A DNA stretch of 64,000 nt from an uncultured Verrucomicrobiota bacterium (GTDB taxonomy: Bacteria > Verrucomicrobiota > Verrucomicrobiia > Opitutales > Opitutaceae), in contig CAIUGM010000022.1 in NCBI GenBank assembly GCA_903898675.1, positions 1 to 64,000 on the forward strand, given 5' to 3'. A program made the position numbers and the translations under genes. The first letter of the stretch is position 1. Each line of letters starts with the position of its first letter. The notes below the pieces were generated by a model, which saw only the letters and a program-made list of their open reading frames with translations, was not told where the DNA came from and did not search any database. Below, one piece after another: positions 1 through 64,000 of the stretch.

Positions 1-1
1 C

Positions 2-253
2 CTCCCCATCCTCTACGTAAAGACCGGCTGCCCCTGGTGCACGGAGGTCATCGATTTTCTATCCGAGCACGGGATCGGCTACCGCCTGCAAAACGTGAGC
101 CAGGATTCCACCGCCCTGGCCGAGATGGAGCGGATCTCGCGTCAGACCAAGGCGCCCGTCCTCGACTGGCACGGCCGGATCCTCGCCGATTTTGGCGTGA
201 CCGAGCTCAAGCCGTTCCTGCGGCAGCAAAACCTGCAGTTTGAGGACAGCTGA
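2..253 (+). CDS. Glutaredoxin family protein (5' end outside window)
   Basis: The frame is open from the window edge to a TGA, so the start is missing. The visible 83 residues begin with a beta strand (LPILYVKTG) followed by the redox motif CPWC, then helix and strand segments ending in LKPFLRQQNLQFEDS. A short single thioredoxin-fold domain with CPWC near its N-terminus is typical of glutaredoxins, which reduce disulfides or glutathione mixed disulfides in the cytoplasm using glutathione. The canonical cis-proline region is present as KAPVLDWHG. Only a few N-terminal residues are probably lacking. Which client it serves cannot be told from here. Confidence 0.8.
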   Translation, partial: LPILYVKTGCPWCTEVIDFLSEHGIGYRLQNVSQDSTALAEMERISRQTKAPVLDWHGRILADFGVTELKPFLRQQNLQFEDS

Positions 254-329
254 GGGCGGCCGGCGGCTGAGCGGTTCAACTGAGTAACTGGCCCTCGGGC
301 CGGCTGCCAACAAGGGTACCAGGGATTTT

Positions 330-402
330 GTAGGGGCGCAGACTTGCTGCGCCCTTCGTCTACTGTTTCACGTTCGAGGGCGCAGCAAGTCTGCGCCCCT
401 AC
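330..402. repeat. Palindromic dispersed repeat, GGGGCGCAGACTTGC type, copy 1
   Basis: Near-perfect inverted repeat: the left arm starts GTAGGGGCGCAGACTTGCTG and the right arm is its reverse complement, separated by about 25 bases. The same element recurs at 26618-26760 and 59810-59882, always between genes. It would form a long hairpin in RNA or single-stranded DNA. No reading frame or transposase is associated, so it looks like a REP/MITE-like non-coding element. Confidence 0.8.
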
Positions 403-434
403 CACAACCGGGGGAGGCCGCCTGTGCCGGGCAC

Positions 435-467
435 AAAAAAACCGCCCCGGGAGTTACCCCGAGGCGG
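435..467 (-). terminator. Rho-independent terminator of the 30-residue ORF
   Basis: Reading the minus strand, a roughly 10-bp GC-rich stem (arm CCGCCTCGGG) with a short loop is followed at once by seven T residues. It starts 15 bases after the stop codon of the small ORF at 482-574, so it most likely ends that transcript. It is the only textbook intrinsic terminator I found in the window. Confidence 0.8.
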
Positions 468-481
468 CGTTATTTTCTTAC

Positions 482-574
482 TTAGTAACAGCTCTTCCGA
501 CTGTCAGTTGAGGCCATGAAGTAAATCACGGCAACCGTCAGCCAGGAGACTGCGATAGCGGCGATAGTCAGCAT
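482..574 (-). CDS. 30-residue single-span membrane microprotein, unknown function
   Basis: ATG-initiated ORF of 30 codons. The product begins MLTIAAIAVSWLTVAVIYFM, an uninterrupted hydrophobic stretch of about 20 residues suited to one membrane helix, followed by a short polar tail ASTDSRKSCY. An AAAAGGA ribosome-binding sequence lies about 10 bases before the ATG, and a small hairpin (CCGCT-tga-AGCGG, 596-608) sits just before it in the leader. A strong intrinsic terminator follows the stop. The combination of RBS, membrane helix and dedicated terminator makes a real gene likely, although the ORF is very short. I do not recognise a family. It could act on a membrane complex, as many bacterial microproteins do, but that is inference. 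Confidence 0.62.
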   Translation of the reverse strand: MLTIAAIAVSWLTVAVIYFMASTDSRKSCY

Positions 575-1008
575 TGACGTTTCGTCCTTTTATTTCCGCT
601 TGAAGCGGCGGTATAGGCCCCTTCCCGCTAGGGTTGGAGCGATTTCAATCAACGGCCCGAAAGGCACCCAGCACCATTCGGTCGAACACTAAGATGCTGC
701 CCTGAACCCGGATTGCAAGTGTCGCAGGTTATATTTTTATATCATTGTTCATTAGTGCTTAATAATCAACTATGCGGTCGATTTAAGAGGGCAAACCTGC
801 CTGAAATCCACTGCGTTCCCGACCAGCTCTTTCCTAGCGTCAAACCGTCACATGGCCGCTAAAAACCAGCATGTGGCACTTAGGGGATTTTACATCTGCT
901 CGATTCAAGCCGGACCAGGAAACCGGAGTCGGCGACCCCGGCTACATCGCGGAAAAGTTCGCCCGCCACGCCTGGGTTGTTCGTTAATTTGACTCAACCG
1001 ACCCCGGC
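575..1008. other. Gene-poor intergenic stretch with AT-rich leader
   Basis: No convincing coding region. Bases about 720-790 are markedly AT-rich for this genome and may hold promoter sequence for the microprotein gene transcribed leftwards, but I could not place -10/-35 boxes with confidence. Near 925-950 there is a fragment (GTCGGCGACCCCGGCTAC) of the palindromic repeat seen complete at 29306-29368. Confidence 0.5.
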
Positions 1009-1173
1009 ATGAAAAAGCCCACCCAAGACGAAAGAAAACACCGCTGCACCCGCAAGCGGCGCTACCGCACGCAAGGTGACGCCTTGGATGCCGCGTTGCT
1101 GGCCGGAGTGGAGCGTCAGCGTCAGGCCTACCGTTGTACGCTCTGCGGCCACTGGCATCTGACGTCAGTGTGA
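1009..1173 (+). CDS. Small zinc-ribbon-like protein (54 residues)
   Basis: ATG-initiated 54-codon ORF. The product is very basic at the N-terminus (MKKPTQDERKHRCTRKRRYR) and ends YRCTLCGHWHLTSV. The C-terminal CxxC plus the HWH segment, with a further Cys at position 13, looks like a small zinc-binding knuckle. Short proteins ending in a similar C-x-x-C-G-x-W-H-L-T pattern are common and uncharacterised in many bacteria and phages. No clear Shine-Dalgarno sequence is visible, and the function is unknown; nucleic-acid binding would suit the charge. Confidence 0.5.
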   Translation: MKKPTQDERKHRCTRKRRYRTQGDALDAALLAGVERQRQAYRCTLCGHWHLTSV

Positions 1174-1224
1174 ATGCGTGCAGCGGATTGAGGCCAACCC
1201 GCTCCACCATTGGGCGGGAATCCG

Positions 1225-1650
1225 TCAGACCAGCGTCGCGGTGAGCGAGATGGTGGCGTTGAGGAGGCGCGAGATCGGGCAGTTGGCCTTGGCCGCGGCG
1301 GCGATCTCGTTGAACTTGGCGGGATCGATGCCGGGAATCTTCGCGGTCAGGACGAGGTGGGAGGCCGTGACGGTCCAGCCCTTCGGCGGCACGTTATCCA
1401 GGCTCACCTCGGCGGTGACCTCGAGCCGCTCAGGCGTGAGGCCCGCTTCGCCGAGGGCGGCGGACAGGGCCATCGCGAAGCAGCCGGAGTGCGCCGCGGC
1501 GATGAGTTCCTCGGGATTCGTGCCGGCGCCGGACGCGAAGCGTGAGGCGAAAGAGTATTGGGTGTCGCGCAGGGCGCCACCGGGAGCGGTGAGCGAGCCC
1601 TTGCCTTCCTTGAGTGAGCCTTGCCAGACAGCGGTAGCGGTGCGTTTCAT
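1225..1650 (-). CDS. osmC: OsmC-family organic hydroperoxide reductase
   Basis: The 141-residue product matches the length of OsmC (about 143). It opens MKRTATAVWQGSLKEGKGSL as OsmC proteins do, carries the peroxidatic cysteine in HSGCFAMAL (Cys57) and the resolving cysteine in NCPISRLL (Cys123), and has R38 and E47/E48 in the usual active-site region. OsmC reduces organic hydroperoxides in the cytoplasm with dithiol reductants and is generally stress-induced. An upstream in-frame ATG would add 19 residues, but the family fit favours the internal start used here. It stands alone, followed downstream by a secreted esterase gene in the same direction but 137 bases from it. Confidence 0.9.
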   Translation of the reverse strand: MKRTATAVWQGSLKEGKGSLTAPGGALRDTQYSFASRFASGAGTNPEELIAAAHSGCFAMALSAALGEAGLTPERLEVTAEVSLDNVPPKGWTVTASHLVLTAKIPGIDPAKFNEIAAAAKANCPISRLLNATISLTATLV

Positions 1651-1787
1651 GATGGGTCGGGGGTTGAGGGTGAACGGAAACGGAAGCCACTTCCGCCCAC
1701 TCTGCAAATTGGCGAATGGAATCGAAGTCCCATAGCGGGGCCCGCGCAGACGCCTGTGCAGAACGTAGCGCCGGCCCTACAACCTGA

Positions 1788-2648
1788 TCACTGGGCAGGC
1801 TTCAACAGTCCGCGGTCATCCAGCCAGTCGGCCATGCGTTGCGGCCAGCCCTTGATGGCGGCAAAGGTGGAGCGATCGCCCATATTGAAGGCGTGTTTGC
1901 CCTGGGCAATGAAGTGGGCCTCGACCGAGACCTTGGCGTCGCGGAATTTCTCCAGCAGCTCGAGCGTGACCTTGTCGCAGCCGTACTCGTCATCGTTCGC
2001 GCAGACCAAAAAGGCCGGCGGGGCGTTGGCCGGGATTTTCCTCGGCGGATTGCCGCCGGGATAAACCATCAGCTGGAAATTCGGCCGCCCGTTGAGCCGG
2101 TCGATGGGATCGGCCGCCTTGGGGTCGCCGTCGCCCGGCTCGAAGGCGACCATCATCACCACGGCGCCGCCGGCGGAAAAGCCGAGCATGCCGACGCGGT
2201 TCGGGTCGACGTGAAACTCCGCCGCCCGGCTGCGCACCAGCCGCAGGGCGCGGTAGGCATCCTCGCGCACATTATCCAGGCTGTAGGGCGAGTGCGCCTC
2301 GTTCGGCAGCCGGTACTTCAGCACAAACACCGTCACACCGAGCGGATTCAGGAAATCGGCCACCTGCTTGCCCTCCGCATTGAAGACCAGTTCGCGGAAG
2401 CCGCCACCGGGCGCGACCACCACCGCACAGCCATTGGCCTTGCCGGCCGGCGGGAGAAACACCGTGAGCGACGGATTGTGAATGTTCTTCACCCACCAAT
2501 CCTTGGCCTGCTCGGGCTCGTTGCGGCGGGCCTCAAAGCCGGGGGCGCCGTTCGCCCAGAGTGGAATCACCTCCGGGGTTTCGGCGCGCAGCCAGCCGGT
2601 GAGAACGGAAAAGACCAGGAGGACGGGGAGCAGGCTTTTGGGGTTCAT
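1788..2648 (-). CDS. Secreted alpha/beta-hydrolase (esterase / BD-FAE-like)
   Basis: 286 residues with a Sec signal (MNPKSLLPVLLVFSVLTGWLRA). The oxyanion region is VVVAPGGGF, corresponding to HGGG in related esterases; the nucleophile elbow is GFSAGG; the acid lies in CANDDEYG and the histidine in QGKHAFNMG. This layout matches the xylan-esterase-like and BD-FAE-like alpha/beta-hydrolases that remove acyl groups from plant polysaccharides. The substrate is not determined by sequence, but the GH5, GH26 and GH35 enzymes nearby make a role in plant cell-wall degradation plausible. It is divergent from the L,D-transpeptidase gene, the two starts being about 105 bases apart. Confidence 0.8.
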   Translation of the reverse strand: MNPKSLLPVLLVFSVLTGWLRAETPEVIPLWANGAPGFEARRNEPEQAKDWWVKNIHNPSLTVFLPPAGKANGCAVVVAPGGGFRELVFNAEGKQVADFLNPLGVTVFVLKYRLPNEAHSPYSLDNVREDAYRALRLVRSRAAEFHVDPNRVGMLGFSAGGAVVMMVAFEPGDGDPKAADPIDRLNGRPNFQLMVYPGGNPPRKIPANAPPAFLVCANDDEYGCDKVTLELLEKFRDAKVSVEAHFIAQGKHAFNMGDRSTFAAIKGWPQRMADWLDDRGLLKPAQ

Positions 2649-2752
2649 GCCCAGAGTCTGGCCGGGCGGAGCGAAAAGGCCAGCGCGCCGTGGCGACCGG
2701 GGGATTCATTTCCGCATTTTCATTTCCGTTTCCTCGGGCATGGTGCTCGCTC

Positions 2753-3796
2753 ATGCGTCCGTCCCGGTGGCTGCCCCTGCTCTGTCTGCTCGCGTTCGCC
2801 GCGGGCGGGACGGTCCGCGCCCAAACCGGGGCAGCAGCCCCCGATCCGGCCCAGAGCGAGGTCCCGCCCGACCCGGCCGACACCGTGGCGGCCCCGGCGG
2901 AAGAACCGGAATCCATGACCCCGCCGGCCCCGGAAAACCTGCGCCCGGTCGAGAACTGGCTCGAGGCCCAGGTCGAGCTGGCGCGCCGCGGTTTCTCCAG
3001 CGGCTCGATCGACGGCGTGCGCGGTGCGCAATCCGCCGCGGCCCTCCGCGCCTTCCAGCGCAACACCGGGCTGCGCGAAAACGGGGAACTGGACCAGGTC
3101 ACGCGCGAAAATCTCCTGCTCACCGCACCGGCGCTGATGCTGCATGTGCTCACGGCCGAGGAGCGCGGCTCCCTCCAGCCGGTCGCCGATACGTGGCTCG
3201 GCAAGTCCGAGCAGACGGCGCTGGCCTACGCGAGCGTGCTTGAGCTGGTGGCCGAGCAGCACCATGCCAGTCCCAATTTCTTGAAAAAAATCAACCCCGG
3301 CCTCGACTGGGACGCGCTCCTGCCCGGCGCGACGATCAAGGTGCCCGCGGTCGAGCACGCGGCCATCGCCGGACACGCGGCGCAGTTGCAGATCCACCTC
3401 GCCGCGCACGAGCTCGAGGCCACCGACGACACGGGCCGCGTGATCGCCCACTTTCCCGTGAGCATCGCCCGCAACGTCGAGAAGCGTCCTGTCGGCGAAC
3501 TGCATGTCACGGTCGTCATTCCGGACCCGAACTACACGTTCGACCCCGAGGTTTTCCCCGAGTCCGCCGAGGCCAAGGAACTCGGCCGCAAACTCATTTT
3601 GCCACCCGGCCCCAACAACCCCGTCGGCGTCGCGTGGATCGGACTCGACCGGACCGGCTACGGCATCCACGGCACGCCCGAGCCCGAGAAGGTCGGCCGC
3701 ACGGAATCGCACGGCTGCTTCCGCCTCGCCAACTGGGACGCCCGCACCCTGCTCGCCCTCGCCTGGACCGGCCTGCCGGTGATGGTCGAGCCGTAA
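2753..3796 (+). CDS. Secreted L,D-transpeptidase with peptidoglycan-binding domain
   Basis: 347 residues. The signal peptide runs through about residue 23 (ends TVRAQ) and is followed by a proline/alanine-rich spacer. Residues ~66-123 form a peptidoglycan-binding-1 helix bundle, with AALRAFQRNTGL as the hallmark. Residues ~155-198 (AYASVLELVAEQHHA to PGATIKVPAV) resemble a LysM motif. Residues ~212-345 are the YkuD catalytic domain with H306 in GYGIHGTP and SHGCFRL (H320, C322). Such enzymes form 3-3 peptidoglycan cross-links or anchor proteins to the wall in the periplasm. A longer start at 2690 would precede the signal peptide and is less likely. Confidence 0.9.
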   Translation: MRPSRWLPLLCLLAFAAGGTVRAQTGAAAPDPAQSEVPPDPADTVAAPAEEPESMTPPAPENLRPVENWLEAQVELARRGFSSGSIDGVRGAQSAAALRAFQRNTGLRENGELDQVTRENLLLTAPALMLHVLTAEERGSLQPVADTWLGKSEQTALAYASVLELVAEQHHASPNFLKKINPGLDWDALLPGATIKVPAVEHAAIAGHAAQLQIHLAAHELEATDDTGRVIAHFPVSIARNVEKRPVGELHVTVVIPDPNYTFDPEVFPESAEAKELGRKLILPPGPNNPVGVAWIGLDRTGYGIHGTPEPEKVGRTESHGCFRLANWDARTLLALAWTGLPVMVEP

Positions 3797-3861
3797 GGAC
3801 GGAACGCGTTGACGTCTTGTGGCAGGGCAGCGCTTGCCGGCCCTACGGCTGACTTAATTTG

Positions 3862-4383
3862 TCACTGTCCGCCGCCCGTGGCGCGGCCGCCGTCCTTGAT
3901 CGTCTTGACGAAGGTGTAGTCGATGTCCCACGGGAAGAAGATCCACTTGCTCTGCTTGAACTCCTTCACGCAGGTGTCGACGATCGGCCGGCCCGCGGGC
4001 TTGGCGTAAAGCGTGGCGAAATGCGCCTTGGGCAGCAGCTGCCGGACAAACTGCGCGGTCTTGCCGGTGTCCACCAGGTCGTCGATCAGCAGGAACCCGT
4101 CGCCATCGCCCGCCACGCCCTTGAGCACCTGGATCGAGCCCTGCGACTGCGCCGCGCCGCCCGCCGGGCCCGCGCCGTAGCTCGCGACACAGATGGTGTC
4201 GACCACCCGGATCTCCAGCTCGCGCGCCACCAGCGCCGCCGGCACGAGGCCGCCGCGGGTGATGGCGATGATCCCCTTCCACGTGCCGATCTTGTGCAAC
4301 AGCTCCGACAGGTAGCGCGCATCGCGGTGCAGCTCGGCCCAGGAAATGACAATTTCGTCTTCGTAGCGGGAAGGGGTACTCAT
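3862..4383 (-). CDS. gpt: Xanthine-guanine phosphoribosyltransferase
   Basis: 173 residues from the chosen ATG (MSTPSRYEDE). Hallmarks of Gpt are present: IAITRGGLVPAALVARELEI, then the PRPP loop LIDDLVDTGKTAQ, and the C-terminal signature KWIFFPWD. Gpt transfers phosphoribose from PRPP to guanine, xanthine and hypoxanthine in purine salvage, at the inner face of the membrane or in the cytosol. It is longer than E. coli Gpt (152) because of a glycine/alanine-rich insert (YGAGPAGGAAQSQGS) and a C-terminal tail. The upstream ATG ten codons earlier is possible. Confidence 0.93.
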   Translation of the reverse strand: MSTPSRYEDEIVISWAELHRDARYLSELLHKIGTWKGIIAITRGGLVPAALVARELEIRVVDTICVASYGAGPAGGAAQSQGSIQVLKGVAGDGDGFLLIDDLVDTGKTAQFVRQLLPKAHFATLYAKPAGRPIVDTCVKEFKQSKWIFFPWDIDYTFVKTIKDGGRATGGGQ

Positions 4384-4576
4384 GGTGGAGAAGTTGCCGC
4401 GATGGCATGCCACGCCGGCGCGCGAGTCAATGCTCCGTGTCGGCCGCCGGGGGACGTTTTCAGAATGATTGTCATCCTGGGCACCGCGAAGAATGACATG
4501 CCTGCGACTTGATTTTTGGGGTCCCCCGTTTTGCCCGGCGCTGTTTCACTCTAGCCATGGCCACCATCCGTGCTAG

Positions 4577-5581
4577 GTGTCTTCCGTGCCTTACCCCCGC
4601 CGGATCCTCGCCCTGCTCGCCGCCGCCCTCCTGCTCTCCCCCGGCCTGGCCGCCGCGAGCCCGGGCATCGTCACCCAGCACGGGTTGCTGCGCGTGGAGG
4701 GCAACAAGCTCGTCGGCGCCGACGGCCAGGCGGTGAGCCTGGCCGGCGTCAGCTTTGGCTGGAGCCAGTGGGAGGCGGCGCCGTACTACAACGCGAAGGT
4801 CGTGAACTGGCTGCAGGAGGACTGGAAGGCCGGCCTCGTCCGCGCCGCGCTGGGACTCGATCCCACCGGTTACCTCGGCCATCCCGCAAGGGAGAAGGCG
4901 CGGGTCTGCGCCGTGGTCGACGCCGCCATCGCCGCCGACCTCTACGTCCTGATCGACTGGCACGACCATCACGCCAACGAGCACACCGCGCTCGCGGTCG
5001 CCTTCTTCCAGGAGATGGCCCGCAAATACGGCCACCGGGCGAATGTGATGTACGAGATCTTCAATGAGCCGATCAAGGGCCTGACCTGGGCCCGGGACGT
5101 GAAGCCCTACGCCGAGACCGTCATCGCGGCCATCCGCGCGATCGATCCCGACAACCTGATCATCGTCGGCACGCCCAACTGGTCGCAGGACGTCGACGTC
5201 GCCGCCGCCGATCCGATCAAGGCGGAGAACATCGCCTACACCCTGCACTTCTACGCCGGCACCCATAAGCAGGAACTGCGCGACAAGGCCGTCGTCGCCA
5301 TGAACAAGGGCCTGCCGTTGTTCGTCACCGAATGGGGCACCTGCGACGCCTCCGGCGCCGGCCCGGTCGACGTCGAGTCAACCCGGGTCTGGATGGAATT
5401 CATGCGCCAGTGGCAGCTGAGCCACTGCAACTGGGCGATCTACGACAAGGCCGAGACCGCCGCGATCATCGTGCCCGGGGCCACCGCCCAGGGTGGGTGG
5501 ACGGCCAAGGAACTCACCGCGTCCGGCCGCCTCGCCCGCGAGTGGGTGCGCAACTGGGCGAAGTATTCCGCGGCGCGCTGA
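4577..5581 (+). CDS. Secreted GH5 endoglucanase (cellulase)
   Basis: 334 residues starting at GTG; no ATG lies between the gene and the preceding stop at a sensible place, and a second GTG is 9 bases downstream. A signal peptide covers about residues 5-27 (ILALLAAALLLSPGLAAA). The rest is one GH5 barrel: LIDWHDHH, acid/base E164 in YEIFNEP, HFYAGTH, and nucleophile E252 in VTEWGT, matching subfamily-2 cellulases. These cleave internal beta-1,4-glucosidic bonds with retention. There is no carbohydrate-binding module, so it may act on soluble or amorphous glucan. Exact substrate is inferred from the family. Confidence 0.9.
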   Translation: MSSVPYPRRILALLAAALLLSPGLAAASPGIVTQHGLLRVEGNKLVGADGQAVSLAGVSFGWSQWEAAPYYNAKVVNWLQEDWKAGLVRAALGLDPTGYLGHPAREKARVCAVVDAAIAADLYVLIDWHDHHANEHTALAVAFFQEMARKYGHRANVMYEIFNEPIKGLTWARDVKPYAETVIAAIRAIDPDNLIIVGTPNWSQDVDVAAADPIKAENIAYTLHFYAGTHKQELRDKAVVAMNKGLPLFVTEWGTCDASGAGPVDVESTRVWMEFMRQWQLSHCNWAIYDKAETAAIIVPGATAQGGWTAKELTASGRLAREWVRNWAKYSAAR

Positions 5582-5609
5582 GCGGGAAGGCCGGGTTCCA
5601 CCTTACCGC

Positions 5610-6131
5610 TTACGCCTTCAGCAGGCAGCAGTGCTTGTACTTCTTGCCGCTGCCGCACGGGCACGGGTCGTTCCGGCCGGGCTTGGGCGCGGCGGCCTTG
5701 TACGGCACCGGCCCCTCGCGCACGGCGCGGGTGTAGATCCAAGCGCCGTCCTGCCGGACAAACTCGGCCTTTTCCTCGAGCACCTGCTCGACGCCCTGCT
5801 CCTCGCCATAGGCGGTGAAGGTCACGTACGCCGTGTCCGGGTTGGGGCCGACGTCGTGTGCATGCACCACGAGTTTTTTCCACTGGAGCGTCGGTACCTC
5901 GGGATCCTGTATGAATTTCTGCTTCGAGGTCGGCCGGTAGGTGCGGTGCAGGAAGAGCGTGTCGTAGGTCACGTGCGCCGTGAACCGGGCGCGCATCAGC
6001 TGCTCGGCGGTCACCGCCAGCCGGGCGCCGGAGATGACCGGCTCGCAGCAATCCCCGAACAGTTTGCCGCTGCCGCAGGGGCAGGACTGGTCGCGTTGCG
6101 GTTTGGTCGGAGTGAGCGGGGCGTTGGCCAT
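5610..6131 (-). CDS. YchJ-family protein with two SEC-C motifs
   Basis: 173 residues. A SEC-C zinc motif occurs near the N-terminus ([13 protein letters not shown]) and again at the C-terminus ([13 protein letters not shown]), bracketing an NTF2-like middle domain ([14 protein letters not shown] to GAWIYTR). This is the arrangement of the YchJ/UPF0225 family. SEC-C motifs bind zinc and, in SecA, contact SecB and ribosomes, but the job of YchJ is not settled. The gene is convergent with the cellulase and divergent from the helicase gene. Confidence 0.88.
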
Positions 6132-6246
6132 CGTTTAGGAGTAGAGGAACCCGTGCGTCCGACGCGAGGGGAAATCCGGCTCCGGTTTCATTAGTGTCGA
6201 TTCGTGCGGATTAGTGGTTCAACTGCCTGCGTCCGTTTTCGCCGCC

Positions 6247-8670
6247 ATGCTCCGCCTTCTCCTGCCCCCCAACCTCACGGTCGCCGCCCAGCGGGATGCG
6301 ATTGCGGTCCGGCTGGAACTCGACCTCGCCGCCCCGCCGCCGCCCGCGCTGATGGCCGGCCTGGCGGTCCTGCAACGGATCGGGGCCAGGCCCGTGCCGG
6401 TCTCCTTCCTGCAGCTCACGCGCGCGCAGCTGGGCGAGCTGACCGACGCCCTCGCCGGCCAGCCGGTGTTTTTCTGGATCAACCGGCCGGCGACGCCCAT
6501 CGCCTGGAACGGCGCGGACCTCGCGGGCGTCGATGAGCATCTCAGCGCCCCGTCCGCGGCAAACCCCGCGGCACCGGCGCCGGCCGCCCCGCCCGCCGGC
6601 CGGGCCCGCGCCCGTGAATCCGACGAGTGGAAGCCCATGACCGTCGACGGCTCCGAGCATTTCCTCGCCATCACCCTGCCTTCGCGCGACGCCGACAATT
6701 ACCAGGAAATCTGGGAGCTGCTGCGCCGCACCGGCTTCATCCTCGAGCCGACCAACGGCAAGTTCTGGCTGCGCAACCGGCACAAGGCCCTGAATTTCCT
6801 CGCGACCCACGGCACCGAGCTGCGCGAGCAGCACGGGGCGGAGTTCACCGAGAATTTCGAGCGCAACACCGCGCACATCCGGCCGGTCGGGATGGACGCC
6901 GTGGTCAAGGAACAGGGCGACGGCTACGACGTGACCCTCGGCCTGCAGGCCGGGGAGGCCACCGAGCTGGAAATCCTCAACGCGGTGAACACCAGCCGCA
7001 GCTACATCGAAAGCGGCCAGGGCATCTACCTCGTCGATCCCGTCCGCCTCGCGCAGTTGCAGGCGGCGCACCAGGCGCTCGCGGGCGCACCCGAGGCGCC
7101 GGGCGGCCTGCGCCGGCAGCACCGCATTGTCCGCGCACGCGTCGCCGAGGTGCAGGAGATCCTCGCCGGGGCGGCGCCGCACTTCCAGCCCCCCGAGACC
7201 TGGCGTGCACGCAGTACCGCGCTGCACCAGCTCGCCACGCTCACGCCGGCGCCGGTGCCCGCGGCGCTGACGGCGGTGCTGCGGCCCTACCAGAGGCTCG
7301 GGGTCGCGTGGCTCTGGTACCTTTACGGCCAGCAGCTCGGCGGCATTCTCGCGGATGAAATGGGCCTCGGCAAAACCCTGCAGGCCCTCGCGCTGCTGGC
7401 CGCCCGGCACGCGCGCCCGCCGTCGGCACGCGGGGCGGCGGCCGATGCGCGCCTGCCCGCGCTCGTCGTCTGCCCGGCGTCGCTGATGGAAAACTGGCGG
7501 CGCGAGGCGGCGCGGTTCACCCCGCAGCTCGCCGTGCTCGTCCACCACGGCGGCGCGCGGCACGAGACGGCCGCGGCTTTCGCCGGGCACGACCTGATCA
7601 TCACGTCGTACGGCACGCTGACGCGGGACGACGAGCTCTTCGCCGCGATCGAGTTCGATGTCATCCTCGCCGACGAGGCCCAGCACCTGAAGAACCGCCG
7701 CACGCAGGCCGCGCAGTCGCTGCGGACGCTGCGCGGCCGCGGCCGCTTCCTGCTGACGGGCACGCCGCTGGAAAACTCGCTCGACGACCTGCGCTCGCTC
7801 TTCGAGTACCTGATGCCCGGTTTCCTCGCCCCGGTGCCGGCGGGCGTGCGCGGCGGCGACCGCGCGTGGTACGACGAGCGCCTGCGGATCCAGACCGCGC
7901 CGTACATTCTCCGCCGCACCAAGCTCGCGGTCGCGCCCGAGCTGCCGGAAAAGATCGAGCAGGTCATCTACTGCGAACCGACGCCCGCGCAGGCGGCGCT
8001 CTACCGCCGGATGCAGGAAAAATCCGAGCAGGAACTCTACCGGCTCGCCGCCACGGGCGCCTCCGAGGGCGCGCTGCACCTGGCCACGCTGACCCAGCTG
8101 CTGCGGCTGCGCCAGATCTGCTGCGACCCGCGGCTGCTCCAGGACGAGACGGCCGACTCCGCCAAGCTCGAGGCCTTCCGCGAGCTGCTCGCCGAGAGCA
8201 TCGACGAGGGGCACCGCATGCTGGTGTTCTCGCAGTTCACCTCGCTGCTTGCGCTGCTGCGCGCGGAACTGGAGGCGCAGGGCGTGGCGTTCTGCTACCT
8301 CGACGGCGGCATGACGGCGAAGGCGCGGCAGGCCGCGGTGGACCGCTTCCAGGCCGACGACCGGGTCCCGGTGTTCCTCATTTCACTTAAGGCCGGCGGC
8401 ACGGGCCTGAACCTCACCGGCGCGGATGTGGTCGTGCACTACGACCCGTGGTGGAACCCGGCGGCGGAGGCGCAGGCGACGGACCGCACGCACCGCATCG
8501 GGCAGACGAAGGTCGTGACCAGCTACCGGCTGATCTGCACCGGCACCGTCGAGGAAAAGGTCATGGCGCTGCAGGACACCAAGCGGGCGCTGCTCGCGGA
8601 TGTGTTCGAGGCCAGCGACGCCGCGGCGGCAAAGCTCGGGCTCGCGGATTTGCGCGAGCTGCTCAAGTGA
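6247..8670 (+). CDS. SNF2-family DEAD/H-box helicase (RapA/HepA-like)
   Basis: 807 residues from the ATG at 6247. The GTG at 6214 lies inside a dispersed repeat (GGATTAGTGGTTC), so I reject that start. Residues 1-~330 are a family-specific N-terminal part rich in alanine and charged residues. The motor follows: Walker A in DEMGLGKTLQALALL, Walker B DEAQHLKN, motif III LLTGTPLENSLDDL, then helicase C with GGTGLNLTGADVVVHYD, WWNPAAEAQATDRTHRIGQ and motif VI. Bacterial SNF2 proteins translocate on double-stranded DNA and remodel RNA polymerase or other DNA-bound proteins. It is a single gene with no methyltransferase or nuclease neighbour, so a defence role is not indicated. Confidence 0.9.
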   Translation: MLRLLLPPNLTVAAQRDAIAVRLELDLAAPPPPALMAGLAVLQRIGARPVPVSFLQLTRAQLGELTDALAGQPVFFWINRPATPIAWNGADLAGVDEHLSAPSAANPAAPAPAAPPAGRARARESDEWKPMTVDGSEHFLAITLPSRDADNYQEIWELLRRTGFILEPTNGKFWLRNRHKALNFLATHGTELREQHGAEFTENFERNTAHIRPVGMDAVVKEQGDGYDVTLGLQAGEATELEILNAVNTSRSYIESGQGIYLVDPVRLAQLQAAHQALAGAPEAPGGLRRQHRIVRARVAEVQEILAGAAPHFQPPETWRARSTALHQLATLTPAPVPAALTAVLRPYQRLGVAWLWYLYGQQLGGILADEMGLGKTLQALALLAARHARPPSARGAAADARLPALVVCPASLMENWRREAARFTPQLAVLVHHGGARHETAAAFAGHDLIITSYGTLTRDDELFAAIEFDVILADEAQHLKNRRTQAAQSLRTLRGRGRFLLTGTPLENSLDDLRSLFEYLMPGFLAPVPAGVRGGDRAWYDERLRIQTAPYILRRTKLAVAPELPEKIEQVIYCEPTPAQAALYRRMQEKSEQELYRLAATGASEGALHLATLTQLLRLRQICCDPRLLQDETADSAKLEAFRELLAESIDEGHRMLVFSQFTSLLALLRAELEAQGVAFCYLDGGMTAKARQAAVDRFQADDRVPVFLISLKAGGTGLNLTGADVVVHYDPWWNPAAEAQATDRTHRIGQTKVVTSYRLICTGTVEEKVMALQDTKRALLADVFEASDAAAAKLGLADLRELLK

Positions 8671-8685
8671 GCGCGCGACCGGGCG

Positions 8686-8811
8686 CTACTTGCGGAATAT
8701 TTTCGCGATGACGAAAATGACCACGGCGCCAAACAGGCCGCCGCCAAAAATCATGTAGAGGATTGAATAACCGATCGCCGCGATCGGCAGGAGTGGAATC
8801 AGGTGGGACAT
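8686..8811 (-). CDS. 41-residue membrane protein downstream of ubiB-like gene
   Basis: From the ATG at 8811 the product is 41 residues with two hydrophobic stretches (HLIPLLPIAAIGYSILYMIF and GGLFGAVVIFVIAKIF) ending in FRK, i.e. a helical hairpin in the membrane. It lies 88 bases downstream of the UbiB-like kinase gene on the same strand, so the two may be co-transcribed. No strong Shine-Dalgarno is seen. An upstream start would give 84 residues, but the extra part (rich in Pro/Arg) has no protein-like character. No family is recognised. Confidence 0.5.
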   Translation of the reverse strand: MSHLIPLLPIAAIGYSILYMIFGGGLFGAVVIFVIAKIFRK

Positions 8812-8899
8812 GACGAACGTGGGTTGGGGTTGAAGCAGACGTGAGGAAGGGCGCGCGCCGAATTGATTGACCGGGTGGTCGAATGGGTTTCCCGGTTGT

Positions 8900-10603
8900 T
8901 CAGTGCGGATATTTCTTCCGGCTCTGGTAGTCGTGGACAAAGATGCTGATCACGAGCCAGAAGCTCCCGGTCGCGGCCGCCAGGTAACAGAGGATCGCCA
9001 GCCCGGGAAAGCCGAACAGCTGGAACGGCGTCGCGACCCGCATCAGGAGCGAGGCGCCGACGATCAGGCCGGCCAGGACGATGCCGGTGGTGATGCGGTT
9101 CGCGATCTTCTCCATGCCGTCCATCACCATCTTCGCGTCGGTGGCCTTCACCTTCACCTCCAGCTCGGAGTTGGTGGCCATGTCCATGATCCGGTTGACG
9201 CGGGAAGGCAGGCCCGAGGTGAAATCCTTCATCTCGAGCACGGCGCTGTAGACGCTGCCCTGCGTGAGATCCTTGCCCACGCGCCGGACCATCAGCGCGG
9301 CGGCATGGCGGCGGATGGACGCGTTGGTGTCGAACGCCGGGTCGAGGATCCGGCCGACCTCGTCCAGCTGCAGCATGGTCTTGCCCAGCAGCACCAGTTC
9401 GCTGGGGACGATGAGCGCGTTCTCCTGCGCGATGCCGCCCACCTCGAGGAGGGAACGGCCGACATTGAGCTGCTCCAGGCCCTGGTCCCGCCGCAACGCC
9501 ACCAGCTGCGTGATGCGCCGGCGAAACTCGGGCGCGGTGAACTCGTCGAGCTTCTCGCTCATGCGGATAGCGATTTCCGCCACGGCCTCGCCGTTGCCCT
9601 CGCCGATCGCCAGCAGGATCTTCAGCAGGTTTTCCTGCATGGCGGGCGCCGTGTGGCCCACCATCCCGAGGTCGATGAGGGCGAGGCGGCCGTCGTTCGT
9701 GACGAAGACGTTGCCCGGATGCGGGTCGGCGTGAAACAGCCCGTCGAGCAGCACCTGCTGCAGGTAGGCCTTGAACAGTTCCTCCGCCAGCGGCGCGCCG
9801 TGCAGGTCGAGCAGGTCCAGCGGACCGAGCGCGGTGATCTTCCGCCCCTGCACCTCGTCCATGGTCAGCACCGACCGCGTCGAATAATCCGGCACGGGCT
9901 GCGGCACCTGGATGAGCTTGAAATCGCGGAGGTTGCGGCCGAGCGCGACGAGGTTGTGCGCCTCGCGCTCGTAATTGAGCTCCTGCTGGATCGTCAGGCG
10001 GAATTCCTGGAGGATCACCAGGAAACGGTGGCGGCGGCCGATCGCCGTGTGGGCGTCGAGGAAGCCCGCGATCTGCTCCAGCACCTCGAAGTCATCGGCG
10101 ATCTGCCGGCGGATGTTCGGCCGCTGCACCTTCACCACCACCGCCCGGCCGTCGCGCAGCGCCGCGCGGTGCACCTGCCCGAGCGAGGCGGCGGCGAGCG
10201 GCTCGATGTCAAAACGGGAGAACGCCTTCGAGATCCTGACGCCCAGCTCGGCCATCACGATCTCCTCGACCTCCGCGTACGGAAACGGCTTCACCTTGTC
10301 CTGCAGCCGCGCGAGCGCCGACCGGTAGGAATCGGGCAGCAGATCCGGCCGGCCGGCGAGCACCTGCCCCAGCTTCACGTACGTCGGGCCCATCGCCTCC
10401 AGGTCGTCGGCCAGGTGTTCCGGCGACGCCGCACCGGCGGCCGCCGGAGCACCCTCCGCCGCGGAGCCGGGGGCAGACGGGAGACTGTCGACGCCAAACC
10501 CTTCCTCGGCGCTCATCTGCTGCGCCAGGTCGGAGCGGCCGTATTTCCAAAGCAGCGCGACGATCTGCCGGTAACGCGCGAGGTGGGAGGCGGAGAATTT
10601 CAT
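8900..10603 (-). CDS. UbiB/ABC1 (AarF) atypical protein kinase-like protein
   Basis: 567 residues from ATG at 10603. Family signatures are present: KLGQVLAGRPDLLP (the KxGQ motif), AAASLGQVHRA (the alanine-rich loop), the VVKVQRPNI lysine, GLFHADPHPGNVFV catalytic loop and LIDLGMVG (DFG equivalent). Two hydrophobic helices near the C-terminus (ITTGIVLAGLIVGASLL and GLAILCYLAAATGSFWLVI) anchor it in the membrane. UbiB proteins are ATPases that support isoprenoid-quinone biosynthesis or lipid handling. No ubi or men genes are adjacent. Confidence 0.9.
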   Translation of the reverse strand: MKFSASHLARYRQIVALLWKYGRSDLAQQMSAEEGFGVDSLPSAPGSAAEGAPAAAGAASPEHLADDLEAMGPTYVKLGQVLAGRPDLLPDSYRSALARLQDKVKPFPYAEVEEIVMAELGVRISKAFSRFDIEPLAAASLGQVHRAALRDGRAVVVKVQRPNIRRQIADDFEVLEQIAGFLDAHTAIGRRHRFLVILQEFRLTIQQELNYEREAHNLVALGRNLRDFKLIQVPQPVPDYSTRSVLTMDEVQGRKITALGPLDLLDLHGAPLAEELFKAYLQQVLLDGLFHADPHPGNVFVTNDGRLALIDLGMVGHTAPAMQENLLKILLAIGEGNGEAVAEIAIRMSEKLDEFTAPEFRRRITQLVALRRDQGLEQLNVGRSLLEVGGIAQENALIVPSELVLLGKTMLQLDEVGRILDPAFDTNASIRRHAAALMVRRVGKDLTQGSVYSAVLEMKDFTSGLPSRVNRIMDMATNSELEVKVKATDAKMVMDGMEKIANRITTGIVLAGLIVGASLLMRVATPFQLFGFPGLAILCYLAAATGSFWLVISIFVHDYQSRKKYPH

Positions 10604-10842
10604 GCGAGGATTCAGCCGCCCGCCCTGGAATCCAGCGCGGTGGCAGCCGACATCCCTAATGACCCTTATTTTGACCGCCGGTCTCGCGCGTACCGCAATT
10701 TTCACCCGGCCGGGTTGAGCCGCCGGGCTTTCCGGGGAACCACGCCCCCGGATTACGTTTCCTAACCTGGGACATTTACGATTTCGTGTTGCCGGCCGCT
10801 ACGGGTACGAGCCTCGAAATTCATATCAACCCGCCCCCCCTT

Positions 10843-11163
10843 ATGCTCAACGCCGCCAAAGATGCCGTCGCCAGCCGCGCCGCCCAGGCCTGGGCGAACA
10901 CGCTGATCGCCCGTTACGGCAAGGTGCAGGACCTCCGCATCGACTCGCGCCAGAAAACCCTCGAGGTCTCCTGCCTCCTGGAGGGCGAGACCTCACCCAT
11001 CACCGTCCGGATTGAAAATTATGTGTTGGAGACCGAGGGGGAGAAGAAATTCCTCCGCGCGACCGCCTTCAGCTGCACGCGCCCGTGGCTGCACAAGGTC
11101 CTGGCGGACCATGGCCCGCGCCAACGGCTGGAGCTGCCACCATGGGCGGCGGCGATCCTGTGA
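10843..11163 (+). CDS. Conserved hypothetical protein (106 residues)
   Basis: ATG-initiated 106-residue ORF (MLNAAKDAVASRAAQAWANT) with predicted alternating strands (VQDLRIDSRQKTLEVSCLLEG, split here only for description: a strand, turn, strand pattern), then ITVRIENYVLETEG and a basic C-terminal helix ending LPPWAAAIL. No signal peptide or membrane segment. Codon use is like its neighbours, and the ORF is convergent with the HDOD gene with only 12 bases between. I do not recognise the family; the strand-rich core resembles small LPS/lipid-binding or signalling folds only in a general way. Confidence 0.6.
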   Translation: MLNAAKDAVASRAAQAWANTLIARYGKVQDLRIDSRQKTLEVSCLLEGETSPITVRIENYVLETEGEKKFLRATAFSCTRPWLHKVLADHGPRQRLELPPWAAAIL

Positions 11164-11175
11164 GGCGCCGCGCAC

Positions 11176-12883
11176 TCAGTGCGTGAACCGGCGGCAGCTG
11201 TCGCACGCCATCGCGAGCAACGACCGGATGAACTTCACCTGCTCGCCGGTGAGCTCGATCTGCCGGGCCTCGGGCCAGCCCACGAGCATCACGCCGTGCG
11301 CCCGCTGCTCCTTGAAGAGCGGCAGCAGCGCGTAGGCCCCGAGCCCGCGGTGCTCCTTCAGCCAGTCGGGAACGTACGGGAGGATCTTCGGGTCGTGGGC
11401 GTGGTGGATCATGATGTTCTCCTTCCGCAGCAGGCAGACTCCGAGGACGGTCCGGTCGCGCGCATCGATCCGGGCCCGGGCGCCGAGCGACTTGAACAAC
11501 CCGCCGCTGCCGTGCGCCAGGTTATAGTAGTGCTGGTCGCGCGGCCCGATGAACAGGAGGCCCTCCGGCGCACTCATGATGTGGCAGACCGCCTGGATGA
11601 CGGCGGCGAAAATATGATCGGGCGAGGCGCCGGCCTGGCTGATCAGGCCGTTCACGCGGGTAAGATGCACGCCCCACTCCTGCGGCCGCGGCGGGGCCGC
11701 GGCCGGCGAGGCTTTCCCCAGCGGGGCTGCGGCCGACCCGATGGGCGGATCACTGACCGTCGCGGTCGCCGGGACCGGGTTGGCGGAAACCGGGTAAGGC
11801 GTCGCGGTGGTCCCGACCGCCTGCGTCGTCGAAATGGCATCGGTCAGCGGCAGTCCGCCGGCACTCATGGGCGGCGTGGTGCCCGGGCCGGCGTCGCCGG
11901 GCGCCGCCGTTGCCGGGGCACTGCCGGCCGCGGCCGTGGCGGCAAAGGCCTGGCGCCGTTGTTTCAACCGGTGCAGGCTTTTCGTCGGCAGGCTCTTCAG
12001 CCGGAAGGTGCGCACGTAATAATCCAGCTGCTGGCCGGCGGCGGCGACGAGGTCGGGAATCTCCGCGCCGATATGCGGGAAATTGGTTTCAAAGGCTGCG
12101 GCCAGTTCCTTCACGCGGGCCATGAATTCCTCGGCCGGGAGATTGTCGGCCAGCGTCAGGCTGGCGAGTCGCGCCGAGAAATCCGCCACCATGAGCATTT
12201 GCGCGTCGGGCTTGGTATCGAGCACGGCGAGCGCCTCCCGGGGGCAGCGCGCGCAGGGCCGCCAGGATGTCCTCCGGGAGATTGGCCGCCTTCAGCAGCT
12301 CATAGCCGAGCTCGAGCGGCGTGAGACCGAAGATCTCCCGGTAGGCCTCGTCGTCCGGCCGGACCCCGGCCAGCTTCCGGGCGCTGCGGTAGTCGTCGAG
12401 CATGCACGTCACCATGACAATGCGGCCGAAGTTGCGCAGCGAGGCGCAGACAAACGCCTGCTCGGGATCCATGCGCAGGCGCGTGCCCGCCAGCTTGTGC
12501 GCGAGGCAGCCGGCGGTCAGCGCCTGGGCCGCCATCTCGCGCTGCTCGTCCGAACTCTGGCTGCGCGAGGACTGCTCGATCAGCATGAGCGACATCGCCA
12601 GCGACCGGATGCGTTCGTAACCGATCACGTGAATCGCCTGGTGGATGCTGGAAATGGGCGCGGCGTTGGGGTTATAGCCGATGGTGTTGGCCGCGCCGAT
12701 GACCTTGGCGAGGACGGCGGCGTCCTTTTGGATGACCTCGGCCAGTTCGGAAACAGACACGTGTCCGGAATTGCCCGAAAGGGTGCGCATCAACTTCACG
12801 ATCTCCGGCAGACAGGCGATCGGGTTGGACAGCAGTGCTGAGCTGGCCCGCTGAAGGGTCTGCTGGGATAAGGAGTCACTCAC
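11176..12883 (-). pseudogene. HDOD-domain signalling protein with C-terminal GAF-like domain, frameshifted
   Basis: Starts at a GTG (VSDSLSQQTLQ). The first frame encodes an HDOD domain: NPIACLPEIVKLMRTLSG, DAAVLAKVIGAANTIGY, SLRNFGRIVMVTCML, FGLTPLELGYELLKAA. It then leaves frame at LRALPP, and the protein continues in another frame as LAVLDTKPDAQMLMVADFSA, completing the HDOD region, followed by a Pro/Ala linker and a GAF-like domain (GLLFIGPRDQ to GVMLVGWPEA). The shift falls in a run of five G at 12240-12244; four G would restore one ORF of about 568 residues. HDOD proteins are signalling scaffolds related to HD-GYP. Either a decayed gene or a base-calling error in the homopolymer. Confidence 0.85.
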
Positions 12884-13058
12884 GGCCCTATTATCGGCCT
12901 CCGGGCGGGCAAATTTAGCGCCAAACGCCCCCGGGCCAAGGCGATATGAGAGAAATGCCGTCCGTAGAGGCCGGAAACCGCGCCCACCCGGCCGGGGCCG
13001 CCGCCCGCCGGCGAAAAACATTGCGTAATAAAAGCCCGGAGGATGCTTCTGGAAGGCG

Positions 13059-13517
13059 ATGACCACGACCCGACTGCCCTCCGTGCGGATCCTTTTTGCG
13101 CTCGCCTGCTGTTTCTCCCTGGGTCTGTCCGCGTTCGCGGCCGGCACCCACGTGAAGGCGGCCAAGCCCCTGCGCATCTCGCAGGGTGAGCGGGTCGAAC
13201 TCACCGACTTTCTCGTGCCGGGCAAGTTCACCATCTTTGATTTCACCAGCGAGTATTGCCCGCCCTGCCGCGGCTACGATGAGCCGCTCTACCTGCTGCA
13301 TGAGCAGCGGGACGAGGTGGCGGTCGTGAAGGTCGATATCAACCGGCCCATGTTTCATAAAATCGACTGGGAGTCCCCCGTCGCCAAGCAGTACGAGCTG
13401 CAATCCATCCCGCACTTCACGATCTATGGTCCCGACGGCAAGCTGGTCGCGGACGACAACAACGACGAGCGGTCCGCCCGCATTTTGGTCGACAAGATGA
13501 TCAACGCGCTGAAGTAG
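13059..13517 (+). CDS. Exported thioredoxin-like protein
   Basis: 152 residues. The signal peptide is MTTTRLPSVRILFALACCFS through about residue 29, followed by a thioredoxin fold with the redox motif CPPC in SEYCPPCRGYDEPL and the cis-proline in SIPHFTIYGPDG. Periplasmic thiol-disulfide exchange is the likely role. The gene is divergent from the HDOD gene and convergent with the DUF3185 gene. CPPC, rather than CGPC, suggests a more oxidising or reductase-specialised protein, but activity cannot be fixed from the motif alone. Confidence 0.85.
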   Translation: MTTTRLPSVRILFALACCFSLGLSAFAAGTHVKAAKPLRISQGERVELTDFLVPGKFTIFDFTSEYCPPCRGYDEPLYLLHEQRDEVAVVKVDINRPMFHKIDWESPVAKQYELQSIPHFTIYGPDGKLVADDNNDERSARILVDKMINALK

Positions 13518-13527
13518 CCGCGGCCGG

Positions 13528-13752
13528 TCAGGGCGCCTTGCGCAGGGCGAGCCCGGCGCCGGCCAGCACAAGCAGCACGCCGCCCCCGAGGTAATAGACA
13601 TGCTCCGGCACCCGCGTGCCGCCGTCGACCTTGTTGGCCACCTTGGTCGTCACCTCGGCCACGTCGCCCACCAGGGAATTCCGGCGCGAGAAACCCTGGA
13701 AAATCAGCGCACCACCGATGATAACGAGCACCAGGCCGAGGAGTTTTTGCAT
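13528..13752 (-). CDS. DUF3185-family small membrane protein
   Basis: 74 residues from the ATG at 13752: MQKLLGLVLVIIGGALIFQG forms the first membrane helix, a polar segment RRNSLVGDVAEVTTKVANKV follows, and YYLGGGVLLVLAGAGLAL the second. The order of helix, short periplasmic linker and helix, and the MQKLLGLVL opening, match DUF3185 proteins. No function is established for the family. A longer ORF with upstream starts has a non-hydrophobic proline-rich lead and is unlikely. Confidence 0.75.
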   Translation of the reverse strand: MQKLLGLVLVIIGGALIFQGFSRRNSLVGDVAEVTTKVANKVDGGTRVPEHVYYLGGGVLLVLAGAGLALRKAP

Positions 13753-13892
13753 GGCGGGATAATTCCACCAGACCCGGCCGGGGCAAGCGCCGAAACCCGG
13801 GGCAGCCGCCGGCCGGGAAACGCCGGCCGCGGGCAATAAGGGATGGACGGTCGCGCCGATCGGGTGCAAATTAAGCCTCTTCCCCCACCCCC

Positions 13893-14756
13893 ATGTTAAA
13901 ATCCTACCTCCGGTTCCCCTCGCTCCTGGTCACCGCCACGCTGCTGGTCGTCACGGCCCGCGCTGACTTTCACGATCACCTCGGCATCCAGCTCTGGAGC
14001 CTCCATGCGCAGACCATGGCCAAGGGCCTGCCGCCTTCCCTGGACCTGATCAAGGGCTGGGGCTTCACGGAGGTCGAGGGCGGCGTCAGCGCCACGGGCC
14101 CGACCGCCACGCAGGTCCGCGCCGAGTTCGACGCGCGCGGCCTCACCGTGCCGAGCGTGCACGCCTCGTACGAGCAAATGACCAAGGATCTGCCGGCCGT
14201 CATCCGCGACGCCAAGATCCTCGGCGCCAAGTTTGTCATCTGCCCGTGGATCCCCCACGAGAGCGCCTTCGATGCCGCCAAGATGCGCGAGGCCGTCGCG
14301 AACTTCAACAAATGGGGCGCCGCCTTCAGCGCCGCGGGGCTCCGCTTCGGCTACCACCCGCACGGTTATGAATTCGTCCCGAGCGGCACCGCCGGCGAGA
14401 CGCTGCTGGACGACCTGATCAAGGCCACCAACCCGGCGGACGTGTGCTACGAGATGGATGTGTTCTGGGCCTTCCACGCCGGCGGCGACCCGGTGAAGCT
14501 GCTGCAAAAATATTCCACCCGCTGGGTGGCGCTGCACGTGAAGGATATCCGCAAGGGCGCCCCCACCGGCTCGCCGACCGGCAGTGCGCCGGCCACCGAC
14601 AACGTCAGCGTGGGCACGGGCCAGATCGACTGGCGCGCGGTCATCGGCACGGCCGAGAAGATCGGCGTGACGTACTATTTCATCGAGGACGAGACCACCG
14701 CCCCGCTCGAGAATGTGCCCGCCAGCCTCGCCTACCTGCGCGCGCTGAAGCTGTAG
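13893..14756 (+). CDS. Secreted sugar phosphate isomerase/epimerase-like TIM barrel
   Basis: 287 residues with a Sec signal (SLLVTATLLVVTARA) and an AP-endonuclease-2/xylose-isomerase-like barrel: LGIQLWSLHA, GFTEVEGG, VPSVHASYEQM, FGYHPHGYEF, CYEMDVFW, WVALHVKDIRKG and FIEDETT. His and Glu/Asp residues in these loops are the usual metal ligands. Family members isomerise or epimerise sugars and keto-sugars. Export to the periplasm and location directly before the GMC dehydrogenase suggest a role on oxidised free sugars rather than sugar phosphates. Substrate unknown. Confidence 0.82.
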   Translation: MLKSYLRFPSLLVTATLLVVTARADFHDHLGIQLWSLHAQTMAKGLPPSLDLIKGWGFTEVEGGVSATGPTATQVRAEFDARGLTVPSVHASYEQMTKDLPAVIRDAKILGAKFVICPWIPHESAFDAAKMREAVANFNKWGAAFSAAGLRFGYHPHGYEFVPSGTAGETLLDDLIKATNPADVCYEMDVFWAFHAGGDPVKLLQKYSTRWVALHVKDIRKGAPTGSPTGSAPATDNVSVGTGQIDWRAVIGTAEKIGVTYYFIEDETTAPLENVPASLAYLRALKL

Positions 14757-14841
14757 CCCCGCGCCGGGCCGGTCCGGCGCCCGGTTGCTCCGGCCGGACA
14801 AAATCCCAACCCACGCCCCGTTCCGCCCAACCCGCTTTGTT

Positions 14842-16653
14842 ATGCCCATTATTTCCGCGAATCAGGCCAAGCCCGAGTATGATGTGATCGTGATCGGCTC
14901 CGGCGCCGGCGGCGGCCAGGCCGCCTACACCCTCACGATGGACGGCGCCAAGGTCCTCATGCTCGAGGCCGGCCGCGACTACGACCCCGTGAAGGAAACG
15001 CCGATGTTCCAGGACAACTCCGTCGCGCCCCTGCGCGGCGTCGGCACCCCGGACAAGCCGTTCGGCTTCCATGACGCCACCATCGACGGCGGCTGGCAGG
15101 TGCCGGGCGAACCGTACACGCAGGCCTCGGCGGATCCGGCGCAGCACTTCGAGTGGTGGCGCGCGCGCATGCTCGGCGGCCGCACCAACCACTGGGGCCG
15201 CATCGCGCTGCGCAACGGCCCGTATGATTTCAAGGGCTTCACCCGCGACGGCCACGGGTTCGACTGGCCCTTCACCTACGAGGAGATCGCGCCCTATTAC
15301 GACAAGGTCGAGCTGCTCATCGGCGTCTACGGGGAAAACAACGGCCTGGAGAACACGCCGGACTCACCCGACGGCGTGCTGCAGCCGCCGCCCCTCGCCC
15401 GCGCCGGCGAACAGCTCGCCCGCAAGCGGATGAAGGAAATCGGCATCCCGGTGCTCCCGATCCACCGCGCCGTGCTCACACAGCGGCAGGACAGCGAGCG
15501 CCTGCCCGCCCGACTCCACCCGAACAACCCGGCGGCCCAGCGCGCCCTGGCCAAGGCCATGAGCGAACGCGCCGCCTGCTTCTGGGCCACGCCCTGCGGC
15601 CGCGGTTGTGCGATCCGAGCCAATTACCAGTCGACGACGGTCCATCTGCCGCCCGCCCTGAACACGGGCAACCTCGAGATCCTGCCCAACGCCATGGCCC
15701 GCGAGGTCACCCTCAACGCCAAGGGCCTCGCCGACGGCGTGATCTTCACCGACAAGACCACCGGCCAGGAACACCGCGTGAAGGCCCGCGCCGTCGTGCT
15801 CGCCGCCAGCGCGTGCGAAACGGTCCGCGTTTTGCTGAACTCCAAGTCCGCGCAATTTCCGCAGGGCCTCGCCAACTCCAGCGGCCTCGTGGGCAAGTAC
15901 ATCATGGACACCGTGGGCGCCAGCCTCAGCGGCCAGATTCCGGCGCTCGAGAACCTGCCGCCCCACAACGAGGACGGCGCCGGCGGCGGCCACGTCTACA
16001 CGCCGTGGTGGCTCTACCAGGAGCAACTCGCCGGCAAGCTCGGCTTCGCGCGCGGCTATCACATCGAGTTCGGCTCCGGCCGCGAAATGCCCGGCATGGG
16101 CACCGGGTCGGGCCTCGAGCATTTCACCCGCGGCAGCTACGGCCGGAAGTTCAAGGAGGACGCCCGCCGCTACTACGGCACCTACATGGGCTTCTCCGGC
16201 CGCGGCGAAATGATTCCCAACGCCGATTCCTACTGCGAACTCGACCCGGTCGTGAAGGACAAGTGGGGCATCCCCGTCCTGCGCTTCACCTGGAAGTGGT
16301 CCGAGCACGAGACCCGCCAGGCGGAGCACATGGTCAAGACCTTCGCCGACATCATCACGACGATGGGCGGCAAGGTCCTCGGGCCGAATCCCACCCGCCA
16401 CCGCGCGGGCAACCAGGTCATTGAGAAGGGCGGCCGCATCATCCACGAGGTCGGCGGCGCGATGATCGGCGCCGATCCGCAGAAATCCGTCACGAATCCC
16501 TGGGGCCACACCTGGGACGTGAAGAACCTCTACCTCACCGACGGCGCGCCCTTCGCCTCCAACGCCGACAAGAACCCCACCCTCACCATCATGGCGCTGG
16601 CCTGGCGCGCCTGCGACCACCTCCTCGCCGAGATGAAGAAAGGAAATATCTGA
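14842..16653 (+). CDS. GMC-family oxidoreductase (sugar dehydrogenase FAD subunit)
   Basis: 603 residues starting MPIISANQAKPEYDVIVIGS. The FAD-binding Rossmann motif is GSGAGGGQAAYTL with LEAGRDYDP; LGGRTNHWGRIALR is the GMC signature around the flavin; C-terminal NPTLTIMALAWRACDHL is typical of the large subunits of gluconate/glucose dehydrogenases. It has no signal peptide of its own. The next gene begins 2 bases after the stop and encodes the Tat-exported partner, so the two are probably exported together (hitch-hiker mechanism known for FAD-dependent sugar dehydrogenases). No cytochrome c subunit gene follows, so the electron acceptor is not encoded here. Confidence 0.88.
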   Translation: MPIISANQAKPEYDVIVIGSGAGGGQAAYTLTMDGAKVLMLEAGRDYDPVKETPMFQDNSVAPLRGVGTPDKPFGFHDATIDGGWQVPGEPYTQASADPAQHFEWWRARMLGGRTNHWGRIALRNGPYDFKGFTRDGHGFDWPFTYEEIAPYYDKVELLIGVYGENNGLENTPDSPDGVLQPPPLARAGEQLARKRMKEIGIPVLPIHRAVLTQRQDSERLPARLHPNNPAAQRALAKAMSERAACFWATPCGRGCAIRANYQSTTVHLPPALNTGNLEILPNAMAREVTLNAKGLADGVIFTDKTTGQEHRVKARAVVLAASACETVRVLLNSKSAQFPQGLANSSGLVGKYIMDTVGASLSGQIPALENLPPHNEDGAGGGHVYTPWWLYQEQLAGKLGFARGYHIEFGSGREMPGMGTGSGLEHFTRGSYGRKFKEDARRYYGTYMGFSGRGEMIPNADSYCELDPVVKDKWGIPVLRFTWKWSEHETRQAEHMVKTFADIITTMGGKVLGPNPTRHRAGNQVIEKGGRIIHEVGGAMIGADPQKSVTNPWGHTWDVKNLYLTDGAPFASNADKNPTLTIMALAWRACDHLLAEMKKGNI

Positions 16654-16654
16654 C

Positions 16655-17302
16655 ATGAGCCGCCACGACCATCCCCGCCTCGACCGCCGCACCGCCCTCA
16701 AGTGGATGCTCGGCGCCGCCGCCACCGCCGCCGTCATCGGCCGCCCCGCCTTCGCCGCCCTGGGCGCCACCGCGCCGGCCGCCAAACCCTACGGCACCGA
16801 CCCGGACCTGGGCCGGGAATACAAGCCCGGCGAACTCTGGCCACTCACGTTCAGCGCGACCCAGCGCCGCACCGCCGCGGCCCTGTGCGCTGCGATCATC
16901 CCCGCCGAGGGCGCGACGCCGAGCGCCGCGGCCGCGGGCGTGCCCGACTTCATCGACGAGTGGATCAGCGCGCCCTACGCCGACCAGCAGAAGGACCGCT
17001 CGCCCGTCCTCGACGGCCTGGACTGGATCGAACAAGAGGCGCAGCGCCGCTCCGGCAAATCCTTCGCCGACCTCGACGACCACCAGGTCGCGGCCATCTG
17101 CGACGACATCTGCCACGCGCCGGATGCGAAGCCCGGGCTGGCCGACGCCGCCAAGTTCTTCGCGCGGTTCCGCGATCTCACCGCCGGCGGTTTCTACAGC
17201 ACGCCGGCCGGCATGAAGGACATCGGCTACATCGGCAACACCCCGCAGGCCGAGTTCAAGGGGCCGACCCCCGAGGCGCTGCGGCACCTCGGCCTGATCT
17301 GA
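16655..17302 (+). CDS. Gluconate 2-dehydrogenase subunit 3 family protein (Tat-exported)
   Basis: 215 residues with a twin-arginine signal: LDRRTALKWMLGAAATAAVI. The mature part (FSATQRRTAAALCAAIIPAE, GVPDFIDEWI, TAGGFYSTPAGMKDIGYIG) is the gluconate_2-dh3 family, the small gamma subunit that chaperones and exports the GMC flavoprotein. Translation is probably coupled to the upstream gene, with only one base between stop and start. Together they should form a periplasmic sugar dehydrogenase. Confidence 0.88.
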   Translation: MSRHDHPRLDRRTALKWMLGAAATAAVIGRPAFAALGATAPAAKPYGTDPDLGREYKPGELWPLTFSATQRRTAAALCAAIIPAEGATPSAAAAGVPDFIDEWISAPYADQQKDRSPVLDGLDWIEQEAQRRSGKSFADLDDHQVAAICDDICHAPDAKPGLADAAKFFARFRDLTAGGFYSTPAGMKDIGYIGNTPQAEFKGPTPEALRHLGLI

Positions 17303-17351
17303 CCGGGAAGCGGATAGGTCTGAGCAGCCCGAACGTTTAGAACACGGAGAG

Positions 17352-17500
17352 ATTAACCACAGAATACACCGAACACACCGAATGAAATCTCCGGCAGGAG
17401 AGAATGGCGGGGAATTTGGGGAAGATATTTTTCCCCGTTTGTTTCTCTGAAAAAGTCAGCTCATTTTCTGTGTGTTCCGTGTGTTCTGTGGTGAACCGAT
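17352..17500. repeat. Inverted pair of CACAGAAnACACnGAA-type repeats
   Basis: TTAACCACAGAATACACCGA (about 17353) is followed some 100 bases later by its approximate reverse complement, TCTGTGTGTTCCGTGTGTTC. The same arms recur between genes at 34.4, 37.3, 47.9 and 49.2 kb. The 227-base gap between the two genes here otherwise holds nothing recognisable. Confidence 0.7.
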
Positions 17501-17528
17501 TGGAAAATTCCGCTCAACCCCTGCCCCC

Positions 17529-18395
17529 ATGTCCGCTCCCCTCACCCGTCGCACCGCCCTGAAACAACTCGCGCTGGCCGGAATCGGCCTGCCGCTCGCG
17601 GGGAGCCTGGGCCGGGCCGCGGAAACCGCCGCCGGCTCACCTTCCCCCAAGGCCGCCTTCCAACTGGGCGTCGCCACCGTCACCCTGAAGAGCCTGCCGC
17701 TCGCCGACGCCCTCGCCGCCGTGCATCGCGTCGGCCTCGACCGCGTCTCGCTCTTCCGCGCGCATTCGCCGTGGGAGAATTCCCCGCCCGCCTGGCAGGC
17801 CGTCGCGCAGAAAATCAAGGCTGCGGGCATCACCGTGGGCTGCTGCGGGGTGCTCTACCTCAAGAATGACGAACCCGCGATGCGCCGCCTGTTCGACTAC
17901 GCCTGCGCGCTGGGCGTGCCGCTGTTCAGCTGCAGCCCGGAACCGGCCGCGCTGCCGCTGCTGGAGCGGCTGGTGAAGGAATACGACCTGCGCGCCGCGA
18001 TCCACAATCACGGCCCCGAGGACAAGAGCTGGCCGTCGCCCGACGAGGTCTGGCGCGCCATCGCCCCGCTCGATCCGCGGATCGGGCTGTGCCTCGACGT
18101 CGGACACAGCGCGCGCTCCGGGATCGATCCGGTCGGCGTGATCCGCCGCTACCGCGACCGGCTCTACGATGTGCACCTGAAGGACATCGTGGCCCCGGTG
18201 GGCGGCAAGGACGACCCGGTCGAGATCGGCCGCGGCCGGCTCGACCAACGTGCGATTCTCACCGCCCTGCTGGCAACCGGTTATAACGGCACCGCGTGGT
18301 TCGAGTACGAAAAGGACCCGAACGACCCCGTCCCCGGCCTCGCCGAATCCGTCGGCTACATCCGCGGGCTGCTGCAGGGATTGGGTGCGGTTTGA
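17529..18395 (+). CDS. Tat-exported sugar isomerase/epimerase-like TIM barrel
   Basis: 288 residues beginning with a twin-arginine signal (LTRRTALKQLALAGIGLPLA). The barrel shows LGVATVTLKSL, RVSLFRAHSPW, ITVGCCGVLYL, LRAAIHNHGPEDK, IGLCLDVGHSARSGIDPV, YDVHLKDIVAP and WFEYEKDPND, the usual order of metal-ligand loops of sugar isomerases/epimerases. The Tat signal implies folding, and perhaps metal loading, before export. It is the second such protein beside the GMC dehydrogenase, though a 226-base repeat-containing gap suggests its own transcript. Specificity unknown. Confidence 0.82.
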   Translation: MSAPLTRRTALKQLALAGIGLPLAGSLGRAAETAAGSPSPKAAFQLGVATVTLKSLPLADALAAVHRVGLDRVSLFRAHSPWENSPPAWQAVAQKIKAAGITVGCCGVLYLKNDEPAMRRLFDYACALGVPLFSCSPEPAALPLLERLVKEYDLRAAIHNHGPEDKSWPSPDEVWRAIAPLDPRIGLCLDVGHSARSGIDPVGVIRRYRDRLYDVHLKDIVAPVGGKDDPVEIGRGRLDQRAILTALLATGYNGTAWFEYEKDPNDPVPGLAESVGYIRGLLQGLGAV

Positions 18396-18517
18396 GCAAG
18401 ATATGCCGGTGATCCAGACTTGCGGGTCGCCGGAAAACTTAATGTCCTGATTCTTGGTCCTGCCTCACCGCGCAGGTTGCAGGCCCTATTCTCGTTCACC
18501 CCTCAACCAGATTCACC

Positions 18518-20554
18518 ATGCCCTCCTGTAGAACCGTTCAACGCGCCGCGCTGCTGGTCCTTGGCGCCACCCTAACGCTCGGCCTGACGGCCGCCGACAA
18601 GCTGGACCTCGACCGCATGACGCCGGTCCCGGCCACGGAGCAGATCCCGATCGTCGACTTCTTCCGGCCCCGGCTGATTCAGGACCCGGTCCTCAATCTT
18701 TCCGGCACCCATGTCGGCGCCATCGTGGCGGGCGACGGCGACAACACCGGGCTGATCATCTACGACCTCGCCACGCAGAAGATCGAGAGCAAGGGCGCCC
18801 GCGGCGACACCGACATCGACATGGTATCCTGGCTGAACGAGACGCGTTACGTCTACCAGATCAATGCGCGCAAGACCGGCATGACGATGCTGTGCGCAGG
18901 CGAGATTGGCGCCCTGCACCGGTCCTATCCCCTGCTGCAGAATGTCGGGGCCTCCCTGCTCGCGATCCCGCCGGCCGACCGCACGCATCCGCTCGCCCAC
19001 ATGGGCGCCAACACCATGAACACCGGCAAATACGGCGAGGTCGTGACGCTGGACGCCACGATTGAGACCGGGAAGCTGCTCGACCCGAGCGGCGACTACC
19101 CGGACCAGCGCCAGCTGGACGAGGCCGCGGAGAGCAACACGCACCACATCACCGTCCGGCACCCGACCCTGGAGACCCCGGAGGGCTTTGATCAGAATTA
19201 TTTCGCCGACAAGGAAGGCGAGCTGGCCTACGCCATTTCCGCGGTGCACGGGCACCTGACCCTGCACCGGCTGGCCGGCGGCAAGTGGGAGAAATGCCCC
19301 ATCGACCTCGAGGAAATCAAGGTGGTCGGCGCCGGCGACAATCCCGGCGAAATCGTCGTCCTCGGCGCCCGCCAGGACGGCAAGCCGCGTCCGCTCCAGA
19401 TCATGGAGGCCGCGACCGGCAAGGTGCTCGACGTCCTGATCCAGGACAAGGACTACGACGCCAACGCCTGGCTCTACCGCGATCCGGCGTCGCACCTGAT
19501 CGTGGGCGCGACCTATGAGCGCAATGGGCCCCGTACCGTCTGGTTCTCCGAGGGCTACCGCGCCCTGCAGAAGCTGGTCGACGGACTCTTCCCGGGCCAG
19601 GTGGTCCGCATCCTGGGCACGGACATCGGCGGAAAAATGATGCTCATCAGCACCTTCTCCGACCGCCAGCCGCCCATCTACAGCTGGGTCGACCTGCAAA
19701 AGCGCACCGCGGGCACGATCCGCAATTCCGCGCCCTGGATCGACCCGAAGCGGATGCGGTCGTCCGGCATCGTGAAATTCAAGACCCGCGACGGCCGCCA
19801 GCTCGACGCGTACGTCACCATGCCCGCCGGCGCCACGAAGCAGAACCCGCCGCCCCTTGTCGTGCTGCCGCATGACGGTTCCGACTGGCGCGATTCCTGG
19901 GGCTTCAACGCCGAGGCGCAGTTCTTCGCCAGCCGCGGCTACGCGGTGCTGCAGCCCAACTACCGCGGCTCGGCCGGCTCCACCTGGCTTTTCCCCACCG
20001 AGGACGAGTGGGCCTACCGCAAGATGAGCGACGACGTCACCGACGCCACCAAGACCCTCATCGCCGCCGGCCTGGTCGACGCGCGCCGCGTGGGCCTGGT
20101 CGGGACCGGCTTCGGCGGCTACCTCGCGCTCTCCTGCGCCGCGTTCGAGCCGGGCCTCTTCCGCTGCGTGGCGGCCGTCTCGCCGGTCGTCGACTGGGGC
20201 CGTGTCATGGAGGACAGCAAGGTGAACCAGTACTCCGATTCCTCCTACGCGCGCATGCTGTTCAAGCTCGGTGACCCGCGGAAGGAAGCGGAGAAATTCA
20301 GCAGCTTCTCCCCGTTGCAGCACGCCGACCAGATCAAGGCCGCCGTGCTGATTTCCAACAGCGAGTATGATTCCAGCGCCCAGGTCCGCGATGCCAAGGA
20401 CCTCGCCTCCACCGTGGACCACGGCCACGGGTCCTCCGACACCATTTCCTACCTCAACGAAGCCCATGGCGTCCGCCACCTGGTCAACAAGGTTGACCTC
20501 TACTCCCGCATCGAGTCCTTCCTCGCGAAGAACCTGGGCCCGGGCGCGCCTTGA
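18518..20554 (+). CDS. Secreted S9 prolyl-oligopeptidase-like protein, nucleophile Ser missing
   Basis: 678 residues with signal peptide (AALLVLGATLTLGLTAA), an N-terminal beta-propeller (about 60-410) and a C-terminal alpha/beta-hydrolase domain (PPPLVVLPHDGSDWRDSWGF onward). The motif where S9 peptidases have G-x-S-x-G-G-Y reads GTGFGGYLAL: Gly531 (codon GGC, 20108-20110) sits where Ser belongs. The acid (NSEYDSSAQV) and histidine (LNEAHGVRH) regions are retained. One A-to-G change of AGC would explain it. It is therefore predicted not to be a normal serine peptidase; it may bind peptides or have another role. Confidence 0.85.
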   Translation: MPSCRTVQRAALLVLGATLTLGLTAADKLDLDRMTPVPATEQIPIVDFFRPRLIQDPVLNLSGTHVGAIVAGDGDNTGLIIYDLATQKIESKGARGDTDIDMVSWLNETRYVYQINARKTGMTMLCAGEIGALHRSYPLLQNVGASLLAIPPADRTHPLAHMGANTMNTGKYGEVVTLDATIETGKLLDPSGDYPDQRQLDEAAESNTHHITVRHPTLETPEGFDQNYFADKEGELAYAISAVHGHLTLHRLAGGKWEKCPIDLEEIKVVGAGDNPGEIVVLGARQDGKPRPLQIMEAATGKVLDVLIQDKDYDANAWLYRDPASHLIVGATYERNGPRTVWFSEGYRALQKLVDGLFPGQVVRILGTDIGGKMMLISTFSDRQPPIYSWVDLQKRTAGTIRNSAPWIDPKRMRSSGIVKFKTRDGRQLDAYVTMPAGATKQNPPPLVVLPHDGSDWRDSWGFNAEAQFFASRGYAVLQPNYRGSAGSTWLFPTEDEWAYRKMSDDVTDATKTLIAAGLVDARRVGLVGTGFGGYLALSCAAFEPGLFRCVAAVSPVVDWGRVMEDSKVNQYSDSSYARMLFKLGDPRKEAEKFSSFSPLQHADQIKAAVLISNSEYDSSAQVRDAKDLASTVDHGHGSSDTISYLNEAHGVRHLVNKVDLYSRIESFLAKNLGPGAP

Positions 20555-20594
20555 ACCGGCCGTCGCGCCGTGTCCCGGATCCACCACTGAAAGC

Positions 20595-20942
20595 ATGAGA
20601 TCAAAATCCCGCCTCCTCCTAGGTTTCTCCCTGGCGCTGGTGCTGCTCGGCAGCGCCAGCCACCCGGCCCTCGGCGCGACCGACAAGCCGGCCGCACCGG
20701 CGGTCACCTTGGAGCCGGGCATGGCCGCCGCGCAGATCGTCAAGCTGCTCGGCAAGCCCACCGAGGTCACGGTCATTGATCACACCAACGGCAAGGCGGA
20801 GAGCTGGATCTACCGCAAGCCCGCCGCCGCCAAGGCCGGCGCGCCGGCGACCACCTACCAGGTGCTCACGTTGCTCATCATCGAGGAAAAACTGGTCGTC
20901 GCCCGGCAAACCACCGAGGCGATCCCGGCCGCGGGCAAGTAG
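20595..20942 (+). CDS. SmpA/BamE-like exported small protein
   Basis: 115 residues. Signal peptide MRSKSRLLLGFSLALVLLGS ending near ALGA. The mature part has the SmpA/OmlA-type start GMAAAQIVKLLGKPTEVT followed by ESWIYRK and QVLTLLIIEEKLVVA, a two-helix, three-strand unit as in BamE. No lipobox cysteine is present, so unlike BamE it is probably soluble in the periplasm. It follows the S9-like gene by 40 bases on the same strand and may be co-transcribed. Function unknown. Confidence 0.7.
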   Translation: MRSKSRLLLGFSLALVLLGSASHPALGATDKPAAPAVTLEPGMAAAQIVKLLGKPTEVTVIDHTNGKAESWIYRKPAAAKAGAPATTYQVLTLLIIEEKLVVARQTTEAIPAAGK

Positions 20943-20951
20943 GCGCCCCCG

Positions 20952-22088
20952 TCACTTCGTCGGGCTCAGCCCGCCCCAGGGCGTGATGGCGTTGAGCGCC
21001 GGAACGATGGCACGACGCAACGCGAGGAAATCGAGCGAGCCCGTCTCGCGGTAGAGCACCTTGCCGTCCGCCCCCACCAGCAGGGTGTAGGGCAGCGCGC
21101 CACCCCACTCCGGATCCAGCGCCTCGATGAGCGCATACTTGTCCGTGGTGGCAAAGATCAGGTTGCGCGTCGAAGCCTGGTGCTGCTGGAGAAATTTCCG
21201 CACCTTGGGCTCCTCGTCGGGAAACTGCGCGGCCAGCGTCACCAGCTCAAAATCGCGGTGCCGAAAGCGCAGGTTCTGCTCGATCAGCTCGTCGAACTCC
21301 GCGACGCATGGCCCGCACCACGTCGCCCAGGCATTGATCAGCCGGAGCTTGCCGGTGCCCGCGTTGGCCCGCAGTTCACGCAGGGCCGCGGCATCGGCAT
21401 GCGCGAGCGCCACCGGCTCATGCGCCACCTTCTCGCGCCAGCGCTGGTTGTCGTCCGCCTTCTCCTTCCACTTGATCGAGCAGCCAAAGACCTTCGTGTG
21501 CGCCACTGCCGGTTCGCGGCCGGCGAGCAGCGCCTCAAGCGCGTCGCGGGTGTCGTGGTGCGTCGCCAGTTCCTCGCGCTCGGAGTCGTCGATCCGGCCC
21601 GAGAAACGCAGGTGGCGGCTGCGGTCGAAGATGAAGACATGCGGCGTGGCGACCGCGCCGAATTGCTCGACGACCGCCTGCGTGGGTCCGTCGTCGGCGT
21701 AGGGAAAGTTGAACGCGTGGTGCGTCGCGCGGATTTTCATTTCCGCGAAGGTATCCCCCACGTCGGTGTAGCCCATCTCGTCGAGCCGGACCGCCTCGGC
21801 GTGGTTGGGGTTGATGGCCAGAAAGGCGACGCCGCGCGCGCCGTAGGCGGTGACCAGTTTTTTCAGCCGCTCCTCGTAGGCCTGCGCCGTCGGGCAGTGG
21901 TCGCAGGTGAAGACGATCGCCAGCAGCTCGGCCTGGGCAAAATCCGCCGGCGTGTAGTCGCGGCCGTCGGTCGCCGGCAGCTTGAAATCGGGCAGCGCGG
22001 AACCCAACGGCAATGTGGGTCGGTCCGTCGCGCGCAGTGATGCGAAGGCCAGCAGAAAACAGCAGGTAATAGTCAGGAAACGGCGCAT
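20952..22088 (-). CDS. Exported protein with two thioredoxin-fold domains
   Basis: 378 residues. Signal peptide MRRFLTITCCFLLAFASLRA. The first domain is AhpC/TSA-like: GSALPDFKLPATDGRDY, LLAIVFTCDHCPTAQAYEER, and TPHVFIFDRSRHLRFSGRID. The second is TlpA-like with a CGPC motif in INAWATWCGPCVAEFDELI and the cis-Pro in GALPYTLLVGADGK. Tandem redoxin domains of this kind act in periplasmic disulfide reduction. The first domain carries CDHC, with resolving Cys uncertain. Convergent with the BamE-like gene. Confidence 0.85.
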   Translation of the reverse strand: MRRFLTITCCFLLAFASLRATDRPTLPLGSALPDFKLPATDGRDYTPADFAQAELLAIVFTCDHCPTAQAYEERLKKLVTAYGARGVAFLAINPNHAEAVRLDEMGYTDVGDTFAEMKIRATHHAFNFPYADDGPTQAVVEQFGAVATPHVFIFDRSRHLRFSGRIDDSEREELATHHDTRDALEALLAGREPAVAHTKVFGCSIKWKEKADDNQRWREKVAHEPVALAHADAAALRELRANAGTGKLRLINAWATWCGPCVAEFDELIEQNLRFRHRDFELVTLAAQFPDEEPKVRKFLQQHQASTRNLIFATTDKYALIEALDPEWGGALPYTLLVGADGKVLYRETGSLDFLALRRAIVPALNAITPWGGLSPTK

Positions 22089-22130
22089 GGTCGGAAGGAA
22101 ATGAAAGTCAGGGCGCGCTGCAGAAACAGT

Positions 22131-22226
22131 CTGCCATCCTGAGTGGAGCGAAGGATCCAGAGCGGCTTCGTATGTGATATCATGCTCGAACCACTGGATT
22201 CTTCGCTTCGCTCAGAATGACATGCC
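22131..22226. repeat. Palindromic GTCATTCTGAGCGAAG-type repeat
   Basis: The arm CATCCTGAGTGGAGCGAAGG (near 22134) is inversely repeated by GGATTCTTCGCTTCGCTCAG (near 22197), about 40 bases apart. A degenerate fragment (GTCATCCTGGGCACCGCGAA) lies at 4471. This sequence type is scattered through many unrelated bacterial genomes between genes. The element runs to the end of the adjacent gene. Confidence 0.65.
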
Positions 22227-23747
22227 TTACTTCACCGGCTGGTAGCGCACGTACGCCAGCTTCAGGCTGTCGGGCGACCACGAGGGCACGTTGATCGTGC
22301 CCTGGCCGCCGAAGAGTTTCACCAGCACGGTGATCTCCCCGCCCGCCACCGGCATGAGCCGGAGCATCACATCCTTGTCGGCCGGGTGGCCGCTGACGTC
22401 CGGTGCGTAGCTGAGCAGCACGAGCCACTTGCCGTCGGGCGACGGGTGCGCGAACCAGTTGTTGTACTCGTCCTTGGTGACCTGCTCCATCGCCGAACCA
22501 TCGGCGTGCATCCGCCAGATTTGCATCCGGCCGGTGCGGTCGGAGTTGAAATAGATCCACTTTCCGTCCGGCGAATAGTCCGGGCCGTCGTCGAGCCCGT
22601 CCGTGATCGTGAGACGTTTCTCCGCCCCACCCGCAACCGGAATGGTGAAGATGCCGAACTTGCCGTCGCGCTGCGCGCAGTACGCCAGGGTCTGCCCGTC
22701 GGGCGACCAGCCGTGCCAGTAGGACGGCGCCTTGGGCGTGATTTCCTTCGGTGCACCGCCGGCCGCCGGCAGCGTGTAGATCCGGGAATGGCCGTCCTTG
22801 GTCTGGTCGCTGATCACGAGCGTCGACCCGTCGGGCGAGAGCCCGTGGTCGTTGTTGCACTTCACCGCGAAGCCGGTGTCGATGAGCTCGGGCGTGGCCG
22901 TCCCCGCGAGGGGCAGCCGGTAGATGCGGCCGCCGCCGTTGAAATAGAGCGCGTGGCCGTCCGGCGTCCAGTTGGGCGCCTCGATCAGTTCGTTCGTGTG
23001 ATGGACGCTGCGGCGGTCGCCGGAGGCGATGGTGACGGTTTCGAGGGAGCTGCGCACAGCCTTCACGCTGGCGGGCGGCGCGCCGATTTCAACGTTGGAG
23101 AAAACCGCCGTCTCAAAGGCATCCGCATTGTGCGCACAGACGCCCAGCCCGATATAAAACGGTCCCTTGAAGGGCAGCCGCACCGAGCAGCCGGACGGGT
23201 GCAGCACGCCGTCCGCCCCGGCGAGCGACAGATAAACCGTGTCGCCGATCCTCGCGATCTGGAGCCGGCGCGGCGCGGGGACCGAGCTCTGGACCTCGCG
23301 CGTGACGTCACCGGGCGCGCCGCGGAATTGCAGCGACGTGAGCCCGTCGCCATGCAGGGCGGCATCCGCATAGGCCGAATCGGAATCGAGGGTCTGCCGG
23401 ATGACCAGGCAGGCCTTCCGGTGCGCCTCGGGACTCTGGCCCACGAAACTGATGTCCGCCGCGAGGGCGATGTCCCCGTCCACCTGCTTCCAGACATAAT
23501 GAAACGAGTCGTTCTTCGCCCACATGTTCTGCCCGCTGGCGCCGACCGTGTAGGTCCCGGTCGCGGAGTCGTAAGCGACGGTACCCGCCTGCTTCGGCGC
23601 GCCGATATCGGTGTGGGCGGTGAAGAGCCCGGGGTCGGCGCGCAGGGCGGACGACAGCAGGACACCAAGGACAAGAAAACAAAGCGTCCGCGCCGGGGAC
23701 ACGCGCCAAGCCGGCAGGGCGGCAAGCCAACGTGAAGGGGTAATCAC
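22227..23747 (-). CDS. Exported TolB-like beta-propeller protein with N-terminal DUF1349-like domain
   Basis: 506 residues if the GTG at 23747 is used ([14 protein letters not shown]); another GTG 18 codons upstream is possible. A signal peptide ends near SSALRADPG. Residues to ~210 form a jelly-roll, DUF1349-like part ([20 protein letters not shown]). The C-terminal half has WD40-like/PD40 repeats with recurring SPDG motifs: [74 protein letters not shown]40 propellers bind proteins or glycans in the periplasm. No catalytic motif. Confidence 0.75.
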
Positions 23748-23807
23748 GGCACGAAGAAAACCGCGCGGCCGCGCGAGTGGCAAGTCTATCTCCGATGGCA
23801 CGGGAGG

Positions 23808-23827
23808 AGCGGCAGGCGCCTGCCGCT
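23808..23827. repeat. 20-bp perfect palindrome (REP-like)
   Basis: AGCGGCAGGC joined directly to its reverse complement. A looser copy, GGCAGGC-acggag-GCCTGCC, is at 52911-52930. It sits between the divergent propeller and GH26 genes. Confidence 0.6.
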
Positions 23828-23857
23828 ACGCCCTACCTCGCGCTTGCCTGAGACGCG

Positions 23858-25732
23858 ATGCTGGCCAAGGTTTACCGGATGATGTCGATGTTTCGCGCCG
23901 TCTGCCTCGCCACCCTGTTGTCGTGCATCGCCGCGGCCGCCGCCGAGCCGGCCAGCCCGCCGGCCGATCCGCAGCTGAACCCCCGCGGGCGGGCGATCCT
24001 CGCCTATTTCCAGCAGCTGCAGGCCAGCCCGGAGCTCATACTGCTGTCGGGTCAGTTCTGCAGCTTCGGTCCCACCAGCCGGCCCGAGGCGGCGGATAAG
24101 ATCTTCGCCACCACCGGCCGCTGGCCGGCCATGATCAGCTCGGACTACACCGACTTTAAGGGCCATTGGCTCGACACCAAGACGCCGAACCGGCTGCTGC
24201 TCGACTACTGGCGCGCCGGCGGGCTCGTCGGCCTGAGTGTGCACCTCAACAACCCCGCCCGCCCCGAGGGCGGCGGACAGCGGGACAAGATCGCGGACAT
24301 CACCACGATCCTCACCCCCGGCACGGAGCTCAACCAGCGCTGGCTGCACCAGCTCGACGACCTCGCCGCCGGGCTGCAGGAATTGCAGGCGGCCGGCGTC
24401 GTGGTGCTCTGGCGCCCGTTTCACGAGATGAACGGCGGCTGGTTCTGGTGGGGCGCCCAGGACCAGGCGGGGCTCATCAAGGTCTGGCGGCACATGTTCG
24501 ACTACTTCACGAAAACCAAGGGGCTCCACAACCTCATCTGGGTCTTCAGCCCCAACCACGGCCAGCGTCCGCCGGCCAGCTACTACCCGGGTGACGGCTA
24601 CGCGGACCTCGTCGGCCTCGACGTGTACACCGACGACATCGACCCGGCGCACGTCCTCGGCTACCCGGAACTCGCCGCGATCAACAAGCCTTTTGGTTTC
24701 ACGGAGTATGGTCCGCACGGCGCATCCAATCCACCCGGCGACTTTGACTACCGGCGGTTCCCCACCGGGCTCGCCGTGAATTTCCCGCGCACCCGGTTCT
24801 TCCTCGCGTGGGATGACAAGTGGAACCCGGCGGAGAACAAGTTCGCCCGCGAATTCTACACCGACCCGCGCGTGATCACCCGCGCCGACCTGCCCGCCGG
24901 GCTCGCCGGCAACGATTCCCCTGCCACCGTCGAGGCCTGGCGCGCGGAGCGCGTCAACCGGCTGACGAAGCCGAACAGCTGGCTCACCCTGATCGGCCGC
25001 CACCCGCTCCCTCCGGGCGAATCCACCGTCGGCGCCGACGCCGACAACACGATCAGGCTCGCCGCCGGCCCCGCGCATCTCGGGAAAATCACCTCCGTTC
25101 CCGGCGGCGCGGTCACGCTCGCCCTCGCGGACGGCGCCGACGCCCGGATCGAGGACACGGACGCACGCACGGCGGAACTCGTCTACCACGGCGAGAAACC
25201 CACGCATGTCTTCTCCGGCACCATCAACTTCTATGTGATGGAACGTGGTGACAGCCTCTACCTCCGCGTCCGGGACAGCGCGGCCGACCGCCTGAAGCAT
25301 TTCGCCGGGCTCGACTACTTCCCGATCGATCCGTCGTGGCGCATCGAGGCGCAATGGGTGCCCTTCGATCCGGTGCGCCAGGTCAACATCACCAACGTGC
25401 TTGGCCAGGTTTCGCCCGCCCCGGTGCCGGGCAAGGCCGTGTTCACGCGCGACGGCCACACCTGCGAATTGCTCGCCATCGACGAGGGCGCGGGCGAGCC
25501 GCTCTTCTTCGTCCTCTCCGACCAGACCAGCGGCCAGGAAACCTACGCCGCCAGCCGCTTTCTTTACGCCGAGCGGCCGAGGGACGGGAAGGTCATCCTC
25601 GACTTCAACCGCGCGGAAAATCCCCCGTGCGCCTTCACGCCCTTCGCCACCTGCCCGCTCCCGCCGAAGGAAAACCAACTGGCGATCCGGATCACCGCGG
25701 GGGAAAAAGTTTACCGGGGGGAGCAGCACTAG
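23858..25732 (+). CDS. Secreted GH26 beta-mannanase fused to a DUF1684 domain
   Basis: 624 residues in one uninterrupted frame; an ATG at 23879 with AAGG upstream is an equally good start. A signal peptide ends near IAAAAAEPAS. Residues ~40-345 are a GH26 barrel: LLSGQFCSF, ISSDYTDFKG, acid/base E190 in WRPFHEMNGGWFWWG, and nucleophile E283 in FGFTEYGPHG. From ~356 (VEAWRAERVNRLTKPNSWL) to ~620 the sequence is a complete DUF1684 domain: GESTVGADADNTIRL, DYFPIDPSWRIEAQW, TSGQETYAASRFLYA and the signature DFNRAENPPCAFTP/TCPLPPKENQLAI. GH26 enzymes cut beta-mannan; the function of DUF1684 is unknown. DUF1684 is normally a stand-alone exported protein, so the fusion is unusual. Confidence 0.85.
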   Translation: MLAKVYRMMSMFRAVCLATLLSCIAAAAAEPASPPADPQLNPRGRAILAYFQQLQASPELILLSGQFCSFGPTSRPEAADKIFATTGRWPAMISSDYTDFKGHWLDTKTPNRLLLDYWRAGGLVGLSVHLNNPARPEGGGQRDKIADITTILTPGTELNQRWLHQLDDLAAGLQELQAAGVVVLWRPFHEMNGGWFWWGAQDQAGLIKVWRHMFDYFTKTKGLHNLIWVFSPNHGQRPPASYYPGDGYADLVGLDVYTDDIDPAHVLGYPELAAINKPFGFTEYGPHGASNPPGDFDYRRFPTGLAVNFPRTRFFLAWDDKWNPAENKFAREFYTDPRVITRADLPAGLAGNDSPATVEAWRAERVNRLTKPNSWLTLIGRHPLPPGESTVGADADNTIRLAAGPAHLGKITSVPGGAVTLALADGADARIEDTDARTAELVYHGEKPTHVFSGTINFYVMERGDSLYLRVRDSAADRLKHFAGLDYFPIDPSWRIEAQWVPFDPVRQVNITNVLGQVSPAPVPGKAVFTRDGHTCELLAIDEGAGEPLFFVLSDQTSGQETYAASRFLYAERPRDGKVILDFNRAENPPCAFTPFATCPLPPKENQLAIRITAGEKVYRGEQH

Positions 25733-25756
25733 GGAGTCTTGCGTGAGCTCGCCCAA

Positions 25757-25866
25757 CACACCCCGCCCTGCGGGCACCCCTCTCAGGAGGGGATTTAAGT
25801 CAGCCCTGGTTCGAGATTGGGCCCCCTCTTGGAGAGGGGTGGCGCGCAGCGACGGGGTGGGTAGGG
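25757..25866. repeat. Palindromic CACCCCTCTC...GAGAGGGGTG repeat
   Basis: The arm CACCCCGCCCTGCGGGCACC with CTCTCAGGAGGGG is answered by CCCCTCTTGGAGAGGGGTGG and GACGGGGTGGG about 30 bases later. A non-coding intergenic palindrome of a type widespread in bacterial genomes. It fills most of the gap between the GH26 fusion and the methyltransferase. Confidence 0.6.
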
Positions 25867-25897
25867 CACGTCCGAACCGCGTGAAACCATCGACCCC

Positions 25898-26596
25898 ATG
25901 AAAGCCCGCGACTGGGACAAACTCGCCGCCGCCTACGAGGCCGAAGTGTGCGACATCTTTGTCCGCGACCGGCGGCAGGTCATTGCGCGCTGGTTGCAGG
26001 CGCGCGGCCTCTTGCGCGGCCGCAAAACGCTCCTCGATCTCGGCTGCGGCATCGGCTCGTTCATTAAAAAATACGGCCGGCATTTCGGCGACAAGACCGG
26101 CACCGACCACTCGCGGGCCATGCTCCGGATCGCGGCGGCCCGCTGCCGCCGGCTCAAGGACTGTCACTGGCTGCAGGCCGACGCGCAGCGATTGCCGCCC
26201 GCCCTGCGTGATCGCGGCGACCTGGTCGTCTGCTCCAACGTCATCACGTTCGTTTCCGCCGCCGCCTGCGTCCGGGCGCTCCGGCTGGTGGTGCAGTGCA
26301 CCAAGCCCGGCGGCCGGATCATGCTGATCCAGCCCGCCCTCGAAAGCCACGACGCCGTCGTCGCCCTCGAGACCGGCCGCACCACGCCCCGGCGGGTGCA
26401 GGCCGCTATCGTGCGCCGCGACGACCGGATGCAGCGCTTCTTCACCCGCGAGGGCGCCGCCGCCCTCGCCCGCGCCGCCGGTTTGCGCTCGGTGCAGGTG
26501 CGCAAGGTCTGGTATCCTTGGATCGACGAAGGCATCACCCGCGTGCCCCGCGGCCATGAGTTGCCGTGGGACTGGCTGGTGACGGCGCGGCGGTAG
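25898..26596 (+). CDS. Class I SAM-dependent methyltransferase
   Basis: 232 residues with SAM-binding motif I LLDLGCGIGSF, the acidic residue in TGTDHSRAML, motif LQADAQRLPPA, and motif IV DLVVCSNVITF. The N-terminal start MKARDWDKLAAAYEAEVCDI is characteristic of free-standing small-molecule or protein methyltransferases. No signal peptide. The substrate is not evident, and neighbouring genes (GH26 fusion, MFS pump) do not settle it. It is separated from both by palindromic repeats. Confidence 0.85.
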   Translation: MKARDWDKLAAAYEAEVCDIFVRDRRQVIARWLQARGLLRGRKTLLDLGCGIGSFIKKYGRHFGDKTGTDHSRAMLRIAAARCRRLKDCHWLQADAQRLPPALRDRGDLVVCSNVITFVSAAACVRALRLVVQCTKPGGRIMLIQPALESHDAVVALETGRTTPRRVQAAIVRRDDRMQRFFTREGAAALARAAGLRSVQVRKVWYPWIDEGITRVPRGHELPWDWLVTARR

Positions 26597-26617
26597 AGGA
26601 TTATCCGTTCAGCGCAG

Positions 26618-26760
26618 GTAGGGGCGCAGACTCTTGTCGGGCCATAGGCTTGTCGACGGCCGATGTGCGCCCTCGAACGTGATCTCGCGCACGAAGGGCG
26701 CAGCCCCTCGACAAGCTCTGGGCCCTGAGCCTGTCGAACGGGCAAGTCTGCGCCCCTACC
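26618..26760. repeat. GGGGCGCAGACTTGC palindrome, copy 2, with another repeat inserted
   Basis: The outer arms are those of the copy at 330-402 (GTAGGGGCGCAGACT / AGTCTGCGCCCCTAC). The inner part is interrupted on both sides by a second repeat type (CTTGTCGGGCCATAGGCTTG, and CTCTGGGCCCTGAGCCTGTC followed by GAACGG). This is a repeat within a repeat. Confidence 0.7.
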
Positions 26761-26895
26761 CGGCCGACCATTGCATGAACCGCTTTTCTCCGCCCCCTTT
26801 CGTGTATCCCGTGTTTCGTGGTGGCCTCCGACCCCGGTCGAGCAACCATCCAACACAGGCTCGCCAAAACGCCTCCGGCCGGTGAAACATAATCC

Positions 26896-28137
26896 ATGGT
26901 CCCGACTTCTCCACGCCAGCCGGCCATCGGCTTCATCTTTGTCACCCTGGTCCTCGCCATCGTCGGCTTCGGTTTGCTGATCCCGGTTCTGCCGAAACTG
27001 ATTGTGCAGTTCGAGGGCGGCGACCTCGCCACCGGCTCCCACGCGTACGGCTGGATCATCAGCGTCTATGCGCTGATGCAGTTTGTCGGTTCGCCCATCC
27101 TGGGTTCGCTCTCCGACCGCTACGGCCGGCGGCGCATCATCCTCATCGCCACCGCGGGCTCCGCGGCCGACTACGTGATCATGGCCTGCGCCCCGAGCCT
27201 GTCCTGGCTCTTTGTCGCCCGCATCATCGCCGGCTTCACCGCCGGCGTGCTGTCGACGGCGAACGCCTACGTGGTCGACGTGACCCCGCCCGAGAAGCGC
27301 GCCGGCGCCTTCGGCCTGCTCGGCGCCGCCTTCGGCATCGGCTTCATCATCGGGCCGGCCCTCGGCGGCTTCCTGGGCAACATCGACCTGCGGCTGCCGT
27401 TCTGGTTCGCGGCCGGCTGCTCGGCGATCAACTGGTTCTACGGGTTCCTCGTGCTCCCGGAATCCCTCAAGCCCGAAAACCGCCGCGCGTTTTCGTGGAG
27501 CCGGGCCAACCCCATCGGCGCCCTGCTGGCGCTGAAACACCTGCCCGCGGTGCTGGGGCTGGCGGAAGCCTACTTCATTCTGATGGTGGCCCAGAACATG
27601 ATGTTCTCCACGTGGGCGCTCTATACCGACTACCGCTACCACTGGACCCCGCTCGACGTCGGCCTGTCCCTGATGTTTGTCGGCGTGCTCACCGGCGTGG
27701 TCCAGGCCGTGCTGGTCAAGCAACTGGTGCCCAGGCTGGGCGACGCCCGGTCGGTCGTGATCGGCCTCTGCATTTCCATCGGCGCCTACCTCTGCTACGG
27801 CCAGGCCCAGTATGGCTGGATGATCTACCTCATCATCTTCTTCGGCGCCCTCGCCGGCATCTCCGGCCCGGCCCTGCAGTCGTACGTCACCAAGCACGTG
27901 CCCGCCGACCAGCAGGGCGCCGTGCAGGGCGTTTACGCCGGGCTGGCCAGTCTCGCGGGCATTCCCGGGCCGTTCCTCGCGACGTGGAGTTTCGGCTGGG
28001 CAATCGCCCCGGGCAACCGCTTCCATGTGCCGGGCATCGCGTTCTTCGAGGCGGCCGTCCTCATCGCCCTCGCCCTGTTCCTCGCCCTCCGCAGTTTCCG
28101 CCGGGATACGGTCGCGGCGGCGGTGGCGGCCCATTGA
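26896..28137 (+). CDS. MFS transporter, TetA/DHA1-like efflux family
   Basis: 413 residues with about 12 hydrophobic helices, beginning [20 protein letters not shown]. The DHA1 motif A is [14 protein letters not shown] in the loop between helices 2 and 3, with [14 protein letters not shown] in the central loop and a C-terminal half repeating the fold. The sequence looks like the TCR/Tet-type proton antiporters that export drugs. No TetR regulator is adjacent, so induction is unknown. Nothing shows its actual substrate; a housekeeping role is also possible. Confidence 0.85.
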
Positions 28138-28202
28138 AAATTCCCCTCCGGCGGGCCTGCGGGGAGCTTGAATCCGCCGGGGAGCACTGCTACCACCTTC
28201 CC

Positions 28203-29291
28203 GTGCCCAACCGTTTCCGGATAGTTACCTGGGTGATTTTGCTGGTGGCCGCCGGCCTTTTCGCCAGCCGTTTCCTGCGGGAGCCGGACATCGCAGTGGC
28301 CGAGGAAACTTACCGCTTCAACCTCGCGCAGGAGGAGGCGGTCAAGACGGGCAACCACGTGGTGTACAGCCGCCACACCGTCAGCAACTCGGGTCTGCCG
28401 ACGCGCGACGCGGCCCGCCACCCGTGGAAATCCCTCCTGAGCGGCGCCACCAACGGCGCACCCCTGCAGGTGGTCTACGTCCACGGCTACAACACGACCT
28501 TCGCGGAATCCATCGCCCAGGGCAATTACCTGAGCCGGCTGCTGCGCCAGTGGACGGCGCAGAAATACCCCGCCACCGCGCTGGACTTCCACACCTTCAG
28601 CTGGCGCGCGGATTTCGGGCCGGACAAATTCCCCACCGCCGAACTCGCCGCCAAGGCCCAGTCCGCCAGCCTCGGCGCCTTCCTCAAGACCCTCCGCCAG
28701 CCGGCCAGCGCGGGCGGCCCGCCGCCGAAAATCATCCTCATCACGCACAGCCTCGGCGCGCGCCTCGTCCTCGAAACCCTGTCCCACCAGGGCCACGACG
28801 CCGACTTTCCCGTCATCTCCGCCCTCCTGCTGGTCGAGCCGGCGATGCTGCGCACCTCCCTCTCCCGCGGCACCTACGAGACCTTCAAGGGCGACAACAT
28901 CATGAGCGTGCGCTACGACGGCGAATTTTTCACCGCCCTCGACAGCGTGCCGTTCGCACTCGCGACGTGTTCGTCCACGGACGACGCCCTCACCCAGATC
29001 TTCAACCCGACCCCCGAGGCCACCGAGGGTCCCGCCACGCCGAAGCTGAACGCCCCGCTCGGCCTGCCGTACTACTCCGCCACGGAAGCCGAGGTGTTCC
29101 CCGACAATTTCCGGCTCATCGACCTGTCGCCGGGCCGCTACATCGACATGGCGCTGCCGTCCCACGACAGCCTGTTTAACGCCAGCGGCCGGCGCGCATT
29201 GTGGACGCTGTGGAGCCGGCTCCTGCGCCAGACCCTCACGCCGGGCGCGCCCACCCCGAAGGTCGAAGAGAAAGAGAAACCACCAGCTTGA
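28203..29291 (+). CDS. Membrane-anchored alpha/beta-hydrolase, DUF900-like
   Basis: 362 residues from the GTG at 28203 (a longer frame running back into the MFS gene has no protein character). An N-terminal signal/anchor is ITWVILLVAAGLFASRF-like (VTWVILLVAAGLFA). VYVHGYNTTFAESI is the hydrolase oxyanion region, and the nucleophile elbow is THSLGARLVLETL. These features match the DUF900 group of hydrolases, of unknown substrate. Its likely location is periplasmic. The gene follows the MFS transporter by 65 bases on the same strand. Confidence 0.75.
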   Translation: MPNRFRIVTWVILLVAAGLFASRFLREPDIAVAEETYRFNLAQEEAVKTGNHVVYSRHTVSNSGLPTRDAARHPWKSLLSGATNGAPLQVVYVHGYNTTFAESIAQGNYLSRLLRQWTAQKYPATALDFHTFSWRADFGPDKFPTAELAAKAQSASLGAFLKTLRQPASAGGPPPKIILITHSLGARLVLETLSHQGHDADFPVISALLLVEPAMLRTSLSRGTYETFKGDNIMSVRYDGEFFTALDSVPFALATCSSTDDALTQIFNPTPEATEGPATPKLNAPLGLPYYSATEAEVFPDNFRLIDLSPGRYIDMALPSHDSLFNASGRRALWTLWSRLLRQTLTPGAPTPKVEEKEKPPA

Positions 29292-29305
29292 TCGCGAGTA
29301 AAGCT

Positions 29306-29368
29306 GTAGCCGGGGTCGCTGACCCCGGTCGGGGGAGTTCACGGACCGGGGTCAGCGACCCCGGCTAC
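29306..29368. repeat. Palindromic GTAGCCGGGGTCGCTGACC repeat
   Basis: The arm GTAGCCGGGGTCGCTGACCC and its reverse complement lie about 22 bases apart just after the hydrolase stop. Partial copies occur near 925-950 and 30247-30269. A short GC stem followed by seven T (29380-29397) ends the region and might act as a weak terminator for the hydrolase gene. Confidence 0.65.
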
Positions 29369-29406
29369 AGTCGGCAAAGACCGGTCCCGGTTTTTTTAAA
29401 CCCGCC

Positions 29407-30063
29407 TTAGCTGGCCGGCGGCCCGCCGTAGTGCGCGCGATGGGCGGCGTAGGCCGCGGTATCGGCGAGCATGGCATCCAGGGTCGCCGTGAGCGGCGCG
29501 AGGTGCACGAGGCCGGAGAACACCGCCTTGTCGCCGATCCCGTCGGTCAGCACGAACGCCGGCCGCTGGTCGATGCGGTGCGCGAAAAATTCCGCCGTGC
29601 TGGCGTCGACGCGCGCCGCCACCTCCGCCGACTCGGCGCGGGCGCGGAGTTTTCCGCCGTCGAGCCCCGTCGCCTTCACCGCCACGGCAATCGCCGGATC
29701 CATCGACGCGACTTTGATCCCTTCGCGGTCGGCCGCATGCGCGAGCGCGAGGCGCAGTTCGTCGCCGGTGAAACCAAAATCCTTGCCCGCCTCGGCCACG
29801 TAGCTGGCGGCCGGGAACAATCCCTCGCGGTAGGGCTCGAGCCAGCCGGAGTTCAGCATGAACGGCGACTGCACCATCAGCCCGCTCCGGCGGTAGAACC
29901 AGTCGCACTGCTCGCGCGACACCGGGTAATCCTCGCGCCGCATCCTCGCGATCTTCCACTCAAACTCCACGCGGCCGGCATAGCGGGTCTTCAGTTCCTT
30001 CCACGTGGGCTCGGCCCAGTAGCACCAGGAGGAGATGACCTCGAGATAGTAGGTGACTTTCAT
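29407..30063 (-). CDS. DsbA-family / 2-hydroxychromene-2-carboxylate isomerase-like protein
   Basis: 218 residues from the ATG at 30063. MKVTYYLEVISSWCYWAEPT is the thioredoxin-fold opening of the HCCA-isomerase/DsbA-like group, with SSWCYWA in the place of the CxxC motif (one cysteine only). LALAHAADREGIKV and the helical insert match the family, and QRPAFVLTDG supplies the cis-proline. These proteins are glutathione-dependent isomerases or thiol oxidoreductases in the cytoplasm. Single-Cys geometry favours a glutathione-transferase-like role. Confidence 0.8.
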   Translation of the reverse strand: MKVTYYLEVISSWCYWAEPTWKELKTRYAGRVEFEWKIARMRREDYPVSREQCDWFYRRSGLMVQSPFMLNSGWLEPYREGLFPAASYVAEAGKDFGFTGDELRLALAHAADREGIKVASMDPAIAVAVKATGLDGGKLRARAESAEVAARVDASTAEFFAHRIDQRPAFVLTDGIGDKAVFSGLVHLAPLTATLDAMLADTAAYAAHRAHYGGPPAS

Positions 30064-30182
30064 GCCCGGAGAATTCCCGGCCCCCGCGCAACCGTCAACG
30101 CCACAGCCGCTCTCCACCGGTACAGCGCCGGGCGGCGGGAAACGTCACACCGGTCGCAAGGTTGGTTTGCTCCGCCTCGGGT

Positions 30183-30269
30183 GTAGCAGCGGTGGTGACA
30201 CCGCTGGCCAGCCGTGTGACCACGGCTGCTACCAAGCGCCTTCTGCCGGCGGGGTCGGTGACCCCGCCC
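30183..30269. repeat. Two adjacent small palindromes (GTAGCAGC... and CGGGGTC... types)
   Basis: GTAGCAGCGGTGGTGACACC is inversely matched near 30213-30232 (ACCACGGCTGCTAC), then GGCGGGGTCGGTGACCCCGCC forms a second hairpin at 30247-30269. These are intergenic repeats between the lipoprotein and DsbA-like genes. Confidence 0.6.
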
Positions 30270-30279
30270 ACATCCCCGC

Positions 30280-30543
30280 TCAGTGCCCGTTGTCGACCTT
30301 GATGCCGGGGTTGATGCCCCGCGCGAACTGGTCCTTGTCGACCGACTGGTCGTCATTCGGCACCCGGCCGGCGAGCAGGTCGGCTTTCAGGACCTTGCGC
30401 TGCACGTGGCTGCCCGTCGCGGGCGGCAGGTAAACATACTCGTCATCGGCGGCCTTCTTGGCCTCGGGCTTGGGCGTGGTGGCGCAGCCGGAGAGGACGA
30501 TGGCCGCGAGGAGGGTGAACAGCAGGACCGTGCGATTTTTCAT
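30280..30543 (-). CDS. Small outer-membrane-type lipoprotein
   Basis: 87 residues. The lipobox is LSGC at residues 17-20 (MKNRTVLLFTLLAAIVLSGC), after which ATTPKPEAKK is a flexible tether. The rest (YVYLPPATGSHVQRKVLKAD, ending GINPGIKVDNGH) has no recognised domain. Exported and lipid-modified; function unknown. Comparable short lipoproteins with a SHVQRKV-like stretch occur in related genomes to my general recollection, but I cannot name a family. Confidence 0.75.
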   Translation of the reverse strand: MKNRTVLLFTLLAAIVLSGCATTPKPEAKKAADDEYVYLPPATGSHVQRKVLKADLLAGRVPNDDQSVDKDQFARGINPGIKVDNGH

Positions 30544-30637
30544 AGTGTGCGAGTAAACGTTACGTAGCAGGTGTTCTGCCCGTCAACAGGGGAAATTCGT
30601 TTGCCTTGGTGCGCGGCGGCGAGCGGCGGCCCTACAC

Positions 30638-31510
30638 CTACCCGTGCCGGCTCTTCTTCAGCTGGCGCCACGCGGCGTCGAGCACGCTGTCGGGCCCTAG
30701 ATAGGTGCTGCCATTGAAACTGTCGGCGAGCACCCGGCCCTCGCTGTCGATCAGCACCAGGCATGGAATGCCGGGGCCGCCGAGCCTGGTGATCTCATCG
30801 GTCTGCCGGATGTCGCTGTATTTGAGCGCGGGCCACGGCATGTTCTCGTCGCGCATGTAGGCCAGCATGTCCCGGGGCGAGCGGTCGTTGCTCACCAGCA
30901 CCAGCTCGAACTCCGGGTAGATGTTCTTGATGCTGCGGTAGCTCTCCAGCAGGTGCGGTGCAAACTCCCGGCACGGCCCGCACCAGCCGGCGGAAAACAT
31001 GATGCCGTAGAATTTCACGCCGCTCAGCTTCCGGACATCATAGGGCTTCAGCTCGCCATCCTCCAGGTGCACCAGCCGGCCCACGAGCAGGCGCTGGATC
31101 GTCGTCGGGGCGGCGTTGCCCGCCGGTGCCACCGGCCGGTTCACGGCCGCGGCCGACACCGCCACCGGCGCAGGCGCGGGGGCCGCCGCCGGCGCGGGAG
31201 CCGCATCCGGCGCCGCGGGCGCGTCCACGACCAGCGTCGTTTTCTCCACCGGCAGGAGCACCGTGACACTGCCGGTGCGCACGACCACCCCGTCGGGTCG
31301 CAGCTTCAGGACGGTCAGCTTGCGGCCCGTGCCGACCAGCATCGCGCCGGTGATCTTGTCCCCTTGCAGGACACTGCCCTTGGTGATGGCGCGGACCTCT
31401 ACTTCGGCCGGCCAGGTCGTCGGATCGGCCAGCATGCCCTCGTAGGTCTCGGCGCGCGCGCCCGGCGGCAGCAGTCCGATAAGCAGGAAGACAACGGGAG
31501 CGAACCTCAT
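30638..31510 (-). CDS. Exported thioredoxin/nucleoredoxin-like protein with Ala/Pro linker
   Basis: 290 residues. Signal peptide MRFAPVVFLLIGLLPPGARA. An N-terminal small beta-barrel-like domain (AEVEVRAITKGSVLQGDKI) is followed by a long alanine/proline linker, then a thioredoxin-fold domain with FSAGWCGPCREFAPHLLESY, ELVLVSNDRSPRDMLAYMRD and GIPCLVLIDSEGRV. The features match nucleoredoxin-like/TryX proteins. The redox motif is CGPC, so disulfide reductase activity in the periplasm is likely. An upstream start in the same frame is a shadow of other DNA and is rejected. Confidence 0.85.
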   Translation of the reverse strand: MRFAPVVFLLIGLLPPGARAETYEGMLADPTTWPAEVEVRAITKGSVLQGDKITGAMLVGTGRKLTVLKLRPDGVVVRTGSVTVLLPVEKTTLVVDAPAAPDAAPAPAAAPAPAPVAVSAAAVNRPVAPAGNAAPTTIQRLLVGRLVHLEDGELKPYDVRKLSGVKFYGIMFSAGWCGPCREFAPHLLESYRSIKNIYPEFELVLVSNDRSPRDMLAYMRDENMPWPALKYSDIRQTDEITRLGGPGIPCLVLIDSEGRVLADSFNGSTYLGPDSVLDAAWRQLKKSRHG

Positions 31511-31650
31511 GGCGGCAGGTTGGCTGGGTTTCTCGGCGGCGTCAAAAGGCGATATTCTTGTCTCGCAGGCTAATTCGGCCGGGCAATCCCCCTGGGTGCG
31601 CCGCGGGCAGTCAGGGACGATTCGCCCGACCAGCCCAGTGTTGCCGGTCC

Positions 31651-32376
31651 TCACGCCACCTTCGCCGGTTGCGCGGCTTCCGGTTCCAATGCGCGCCGCA
31701 GGAGGTTGTATTCCGTCTCGAGGCTGTAGAAGGCGACCGGCGCCAGGCCGTTCAGCTTCGCTTCGACCGCGGCCAGTTGCACCGCGAGCGACCGGGCCCC
31801 CAGATTGACCGCGGCACCCTTCAGCGCATTGATCCGGAGGTTGAGCTGGACGTACTCCGGACCGGTCGGCCCGGCCCGCAATTGGTCCAGCAGGGCGCCG
31901 AGCTGTTTGTGCATATCCAGCCGGAAAGTCGCGATGTCCTGCGACGCAACTCCCAGCCGGCCTGCGACCTCCGCCGCCGGTTCGAGTTGGGCCACCGCAG
32001 GCGGCGCGCCGCAGATGCGCCGGACCTGCTTCAGCACATGGTCGCGGGCATAGGGTTTTAAAATATAATGGCTGATGCCCAGCGCCGCGGCCTGGTCGAT
32101 CTTCTCGCGCTCGCTGTAGACCGTGCACAAAATGATCTTCTGGTCGTGGAACCGTGTATCATCCCGCAACCGCTTGGTCAGCTCAAAGCCGTCGAGCTCC
32201 GGCATCATCACGTCAAAGATGCACAAGTCGAACGCCGGGCCAGCCTCGATCAGTTTCCAAGCCTCGGCGCCGTTGGTCGATGTCGTCACGTCAAACTCCC
32301 CGGCCGAGAGCAGCATGCTCCTCAACAGGATCAGCGACAGGGTGTCGTCTTCGGCGACTAGGATGCGGGTGGGCAT
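31651..32376 (-). CDS. Response regulator (REC) with C-terminal Hpt-like helical domain
   Basis: 241 residues. REC domain ~1-120: the acidic pocket in VAEDDT, phospho-Asp in CIFDVMMPELDG, Thr/Ser in LCTVYSER, and Lys in ILKPYARDHV. The C-terminal part (LRINALKGAAVNLGARSLAV to LETEYNLLRRAL) resembles an Hpt helical bundle: N-ALKGAAVNLGA resembles the H-x-x-K-G-x-x pattern but with an Asn instead of His, so phosphotransfer is doubtful. No kinase is adjacent. Confidence 0.82.
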   Translation of the reverse strand: MPTRILVAEDDTLSLILLRSMLLSAGEFDVTTSTNGAEAWKLIEAGPAFDLCIFDVMMPELDGFELTKRLRDDTRFHDQKIILCTVYSEREKIDQAAALGISHYILKPYARDHVLKQVRRICGAPPAVAQLEPAAEVAGRLGVASQDIATFRLDMHKQLGALLDQLRAGPTGPEYVQLNLRINALKGAAVNLGARSLAVQLAAVEAKLNGLAPVAFYSLETEYNLLRRALEPEAAQPAKVA

Positions 32377-32567
32377 GATCGGCTCCCATTCTATCGGCAC
32401 AAACCGGCCGGCTTTAAGTCCCGCCCACCCACGAATCGCGCTTGCCAGCCCGCCCCCGCCCCGCATCTGTTACTTTTAGAAGGCGACCGGCCCCCGAGAG
32501 CACACCCTCCTCTCCCCCCCGTCTCTAGTCTCCGGCCTCCCGCCTCCCTTTTCCCTTCTCCCAACCC

Positions 32568-34409
32568 ATGCCCTCCGCCTACACCGAAGCCAGCATCAAG
32601 ACCCTCAGCTCCCTCGAGCACATCCGCCTCCGCCCGGGCATGTACATCGGCCGGCTGGGCAACGGCACCCATGCCGAGGACGGCATCTACGTCCTGTTGA
32701 AGGAGACCATCGATAACTCCATCGACGAGTTCATGATGGGCCAGGGCCGGAAGATCGAGGTCGACATCACCGACCGCACCATCCGCGTCCGCGACTACGG
32801 CCGCGGCATCCCGCTCGGCAAGCTCGTCGACTGCGTCTCCATCATCAACACCGGCGCCAAGTACGACTCCGAGACCTTCCAGAAGGCCGTCGGCCTCAAC
32901 GGCGTCGGCCAGAAGGCGGTCAACGCCCTCTCCATCGCCTACCGCGCCCAGGCCTTCCGCGACGGCGAGACCAAGGTCGCCGAGTTCGCCGCGGGCCGGC
33001 TGAAGAAGGAGACCAAGGTCACCAAGCTCGACGAGCGCAACGGCACCCTGATCGAGTTCACGCCCGACGAGGCGCTCTTCGGCAAGGACTTCAAGTACCG
33101 GATGGAGTTCATCGAGGACATGCTCTGGAACTACGCCTTCCTCAACCGCGGCCTCACCCTCACCCTCAACGGCAAGCCGTTCAAGTCGGAGCACGGCCTG
33201 AAGGATCTCCTCACCAAGGAACTCAGCGGCGAACCGCTCTACCCGATCATCCACCTCGAGGGCGAGGACATCGAGGTGGCCTTCACCCACGGCAACCACT
33301 ACGGCGAGGAATACTGGTCCTTCGTCAACGGCCAGCACACCACCATGGGCGGCACCCACCTCGCCGCCTTCCGCGAGGCGCTGGTCGACACCCTCCGCAA
33401 CCACTTCAAGAAGGACTTCGACGCGGCCGACATCCGCCAGTCCATCGATGCCGCCATCGTCGTCCGCGTGCAGGAACCGGTCTTCGAGTCGCAGACCAAG
33501 ACGAAGCTCGGCTCGAGCGACCTCGGCCCCAAGGGCCCGTCGATCAAGGAATTTGTCGGCAAGTTCATGCAGCAGTCGCTCGACACCTACCTGCACAAGA
33601 ACCGCGAGACCGCGGAGATCATCCGCAAAAAGATCGACGAGAACGAGCACGAGCGGAAGGAGCTCGCCGGCATCCGCAACATCGCCCGCGAGCGCGCCAA
33701 GAAGGCCTCGCTCCACAACCGCAAGCTCCGCGACTGCCGCCTCCACCTCGGCGACCGCAACCCGCGCGGCGAGGAAAGCACCCTCTTCATCGTCGAGGGC
33801 GACTCCGCCGCCGGCTCGCTCACCGCCACGCGCGACGTCCAGACGCAGGCCGTCTTCGCCCTCAAGGGCAAGCCGCTCAACACCTACGGCCTGACCAAGA
33901 AGGTCATCTACGAGAACGAGGAGTTCCACCTCCTCCAGTCCGCGCTGAACATCGAGGACGGCCTCGACGGCCTCCGCTACAACCGGATCGTCATCGCCAC
34001 CGACGCCGACGTCGACGGCATGCACATCCGCCTGCTGCTGCTCTCGTTCTTCCTGCAGTTCTTCCCCGACGTCATCCGCAACAACCACCTCTTCATCCTC
34101 CAGACGCCGCTCTTCCGCGTCCGCAACAAGAAGATCACGCGCTACTGCTACTCCGAGCAGGAGAAGCAGGCCGCCGTCGTCGAGTGCGGTGCGACCCACG
34201 AGATCACCCGCTTCAAGGGCCTCGGTGAAATCTCCGCCGGCGAGTTCAAGGACTTCATCGGCGAGAACATCCGCCTCGACCCCGTCAACCTCCACCACCT
34301 CTACAGCAGCGACGAGCTCCTGTCCTTCTTCATGGGCAAGAACACCCCCGAGAGGCAGGACTTCATCATCGACAATCTCCGCGTGGAAAAAGATTTGGTC
34401 GAAGCCTGA
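32568..34409 (+). CDS. parE: DNA topoisomerase IV subunit B (ParE)
   Basis: 613 residues. GHKL ATPase motifs: [30 protein letters not shown] and [13 protein letters not shown]. The transducer segment follows, and the TOPRIM domain with EGDSAAGS (residues ~405-415), then [13 protein letters not shown] and FKGLGEIS. Its length and [20 protein letters not shown] start match the Bacteroidetes/Verrucomicrobia type of ParE. Together with ParC it decatenates daughter chromosomes. Normally parC would lie close downstream; here an opposite-strand esterase and repeats intervene. Confidence 0.93.
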
Positions 34410-34414
34410 TGCAT

Positions 34415-34838
34415 TTTTGCCCACGGAACACACGGAATACACCGAATCAAATTCACCCAGACCCTCCTTTGGTCGCTTTCCGTGTATTCTGTGTGTTCCG
34501 TGGGCCACCTCCTCCCCCACCTGCGCAGAATCCTGAGCCTTTTTCACCACCGAGACACAGAGGCGCAGAGCCCAAACCTTTTTGACCACGGATTGTCCGA
34601 TGTCGCTTCGCTCGGTACACGAATGCTCACGGATCAATCCTTCAAGACTTTGGTTGGACCACTTTCCTTTCAGAACCCTCCATCCGTGTTAATCAGTGCA
34701 ATCCGTGGTTAAGAAACTCTCTGCGTCTCTGTGCCTCTGTGGTTCAAAACCTTTTCCCCGATTAGCGTCCATTAGCGGCAAATAGCGGTTTAAAACCCTC
34801 CCTTTCCGTTCGCGGTTAACCCATCTGCCCTCCGCGGC
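34415..34838. repeat. Nested inverted-repeat island between parE and the esterase
   Basis: The 429 bases hold repeats in nested order. CACGGAACACACGGAATACA (~34423) pairs with TGTATTCTGTGTGTTCCGTG (~34482); TTTTTCACCACCGAGACACA (~34537) pairs with CTCTGCGTCTCTGTGCCTCT (34719); between these two lie ACCACGGATTGTCCG (~34575) and ATCCGTGTTAATCAGTGCAA (34682). Then GATTAGCGTCCATTAGCGGC (34760) follows. There is no coding potential. This looks like one palindrome inserted into another. Confidence 0.75.
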
Positions 34839-37184
34839 TTATTCGCCCGCGAGAAAGCGCTCCAGCGCGTCGCTCACCAGCAAATCCGTGTGCCGGTAGT
34901 TCCGCGGAGCCATCCGGGCCACACCGGCAAAGGGCCATAACGCATCGACGGACAAGGCGACCCGGTAGAGCCGGGCGGCGTCCAGTTTGCCCGTTTCGAT
35001 GCCGGCGCCGGGGTAGATGGAAATCGGTGGCGCCTTATCCGCCGCCAGCTTGCCAGCCAGCTCCGTCAACTCCGCCCCGGTCATGTCGCACACCCCGATA
35101 TGCAGGTCATAATACAGCGTCGCGAGGTCCGAGACGCGCGTGACCCCGGTCACGGCCAGCGGCACCGGCCCGGGCAGGTCGTTCCCGACCAGGGCGATCT
35201 CCGCTCCGGCAGCCCGGCGGATCGCGGCGCCGTACCTGGCGGTGTAGTCGTTGAAGGTCCGGATGGCCGCGGGCACGAGGGGTGACTGTTCCCGGCCCGG
35301 CGTCCAGTGCCAGCGGCTGTCAAAGGTGCGGGTGGCGACAAACGTGGGCGCGGCCGCGTTCATCACCATGAAATCGGCTTCGAACAGGGTGGGCACCCCG
35401 CCCATCAGGAGCGGGACAAACGAACCCGCCGCGTAGGCTGCGGGGTCGGCGGATGCCACCCAGAAGATCAACCGGTCCGGCGCGAGCGGATTGTAGTGTA
35501 CGAGCCCGAGCACATTGCCCTTACCCGGCAGCTTGAGGCCGTCGCTGCAGGTGATGGCTTCGCCCGCGAACTGGACCGGCAACCGGTCGGCCAGCCGCGC
35601 CACCACTGCATTCTGCGCCGCGGTGCCGATCAGCACGAGATGACAGCGCGCGATTTGCGCCTCGGTCACGGCGGTGTCCGCCGCGATGTTCAGGTGGCCG
35701 TAAAGATTCTGGCTGTGGGGCACGCCGTCCGGCCCGAGGTCGCCGCCATCCGCCAGCCACGCCGCATTGGGGCTCTTGCTGGCCGCCTCCGCCGCGGCGC
35801 GCAGCGCCGACCGCTCGAGCTCGGTGCCCCCGGTGCCATAGACGATGAGCAGCGGTTCGCCGTCATAGAGCAGCGTCGCGCTGCCGGGCGTGTGCAGGCG
35901 GAACGGCAGCGCCGCGGCCCCGGCTTCGAACGCCCACCCCTGCTCGCCGCGCACCAGCACGGCTTCCCCGGGCAGCGGGGCCGGCAGGGTGATGGGCACC
36001 GCGCCATTCACCGCCACTTGCAAAGGCTGCGCCCGGTCGAACGGCGACTCCGCCAGCCGCAGGCGCAGCCGGTCGATGTTGGTCAGCTGCGCGAAGAGCT
36101 GGTTGCCGACCCCGGCACTGAGGACAAACCGCGCCGGCTTGGGCGCCGCCCCCCATTCGACCACCTCGCCCCACCAGCCGCGCAGCGCGCCGCCGTCGGT
36201 CGCGGTGTAGTCGATGTGGCGCACGGTGCGCGAGTCGGGCCGCACCTGCGCCAGCTCCCAGGCCGCGCCGCGCTCGTTGCCTTCCTTGTAATCCCACACC
36301 GCGTGACCGTAGCCGTTGGTCTCGTCGAAGATCACCTGGCCGCCTAGCTCGCGCAGCCGCGCCAGCGGGCCGCGGTCGTGGAGCACCGGCACCGTATAGT
36401 CGTCCGCACTGTGGGTGGCATAGATCGGCAGGGTCAGCAGGTTCCCGACCGGCACAAAACTCGCGTAGCCGCACACCGGCCGGCCCGAGGCCCAGCGGTG
36501 CGGATAGCGCGAGCCCAGCCGGTAGGTGCCGCCGCCGCCCATGCTGCCGCCGTTGAGGTGAATCCGGTCGGGATCGATGGCCCAGTGCGCCTGCACGTAG
36601 GCGATCACGTCCAGCACATCCGCCTCGGACAGCGTCCGGTAGCCACCCCCGCGCGAGCGGCCCAGCACCGCCAGGTCGAGCGAGCCCGGGTGGGATGCCA
36701 TGCCGGTCGAGTGCTCGAGGTGGTTGCCGCTGTAGCCGTGCATATAAACCGACAAAGGCGCGGGATGCCTCGGGTTGTAGTCCGTCGGGATCGCCATCTT
36801 GAAAGGCTGGCCCGAGCCGTCGGCGGCCGATTCATAGGCCCATTCCTGCACGCCGGTCAGCGTCGCCAATAAATGCGGGTTGGCGGTGATGCGTTCCACC
36901 CATTCCGCCAGCCGCTTGGTCTTGGCGAGCGCCGCCTCGCTCGCGGCCCCGTCCTTCGCCACCGCGGTCTCCGCCTCAAAGCGCAGGAACTTGATCCAGC
37001 CGCGATAGTCGGCCAGGTCGGCCCGGGCCAGCGCGGCCTCGGCTTGCCCGCGCGCCTGGTCCAGCAGCCGGGCCGCGTCGGCCGCGGACGGCGGAGGTGC
37101 TTTCGCCTCGGCGCGGGCGACGGACGCCAGACTCAGTCCGCTGATGAGGGCCAAGCCGGTGATCAGGCGTTGCAGGGTATTCAT
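34839..37184 (-). CDS. Secreted two-part esterase (PHB-depolymerase/PET-hydrolase-like fold)
   Basis: 781 residues with signal peptide (ITGLALISGLSLASVARA). An N-terminal helical region is followed by an alpha/beta-hydrolase part: SVYMHGYSGNHLEHSTG, nucleophile elbow LNGGSMGGGGTYRLGSRYPH, acid in THSADDYTVPV, and His in NGYGHAVWDYKE, the order of a catalytic triad. The C-terminal half (~400-780) contains a further FVLSAGVGNQLFAQLTNIDR region and a region resembling 5'-nucleotidase C-terminal repeats (FNDYTARYGAAIRRAAGAEI, ISIYPGAG). The substrate is unknown. It lies between parE and parC on the opposite strand. Confidence 0.75.
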   Translation of the reverse strand: MNTLQRLITGLALISGLSLASVARAEAKAPPPSAADAARLLDQARGQAEAALARADLADYRGWIKFLRFEAETAVAKDGAASEAALAKTKRLAEWVERITANPHLLATLTGVQEWAYESAADGSGQPFKMAIPTDYNPRHPAPLSVYMHGYSGNHLEHSTGMASHPGSLDLAVLGRSRGGGYRTLSEADVLDVIAYVQAHWAIDPDRIHLNGGSMGGGGTYRLGSRYPHRWASGRPVCGYASFVPVGNLLTLPIYATHSADDYTVPVLHDRGPLARLRELGGQVIFDETNGYGHAVWDYKEGNERGAAWELAQVRPDSRTVRHIDYTATDGGALRGWWGEVVEWGAAPKPARFVLSAGVGNQLFAQLTNIDRLRLRLAESPFDRAQPLQVAVNGAVPITLPAPLPGEAVLVRGEQGWAFEAGAAALPFRLHTPGSATLLYDGEPLLIVYGTGGTELERSALRAAAEAASKSPNAAWLADGGDLGPDGVPHSQNLYGHLNIAADTAVTEAQIARCHLVLIGTAAQNAVVARLADRLPVQFAGEAITCSDGLKLPGKGNVLGLVHYNPLAPDRLIFWVASADPAAYAAGSFVPLLMGGVPTLFEADFMVMNAAAPTFVATRTFDSRWHWTPGREQSPLVPAAIRTFNDYTARYGAAIRRAAGAEIALVGNDLPGPVPLAVTGVTRVSDLATLYYDLHIGVCDMTGAELTELAGKLAADKAPPISIYPGAGIETGKLDAARLYRVALSVDALWPFAGVARMAPRNYRHTDLLVSDALERFLAGE

Positions 37185-37327
37185 AAAGACACGCAGGGGG
37201 TAGAAGTTTAATCCAGCAGACGCCCGGCAGCAAAAGCCGCCCTGACCGCCATGGCAACCCTGCCTTGCCTGCCCGCGGCCCGTGCTGGTTTAAACGCGGA
37301 GCCCGCCGGGAACGCGGACTCCGTTCT

Positions 37328-37574
37328 TGATTCACCGCAGAATTCACGGAATACACAGCAGATGACCCAGGCTTTCCACCGGAGCTAACGAAGAAAATCG
37401 CTTATCCTCAAAACCAGCCCTGGCTCCCCTCTGTTTCCTCCCCAAAAAATACCCCTCCGTGTGTACAGTGTATTCTGTGGTTCCCCCCCTGCGTCTCTGT
37501 GACCCTGTGGTTCAAACCCTTTCCCCCGATTAGCGTCAATTAGCGGTTCAAAAACCCGATTTTCATCTCCCGAA
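37328..37574. repeat. Repeat block before parC, partly duplicating the block at 34.7 kb
   Basis: It contains CACCGCAGAATTCACGGAAT (37331) and inverse TGTACAGTGTATTCTGTGG, then CTGCGTCTCTGTGACCCTGT (37489), GGTTCAAACCCTTTCCCCCG and ATTAGCGTCAATTAGCGG. Bases 37489-37557 are a direct repeat of 34721-34797 with few differences. The rest of the 390-base gap to the esterase is non-coding. Confidence 0.75.
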
Positions 37575-39761
37575 ATGGCCAAGAAGAAACCCACCAAGAA
37601 AAACGACCAAGCCGAGCTACCGCTGGGCGGCGACATGCCGCCGGAGCAGGAAACAGGGAGCAGGGAGCAAGGAGCCAAGCCCTCAACCCCTCCGTCTTCC
37701 GGCTCCGATCTCCCTTCTCCTTCCTCCCTTCTTCCTTCTCCCGCGGCGTCGGACGCCCCGCCGCCCCCCAAGCGCAAGAAGGGCGAAAAGGTCCAGGACG
37801 AACAGGCCCCGCTCGCCCAGAGCTACCGCAATTGGTTCCTCGACTACGCCAGCTACGTCATCCTCGACCGCGCGGTCCCGCACATCGACGACGGCCTGAA
37901 GCCCGTTCAGCGGCGCGTGCTCCACACGCTCTGGGACATGGACGACGGCCGTTTCCACAAGGTCGCCAATGTCGTCGGCGCCACGATGAAGCTCCACCCG
38001 CACGGCGACGCCTCCATCGGCGCCGCGCTCGTGGCCATCGGCCAGCGCGCCTGGCTCATCGAGCCGCAGGGCAACTACGGCAACCTCCTCACCGGCGACG
38101 ATGCCGCCGCGCCCCGTTACATCGAGGCCCGCCTGACCAATTTCGCCAAGGACGTCCTCTTCAACCCGAAGACCACCACCTGGCAGCTCAGCTACGACGG
38201 CCGCAACAAGGAGCCGATCACCCTCCCCGCCAAGTTCCCCATCGTCCTCCTCGAGGGCGCCGAGGGCATCGCGGTCGGCCTCTCGACCAAGATCCTCCCG
38301 CACAACTTCAACGACCTCTGCCGCGCGGCGATCAACCACCTTCAGGGAAAAACCTTCCGCATCCTGCCCGACTTCCCGACCGGCGGCACCGCCGACTTCG
38401 CGGAATACAACGACGGCGAGCGCGGCGGCAAGGTGAAGGTCCGCGCCAAGATCGAGGAGCGCTCCAAGTACCTCCTCGCCATCACCGAGCTCCCCTACGG
38501 CGTCACCACCGAGTCGCTCATCGAGTCCATCCTCGCCGCCAACGCCAAGGGCAAGATCAAGGTCAAGCACGTCGACGACAACACCGCCGACAAGGTCGAG
38601 ATTCTCGTCCACCTGCCGCAGGGCGCCGAGCCCGACAAGGTCATCCAGCAGCTCTACGTCTTCACCAGCTGCCAGGTGCAGCTCAACCCCGCCGCGTGCG
38701 TCATTGTCCGCGACGCCAAGACCGGCGACGACAAGCCGCAGTTCCTCGGCGTCCGCGACATCCTCAAGACCAGCGCCGAGGCCACCCGGGAACTCCTCAA
38801 GCGCGAACTCGAGATCAAGCTCGGCGAACTCGAGCAGCAGTGGCACTGGGATTCCCTCGAGCGCATCTTCATCGAGGAGCGCATCTACCGCCTCATCGAG
38901 AAATCCAAGACCTGGGAAAGCGTCCTCGAGGAAATCCGCGGCGGCCTGAAGCCGTTCCTGAAGCAGCTCCGCAAGGACGTGACGGAGGAGGACATCACGC
39001 GCCTGACCGAGATCCGCATCAAGCGCATCTCCGCCTACAACCGGTTCCAGGCCGACGAGGCCATGAAGAAGATCGAGGAAGGCATCAAGGAGACGAAGGC
39101 CAACCTCCGGAAGCTCACCGAGTACGCCGTCGCCTGGTTCGAGATGCTGCAGGAAAAATACGGCAAGGGCATCAAGCGCCGCACCACCCAAGGCGACGTC
39201 GAGCAGATCGACGCCTCGGAGGTCGTCTCCGCCAACCAGCGTCTCTACGTCAACCGCGAGGACGGCTTCATCGGCCTGAACTGGCGCCAGCACGAGTTCG
39301 TCACCGAGTGCACGATCCTCGACAGCGTCCTCACGATCATGGGCGACGCGAGCCTCAAGGTCACGAAGGTCGCCGACAAAACCTTCATGGGCCTCGACAT
39401 CAAGCACGTCGCCATCTGGCCGAAGGAAGGCGACACGAAGTTCTACACGATGATCTACCGCGACGGCCCCGAGGGAAAGACCTACGCCAAGAAATTCCAA
39501 ATCGGCGGCCTGAGCCGCGACAAGCTGTACCCCCTCGCCAAGACCGAGGGCTCGAAGCTGCTGTGGCTCGACATCGCCGAGAAGGAAAAGGACATGCCGA
39601 AATCAATCCACGTCTCCCTCGACGGCCGAAGCGGAGCCCGAGTGAGAGAGCTGGACTTTGACCTGACCCCCGTCCCCGTGAGCACCCGCACGTCCAAAGG
39701 TCTCCTTGTGACCAAATGGGCAATTAAAGAGATCAAAATTAACGATCTCTCGCTCAAGTAA
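37575..39761 (+). CDS. parC: DNA topoisomerase IV subunit A (ParC)
   Basis: 728 residues. The core is intact: SYVILDRAVPHIDDGLKPVQ, HPHGDASIGAALVAIGQ, the catalytic tyrosine in AAPRYIEARLTNF, LLEGAEGIAVGLSTKILPH, then coiled-coil and tower and a C-terminal domain without gyrase box. Residues ~22-66 are odd: low-complexity Gln/Ser/Pro sequence encoded by TTCTCCC-type and GGGAGCAGGGAGCAAGGAGC repeats found elsewhere between genes. The last 17 codons (VTKWAIKEIKINDLSLK) are AT-richer than the gene and duplicated 116 bases downstream with different synonymous choices. It pairs with ParE for chromosome decatenation. Confidence 0.93.
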   Translation: MAKKKPTKKNDQAELPLGGDMPPEQETGSREQGAKPSTPPSSGSDLPSPSSLLPSPAASDAPPPPKRKKGEKVQDEQAPLAQSYRNWFLDYASYVILDRAVPHIDDGLKPVQRRVLHTLWDMDDGRFHKVANVVGATMKLHPHGDASIGAALVAIGQRAWLIEPQGNYGNLLTGDDAAAPRYIEARLTNFAKDVLFNPKTTTWQLSYDGRNKEPITLPAKFPIVLLEGAEGIAVGLSTKILPHNFNDLCRAAINHLQGKTFRILPDFPTGGTADFAEYNDGERGGKVKVRAKIEERSKYLLAITELPYGVTTESLIESILAANAKGKIKVKHVDDNTADKVEILVHLPQGAEPDKVIQQLYVFTSCQVQLNPAACVIVRDAKTGDDKPQFLGVRDILKTSAEATRELLKRELEIKLGELEQQWHWDSLERIFIEERIYRLIEKSKTWESVLEEIRGGLKPFLKQLRKDVTEEDITRLTEIRIKRISAYNRFQADEAMKKIEEGIKETKANLRKLTEYAVAWFEMLQEKYGKGIKRRTTQGDVEQIDASEVVSANQRLYVNREDGFIGLNWRQHEFVTECTILDSVLTIMGDASLKVTKVADKTFMGLDIKHVAIWPKEGDTKFYTMIYRDGPEGKTYAKKFQIGGLSRDKLYPLAKTEGSKLLWLDIAEKEKDMPKSIHVSLDGRSGARVRELDFDLTPVPVSTRTSKGLLVTKWAIKEIKINDLSLK

Positions 39762-39823
39762 CGCACGCCATTTGGCCTCATCGCTTGCCGCGCCGTAGTT
39801 CCGTCCCTGCGGGACGAAGGCGG

Positions 39824-39877
39824 GTCACCAAGTGGGCGATCAAAGAAGTCAAAGCCAACGACATCGCCCTGAAGTAA
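39824..39877 (+). pseudogene. Detached second copy of the parC 3' end
   Basis: The bases encode VTKWAIKEVKANDIALK and a TAA, i.e. the ParC C-terminus again (the functional one reads VTKWAIKEIKINDLSLK). Codons here are GC-rich like the rest of parC, while the copy used by parC is AT-rich, so this is probably the original end, pushed 116 bases downstream. No start codon makes it a gene of its own. Confidence 0.8.
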
Positions 39878-39942
39878 GGTAGCGCGGACTCCGCTCCGTG
39901 CTCGCCTTGCAGGGACGTCGCTCCGCGGGGTCCACGTTACCG
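39878..39942. repeat. Inverted repeat GGTAGCGCGGACTCCGC type
   Basis: GGTAGCGCGGACTCCGCTCC is answered by CGCTCCGCGGGGTCCACGTT and ACC. A similar fold, GTAGTTCCAGGAGCGCGGCC with GCGCTCCAACGCGGCTAC, occurs at 58165-58217. It lies between the detached parC end and the toxin-antitoxin pair. Confidence 0.55.
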
Positions 39943-40001
39943 CCGGGCCGCCCCGCAAAACTCGCCCTTGCCTGACTCCTCTTCCCCCGTATGTTCCCGG
40001 C

Positions 40002-40196
40002 ATGAGCACCGTGCAGGAAATCGAGACCGCCATCAGCCGTCTTTCCCCCGCGGAAATGCGCCTGGTGCGTGATTGGTTGGAAAACCAGCTCGAAGACCGG
40101 TTGGAAATGACGAATGAGTTCAAGGGCCGCATCGAGAGTTCGGAACGCCAGATGGCTGAAGGCCAGCGTCCGCGCACTCGATCCAGCCCTGAATGA
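40002..40196 (+). CDS. Antitoxin of a RelE/ParE-type system
   Basis: 64 residues, acidic helix-rich start MSTVQEIETAISRLSPAEMR followed by DWLENQLEDRLEMTNEFKGR and a basic tail. Proteins with this LSPAEMR-x-x-x-WLE pattern are found as antitoxins before RelE-like toxins. The stop overlaps the toxin start (ATGA), which is typical of translationally coupled toxin-antitoxin pairs. The operon is likely autoregulated, but I saw no clear operator. Confidence 0.75.
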   Translation: MSTVQEIETAISRLSPAEMRLVRDWLENQLEDRLEMTNEFKGRIESSERQMAEGQRPRTRSSPE

Positions 40197-40450
40197 GCCG
40201 CTCACTTCAGGTCTACTACGCCACGTTCGACGAGGTATTCCTCGGATTGCCCGACGGCATTCGTCACCGGATTGAAGCTGCCCTGGATGACATGGGCCTG
40301 CGCCTCGGCTCTTATCCGCACTACCGGATGACCGGCGGCAACCGCTACCGGCTTCGCGTCGGCGACTACCGGATCATATACACTTTCGACCCAGCCTTGA
40401 ACGAGATCCACCTCCTCGCCGTCGGCCACCGCCGCGAGATTTACCGGTAG
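40193..40450 (+). CDS. RelE/ParE-family toxin
   Basis: 85 residues. LQVYYATFDEVFLGLPDGIR, ALDDMGLRLG, YRMTGGNRYRLRVGDYRIIY and LLAVGHRREIYR are the RelE/ParE superfamily pattern, with conserved R/Y in GDYRIIY and GHRREIY. RelE toxins cut mRNA on the ribosome; ParE toxins attack gyrase; sequence alone does not separate them here, though the length and GHRREIYR end resemble mRNA interferases. It directly follows the antitoxin and sits downstream of parC. Confidence 0.85.
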   Translation: MSRSLQVYYATFDEVFLGLPDGIRHRIEAALDDMGLRLGSYPHYRMTGGNRYRLRVGDYRIIYTFDPALNEIHLLAVGHRREIYR

Positions 40451-40500
40451 GCCCCCGCGGGCCACGCCTTGCCTCTCCAGCCTCCCACCTTCTTCCCACT

Positions 40501-40550
40501 CCCTCCCCCTTTCTCCCTTCTCCCTCCCCCTTTCTCCCTTCTCCCTTTCC
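40501..40550. repeat. Tandem pyrimidine repeat (21-bp unit, two copies)
   Basis: Two copies of a 21-base C/T unit containing CCCCCTTTCTCCCTTCTCC occur back to back, followed by CTTTCCC. Located between the toxin gene and the deacetylase gene (convergent). The same TTCTCCC theme is at 50201-50249 and, translated, inside parC. Confidence 0.75.
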
Positions 40551-41309
40551 CTACTTCCCCGCCCCCAACACCGCCGTCAGATCCACGATCTTACTCTGAT
40601 CCTGCCGGGCAAACGCCTCGGCGTAGGTGCAACGGGACTCATTGCCGCGGAACCGTTCCATCTGCCCGTGGAGAAATTCCGTTTCGTAGGTGACAGCATT
40701 GACGCCTTGGCTGACGTGCATGAACAGCGCGTCGTGCTTGCGCTTGAGCACCGAGCCGATGTCGACGTGATCGGTCGGCTGAAAGCTCATAGTTTGGTGA
40801 CCGGTCATCGCCTCCATGTAATAGAGCGCGAACTTTTTCCCGCCGTACAGCCAGGCATCGTAGACCAGGTTCCAGCAGGCCCGGTGATCGCGATGCGCGT
40901 CGATCGGCCAGTGGGTGATAACCAGGTCCGGTTTCTGTTCCTGCAAGAACTCCCCCATCTTCTGGTACCGCGCCTTGTCCACGACCGTGGCCCCATCGAT
41001 CTCCCCGAAGAACACGGCCTTGACCCCCAAGAGCTCGCAAGCCCGCAAGGCCTCCTTCCGCCGGATCTCCGCCGCCTCCTTCTCCCCCGTCCCCGCGATC
41101 CCCGCCTCTCCGGTCGTCAGATAGACGCTCGTCACGTCATGCCCCGCCGCCGCCGCGAGTGCTAGCAACCCTCCCGCACAAGATTCCGGATCATCCGGAT
41201 GAGCCCCAATAACCAAAATCTTCAACCGCGCCCGCTCCGCCCCCTCCACACTCGCGACGCAGCAAGCCAGCAAAATCACCCCAACCCAGAACCGAACAGT
41301 GTGAGACAT
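40551..41309 (-). CDS. Secreted PIG-L/LmbE-family deacetylase
   Basis: 252 residues from the ATG at 41309, with signal peptide (VRFWVGVILLACCVASVEGA). Zinc-site motif HPDDPESCAGG with VIGAHPDDPE, and the second ligand in DAHRDHRACWNL. The family removes acetyl from N-acetylglucosamine-linked lipids or sugars; export suggests a free-sugar or polysaccharide substrate. Neighbours (TA pair, AbrB protein) do not help. Confidence 0.88.
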   Translation of the reverse strand: MSHTVRFWVGVILLACCVASVEGAERARLKILVIGAHPDDPESCAGGLLALAAAAGHDVTSVYLTTGEAGIAGTGEKEAAEIRRKEALRACELLGVKAVFFGEIDGATVVDKARYQKMGEFLQEQKPDLVITHWPIDAHRDHRACWNLVYDAWLYGGKKFALYYMEAMTGHQTMSFQPTDHVDIGSVLKRKHDALFMHVSQGVNAVTYETEFLHGQMERFRGNESRCTYAEAFARQDQSKIVDLTAVLGAGK

Positions 41310-41340
41310 GACCAAAGTAAGCCCGAGCCTCACGTTCGTT

Positions 41341-41511
41341 TCAACGTCGCATTCCTGTCTCGCCTAACTTCAGCAGGAACGCTCCCGACGGAGTCACCTC
41401 AAACGCCACCTTTGACCCGCCCTTGATGCCATACTTCTTCCGCAATGGTGCCGGAATTGTCACGCGCCCCCGCGTCGAAAACTTCACTTGGTAGGTTGGC
41501 TCTGTATTCAT
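41341..41511 (-). CDS. AbrB/MazE-family DNA-binding protein (orphan antitoxin-like)
   Basis: 56 residues (MNTEPTYQVKFSTRGRVTIP then APLRKKYGIKGGSKVAFEVT), a complete swapped-hairpin AbrB domain. It is too short to appear in simple ORF scans. Such domains act as antitoxins, commonly of PIN toxins, or as promoters' repressors. No PIN gene is next to it; on the other side the divergent HNH nuclease gene starts about 86 bases away. It lies in a lower-GC patch and its own operon boundary is unclear. Confidence 0.75.
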   Translation of the reverse strand: MNTEPTYQVKFSTRGRVTIPAPLRKKYGIKGGSKVAFEVTPSGAFLLKLGETGMRR

Positions 41512-41596
41512 GGCATCGGTATGCCCTTCTCGATCGGCTATTGAAAGTCCGAATACTTCCCATTGCCTTCACGGTGTCAGACCGTATCCAGGACGC

Positions 41597-42466
41597 GTGG
41601 CCAACGCCGTGTTCATCACTAAGATTAATTCGATTTACGACGACGCCGTTGAAGAGCGTTACCACTTCCCCAAAATGTATCTGTCTCGGATCGAGCGGAC
41701 CGTCGGGGATTGGATTATCTACTACGAACCGCGCAGTGATGGTGGACGGATGGCATATTTCGCGATGGCTCGCGTGCTTAAGATCGAGCCAGATCCAAAG
41801 CGACCGGGCCACTATTATGCACGGATTAGTGAATATGTGGAGTTTCCAGACACTGTTCCTTTTCGGCCAAATGGCTTATTCCTAGAATCCTCTTTGCAGC
41901 TACCCGACGGAACCCTCAATACGGCGTCGAGCCGGACTGCGATAAGAGCCCTACCTCGAAAGGAATTCGAGAATATCTGCCGACTCGGAATGACCCCAGC
42001 CTTAGAAGATACCAAGAACATTTCGGAGGACACTGTGGCAGAAACCCAGTCCGAATACGGTGGTCCTCGGCCGTCCGTGCTGACCGCCCGCCCTCTGCGA
42101 GACGCGGCCTTTGCTCGCATCGTAAGGAAAGCGTACGATCGAACCTGTGCAATGACAGGCCTCCAGTTAGTCAATGGCGGCGGCCGCTGCGAAATCGAGG
42201 CCGCCCATATTCGCCCCGTCGAAAACGACGGACCCGATTCGCCGCGCAATGGCTTAGCTTTGTGCCGAACCGTTCACTGGCTCTTTGACCGCGGGTTCCT
42301 GTCGCTCGAAGACAACGGAACAATTCTCCAGGCATCCAAACTTGTGCCCGATCCGGTCAAACGCCTGTTGAACCCCGAGGGCAGGGTTCGTCTCCCAAGC
42401 GAAAAAAGTGCGTCGCCCCACAGTGTGTTCCTGCGCTGGCACAGAGAGAACAAATTCAAAGGCTAG
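41597..42466 (+). CDS. HNH endonuclease with N-terminal EVE/PUA-like domain
   Basis: 289 residues if started at the GTG at 41597; GTG at 41609 or an ATG at 41510 are possible. Residues ~1-120 (ITKINSIYDDAVEERYHFPK, VGDWIIYYEPRSDGGRMAYF, HYYARISEYVEFPDTVPFR) look like a PUA/EVE-type modified-base reader. Residues ~180-280 hold an HNH_2 fold: YDRTCAMTGLQLVNGGGRCE, AAHIRPVENDGPDSPRNGLA, CRTVHWLFDRGFLSL, supplying His, Asn and His. GC content is lower than its neighbours. A modification-dependent restriction nuclease is a reasonable reading, not established. Confidence 0.75.
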   Translation: MANAVFITKINSIYDDAVEERYHFPKMYLSRIERTVGDWIIYYEPRSDGGRMAYFAMARVLKIEPDPKRPGHYYARISEYVEFPDTVPFRPNGLFLESSLQLPDGTLNTASSRTAIRALPRKEFENICRLGMTPALEDTKNISEDTVAETQSEYGGPRPSVLTARPLRDAAFARIVRKAYDRTCAMTGLQLVNGGGRCEIEAAHIRPVENDGPDSPRNGLALCRTVHWLFDRGFLSLEDNGTILQASKLVPDPVKRLLNPEGRVRLPSEKSASPHSVFLRWHRENKFKG

Positions 42467-42481
42467 CCTATTGAGCCAAGT

Positions 42482-42910
42482 ATGAGCCATATTGATCCCC
42501 GCTTCCTCCGGATCTGCGAAAGCTACACACGTGCCGTGCTTGAAAAGAACGTCGAGGGTTTCCTCGGGCTCTACCATCCCACGGCCCGGGTCTTTGATAC
42601 GTGGGGCGTGTGGTCCTACGAGGGCGAGACGGCCCGGCGGAAGGTCGTCGAGGCGTGGTTTGGTTCGCTGGGCGCGGAGCGGGTGGCGGTGACGTTTGAC
42701 CGCGTGCAGACGACCGTCACGAGCGACCTGGCTTCGCTCACCGCCCGGGTAATCTACGCGGCGATCTCACCGGCCGGGGTTGAGCTGCGCAGCATGCAGA
42801 ACCGCCTGACCTGGGTGCTCAAACCGGACAACGGCAGCTGGAAGATCCTCCACGAACACACCTCCGTCCCGATCGGCCCCGACCTGAAGGGAATACTAAC
42901 CCGCGACTAA
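42482..42910 (+). CDS. NTF2/SnoaL-like protein
   Basis: 142 residues: YTRAVLEKNVEGFLGLYHPT, ARVFDTWGVWSYEG, LASLTARVIYAAISPAG and LTWVLKPDNGSWKILHEHTS form the cone-shaped NTF2-like fold. No signal peptide. Fold members include isomerases, hydrolases and binding proteins, so the reaction is not assigned. The gene lies 15 bases after the HNH gene and could be cotranscribed, though codon use is again GC-rich here. Confidence 0.72.
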   Translation: MSHIDPRFLRICESYTRAVLEKNVEGFLGLYHPTARVFDTWGVWSYEGETARRKVVEAWFGSLGAERVAVTFDRVQTTVTSDLASLTARVIYAAISPAGVELRSMQNRLTWVLKPDNGSWKILHEHTSVPIGPDLKGILTRD

Positions 42911-42935
42911 GCGCTGTAGATGCGCTGCTTGCGCC

Positions 42936-42962
42936 GAACCGGTCGCAAATAGCGACCGGTTC
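42936..42962. repeat. Perfect 11-bp-arm hairpin downstream of the NTF2-like gene
   Basis: GAACCGGTCGC-aaata-GCGACCGGTTC, a perfect stem with a five-base loop 25 bases after the stop. There is no T-tract after it, so a classical intrinsic terminator is not supported; it may act as a mRNA 3' stabiliser or a protein site. Confidence 0.6.
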
Positions 42963-43002
42963 ATCCGGGCCCATTAGTGAAAACAGTGGTTAAACCTCTG
43001 CT

Positions 43003-43079
43003 CTTTCGCGCTTCTTCGCGCCCTTCGCGGTTAAAAATTCCAGCAGGTTTTCACCACAGAGACACGGAGTTTCGATCCC
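43003..43079. repeat. Dispersed repeat, first copy of a direct pair
   Basis: Contains CTTTCGCGCTTCTTCGCGCC, CTTCGCGGTTAAA, then TTTTCACCACAGAGACACGG and GAGTTTCGATCCC. The same block with minor changes is at 47871-47956, 4.8 kb away in the same orientation. The rest of the roughly 370-base gap before the beta-galactosidase gene is otherwise featureless. Confidence 0.75.
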
Positions 43080-43286
43080 TGCCCGCCTGTCTTCCTTCCG
43101 CGCACGCGGTGGTCAGGTAATACCTCATATTCAGTTTTTGCGTTTCTTGTGGCCAACGATCCGCCCAGGCTCGCCTCCAGCCTTCACTTGCAGTCTGAAT
43201 CGCCCGCCGACAACCTCGGCTCATTCCGCCGGGACTGTTCACCCCGAGTCCCGGAGCGCAGGTCATCCCGCCTGTTCCCCCGCCCC

Positions 43287-45632
43287 ATGAAAGCCCTTAC
43301 CTCGCTCCTCTTCGCCTGCCTCGTCCTGTCCCTCGCCCCGGGCGCCAGTGCCGCGGCGCCGCATCGCTTCGAGATTGGCGACACGGATTTCCTGCTCGAC
43401 GGCCAGCGGCTCCAGATCCGCTGCGGCGAGATTCATTTCGCCCGCGTGCCCCGCGAGTACTGGCGGCACCGGCTGCAGCTGGCAAAGGCCATGGGCCTGA
43501 ATACCATCTGCGCCTACCTGTTCTGGAATTACCACGAGTGGGACGAGGGCAAATACGACTGGAGCGGCCAGCGCGACGCCGCCGAGTTCTGCCGGATCGC
43601 CCAGGAAGAGGGCCTGTGGGTCATCCTCCGCCCCGGCCCCTACGCCTGCGCGGAGTGGGAGATGGGCGGACTGCCCTGGTGGTTGCTGAACAAGTCGGAT
43701 AAGAATTTCCTCCGGACGCAGGATCCCCTCTTCCTGGCGGCCTCCCGGCGCTGGTTTGCCGAGGTCAGCCGCGTGATGGCGCCGCTACAGGTCACGCAGG
43801 GCGGCCCGATCCTGATGGTCCAGGTGGAGAATGAATACGGCTACTTCGGCAAGGATCCCGGGTACATGCCCGCCATGCGCCAGATCATCCTCGACGCCGG
43901 TTTCACCGTGCCGCTTTTCGCCTGCAACCCGACGTCCGAGGTCGAGCGTTCGCATCTGCCCGGGCTTTTCTCCGTCGCCAACTTCGGCTCGGATCCGGAA
44001 AAGGGCTTCGAGGCGCTCCGTCGGGTCCAGCCCAAGGGTCCGCTGATGTGCGGCGAATATTACGCGGGCTGGTTCGATATCTGGGGCAAGCCGCACAAGA
44101 CCGGCAGCGCCGCCCACATGCTCGCCGACCTCGACACGATCCTGACGCAGGACGGTTCGTTCAGCCTCTACATGGCCCATGGCGGCACCACCTTCGGCCT
44201 CTGGGGCGGCTGCGACCGGCCCTTCCAGCCGGATACCTCGAGCTACGACTACGACGCCCCCATCAGCGAAGCGGGCTGGATCACGCCGAAGTTCACCGAA
44301 TTCCGCGCGCTCATGAGCCGCCACCTGATGCCGGGCGAAAAAATCCCGGAGCCGCCGCCGGCCAATCCCGTCATGGCCATCGCGGAGTTCCCGCTGGACG
44401 AAAGCGCCGCCGTGTTCGCCAACCTGCCCGCCACTCCGATCCAGGATGCCACGCCGCGCAACCTCGAGGCCTACAACATCAGCCGCGGGCTCATCGCCTA
44501 CCGGGCCACCCTGCCCGCGGGACCCGCCGGGTTTCTTGAAGCCGAAAACGTGCGCGACCTCGCCTGGGTGTTCCTCGACGGCCGGGCCGCCGGCGTCATG
44601 GACGTCCGCACCCGGCGTTTCAAGGTCCAGCTGCCCGCGCGCACCCAGCCCGCCCGGATCGAGGTGCTCCTCTACACCATCGCGCGCGTCAACTTCGGCA
44701 TCGAGGTGCACGACCGCAAGGGCCTGCAGGGACCGGTGCGCTTCACGACCCTGGATGGTTCGACCCGGGAGGTTAACGGCTGGGAAATCCGGCCGATCGA
44801 TTTCGGCGCCGATGCCAAGCTGCCGCCGCTCCACTGGGAAAAGGGACCGGCGGCCGCCGGCCAGCCCGCGTTCTGGCGGACCACGATCAACCTGACCGCC
44901 GCCGCCGACACTTTTCTCGACCTGTCGAAATGGGGCATCGGGATTGTCTGGGTGAATGGCCGTTGCCTCGGCCGTTATTGGAACATCGGGCCCACGCAAA
45001 CCATGTACCTGCCCGGTCCCTGGCTGAAGACCGGCGCCAATGAGATTGTCGTCCTCGATCTCACCGGCCCGGAAAAACCAATGCTCCAGGGCTTGAAGAC
45101 CCCGGTGCTCAACCTGCTGCGCCCGGAGAAGGATTTCTATTCCATGAACAACCGGAAGCTCGTGCAACTCGCGGGCGTGACTCCGGTGCAGGCGGGCCAG
45201 TTCGCCGCGGGCGCGGCCGTGCAGGAGATCAAATTCGCCCGGCCCGCGACCGGACGGCAATTCTGTCTTGAGTCCATCGACGCTTTTGACGGCAGGGAAT
45301 ACGCCGCGGCCGCCGAGATCCAGCTCCTGGACGAGGCCGGCAACACCCTCAACCAGTCGGCGTGGACCATCGCCTATGCCGACAGCGAGGAGGACAAGGC
45401 CCTGAGCGGCTCGGCCGTCAACGCCATCAACGGTCAGGGATCCGATGCCTGGCACACGGCCATCAAGGATCAGGACCCGCCCGCGCATCCCCACCGCCTT
45501 ATCATCGATCTCGGCGCCACGGTCCGGGTCAGCGGCTTTCGCTACACGCCGCGCCAGGGTCCGGACACTGTCACCGGACGCATCAAGGGCTACCGCATCT
45601 ACCTCGGCGACCAACTGGCCGTCGCGCCCTAG
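43287..45632 (+). CDS. Secreted GH35 beta-galactosidase with C-terminal F5/8-like domain
   Basis: 781 residues from the ATG at 43287 with signal peptide (LTSLLFACLVLSLAPGASA). GH35 motifs: IRCGEIHFARVPREYWRHRL, ILRPGPYACAEWEMGGLPWW, acid/base E183 in MVQVENEYGYFG, nucleophile E257 in PLMCGEYYAGWFD, and MAHGGTTFG. Beta-sandwich domains follow (DLAWVFLDGRAAG, WVNGRCLGRYWNIGP), and the last ~130 residues (FDGREYAAAAEIQLL, GFRYTPRQGP) resemble a galactose-binding F5/8 type C module. Releases terminal galactose from galactosides in the periplasm or outside. Confidence 0.92.
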   Translation: MKALTSLLFACLVLSLAPGASAAAPHRFEIGDTDFLLDGQRLQIRCGEIHFARVPREYWRHRLQLAKAMGLNTICAYLFWNYHEWDEGKYDWSGQRDAAEFCRIAQEEGLWVILRPGPYACAEWEMGGLPWWLLNKSDKNFLRTQDPLFLAASRRWFAEVSRVMAPLQVTQGGPILMVQVENEYGYFGKDPGYMPAMRQIILDAGFTVPLFACNPTSEVERSHLPGLFSVANFGSDPEKGFEALRRVQPKGPLMCGEYYAGWFDIWGKPHKTGSAAHMLADLDTILTQDGSFSLYMAHGGTTFGLWGGCDRPFQPDTSSYDYDAPISEAGWITPKFTEFRALMSRHLMPGEKIPEPPPANPVMAIAEFPLDESAAVFANLPATPIQDATPRNLEAYNISRGLIAYRATLPAGPAGFLEAENVRDLAWVFLDGRAAGVMDVRTRRFKVQLPARTQPARIEVLLYTIARVNFGIEVHDRKGLQGPVRFTTLDGSTREVNGWEIRPIDFGADAKLPPLHWEKGPAAAGQPAFWRTTINLTAAADTFLDLSKWGIGIVWVNGRCLGRYWNIGPTQTMYLPGPWLKTGANEIVVLDLTGPEKPMLQGLKTPVLNLLRPEKDFYSMNNRKLVQLAGVTPVQAGQFAAGAAVQEIKFARPATGRQFCLESIDAFDGREYAAAAEIQLLDEAGNTLNQSAWTIAYADSEEDKALSGSAVNAINGQGSDAWHTAIKDQDPPAHPHRLIIDLGATVRVSGFRYTPRQGPDTVTGRIKGYRIYLGDQLAVAP

Positions 45633-45737
45633 GACGGCGGTTCAGCCCTGCCGCGATTGTTTTCCCTTCGGGCCTAGCACGCAAGCGTGCGGGCCATCTC
45701 CGCCTCTCGGCTCCGTCGACGATCAAATTTCTGTCTC

Positions 45738-46319
45738 TTATCGTTTGGGTTTCTTCAGGAGCGTGTGAAATCCCAACTCTTTGCGCGGCACGACCGGTGG
45801 ATTGAGCAGAGGCCGCAGCTTCTCGTAGACATCGCGCAGGATCACATCGTGCGTCACGAGCTTCTTGTCGATCTCGGCCAGTCGCTTGAAGACCGTCGCG
45901 TGAGCTTGCAATTCCTCACGCATTTGCACGAAGGCGCGGACCACAAATAAACTCATCTGCACCGCCCTCGGACTGCTGAGCACCGTCGCCGCCATCAACG
46001 CGCCGTGTTCTGTGAAAGCCCAAGGTAGCTTGCGGAGACCACCACGTCCCTCTCGTGAACTCATCACAGATTGTGATGAGTTATTGGCATCCGATTGCTT
46101 ATCAGCTGTATCCATATTTGATATCGCAAATTGCGATATCAAACGCGCGTATTCCACGTGGGTGAGTTGGAATCTGAAGTCCGACGGGAAGCGGGCGACG
46201 TTGCGCTTCACAGCTTCGTTGAGCCGAGAGGTCGGCACACCGTAAAGCCGGGCAAGATCACCATCGAGCATCACGCGCTGACGGCGGATGCCATGGATCG
46301 GCGGCAGTTCAGTTTTCAT
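45738..46319 (-). CDS. ORF6N-domain DNA-binding protein
   Basis: 193 residues. IHGIRRQRVMLDGDLARLYG, TSRLNEAVKRNVARFPSDFR and KLPWAFTEHGALMAATVLSS are the ORF6N domain, known from phage anti-repressors. A coiled-coil-like C-terminus follows (FVQMREELQAHATVFKRLAE). Between them, codons for about QFAISNMDTADKQSDANNSS and QSVMSSRE form an insert that is missing in shorter homologues as I remember them and contains two perfect palindromes. Likely DNA binding; a mobile-element or domesticated-phage origin is plausible. No other phage genes are nearby. Confidence 0.82.
   Translation of the reverse strand: MKTELPPIHGIRRQRVMLDGDLARLYGVPTSRLNEAVKRNVARFPSDFRFQLTHVEYARLISQFAISNMDTADKQSDANNSSQSVMSSREGRGGLRKLPWAFTEHGALMAATVLSSPRAVQMSLFVVRAFVQMREELQAHATVFKRLAEIDKKLVTHDVILRDVYEKLRPLLNPPVVPRKELGFHTLLKKPKR
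46058..46082. repeat. Palindrome 1 in the ORF6N gene
   Basis: AACTCATCACA-gat-TGTGATGAGTT: perfect 11-bp arms with a three-base centre, inside the coding sequence. Confidence 0.85.
46117..46143. repeat. Palindrome 2 in the ORF6N gene
   Basis: TTTGATATCGCAA-a-TTGCGATATCAAA: perfect 13-bp arms with a single central base, 34 bases from palindrome 1, also inside the coding sequence. AT-rich compared with the surroundings. Confidence 0.88.
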
Positions 46320-46467
46320 GGGCCAGAATTAATCTCACTGCAGACGGCAGCGGCGTGGCCCGGACTTGAGCCAAGCGCAGGGAACGCGACACAGCCAGCC
46401 AGAATTTGCCTCCGCGCGCTAGCTCACTTGAAAAATCCCTTTAACGCTGAGATCCACACGGCGCTCT

Positions 46468-46493
46468 TTGAGGTGCCATATTTGGCACCTCAA
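46468..46493. repeat. Palindrome 3 upstream of the ORF6N gene
   Basis: TTGAGGTGCCA-tatt-TGGCACCTCAA: perfect 11-bp arms, about 150 bases before the ORF6N start. Same build as the two palindromes in the gene but a different sequence. Most of the remaining 404-base gap to the acyltransferase is non-coding; a GATTAGCGG-type repeat lies at ~46625-46662. Confidence 0.85.
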
Positions 46494-46723
46494 GCTTCTG
46501 ATTCGCGAGACTCTTATCAAATTTTCCCGTCCCGATTCATTTTTTCTCCATCAGTGAATGCTCCCCCTTTGCGACTCCGCCTCATTGCGTGAGACTCGTC
46601 CGCCGCCTTATCCCTCTTCCTTACATTAACGTCCATTAGCGCAGATTAGCGGTTTAAAAAATCCGCGCCCTCGGACTTTTTGTTTCGTCTGCGCCTGGGC
46701 GTTCGGCAAGGCTGCCGGGCGTC

Positions 46724-47821
46724 ATGCCTTCCGCTCCCGCCCGGAACCTCTACCTCGACCACCTGCGCGTGCTGCTGACGGTCCTCGTCATTTTGCACCA
46801 CGCCGTGATCGTCTACGGAGGCTCGGGCGGCTGGTATTGGAAACAGGATCCCGAGACGCCCAGCCGGCTGCTGCTCCTGTTCAACGCGGTGAACCAGTCC
46901 TACTTCATGGGCTTCTTCTTCCTGCTCGCGGGCTACTTCACCCCGCGCTCCTTTGACCGCAAGGGCGCCGGCCCGTACCTCGCCGACCGTTTTTTCCGGC
47001 TGGGCCTCCCGCTCGCGGCCTACTTCTTCATCCTCTCGCCGCTCACCATCGCCCTGGCGCACTCCGGGCGCGGCCGTCAGTTCTGGCCGGACTGGGGGCA
47101 GCGGTATCTCGAGCGGGATTTCGAACCAGGCCCGCTCTGGTTCGCGGAGGCGTTGCTCATCCTCGCCCTCGCCTACGTCGCGTGGCGCGCGGGGCGCAAG
47201 GCACCCGCCGCCGACCTCACCCAACTGCCATCGAACCGCACGCTCCTGCTCGCCGCGCTCGCGACGGGCGCGGCCTCGTTTCTTGTCCGCCTCGCGGTGC
47301 CGGTCGGGGTCAACGTCGCGTGGCTGCAGCTCGGCTACTTCCCGGCCTACGTCGTGCTCTTCGCCACCGGCTGCCTGGTCGCCCGGCACCAGCTGCTGGA
47401 AAACGTGACCTTTGCCCAGGCGCGGCCGTGGGCGATCACGACGGCGGTCATGTTCGTGCTCCTGCCCGTGATGCTCGTGACGCGGGGTGGCCAGGGGACG
47501 TTCTCCGGCGGCTGGAGTGTCAACGCGGCCTTCTACGCATTCTGGGACCCACTCATGGCCTGGGGCATCATCCTGACGCTGCTCTGGTTCTTCCGCACGC
47601 GCCTCGCCGGCGGCAACCGCCTCACCGCCGCGCTCGCGCGCCAGGCCTTTGGCGCCTTCATCGTGCACCCGCCGGTGTTGGTCGGCCTGAGCGTCCTCCT
47701 GCGCAACTCGACGCTGCCGCAGTTCCAGAAGCTCCTCCTCGTCGGCCCCGCGGCCTGCATCGGCGCCTTCGCCCTCTCCGGCCTCCTGCTCCTCGTCCCC
47801 GGATTCAAGAAAGTCCTCTGA
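46724..47821 (+). CDS. Acyltransferase-3 family integral membrane protein
   Basis: 365 residues with about ten hydrophobic helices. The opening NLYLDHLRVLLTVLVILHHA carries the family's D-x-x-R-x...H pattern (catalytic His in LHHAVIV), and NAVNQSYFMGFFFLLAGYFT continues the fold. Such enzymes move acyl groups (acetyl, succinyl) onto surface sugars or peptidoglycan. The substrate is unknown. The gene lies alone between repeat blocks, with no glycosyltransferases nearby. Confidence 0.88.
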   Translation: MPSAPARNLYLDHLRVLLTVLVILHHAVIVYGGSGGWYWKQDPETPSRLLLLFNAVNQSYFMGFFFLLAGYFTPRSFDRKGAGPYLADRFFRLGLPLAAYFFILSPLTIALAHSGRGRQFWPDWGQRYLERDFEPGPLWFAEALLILALAYVAWRAGRKAPAADLTQLPSNRTLLLAALATGAASFLVRLAVPVGVNVAWLQLGYFPAYVVLFATGCLVARHQLLENVTFAQARPWAITTAVMFVLLPVMLVTRGGQGTFSGGWSVNAAFYAFWDPLMAWGIILTLLWFFRTRLAGGNRLTAALARQAFGAFIVHPPVLVGLSVLLRNSTLPQFQKLLLVGPAACIGAFALSGLLLLVPGFKKVL

Positions 47822-47870
47822 GTGCCTTCGCGTCTCTGCGCCTCAGCGTGAGCCTAGTCCGGCCTCTATA

Positions 47871-48005
47871 CTTTCGCGTTCCTTCGCGCCCTTCGCGGTC
47901 AAACAATTCCCCCGGATTTTCACCACAAAGACACAGAGGCACAGAGTTTCGATCCCGGATCCATTGCCATCCATCTGTGTGTTCCGTGTGTTCTGTGGTT
48001 AAACC
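47871..48005. repeat. Dispersed repeat, second copy of the direct pair, plus inverted arm
   Basis: 47871-47956 repeats 43003-43079 (CTTTCGCGTTCCTTCGCGCC, TTTTCACCACAAAGACACAG, GAGTTTCGATCCC). It is followed at 47975 by CTGTGTGTTCCGTGTGTTCT, the inverse of the ACAGAACACAC type of repeat. This fills most of the 283-base gap to the alcohol dehydrogenase gene. Confidence 0.75.
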
Positions 48006-48104
48006 TCGGCGCTGCCCTCATTCCCCACTTGCAGTTCCAACGGCGCTGGCAACTTTGAGCACTACTCCCTGACCCTTTCTCCCTGCTCCCAACTCCTCCC
48101 TCCC

Positions 48105-49169
48105 ATGGCCAAACCCGTCTGCTATTCCACCAAGGCTTTTTCCACGACCAGTCCCTCGTCGCCGCTCAGCGCGGCCACCATCGAGCGCCGCGAGCCGACG
48201 CCGAGTGACGTCCAGATCCAGATCCTCTTCTGCGGCGTCTGCCACTCCGACCTCCACTTCGCCCGCAACGAATGGCAGTTCACCCAGTATCCCGCCGTCC
48301 CCGGCCATGAGATCGTGGGCCGCGTGACCAAGGTCGGCACCGGCGTCACCAAGCACAAGGTCGGCGACCTCGTCGGCGTGGGCTGTCTCGTCGACTCCTG
48401 CCGCACCTGCCCGAATTGCAGCGCGGGCTTCGAGCAGTTCTGCGACCTCGGCATGTCCGGCGGCACCTACGGCGGCACGGAGAAACATCTCGGCACCCCG
48501 ACGCTCGGCGGCTACTCGCAGAGCATCGTCGTGGAGGAGGATTTCGTGCTCCGGATGCCCGCCAACCTCGACCCCGCCGCCGCCGCGCCGCTGCTCTGCG
48601 CCGGCATCACCACCTATTCCCCGCTGAAGCACTGGAAGGTCGGCCCCGGCCAGAAGGTCGGCATTGTCGGCCTCGGCGGTCTCGGCCACATGGGCGTCAA
48701 GTTCGCCAAGGCCTTCGGGGCCCAGGTCGTGCTATTCACCACCTCGCCCAGCAAGGTGGCCGACGGCAAGCGCCTCGGCGCGCATGAGGTCGTCATCTCC
48801 ACCGACGCCGCCCAGATGGCGGCCCACGCCGGCACCTTCGATTTCATTTTGGATGCGGTGTCCGCCAGCCACGACATCAACGCCTACCTCAACCTGCTGA
48901 AGCGCGACGGCAACCTCACGCTCGTCGGCGCGCCCGAGAAGCCGCTGCCCGTGGCCGCGTTCCCGCTGATCATGCGCCGGCGGTCCCTGTCCGGTTCCTT
49001 GATCGGCGGGTTGCCCGAGACGCAGGAGATGCTGGATTTCTGCGGGAAGCACAACATCACCTGCGACATCGAGATGATCCGCATGGACGAGATCAACGGC
49101 GCCTACGAGCGGATGCTGAAGAGCGACGTGAAGTACCGCTTCGTGATCGACATGAAGACACTGGCGTGA
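48105..49169 (+). CDS. Zinc-dependent alcohol dehydrogenase (YahK/cinnamyl-ADH-like)
   Basis: 354 residues. Catalytic zinc site: CGVCHSDLHFARNEW and GHEIVGRVTKVG; structural zinc site: CLVDSCRTCPNCSAGFEQFC; NADP-binding Rossmann motif VGIVGLGGLGHMGVKFAKAF. This is the medium-chain dehydrogenase family, with YahK-like features, reducing a broad range of aldehydes with NADPH. It is a single gene between repeats, so its pathway is open. Confidence 0.92.
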   Translation: MAKPVCYSTKAFSTTSPSSPLSAATIERREPTPSDVQIQILFCGVCHSDLHFARNEWQFTQYPAVPGHEIVGRVTKVGTGVTKHKVGDLVGVGCLVDSCRTCPNCSAGFEQFCDLGMSGGTYGGTEKHLGTPTLGGYSQSIVVEEDFVLRMPANLDPAAAAPLLCAGITTYSPLKHWKVGPGQKVGIVGLGGLGHMGVKFAKAFGAQVVLFTTSPSKVADGKRLGAHEVVISTDAAQMAAHAGTFDFILDAVSASHDINAYLNLLKRDGNLTLVGAPEKPLPVAAFPLIMRRRSLSGSLIGGLPETQEMLDFCGKHNITCDIEMIRMDEINGAYERMLKSDVKYRFVIDMKTLA

Positions 49170-49239
49170 CGGCCGGCGTCAGTTGTAAGCAGACACCGCA
49201 CTGGCTCACGCAAAGACGCGAAGGAGCCAAAGGGGAATT

Positions 49240-49340
49240 TTGTGCCCACGGAACACACAGAACACACGGAATGACAGACGCCCGGAACTGGATAATCGAG
49301 CCCTCCCGGCTCGCCTCCCTTTTCCGTGTATTGCTTGGGT
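49240..49340. repeat. CACAGAACACACGG-type repeats
   Basis: TGCCCACGGAACACACAGAA (49241) followed by CACACGGAATGAC, and near 49318 the degenerate inverse TTTTCCGTGTATTGCTTGGG. The gap to the phosphatase gene (297 bases) otherwise holds only low-complexity sequence. Confidence 0.65.
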
Positions 49341-49466
49341 CCAACCCGCCAAACCTTCGTGTTCCGTGCTTCCGCCCTTTCGTGCTTCCGCGATTGTCTT
49401 CCGCTTGGCTCCCTGTGCGGCCAACCGCGTATTGAGTTTTGGCGCCGGGGCGTTTTAGTCGGGCGC

Positions 49467-50138
49467 ATGTTCAAACGTACGCTCTGGGCGGTGCTGGCGG
49501 TCGGTCTGGCTTTCACGTTCGCGGGCCGTCCCGCCCTCGCCTCCGAGCCGGCCAACCTCTCCTACCACAAGCAGGATTTGCGGGTCTACGTCGACTCGGG
49601 CGAGTACGCGCAGAGCGTCGCGTCCGTCGCCCTCAGCGCCAACAAGTACGTGGCCAAGCGCATCGCCCGCGGCCAGGCCAAGGGCGAGAAGCTGGCCATC
49701 GTCTTCGACATCGACGAGACCACCCTCTCCAACCTGGCGCACATCCTGGAGAACGACTACGGCTACGTGCCCAAGGTCTGGGACGGCTGGGTGGCGGAAG
49801 GCCGCGCGCCGGCCATCGTGCCGGTGCAGATCGTCTACGACACCGCCGTGCGCGCGAAGATCGATGTGTTCTTCATCACCGGCCGCCGGGAGGCCGACCG
49901 CCGCGCCACCGAGAAAAACCTGCGGGAGGTCGGCTACGACACCTGGACGAAGATTTTCTACAAGCCCGAGACCGACATCATGCTCACGACCGCCGGTTTC
50001 AAGACCGAGGTGCGCCGCAAGCTCACCAAGGAAGGCTACGTGATCATCGCGAACCTCGGCGACCAGGACAGCGACCTGACCGGCGGCTACGCCGAGCGTG
50101 TCTTCAAGCTGCCGAATCCGTTTTACCTGGTGAAGTGA
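49467..50138 (+). CDS. Exported HAD-superfamily acid phosphatase (class B-like)
   Basis: 223 residues from the ATG at 49467 with signal peptide (LWAVLAVGLAFTFAGRPALA). The HAD motif I is IVFDIDETTLSNL (nucleophile first Asp), motif II FFITGRREADRRATEKNLRE, and motif IV in NLGDQDSDLTGGYA. These features match the acid phosphatase class B/plant VSP group, acting on phosphomonoesters in the periplasm. The upstream in-frame start is in repeat DNA and is rejected. Confidence 0.88.
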   Translation: MFKRTLWAVLAVGLAFTFAGRPALASEPANLSYHKQDLRVYVDSGEYAQSVASVALSANKYVAKRIARGQAKGEKLAIVFDIDETTLSNLAHILENDYGYVPKVWDGWVAEGRAPAIVPVQIVYDTAVRAKIDVFFITGRREADRRATEKNLREVGYDTWTKIFYKPETDIMLTTAGFKTEVRRKLTKEGYVIIANLGDQDSDLTGGYAERVFKLPNPFYLVK

Positions 50139-50200
50139 GGCGCGCGAGGAGCAGGTTTAGGTTTTAAGGGGTAAGGTTTAAGTGATAGGAGCGAGGCTCC

Positions 50201-50249
50201 TTCTCCCTTCTCCCTTCTCCCTTCTCCCTTCTCCCTTCTCCCTTCTCCC
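50201..50249. repeat. TTCTCCC tandem array, seven units
   Basis: Seven exact copies of the heptamer TTCTCCC in a row. It lies between the convergent phosphatase and cNMP-protein genes. A polypyrimidine/polypurine tract like this is prone to length change and could form triplex DNA. Confidence 0.9.
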
Positions 50250-50266
50250 TTCCCCGCGCTTCGCGT

Positions 50267-52195
50267 TCAGATCTGCTGGAAATTCCCCGGGCTGAGCGGG
50301 AAAATCGGGCGGCCGAGGCGCTCCGAGCTCACGCGCTCCAGCTTCAGGGCCACGGTGTAGTTGTGGGCGACGAACCGCAGGAACTCCCGGCGCGGGATGC
50401 AGAGGCAGCGGGTGCCGGGTCCGGCCGAGACCTGGGCGGTCGTGTTGCTGTTCTGCAGCAGGCCGATCTCGCCGAAGAAATTCCCGGCCTTGATCACGCC
50501 GCGCACCTTGCCGTCGCTCATGATCCGCGCCTGGCCCTCGAAGATGATGTAGAAGCTGTCGCTGAAAAAACCGCGCTGGAGGATCACCTCGCCATCCGTG
50601 TAGTCGGCCACCCGCGAGAGCTCGGCGAAGCGCTGCACCGCCTGCAGGTGCCAGTTCTGGCACAGGCTGATGCGCGCCAGGAACGGCAGCTTCTGGATGT
50701 GGTTCACGAGCGTGGCCGGGGGCACCCGCGTGAGGATCAGTTCCTCCGCCTGCGCCCAGTCGAGTTGCAGCAGCACGACCGGCGTGAGCGTGCGGAAAAG
50801 AAAACGCGGGTTCACCTTGTCGGCGTAGGCATGCAGCCCGACGAGGTCATCCTCGCACAGCACCTGCAGCAGCACGCGCCGGCCGGACTCGAGCTTGCGG
50901 TAGACGCCGACCTTGCCGGACAGGATCAGTGACACCTGCTTCACCGGCGCATCGAAGTCGTGGAGGACGCGCCACGGGCCCTCGCGCTGCGGCTTGAGGC
51001 CCTTGGCCAGCGCCTGCTGGACCGGCGGCGGCAGCGTGCGCAGCAGCGTCGACCGCAGCACGCAGCGCAGCCGGGCGCTCTCGTCCGTCGCCTGGTCGTT
51101 GCGGTTGAACCAGCGGCGGTACCATTCCTTGAAGGTGTCGCGCCGGGCGAGCGCCCGCTCCCGGGCAAACAGATAAAACTCCGAGCTGACGTAGATCAGG
51201 CCGAGCAGCGTGAGCGAACCGACGATCGCCATGGCGAGGCGCGGCCCCTGGGTCTGCCAGAACGCGAGGGTCCAGGGCGGCACCTCCGTCAGCACGCCGA
51301 CAAAGTAGCCGAGCACCATCGTCCAGAGCGCCCCGTAGCCGATCTCCAGCCAGGTCGTCGGGCTGCGCAGGCCGGTGCGCAGCAGTTTCCAGCGCAGGCC
51401 GGGGGTCCGGTTCGGCGGAAACAGAAAATTGTGCTCGGCGTCGCCCAGGCGTTTCTCCGCGCGCACGCGGATCATCCGGTTGACGCGTCCGCCCAGAATC
51501 GGGCGCAGCAGCACCAGCAGCCCGACGAGCGGGAAGAAACTCGCGCCCGGCCGGTGCCAGGTCAGGAAACCCGTCGCCGCCGCCATCATCGCGAGCGGCG
51601 CCAGGGCGACGAGCCGCTGCTCCGCCGGGGTCAGCATGCAGGCGTCGGAATTCCGCGTCAGCCAGCCGTAGCGCAGGTAGACTTCGCCGCCGGCGCCACG
51701 CAACAGCGAGGCCGACAACCCGGCGCCCAGGGCGCCGGCCACGCCGACCGCGAGGAGCCCGATCACGCCGTCGAGGAAGGAGGCCGGCAGCGCCGGCCGG
51801 AGGGCGACGGAAAATCCGCAGCCCACCGCAAACAGCAGCCACACGGCGTAGCGCAGGCGCGTGGGCGACAGCGACAGCGGCCAGTTCACGGCCGGCACCG
51901 GCGCGACCGTCTGACCCGGCTCGACGAGGATGCGCGCGCGCACCGCCTTGAGGATCAGTTCATAAAATTCACCCAGGGACGGACAGATGCGGTCGCTGAT
52001 GATCGCTTCCAGCACCTCGGGCACGGTCTGCGCCTGCTCGAAGCGGGCGAGCACCTGCCATTGCTTGGACGTGATCGCCAGGTAGGTGCGCTCGGGCACG
52101 TTCTTGACCATGAGGACATGGCCGAACGGCTTGGTGCGTTGCAGTTGCGAGGCGAGTTGCCAGCTCTTGGCGGTGAGGACGAGATTGATTTCCAT
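50267..52195 (-). CDS. Membrane protein with PqqD-like N-terminus and two cNMP-binding-fold domains
   Basis: 642 residues. The N-terminal ~95 (NVPERTYLAITSKQWQVLAR, CPSLGEFYELILKAVRARIL) looks like a PqqD-type winged helix. Residues ~108-345 hold about six membrane helices (LRYAVWLLFAVGCGFSVAL, GYGALWTMVLGYFVGVL and others). A first cNMP-like barrel is at ~410-480 (SLILSGKVGVYRKLESGRRV) and a second at ~525-620 (SDSFYIIFEGQARIM, GNFFGEIGLLQNSNTTAQVS). The Arg that contacts the cyclic nucleotide phosphate in the canonical motif is replaced by Asn in NSNTTAQV, so nucleotide binding is doubtful. The gene lies 13 bases after the REC gene, as an operon. Confidence 0.75.
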   Translation of the reverse strand: MEINLVLTAKSWQLASQLQRTKPFGHVLMVKNVPERTYLAITSKQWQVLARFEQAQTVPEVLEAIISDRICPSLGEFYELILKAVRARILVEPGQTVAPVPAVNWPLSLSPTRLRYAVWLLFAVGCGFSVALRPALPASFLDGVIGLLAVGVAGALGAGLSASLLRGAGGEVYLRYGWLTRNSDACMLTPAEQRLVALAPLAMMAAATGFLTWHRPGASFFPLVGLLVLLRPILGGRVNRMIRVRAEKRLGDAEHNFLFPPNRTPGLRWKLLRTGLRSPTTWLEIGYGALWTMVLGYFVGVLTEVPPWTLAFWQTQGPRLAMAIVGSLTLLGLIYVSSEFYLFARERALARRDTFKEWYRRWFNRNDQATDESARLRCVLRSTLLRTLPPPVQQALAKGLKPQREGPWRVLHDFDAPVKQVSLILSGKVGVYRKLESGRRVLLQVLCEDDLVGLHAYADKVNPRFLFRTLTPVVLLQLDWAQAEELILTRVPPATLVNHIQKLPFLARISLCQNWHLQAVQRFAELSRVADYTDGEVILQRGFFSDSFYIIFEGQARIMSDGKVRGVIKAGNFFGEIGLLQNSNTTAQVSAGPGTRCLCIPRREFLRFVAHNYTVALKLERVSSERLGRPIFPLSPGNFQQI

Positions 52196-52208
52196 GGTAT
52201 CCGGCGGG

Positions 52209-52631
52209 TCAGCTTTGGCGGTTGAAGCCGGCCCGGGCGACGTCGATGAGCGACGAGACTTCGCTCATGCGGAACGGTTTCGCGAGGAACACGAGCTCGC
52301 GCAAATCGGCGGGCCACCAGGAAATATCAGTCAGGTGCCCGCTCATGATCACGACCTTGCTGCGCTTCAGCCGGGCAAGGAGTTTTCGGGCGAGTGTCAG
52401 TCCGTCCATGCCCGGCATCAGCACGTCGGTGAGCACGATGACCGGCTCGGCCTCGTGTTGCTCGAGCGCGTGCATGGCTTCCACCGCATTCAGGGCCGTC
52501 ACGACCTCCAGCTGGTTGCTGGCCAGGGCACTGCTGATCATGCCATTGATCGCCTGCTCATCATCCACCACCAGGATCCAGTCACGGACGGGTCTTGGTT
52601 CAGTTGGCAGGCTCTGGGTGGTTTGCATCAT
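52209..52631 (-). CDS. Stand-alone response regulator (REC domain)
   Basis: 140 residues (start at MMQTTQ or MQTTQ). Acidic pocket in ILVVDDEQAING, phospho-Asp in IVLTDVLMPGMDG, Thr/Ser in VIMSGHLT, and Lys in FLAKPFRMSEV. There is no output domain. It is first in an operon with the cNMP-domain membrane protein and is preceded by the AT-rich leader, from which it is probably transcribed. The cognate kinase is not in the window. Confidence 0.88.
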   Translation of the reverse strand: MMQTTQSLPTEPRPVRDWILVVDDEQAINGMISSALASNQLEVVTALNAVEAMHALEQHEAEPVIVLTDVLMPGMDGLTLARKLLARLKRSKVVIMSGHLTDISWWPADLRELVFLAKPFRMSEVSSLIDVARAGFNRQS

Positions 52632-52800
52632 AGGTTATAGGACAAGGTATCGACTCAATGGTCTGTGATTACTTTAAAAGGTCAATAATAGGTATATATA
52701 CCTATTATTTATAGGTGTTAAGCTTTATAGCACATAATATACCATTAACCATTAAGATGATGTATGATTAGAAATACCACGAAATCGGGCCCGAACACCG
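52632..52800 (-). promoter_or_regulatory. AT-rich leader with 26-bp perfect palindrome
   Basis: A pronounced AT-rich stretch immediately upstream of the REC gene. At 52684-52709 lies AATAATAGGTATA joined to its exact reverse complement TATACCTATTATT. Another half-site-like TATAGGTGTTAAG follows. This could be a dimeric-regulator operator or a cruciform; the surrounding TATAATAT-like runs (52735-52745) would suit a promoter for the REC operon. Bases 52800-52986 hold no gene; 52911-52930 carries a GGCAGGC palindrome. Confidence 0.65.
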
Positions 52801-52986
52801 TAATAGGCCTTATGAGGCGGCAGCTTATAGAGGGTAAGCGCTGCTAGAATCAGACCAACCGGCCCGGATGTAGCCACTGGCCTCTCGCCCGGTCCGGCAG
52901 GAATAGGAACGGCAGGCACGGAGGCCTGCCGCTACCTCGGAGCGATCAGCCCGATCGGGCAACAGTCGACCAACCCTGAACCCTGC

Positions 52987-55224
52987 TCAATTGCCCGGTG
53001 GTTTGGACGCAGGCGCCTCGGCGGCAGGAGCCGCCGGTGCAGTCGCGGGTTTTTCGACCACCGGGGGCGAAGGATGCTGCCAGAAGTAATGGCCGCGGCG
53101 GGAGTGATCGAGGCGGATCGCGATGGCGGCGAGCAACAGCAGCACCACCACGGCGATGAATTGCCGGCGTCTCGTCTTCGCCGCCTTGTCCTCGTAGGGA
53201 TCATCGAGCGAGCGCGTCGCGCCCGGCGGCAACGTCGCGACGTCCGTCAGCGCGGTGCCGAAGGGAATGTTGATCTTCACCCGGCCGTTGATCGCCCAGC
53301 CGTTGGCGTCGAGGATCGGGCCGAGGGTGCGCTGGCGGAGCTTGAGCCAGGCGATGATGACGGCCGGCACTGAAATCACCAAGATCAGGCCGACGATGAG
53401 CAACGGGAATTCCCACCACGCGATGTGCGAGAGCCCGGCGGCGATCGTCGCGAGGGCACCGCTGATGGCGCCGACGCCGACGCCGATGGCAGCCACCGTG
53501 CCGACGTCAATTTTCCTGGGCGGCGGGACCGGCAGCGCCGCCTGGACCGCACTATTGGCGGCGGCGGTGGCGGCGGCATCGACGGCCTTGTCGGCGACCT
53601 TGGCGAGACGGTCGTGGGAGGCGGCATCGGCCGCCGCCGCCCGCTTGGCGACCATCTCGTCGATCAGGCGGACGAATTTCTTGTACGGCGACCAGAACGA
53701 CTGGCGCAGGCTGATCGGGTTGTCGACGAGGTTGGTGATGACCGCGTCCCAATCGCGGCCCTGCCGGTCGTAGAAAATCCCGTGCCGGCCGACGAAGAGG
53801 AAATCGCTCGCGCCCTGCGTGAAGCAGGCGGCGATCGTCATCGTCGCCCCGCCGGTGCGCGTGCAGGAGCAGTACGCGAGGTACATCTTGCTCATCGCCG
53901 CGAGCGGGCTGGGGCCCTCGACGCGGAAACACAGCTCAGTGCTGCGGCTGTCGAGGTAGAGCGTGCCGGCCTGGAAGATCGCCCACTTGTCGCGCGAGTA
54001 CAGGTCGGCGAAGTTGACGAAGTTGTGCAGCAGCGCGCGCATGTCGCGGTGATAGTGGGTCAGCCGGTCGACCTCGGTGATCGCCTTGAACTCCGGCTCG
54101 AGCGCCTCGTCCTCCGCCACGAGGGCGGCGAGCGCGGCGCGGCCGGGGCCGGCGATGATCGCCTTCACGCGGGCGAGCCCGAGCTGCTCGACGGCCGAGC
54201 CGGCCTTGCCGCCCAGCCAGGTCTCGTAGGCGGCGAACTTTGCGTTGAGGGCGGTCCACTCGGCCTCGGTCAGGGAAGTCTTGGCGGCGCCCAGCACGGG
54301 GGCGACCGTGGCGCGATGCAGCGTCGCGAGCGCGCCCGCCCACGCGGGATTGACGCCCTCGGCCAGCGGCAGCGCGCGGCCGGCCTCGATGCGCGCCAGG
54401 GGAAACCCGGCGACCTCGTCGGCGGTGATCTTCAGGTCCTTGGCGGCGATCGCCAGGTACTCGTCCTCGGCGCGGTTGAGCGCGGCCGTGGCGCGGGCGT
54501 CGAAGGCCGCGAGCCGGCAGCGGCCGAAATAATCCTCCACCTTGGCGCGCACCGCCTTGAGGGCGCCGACCGCCGCATCCGTGGCCTCGCCGAGCACGGC
54601 GATGTCCTTGCCCGAGCTCTGCTCCACCCACGCGACGTAGGAAGTCAGCTCGGTGAAAAAGGCCTCGATGGTCTCCGCCGTCACGCCGGTCGAGCCGGTC
54701 CGGTCCGCCGTGCCGCCGCAGCACACGATGATGTCCTTGATCAGCGCCTGCACCGCGGCGTCCTCGGTGGCCTCGGGGGGAATGACCCCGTCGCCGTTGA
54801 GCGCGCTGGCCGAGAAAATCTTCGCCGTGTCGGACGCATCGTCCGCGGTGATGGTGTCGGCGCCCTTCTTGCCGACGCTGGCCAGGATCTGCCGCGCCGA
54901 GGCGAGGATGATCCTGCCCTCGGGGGTGGCGTCGCTGATGGCGCTGAGCGGCAGCGCGGCGCTGCCCCTGAGCAATTCGCCCGGATCCTTCAGCCGCGCG
55001 GCGGACCATTTGATGGCGGCGATGAGTTCCGGCACGCGGATGCGGCCGTCGCCGTCGGTATCGATCAGCGCGAGCGTCTTCTCATCAAGCTCGAGGCCCT
55101 TGACCGGGCAGCTGAGCGCGACCCAGAGCTTCTGGTCGAGGTGTTCGAGGTTGAGCAGGTCGGCGCCGGATTCGAGTGAGACCTGATCGAGTCCGCCGGT
55201 CCGGAAAAATTTCCAAGGATGCAT
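52987..55224 (-). CDS. Large EF-hand-containing membrane protein, unknown function
   Basis: 745 residues from the ATG at 55224; no signal peptide. Near the N-terminus is a full EF-hand loop, DTDGDGRIRVPE (D55, D57, D59, E66), and a second degenerate NGDGVIPPEATE. Middle: long helical region with SLTEAEWTALNAKFAAYETW, then CFRVEGPSPLAAMSKMYLAY. The C-terminus has two to three hydrophobic helices (FPLLIVGLILVISVPAVIIA, RQFIAVVVLLLLAAIAIR) and a Pro/Ala tail. Calcium binding is indicated for the first loop; nothing tells the role. I do not recognise a named family. It is not in an obvious operon. Confidence 0.7.
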   Translation of the reverse strand: MHPWKFFRTGGLDQVSLESGADLLNLEHLDQKLWVALSCPVKGLELDEKTLALIDTDGDGRIRVPELIAAIKWSAARLKDPGELLRGSAALPLSAISDATPEGRIILASARQILASVGKKGADTITADDASDTAKIFSASALNGDGVIPPEATEDAAVQALIKDIIVCCGGTADRTGSTGVTAETIEAFFTELTSYVAWVEQSSGKDIAVLGEATDAAVGALKAVRAKVEDYFGRCRLAAFDARATAALNRAEDEYLAIAAKDLKITADEVAGFPLARIEAGRALPLAEGVNPAWAGALATLHRATVAPVLGAAKTSLTEAEWTALNAKFAAYETWLGGKAGSAVEQLGLARVKAIIAGPGRAALAALVAEDEALEPEFKAITEVDRLTHYHRDMRALLHNFVNFADLYSRDKWAIFQAGTLYLDSRSTELCFRVEGPSPLAAMSKMYLAYCSCTRTGGATMTIAACFTQGASDFLFVGRHGIFYDRQGRDWDAVITNLVDNPISLRQSFWSPYKKFVRLIDEMVAKRAAAADAASHDRLAKVADKAVDAAATAAANSAVQAALPVPPPRKIDVGTVAAIGVGVGAISGALATIAAGLSHIAWWEFPLLIVGLILVISVPAVIIAWLKLRQRTLGPILDANGWAINGRVKINIPFGTALTDVATLPPGATRSLDDPYEDKAAKTRRRQFIAVVVLLLLAAIAIRLDHSRRGHYFWQHPSPPVVEKPATAPAAPAAEAPASKPPGN

Positions 55225-55330
55225 AGGGTGTGGTGGAAAAGTAGAACCACCCGCCCCGCCGAGGGCGAGCCGGTTTTGACCGGGGCATATCATCCCATCA
55301 ACCGGGCGAATTGAACCGCGCCGGATCCAC

Positions 55331-56458
55331 TCAGGGTGCCGCCGCCGATTCCGGCGACGGGAAATGCTGCACGTAGGCGTCGAGCAGGGCCAGGTAACGG
55401 GCCTTGTCGGCGGCGGGCAGCCAGGCCATGGCAAACCCGTTGCGCGCAAAGGCCACCATCTCGGCCGCGGAGAGGTCGAGCCGGGCCTGCGTCGCGACGT
55501 AGACCTCGCCCACGTACTGGCTGCACATGATGCCCGGGTCGTCGGAGGCGAGCGTGACCAGCAGGCCGGCGTCGAGCATGGCCTTGGCCGCGCGGGCGCA
55601 GCGGTCGAAATAGAAGGTATTCACCGCCCCGGGGGCCGGGCCGTAGAGCAGCGCCGGCGCGACCGTGAAGCCGGTGTGCTTCTCCCGGGCGCGGGCGATG
55701 AGCGCGGGATCATCGAGCACGTTCACGCCGTGGTCGATGCGCTCGACCTGCAGCAACCCGAGGCAGTCGCGGATATTTTCCCCGGACCCCTTGATATCGA
55801 CATCGCAGTGCGAGGTCAGCCGGAACCCGGCCGCGGCCGCGCGCTGGAAGACCGGCGCGAACCTGGCGGGAAAACCCGCGTCCTCGGGATTGTCCGTGCC
55901 GACCCCGATGATGATGTCACGATCCGGCAGCGCCTTTTCCAGGTGGGCCAGCGCCGACTCCGCCGAACGGTCGCGATTGAAGCAGAGGATAAACTCACAG
56001 CGCAGGCCCAGCGTGGCCGCCGCGTCCTGCCGCGCCCGCCGCAACCCGGCGATCACGGTCGCATACGGGATGCCGCGCGCGGTGTGCATCTGCGGGTCGA
56101 AGAACATCTCCACGTAGACCACGTTCTGCTGCCGGACCCGGCGGAAGTAGCGCATGGCGACCTCGTAGAAATCATCCTCGGTGCGGATGACCGAGAGCAG
56201 CTCCTCGTAAACCCGGATGAACGACGGCAGGTCTTTGGCGTCGCCCATCCGCTGCTGGATTTCCGCGACCGAGCCGTAGGGAAAATGATCGAGGTGGTTC
56301 CGGCGGGCGATTTCCAGGACCGTGCCCGGCTCGATGGTCCCTTCAAAATGGATGTGCAGCTCGGGCTTGGGCAGGCCGAGGAGAAATTGCTGCATCCGGT
56401 TGGCCGCGTGGACCGGCACCGTGGCGAGCAGGACAAGAAGCAGGAGTCGCAGCAGCAT
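55331..56458 (-). CDS. add: Exported adenosine deaminase
   Basis: 375 residues. Signal peptide MLLRLLLLVLLATVPVHAAN. Metal-binding HIHFEG (H35, H37), the adenosine-pocket motif around GGVGTDNPEDAG-like GVGTDNPEDAGF, SHCDVD, IDHGVNV and the C-terminal SDDPGIMC (Asp ligands) give the adenosine deaminase family. Export is unusual for the family, where most members are cytosolic; a periplasmic purine-scavenging role is likely. Window neighbours include cytosolic Gpt 50 kb away, but not in an operon. Confidence 0.88.
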   Translation of the reverse strand: MLLRLLLLVLLATVPVHAANRMQQFLLGLPKPELHIHFEGTIEPGTVLEIARRNHLDHFPYGSVAEIQQRMGDAKDLPSFIRVYEELLSVIRTEDDFYEVAMRYFRRVRQQNVVYVEMFFDPQMHTARGIPYATVIAGLRRARQDAAATLGLRCEFILCFNRDRSAESALAHLEKALPDRDIIIGVGTDNPEDAGFPARFAPVFQRAAAAGFRLTSHCDVDIKGSGENIRDCLGLLQVERIDHGVNVLDDPALIARAREKHTGFTVAPALLYGPAPGAVNTFYFDRCARAAKAMLDAGLLVTLASDDPGIMCSQYVGEVYVATQARLDLSAAEMVAFARNGFAMAWLPAADKARYLALLDAYVQHFPSPESAAAP

Positions 56459-56634
56459 CGTCGCGGCTCCTGCAGCCGGTGTGCCAGCGCCCGGCCGAAT
56501 GAATCAGCCGGCCGCCAGCACGACCGCACCGGATTTGCCTGACCGGCATTTTTACATGCCCGCCCAGACGCCATGTTTCCCCTTCAAACCGCATTCAAGC
56601 GTACCGATATAAGAGTGCTTACCCCGATGTCCCC

Positions 56635-58152
56635 ATGAAAAAACCTTTCACGATCGCCCGCCGCCTTACCCTCGGCTTCACCCTGCTTGTTGTCCTCAAC
56701 GCCCTGGCTGCCGTGATCTTCGTCTACACCCTGCGGGGCATCAAACAGGAGGTGACCAGCATCGCGACCCACTCCCTCCCCGGCATCAGCCTCATTAATG
56801 ATATCCAAAAACGGACCCTCATTTACCGTATCCTCACCAACCGCCACATCCTGACGGAGGATGACGCGGAAAAACGCGAGATCGACCGCCTTTGCGACGA
56901 GCAGGCTCAGACCATTCTCAAGCAAATCAAGGCCTACGAGCCCTACATCAGCAGCGCCGAGGAACAGGCTCTCGTTGGGCGGATCGAGCCGGCGCTCCAG
57001 GTTTTCCGGGTAACTGCCAAGCAGATCCGCCAGCTGAGTCGCGAACACAAGAACGCCGAGGCCGTTGTCCTGCTGAAAGGCGACGGCGCGAAAAACTATG
57101 CCGCCTTCGAGGAGGCCGTCGTCAGCTGCGTCGCATTCAACAATGATTCCGCCCAAAAACAGGCGGCCGGCATCAATGCCGCCGCCGACCAAAGCCTGAT
57201 GCAGACCGTGGGCTTGAGCATCGGCTCGTTCCTCGCCGCGGCCATCGCGGGACTGCTGATCACGCGGGCGATCAACTCCCGGCTCCGCGGCGTCGCGGAC
57301 GGATTGAGCGCGGGGGCCGCGCAGGTCGCCGCCGCGTCGGGCCAGGTCTCGTCGGCCAGCCAGTCCCTCGCCGAGGGATCCAGCGAGCAGGCCGCCAGCC
57401 TCGAGGAAACCAGCGCCTCGCTGGAGGAGATGGCCTCAATGACCAAGCGCAACGCCGAGAGCGCACAGCAGGCCAAGGACCTGTCCGCCGCCACGCGCAC
57501 CGCCGCCGACAGCGGGTCCTCGCAGATGGACCAGATGGGCCACGCGATGGCCGCCATCAAGACCTCCTCCAACGATATCGCCAAGATCATCAAAACCATC
57601 GACGAGATCGCCTTTCAAACGAACATCCTCGCCCTCAACGCCGCCGTGGAGGCCGCCCGCGCCGGCGAGGCCGGTGCCGGCTTCGCCGTCGTGGCGGACG
57701 AGGTCCGCGCCCTGGCCCAGCGCGCCGCCGCGGCCGCGAAGGAAACCGCCGCCAAGATCGAGGACGCCATCCAGAAGAGCGACAATGGCGTCGCCCTTTC
57801 CGGCACCGTCGCCCAGTCCCTGGGTGAGATCGTCGCGAAGGCCCGCCAGGTCGACAGCCTTGTCGCCGAGATCGCCACCGCCTCCCAGGAGCAGAACCAG
57901 GGCATCGGCCAGGTGAACACCGCCGTCAGCCAGATGGACAAGGTCACCCAGTCCAACGCCGCCAGCGCCGAGGAAACCGCGGCGGCCGCCGAGGAACTCA
58001 GCGCCCAGGCCCAGATCATGAACGAGAACGTCAACGCGCTCCTCGAGCTGGTCGGCGGTGGCGCCGAACCGGCCCGCGCCACCGTGCACTCCCCCGCAGC
58101 CACGCCGAGGAACCGCTCCACCCGGCAACCCGCCGAACTGGTCGGCGCTTGA
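56635..58152 (+). CDS. Methyl-accepting chemotaxis protein
   Basis: 505 residues. An N-terminal transmembrane helix ([20 protein letters not shown]), a four-helix-bundle-type periplasmic domain (to ~190), a second transmembrane helix ([17 protein letters not shown], ~197-215), and a short or degenerate HAMP. The signalling domain has the hairpin tip [20 protein letters not shown] followed by [20 protein letters not shown]. No PAS domain and no pentapeptide CheR tether at the end. It should connect to CheA/CheW. The ligand is unknown. Confidence 0.9.
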
Positions 58153-58164
58153 GTCTGCAAAAGC

Positions 58165-58217
58165 GTAGTTCCAGGAGCGCGGCCGACCACCTTGTCGCTG
58201 CGCTCCAACGCGGCTAC
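58165..58217. repeat. Inverted repeat GTAGTTCCAGGAGCGCGGCC type
   Basis: GTAGTTCCAGGAGCGCGGCC is answered by GCTGCGCTCCAACGCGGCTAC, similar in form to 39878-39942. It lies between the chemoreceptor and aldehyde dehydrogenase genes (convergent). Confidence 0.6.
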
Positions 58218-58239
58218 CCTGCACTCAAGTCGCGCCGCC

Positions 58240-59799
58240 TCAGTCGCCGAACTTGATCCCCTGGGCGAGCGGCAACGAGTCGGAATAGTTGATCGTCACC
58301 GTCTGCCGGCGCATGTACGCCCGCCACGCGTCCGATCCGCTCTCGCGGCCGCCGCCGGTTTCCTTCTCGCCGCCGAACGCGCCGCCGATCTCGGCCCCGC
58401 TCGTGCCGATGTTCACGTTGGCGATGCCGCAGTCGCTGCCGCGGGCCGACAGGAATTTCTCCGCCTCGCGCAGGTCCGTCGTGAAGATCGCCGAGCTCAG
58501 GCCCTGCGGCACGCTGTTCTGCAACGCGATCGCCTCGTCGAGCGTGCGGTAGCCCATGACGTACAGGATCGGCGCAAAGGTCTCGTGCTGCACCACCGGC
58601 CAGTCGTTCCTGGCCTCGGCGATGCAGGGTACCACATACCGCCCGCCCGGATACTTCTTCCCGGCCAGGCGCTCACCGCCAAAGAGGATTTTACCCCCGC
58701 TCTGTTTCACCGCCGCAATGGCGTCCTGCAGGTGGGCGACGGCCGCCGCGTCGACGAGCGGCCCGACCAAAATGCCGGACTGCAGCGGATTGCCGATCGG
58801 CAGCTGGCGGTAGGCGGCGATCAGCGCGGCCGTGAACTCCGCCTTGATCGACTCGTGCACGATGATCCGCCGCGTGCTGGTGCAGCGCTGGCCGGCCGTG
58901 CCGACCGCGCCAAAGAGGATGCCGCGCTTTGCCATTTTCAAATCGGCGGAAGGTGTGACAATGATCGCGTTGTTGCCGCCGAGCTCGAGCAGCGAGCGGC
59001 CGAACCGCTGCGCCACCACCTCGCCGACGCGCCGGCCCATCCGGGTCGAGCCTGTGGCCGAGACGAGCGGGATGCGCCGGTCGTTGGTCAACAGCTCGCC
59101 GATCGACGGGCCGTCGCCGATGACGAGCGAGAAGATCGCCGGGTCGACGCCGTTCGCCCGGCAGACCTTCTCCGCGATCCTGATGCAGGCAATGGCGGTG
59201 AGCGGGGTTTTCTCGGACGGCTTCCACAGGGTCGCATCGCCGCAGACGGCCGCGAGCGCGCTGTTCCAGGCCCAGACCGCAACGGGGAAATTGAAGGCCG
59301 AGATGATGCCGACGACGCCGAGGGGCTGCCATTGCTCCAGCATGCGGTGGTCGGGACGCTCGGACGCAATCGTCAGGCCGTGCAACTGGCGCGAAAGACC
59401 GGTGGCGAAGTCGCAGATATCAATCATCTCCTGCACCTCGCCGCCGCCCTCGGGGAGAATCTTGCCCGCCTCGAGCGAAACCAGCTGGCCGAGCTCGGTC
59501 TTCAGCCCGCGCAGGGCCACGCCGAGCTGGCGGACCACCTCGCCCCGCTTCGGGGCCGGGACATCGCGCCAGGCGAGGAAGGCCGCGTGGGCCGCCGTCA
59601 CGGCCGCCTCGTAGTCGGCGGGCGTGGCCTGCCTGACGCGGCCAAGCAGGGAGCCGTCGACCGGCGAATATTTTTCCAGCACGGCCCCGCGGCCGCCCCA
59701 CGTGCCGGCGAAGACGCCGGCGTTCACGGATTTCAGCGAGAGCCCCAGCTTGGGAAAGATCGCCCGGGCGACAGAGGAGACGGAGGAGGATGTGGCCAT
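58240..59799 (-). CDS. Aldehyde dehydrogenase, probable aminoadipate semialdehyde dehydrogenase (ALDH7-like)
   Basis: 519 residues. Catalytic cysteine in GTAGQRCTSTRRIIVHESI, general base Glu in SLLELGGNNAII, NAD site GVVGIISAFNFPVAVWAW, and FGGEKETGGGRESGSDAW at the C-terminus, a hallmark of ALDH7/AMADH. Such enzymes oxidise alpha-aminoadipate 6-semialdehyde to 2-aminoadipate. It is third in a minus-strand cluster after a saccharopine dehydrogenase-like gene, from which it is separated by a repeat (59810-59882), supporting a lysine-degradation role. Confidence 0.85.
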   Translation of the reverse strand: MATSSSVSSVARAIFPKLGLSLKSVNAGVFAGTWGGRGAVLEKYSPVDGSLLGRVRQATPADYEAAVTAAHAAFLAWRDVPAPKRGEVVRQLGVALRGLKTELGQLVSLEAGKILPEGGGEVQEMIDICDFATGLSRQLHGLTIASERPDHRMLEQWQPLGVVGIISAFNFPVAVWAWNSALAAVCGDATLWKPSEKTPLTAIACIRIAEKVCRANGVDPAIFSLVIGDGPSIGELLTNDRRIPLVSATGSTRMGRRVGEVVAQRFGRSLLELGGNNAIIVTPSADLKMAKRGILFGAVGTAGQRCTSTRRIIVHESIKAEFTAALIAAYRQLPIGNPLQSGILVGPLVDAAAVAHLQDAIAAVKQSGGKILFGGERLAGKKYPGGRYVVPCIAEARNDWPVVQHETFAPILYVMGYRTLDEAIALQNSVPQGLSSAIFTTDLREAEKFLSARGSDCGIANVNIGTSGAEIGGAFGGEKETGGGRESGSDAWRAYMRRQTVTINYSDSLPLAQGIKFGD

Positions 59800-59809
59800 A
59801 AGTTAAATG

Positions 59810-59882
59810 GTAGGGGCGCAGACTCGCTGCGCCCTCGAACAGGATGCCACGATCGAAGGGCGCAGCAAGTCTGCGCCCCTAC
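59810..59882. repeat. GGGGCGCAGACTTGC palindrome, copy 3, inside an operon
   Basis: Arms GTAGGGGCGCAGACTCGCTG and the inverse (GCAAGTCTGCGCCCCTAC) as in the copy at 330-402. It lies just before the aldehyde dehydrogenase start and after the saccharopine dehydrogenase stop, so an RNA hairpin here could separate expression of the two genes. Confidence 0.8.
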
Positions 59883-59954
59883 CGTTGGCCAGGATGATGA
59901 AACGCGGAGAAGGAGCAGGCATTCGGAAATCGAGAATCCAAAATCGAAAATTCC

Positions 59955-61028
59955 TCAACCGCCATACACCTTCCCGCCCCACTTGGTGCCGAGGAAGCTC
60001 AGGAGCGAGACCGATTCCTGCGTGACAAAGCCGGGGCCGAGCCGGCCCTTGGCGAACAGCTCGAGCACGCCGACGATGCCGGCGGCGGTGGTGAGCTGTA
60101 TGGCGTTGAGCTTGCGGCCCTGGATGGTGGCGCCGTGCATCTTCTTGATGAAGCTGCGCTGCTTCAGCCCGCCGCCCGACTCGGTGCCGACGACGCTGAC
60201 GTAGAAGACCACAACGTCGGACTCGGTCAGCGGCACCTCCTGGTCGAAGATCTGCGTGACCAGTTCCTGCCGCGGCGCGAGGTTGAGGTCCTGCAGGAGG
60301 AATTTCATCAGGTCGCGGTGGCCCGGGTAGCGCATCGTCTTGTAGTTCAGGTCGCCGACCTTGCCGGCAAAGGTCTGGCACATCGTCGCCACGCCGCCGG
60401 AGGTGTTGAAGGCCTCGTACTCGGTGCCGTCGATCGTGATGCGCTCCACGCCGTCGAGCGGCATGGTCGTGACGAGCTTCCCGCCATGGAGCGCCTCGCC
60501 GACCTGGCAATATTCGTTGATGAGACCCGCCGTGCTCCAGCTGAGGTAGTACTTCATCTGGTTGCTCGCGTTGAGCGGCAGCGCGCCGACCCGCATCTCG
60601 CAATTGCGCACGTACTGCAGCGACGAGGCCAGCGAGCCGCCCACGATGTTGATCGCACCCGGCGCGAGCCCGCATTGCGGCATGAACGTCGCCTTCGCCT
60701 TCTTCGCCAGCTGCTGGATGAAGGCGGTCGTCTCGACATCCTCGGTCAGGTCAAAGTAGGAAATCCCGGCCTTGGCGCAGGCGCTCGCGATGGCCTTGTT
60801 CAGGAAGTACGGCGCGGCGCTGACGATCGCGTCGCGGCCCTTGACGAAGGCCGCGAGCTGCGCGGGCTTCTTCACGTCCACCTGCACGAACCGGGATTTA
60901 CCCAGGCCGGTCAGGTCGATGTTTGAGCGGATGTCCGCGAGCGCGACGTTTTTGCAGAAGGCGCAGGATTCCAGGAGCGTGGCGATGGTGCCGCCGACTT
61001 TGCCGGCACCGATGATTCCGATTTTCAT
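59955..61028 (-). CDS. Saccharopine dehydrogenase-like protein (glutamate-forming)
   Basis: 357 residues from the ATG at 61028: MKIGIIGAGKVGGTIATLLE (NAD-binding Rossmann motif), RFVQVDVKKPAQLAAFVKGR, DLTEDVETTAFIQQL and MPQCGLAPGAINIVGGSLAS. The pattern matches saccharopine dehydrogenase of the L-glutamate-forming type (LYS9/SDH), which cleaves saccharopine into glutamate and aminoadipate semialdehyde. The ALDH7-like gene downstream would take the semialdehyde. The lysine-ketoglutarate reductase that makes saccharopine is not seen in the window. Confidence 0.82.
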   Translation of the reverse strand: MKIGIIGAGKVGGTIATLLESCAFCKNVALADIRSNIDLTGLGKSRFVQVDVKKPAQLAAFVKGRDAIVSAAPYFLNKAIASACAKAGISYFDLTEDVETTAFIQQLAKKAKATFMPQCGLAPGAINIVGGSLASSLQYVRNCEMRVGALPLNASNQMKYYLSWSTAGLINEYCQVGEALHGGKLVTTMPLDGVERITIDGTEYEAFNTSGGVATMCQTFAGKVGDLNYKTMRYPGHRDLMKFLLQDLNLAPRQELVTQIFDQEVPLTESDVVVFYVSVVGTESGGGLKQRSFIKKMHGATIQGRKLNAIQLTTAAGIVGVLELFAKGRLGPGFVTQESVSLLSFLGTKWGGKVYGG

Positions 61029-61110
61029 GGGATAAATAGCGTGGTGGGTGGCGGGACCGTCGCCCGACGGTCCGCGGCCGGTCAGGCGACCGGCCCGCCC
61101 AGGGTTGAAC

Positions 61111-62508
61111 TCAGTGCGCCCCGGCGTGCGCCGCTTCCTGGACCTTGCGGGGATCGGTGGCGGCGATGATCGCGCTGACCGCCTTCTGGTTGAAGCCCTT
61201 GAAGCCGCCCTTGCGCTCGAGGTTTTCCAGGTGGCTGCCGATGGCACCGTCCCGCACGAACCCCTCCGCCTGCGCATTCGTGATCAGGCCCTTGGCGCGC
61301 AGCCTTTCCACGCGCGCGGGGTTCACCTTCCAGCGTTCGCCCTCGGTGAAGGCCTGCTTGAGAAACGGGAAATCCGAGAACGGCTTCATCGTCGCGACGC
61401 CCTCGGCCGCGAGCTGCTCCTTGAGCAGGAGGTGGTTGAACCGCGCCTCGAGGTGATGCATGCCCGACTGCAGGAAGCTGTCGCCATGCAGGCCGCACCA
61501 CAGGCCGACCGTCCGCACGAACGGCACCTCCGGGAGTTTCTTCGCGGCGTAGTCCTCGTTCATTTCCTCGGGCAACAGGTCCACGTCGGCGAAGACCACG
61601 ATGCCCACGGTGGACGTCTCCATCACCTGCGCGCCCCAGCCCGCCTCGGCCCCGGCGTAGAACCGCTCGCGCTTGGCGAGGCCGAGCTTTTCCATGAATT
61701 TCACGAGGTCGGGAAAATACCGCCGCGAGCAGCGGAAGGTGTGGTGGTCGTGGTTGGCCCAGCCGAGCCCCAGCAGGTCCTGCCGGCGTTTCTGCACGCG
61801 GCCGGCGCGGTTCAGCAGCTCCCAGAAATAGCGTTCCTCCGCGAAGAAAAGCTCGCAGGCCACGTCGGTCCCGACGAGGTCGAGGCACTGCTGCAGCACC
61901 TCGAACGCGTGCCGGGCACCGTCGTCATCGTGGGCGAAGTCCCGCTTCCGGGTGCGCCAGAGTTCGCGGACCTTCCACACGGCCTCGGCAAAGCCGGCGC
62001 GCGGCTCGTTGACGATGAAGCCGCGGTAACCCAGCCGCTCCACGGCCTGGAAAAGCGCCCCGTTCTCCTCGCTGACCGTGATGATGCGGTAGCGCGCCCC
62101 CGGCCGGCCGAGCGGCTCGCCGGTCAGGCCGTGCCGGGCCATGAAGTCCGCCAGGTACTCCGGCCGCACAGCCAGCGCGACGGGCGCGGCGGACGGCTCC
62201 GCCTTCAGGCTCACGATCACCCGCGGCAGCATCGCGTGCGGATGCGCCAGCACCGTGTGGTGCACCGGCGCATCGCTGGCCTCGGGCAGGAACCCGGCGG
62301 CACGAAACGCCGGCTCATGATCCGCCGACACGACAAAATGGTCGGTCCACTCGAAAAACTCCGTGCCCGTCTCGTCGTGCATCCGCTGCGCCAGCCGGGC
62401 CGCCGTGCTATTCCGGGCGAGGAAGGCGTTGATGTGTTGGGACAGCAGCGCCTCCGCCTCGTAGGCAAGCGGCCAGTTGAAATTCGCCGGGGCATTCAAA
62501 GCAGTCAT
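61111..62508 (-). CDS. VOC-fold-like protein (candidate 2-oxoadipate dioxygenase by context)
   Basis: 465 residues (MTALNAPANFNWPLAYEAEA). Two blocks look like vicinal-oxygen-chelate units: WTDHFVVSADHEPAFRAAGF with PHAMLPRVIVSLKAEPS, and GWANHDHHTFRCSRRYFPDL, FYAGAEAGWGAQVMETSTVG. The His-rich NHDHH and the Glu of METS would suit a metal site, as in the DUF1338/HglS family that converts 2-oxoadipate to D-2-hydroxyglutarate in lysine breakdown. I could not confirm the family by eye; placement before saccharopine and aminoadipate genes on the same strand is the main argument. No signal peptide. Confidence 0.55.
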   Translation of the reverse strand: MTALNAPANFNWPLAYEAEALLSQHINAFLARNSTAARLAQRMHDETGTEFFEWTDHFVVSADHEPAFRAAGFLPEASDAPVHHTVLAHPHAMLPRVIVSLKAEPSAAPVALAVRPEYLADFMARHGLTGEPLGRPGARYRIITVSEENGALFQAVERLGYRGFIVNEPRAGFAEAVWKVRELWRTRKRDFAHDDDGARHAFEVLQQCLDLVGTDVACELFFAEERYFWELLNRAGRVQKRRQDLLGLGWANHDHHTFRCSRRYFPDLVKFMEKLGLAKRERFYAGAEAGWGAQVMETSTVGIVVFADVDLLPEEMNEDYAAKKLPEVPFVRTVGLWCGLHGDSFLQSGMHHLEARFNHLLLKEQLAAEGVATMKPFSDFPFLKQAFTEGERWKVNPARVERLRAKGLITNAQAEGFVRDGAIGSHLENLERKGGFKGFNQKAVSAIIAATDPRKVQEAAHAGAH

Positions 62509-62788
62509 GAGCGTGGGTGGGTTGAAACAGGGCCGGCCGGGATGCGCCCCGGGCGGTGATATATTTAACTGGGTATCCATTTGACTCAAGTAACCCAACT
62601 CCCAGAAATTCACGATTAGCCCAGCTAATCGCCGCTCCGATCGTGCGGCTCGGGATACAGGCTCAAGAATTTCGGAATCCGATCTGATAAAAGAGATATC
62701 CCCTTAATCGGATTACGCGAGTAAAAGATAAACTGCCTTCGCAGTGGGCCGCCGCTTTAGCCGCCGCGCGCGAGAAGGTTTTCGCGTC
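62509..62788 (-). promoter_or_regulatory. Upstream region of the lysine-catabolism cluster
   Basis: The 280 bases between the HipA-like gene and the VOC-like gene have AT-rich patches (GATATATTTAACTGGG near 62560; CGGATTACGCGAGTAAAAG near 62708) that may hold the cluster's promoter. No operator could be recognised. No ORF is convincing here. Confidence 0.35.
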
Positions 62789-64000
62789 TTATGGCCGAGG
62801 CTTAATCCCACCCGGGTTTTGGTGCGGCGGCGTCGTGTCTTTTTTTGCCCGCTCAACCGAATTTGCGCGAGTGAGTGGATTCAAGGTCGAATCAGCCTCA
62901 ACCTGCTGAGCCAAGCGAGCAACCTTCGTCGCGTTTCGCGCAGCCTCTTGGCGCATGTCTTGGGACACGCGTTGGTCATTCGACACCGCCTCCCAAAATT
63001 CGCTGGCAGCCGAAGCTGCGCCCGACCAGTCGACATTAGTGTCGGCGTCGGGAGTGGGCGGAGTAAAAGTGCGGGGAACGACCTCTCCCTGCTGATTGGG
63101 GCGATAAAGCATGGGCAGCATGTCGTATATCGGAGCAAAACGGAAATGGCTCGCCGGTTCCCAGATCAACGCCGCATTGGCTGCGTGCATATCTTCGTTT
63201 CCGATCAATCCGCCGAAGCACTGGGCCCAACGGATCGCTTGGGCATCGCCGGCCTGGAGTAGCCCCCGCTTTTCCAACCGCGTCGCTGCCTGCGACCAGT
63301 TGTCCGCGCTGCGTTCCGAAGTGGCGTAGGTTGCCACGCCGAGGCCAACAACGCCAACTCGACCGAGGGTAGGTGTGCGATCGAAGCGTTCGCTCTCCAG
63401 GAAGCAGCGACCGTGGCCAAAAAACACCTCGTTAGTAGCAGCCTTTCCTCCCCTGCGATTGATCGTAGTGGCAGCCAGGTGCTCGCAAACCAGCAGGTCG
63501 GCCCAGCGCTGGCCCGCGGGGGTGTTCACTGGGGGCGAGAACTTGATGATAAGGCTTCGATGGCTGCCGGCCACCCCGCCGTCCACAGCAGCCAGGAATT
63601 TGGGTTGTTCACCGTCGGCAGAGGATCCGATAATCTCGCCTTCGTGAGCGCTTGTCATCATGTCGGGATATCGAGCACGGGCTTGATCCAGAGATAGGGA
63701 ACGCCCGGCGCGCGCGGCAGCCATCTGCTGCATCACCTCCGCTTTTGCAGTTTCCCCAACAAGCATGTTCCCGGGCAAGTCCGTGCCGGTCGTTATGCAA
63801 TACTCAAGCAGGTCGTCATCAGCCCAATCTCGCACGTCCTTGGGCGTGTTGGAACGCTCAGAGAATCTGCGTGCAATGGAACGTCCAAGGTAACCGCCAG
63901 GACGGGCAGCCGTGAGGAAAAACGGCAACCCGGGGGAGATGCTCTCACTGACACAAGGCGGCAATGGTTCGCCCTTCAAGCCACTTGCCGGGAGGAAACG
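62789..64000 (-). CDS. HipA/YjjJ-family kinase-like toxin (5' end outside window)
   Basis: The frame is open to the right window edge, and codons before the first visible start (RFLPASGLKGEP) look protein-like, so the N-terminus is cut. Visible: GGYLGRSIARRF, DDLLEYCITTGTDLPGNMLV (a YjjJ-type opening), SLIIKFSPP, the kinase-like catalytic segment LIGNEDMHAANAALI and the metal motif PIYDMLPMLYRP. HipA-like kinases inhibit growth by phosphorylating tRNA synthetases. The YjjJ branch is less studied and may lack a paired antitoxin. It is co-directional with, but apart from, the lysine cluster. Confidence 0.8.
   Translation of the reverse strand, partial: RFLPASGLKGEPLPPCVSESISPGLPFFLTAARPGGYLGRSIARRFSERSNTPKDVRDWADDDLLEYCITTGTDLPGNMLVGETAKAEVMQQMAAARAGRSLSLDQARARYPDMMTSAHEGEIIGSSADGEQPKFLAAVDGGVAGSHRSLIIKFSPPVNTPAGQRWADLLVCEHLAATTINRRGGKAATNEVFFGHGRCFLESERFDRTPTLGRVGVVGLGVATYATSERSADNWSQAATRLEKRGLLQAGDAQAIRWAQCFGGLIGNEDMHAANAALIWEPASHFRFAPIYDMLPMLYRPNQQGEVVPRTFTPPTPDADTNVDWSGAASAASEFWEAVSNDQRVSQDMRQEAARNATKVARLAQQVEADSTLNPLTRANSVERAKKDTTPPHQNPGGIKPRP

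Follow-up and report, generated by a model that had tools for sequence, protein, structure and literature searches.

Architecture of the fused gene

The window analysed here, a stretch of 64,000 nucleotides from an uncultured Verrucomicrobiota bacterium of the family Opitutaceae (contig CAIUGM010000022.1), carries a gene in which a GH26 mannanase is followed directly by a DUF1684 protein (Table 1). ORF reading of the window returned a single frame of 624 codons from ATG to TAG with no internal stops. That one unbroken frame holds both families had been proposed in a preliminary description of the sequence, and its coordinates and named residues were borne out by the ORF reading and by Pfam. 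NCBIfam, searched at an E value of 0.1, held no family for the fused protein. A full-length AlphaFold2 model had a mean pLDDT of 90.7. It was weak across the junction (residues 351-360, with a mean pLDDT of 66 for this block) and in the loop between C591 and C599 (residues 592-596, pLDDT <50), and its pTM of 0.66 leaves the placement of the GH26 and DUF1684 parts relative to each other not fixed.

Table 1 The fused gene, its parts and the neighbouring genes in the window.
Feature	Position	Strand	Remarks
Fused gene, GH26 mannanase + DUF1684 protein	23858..25732	+	624 aa; same architecture in G203
Putative N-terminal export signal (~residues 1-29)	23858..23944	+	Hydrophobic N-terminus, predicted from the sequence; type I or lipoprotein signal
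GH26 catalytic barrel (residues 38-342), E190/E283	23969..24883	+	Pfam match and alignment to solved relatives
Junction/linker (residues 343-356), GH26 tail LPAGLAG to mature DUF1684 start	24884..24925	+	Compared with the ends and starts of separate genes
N-terminal half of DUF1684 protein (residues 357-479), FHA-like fold	24926..25294	+	Predicted model, weak profile match
Pfam DUF1684 core (residues 480-617), Cx7C pair C591/C599	25295..25708	+	Pfam match; fold of 4fj4/4dlh
Small thioredoxin-like gene (trx), signal-like N-terminus	13059..13517	+	Precedes DUF1684 in many genomes of the genus; ~10 kb off here
S9-type peptidase	18518..20554	+	Beside GH26 in six double carriers and G206
Double-thioredoxin protein (AhpC/TSA + thioredoxin)	20952..22088	-	Beside GH26 in 6/6 double carriers
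PD40 beta-propeller gene adjoining GH26	22227..23801	-	Also in G113, G207; not found in G161, G208, G203
Methyltransferase	25898..26596	+	Often the next gene downstream of DUF1684 within the genus, or close to it
MFS transporter	26896..28137	+	Often near DUF1684, on its downstream side, within the genus

The GH26 family (PF02156) matched with 185.4 bits against a cut-off of 20.2 and spanned positions 3-309 of the 311 in the profile. The complete barrel, with E190 and E283 at the positions first described, was thus confirmed by Pfam and by alignment. The two residues (in HEMNGG and FTEYGP) aligned with glutamates in 7eet, 2qha, 3cbw and 2whk, and we take them to be the acid/base and the nucleophile, respectively, by analogy with other GH26 enzymes. 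Three of these best four solved relatives are named as mannanases (7eet, 2qha, 2whk) and one as YdhT (3cbw), with endoglucanase H amongst the weaker solved matches. The entire barrel aligned with all four and the catalytic Glu pair and HEMNG.WFWW motif were kept; unlike the window protein, however, these chains comprise 336-353 residues and have no DUF1684 part. From its family and residues, the GH26 part is predicted to be a working endo-beta-1,4-mannanase. It was one of three GH26 matches in the window genome (3.5 Mb).

The DUF1684 match (PF07920, 153.2 bits against a cut-off of 25) was the only one in this genome and covered the whole profile (1-139/139). Whilst the Pfam core is therefore complete, as had been claimed for the domain, the unit joined to the mannanase is larger. 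In most of the rows listed, separate DUF1684 relatives aligned from residues ~340-360 to 618-624 of the fused protein, and this alignment from about residue 350 to the end makes the unit roughly twice the Pfam domain, that is, a whole DUF1684 protein. The model of the DUF1684 part (mean pLDDT 89.8) showed two halves. The first, at residues ~373-465, is predicted to be FHA-like (Z 11.0, rmsd 2.1 over 86 residues to 3po8; VIA-align) and gave a weak profile match to the same FHA protein (E 0.12). Although the fold is shared with the FHA domains 3po8 and 3gqs (Z ~11), Ser-Arg-x-His, the motif of phosphothreonine-binding FHA domains, was missing by eye from the DUF1684 alignment rows. The second half has the predicted fold of 4fj4_A (Z 22.2, rmsd 1.9 over 166 residues; Foldseek E 1.9e-10).

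This core fold is shared with the solved haloarchaeal DUF1684 proteins 2lnu, 2lok, 4dlh and 4fj4, of which 2lnu and 2lok carry the same DFN, Cx7C and C.LPP motifs. The match to these chains covers the second half of the unit only (122-263 of 265 profile positions), and the FHA-like half appears to be missing from them. Like HVO_1043 of Haloferax volcanii, they are not fused to any enzyme, unlike the window protein.

A second fusion in the genus

The window genome (G000) was compared within a set of 21 genomes of its genus, and the fusion recurred in one further genome, Lacunisphaera sp. nzgw616 (G203). There, residues 170-622 lie in a single frame with 69% identity and the front of the gene lies on another contig; C41 and C205, the two contigs, share an overlap of 35 identical bases within it. 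The two genes are joined at the same position, reading ...LPAGLAG-NDSPATVEAWRAERV in the window and ...LPAGLAGPEDYPASIAKWRAGRL in G203. The low coverage of the G203 contig (3.5 by its title) and the division of its gene over two contigs might suggest that assembly or annotation had created the fusion. Against this, the window contig is 352 kb long and its frame is clean, the join in G203 is the same and falls within a single contig, and the contig overlap falls within the gene. We give an artefact next to no weight and regard the fusion as real.

Both fused genes have kept the residues that characterise DUF1684. Across 27 unfused relatives 31 residues do not vary; the window protein has 30 of these (the sole change is G374S) and the G203 protein all 31; those kept in the window include the DFN...NPPC...CP residues and the Cx7C pair. 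With a root-to-tip distance of 0.30, the second shortest among 19 rows, the window DUF1684 part gave no indication of a speed-up after fusion. Differences between the codons of the two fused genes were concentrated at the third position, with counts at positions 1/2/3 of 64/48/114 for DUF1684 (266 codons) and 30/22/69 for GH26 (179 codons). The fused DUF1684 part thus appears intact, with no sign of decay, and both parts appear to be constrained.

Searches beyond the genus returned no other fusion among the matches listed for 200 family genomes and 372 order genomes. In a wider contig scan (79 loci of 270 confirmed places, with the window's own genome possibly outside), both families were near each other in three loci, fused in one (L072) and as separate genes in two (L074, L083). 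Across the phylum, PF07920 matched 22 of 387 genomes, 20 of them in the window's family; judged by open-frame length, the longest match besides that of the window genome was in G113 (453), whose two genes are separate. Two kinds of candidate were rejected. The long DUF1684 frames at L113-L116 (453 aa) were ruled out by an internal start with a signal-like N-terminus (by eye), and the 882-codon frame shared by the two families in G161 by the presence of a stop after GH26, then trx and then a fresh signal. No report of GH26 with DUF1684 was found in an open-access literature library.

Gene order around DUF1684 and GH26

Within the genus, DUF1684 occurred in 18/21 genomes, GH26 in 8/21 and both in six (G000, G203, G113, G161, G207 and G208). 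All six double carriers have GH26 upstream of DUF1684 on the same strand, either fused (G000, G203) or within ~3 kb. The remaining four carry the same two proteins in the same order and on the same strand as the window fusion, but as two neighbouring genes, each with its own signal-like N-terminus. Their GH26 genes end in LAGP, LSGR, LAGN and LAGSR, each followed by the stop. Their DUF1684 proteins have a signal-like N-terminus by eye, with a post-signal start such as ADDYLASVEAW, in agreement with the earlier remark that DUF1684 is usually a separate exported protein. The trx gene lies between GH26 and DUF1684 in G161, G207 and G208; only a short gap separates them in G113, where there was no trx match.

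Among the marker genes placed by blast, the commonest order was SNF2-trx-DUF1684, found in eight genomes (G071, G130, G187, G200, G201, G202, G204 and G209) with no GH26 there; a methyltransferase followed in 6/8 and an MFS gene in 6/8. Overall, 20 genomes with DUF1684 were tabulated, and 13 of them, among these the window genome, had trx in the DUF1684 locus stretch. The block of S9 peptidase, double thioredoxin and GH26 lies between trx and DUF1684 in the window genome and before trx in G161, G207 and G208. The gene row of G203 has been rearranged, as its trx and its methyltransferase are found on a different contig (C239). We infer that DUF1684 belongs to the older gene row, and that the S9 peptidase, double thioredoxin and GH26 block (with PD40 in 3/6) arrived upstream of it. 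G205, G206 and G093, which gave no DUF1684 match, also have no close methyltransferase, which may reflect loss or gaps in the assemblies. G205 is the nearest genome by partial rpoB (99% over 276 residues) and has neither the fusion nor DUF1684, whilst G189 and G206, the nearest in the GH26 tree, have GH26 and no DUF1684 match.

Several other genes in the window were recorded. A GH5 gene (4577-5581, + strand), whose best solved relatives are named endoglucanase or cellulase, adjoins the YchJ/SNF2 end of the DUF1684 gene row. Genes for two TIM barrels (the first xylose-isomerase-like), a GMC oxidoreductase and a gluconate 2-dehydrogenase subunit 3 occupy 13893-18395 (+ strand), between trx and the GH26 block, and may together serve sugar oxidation. 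Further along are two small overlapping ORFs at 40002-40450 (+ strand), which give the impression of a toxin-antitoxin pair from their sequence, and a GH35 beta-galactosidase (43149-45632, + strand) that carries an F5/8 type C domain at its C-terminus. Two long coding-like ORFs on the - strand, at 34839-37184 (781 aa) and 61111-62613 (500 aa), had no Pfam match at 1e-5.

Descent of the two fusions

Separate trees were built for the DUF1684 part (27 rows; a stop in the matched stretch of the G171 row was removed) and for the GH26 part (17 rows). In both trees G203 grouped with G207, G113, G161 and G208, with support of 100/99 for DUF1684 and 100/100 for GH26. The window gene fell outside this group in both and, in the GH26 tree, stood with the unfused G206 and G189 (93/94). 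A clade of G000 and G203 was rejected by the AU test (P = 1.0e-5 for the DUF1684 tree and 5.7e-82 for the GH26 tree); as the tests followed inspection of the trees, these P values are not clean prior tests. The rpoB protein varied too little to resolve the positions of the genomes, with G203 (110 aligned residues) left out and the G208 row forming a long unreliable branch. As the rpoB tree was uninformative, the independence of the fusions rests on the two gene trees and gene order.

The simplest reading of these trees and of the gene order is that two separate fusions occurred. Comparison of the six double carriers suggests that each arose by deletions between neighbours, which would have removed the stop of GH26 together with the signal peptide of DUF1684. 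The shared junction in G000 and G203 could instead point to a single ancestral fusion, later undone in those relatives whose genes are now separate. That history demands repeated splitting, a new DUF1684 signal peptide and the insertion of trx between the parts in three genomes, and trx is common beside DUF1684 where there is no GH26. Both trees reject a G000 and G203 clade as well, although repeated splitting would be compatible with that. Overall, we consider a single old fusion very improbable.

DUF1684 is widespread without GH26

Whether the fusion says anything about DUF1684 depends on how the two families occur elsewhere. The preliminary description had taken the covalent link to a mannanase as a clue that DUF1684 acts on, or binds, mannan-derived sugars or acyl groups. 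The fusion behind this argument stands and is repeated in a second genome, but the tie to mannan is not supported, since DUF1684 is widespread without GH26. In the genus, 12 of the 18 DUF1684 carriers had no GH26 match with this query. Outside the genus, both families were among the matches listed in 11 family genomes; in nine they were on different contigs, where in draft assemblies they may still be neighbours, and in the other two (G003 and G052) they shared a contig at a distance of ~95 kb or more. Amongst 14 control genomes, DUF1684 was present in three, of which Haloferax volcanii and Corynebacterium glutamicum gave no GH26 match and Deinobacterium chartae matched both. The fusion follows from neighbourhood, and guilt by fusion gives a weak reading of DUF1684; that the same pair seems to have fused twice does, however, leave room for a functional link with the mannanase.

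The neighbours of separate DUF1684 genes were mixed. The survey took in 113 of 167 listed ORFs, at +/-2 genes of 30 loci, leaving out those at +/-3 genes, a DUF1684 paralogue and two DUF1684-overlapping ORFs. No family dominated: the commonest of 97 (25 listed) were MFS_1 and YkuD (5 each), Methyltransf_25 and Thioredoxin (4 each), and GH53 and UxuA (3 each). These counts carry the errors of ORF calling in GC-rich DNA, and one locus (L110) had no called DUF1684 ORF. GH53 follows DUF1684 in G147, G204 and G071 (L043, L064 and L040), with GH88 in the first two, and the DUF1684 locus thus seems to gather glycan genes. At L043 and L064 there is an intervening ORF of 795 and 754 aa, respectively, with no Pfam match at 1e-5. 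Tandem duplicates were seen of DUF1684 in G096 (L039, 9335-11201), followed by trx and MFS, and of GH26 in G125 (L038, 9172-11297), in a stretch with no DUF1684 match.

Taken as an accessory of mannan breakdown, which binds mannan or removes acyl groups and was brought beside the mannanase by fusion, DUF1684 would fit the two fusions of separate descent, the constant placement of GH26 in the 6/6 double carriers, the joint occurrence in Deinobacterium chartae and the GH53 and GH88 genes just described. The 12 genus carriers and two of the three control genomes that gave no GH26 match are at odds with it. The make-up of the protein may also count against it: Pfam at an E value of 0.001 found no further family in the DUF1684 half, neither a CBM nor a carbohydrate esterase, and the FHA-like fold and 4fj4 core were accompanied by no carbohydrate module among the fold-search matches listed for the DUF1684 model. 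We judge a role in mannan breakdown unlikely.

The join may also be neutral, neighbours having been brought into frame by deletions and the product persisting because neither part suffers, with no functional meaning. With both genes adjacent on the same strand one short deletion suffices, one in three random joins keeps the frame, and the linker is short; moreover, the fusion is found in just 2/21 genus genomes and is absent from G205, the nearest by partial rpoB. That it seemingly happened twice with the same junction sits less easily with neutrality. The constraint on both parts also counts against it, though each part may keep its own job, which a neutral join would allow. A neutral origin is a possibility that we treat as doubtful, and rather less so than a role in mannan breakdown.

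A thiol or oxidant lead for DUF1684

The only functional lead for DUF1684 that we found in an open-access literature library was the hypochlorite response of Haloferax. In that report, the DUF1684 gene hvo_1043 of Haloferax volcanii is bound by OxsR, and hypochlorite raises its transcript 10- to 40-fold (PMC9426492). Its authors placed hvo_1043 with thiol-relay genes, from a conserved Cx7C and close thiols in a model and alignment (PMC9426492). The window DUF1684 part also has a Cx7C pair, C591/C599. One haloarchaeal relative and the invariant cysteines suggest, by analogy, that DUF1684 has a thiol or oxidant role.

Three observations feed the redox reading: the response and Cx7C of hvo_1043, the trx genes at 13/20 loci, and 4fj4, a relative whose title gives it as a mercury complex. 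The double thioredoxin beside GH26 in 6/6 genomes, together with trx near DUF1684, fits such a role. On the other side, induction and a cysteine motif are indirect evidence, the adjacency of trx is mostly the common gene order of one genus (plus G096), and blast of the called ORFs at DUF1684 loci L102-L149 found no trx. Independence from mannan is argued by the 12/18 genus carriers with no GH26 match and by the commonest gene order, SNF2-trx-DUF1684; the GH53 and GH88 genes beside DUF1684 in some genomes speak against both it and the redox role, and the two fusions of the same pair may point to a link with the mannanase.

On balance, the explanation we favour, with our confidence about evenly divided for and against, is an exported bifunctional protein that combines a working GH26 endo-beta-1,4-mannanase with an intact DUF1684 module whose role is independent of mannan and probably concerns thiols or oxidants. 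As the fused forms have neither a GH26 stop nor a DUF1684 signal peptide, both parts depend on the GH26 signal, through which, judging from the sequence, both would be exported. Beyond the cytoplasm, the GH26 part would then cut mannan and the DUF1684 part, with its FHA-like half and its beta core bearing Cx7C, would join in thiol/disulfide or oxidant handling. Fusion would give co-export at a fixed 1:1 ratio and imply no common substrate. In two other genomes, the DUF1684 starts of L133 (5632-6801, Xanthomonas) and L149 (6049-6948, a Cyclobacteriaceae genome) resemble, by eye, the signals of lipoproteins, and some members of the family may thus be tethered to the membrane.

A closer coupling can be imagined, in which the repeated fusion marks an exported oxidant- or thiol-responsive DUF1684 that serves the extracellular hydrolase as a shield, switch or anchor. 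We think this improbable, more so than a role in mannan breakdown; an accessory module of this kind is not known for any glycoside hydrolase.

The wider lesson is that a gene fusion, even twice over, can result when genes acquire new neighbours, and does not necessarily imply a common substrate. DUF1684 is spread over several phyla and the haloarchaea and has no established function. This locus offers a construct in which the module is tied to an enzyme with a read-out, with unfused controls in the same genus, and makes the role of DUF1684 directly testable.
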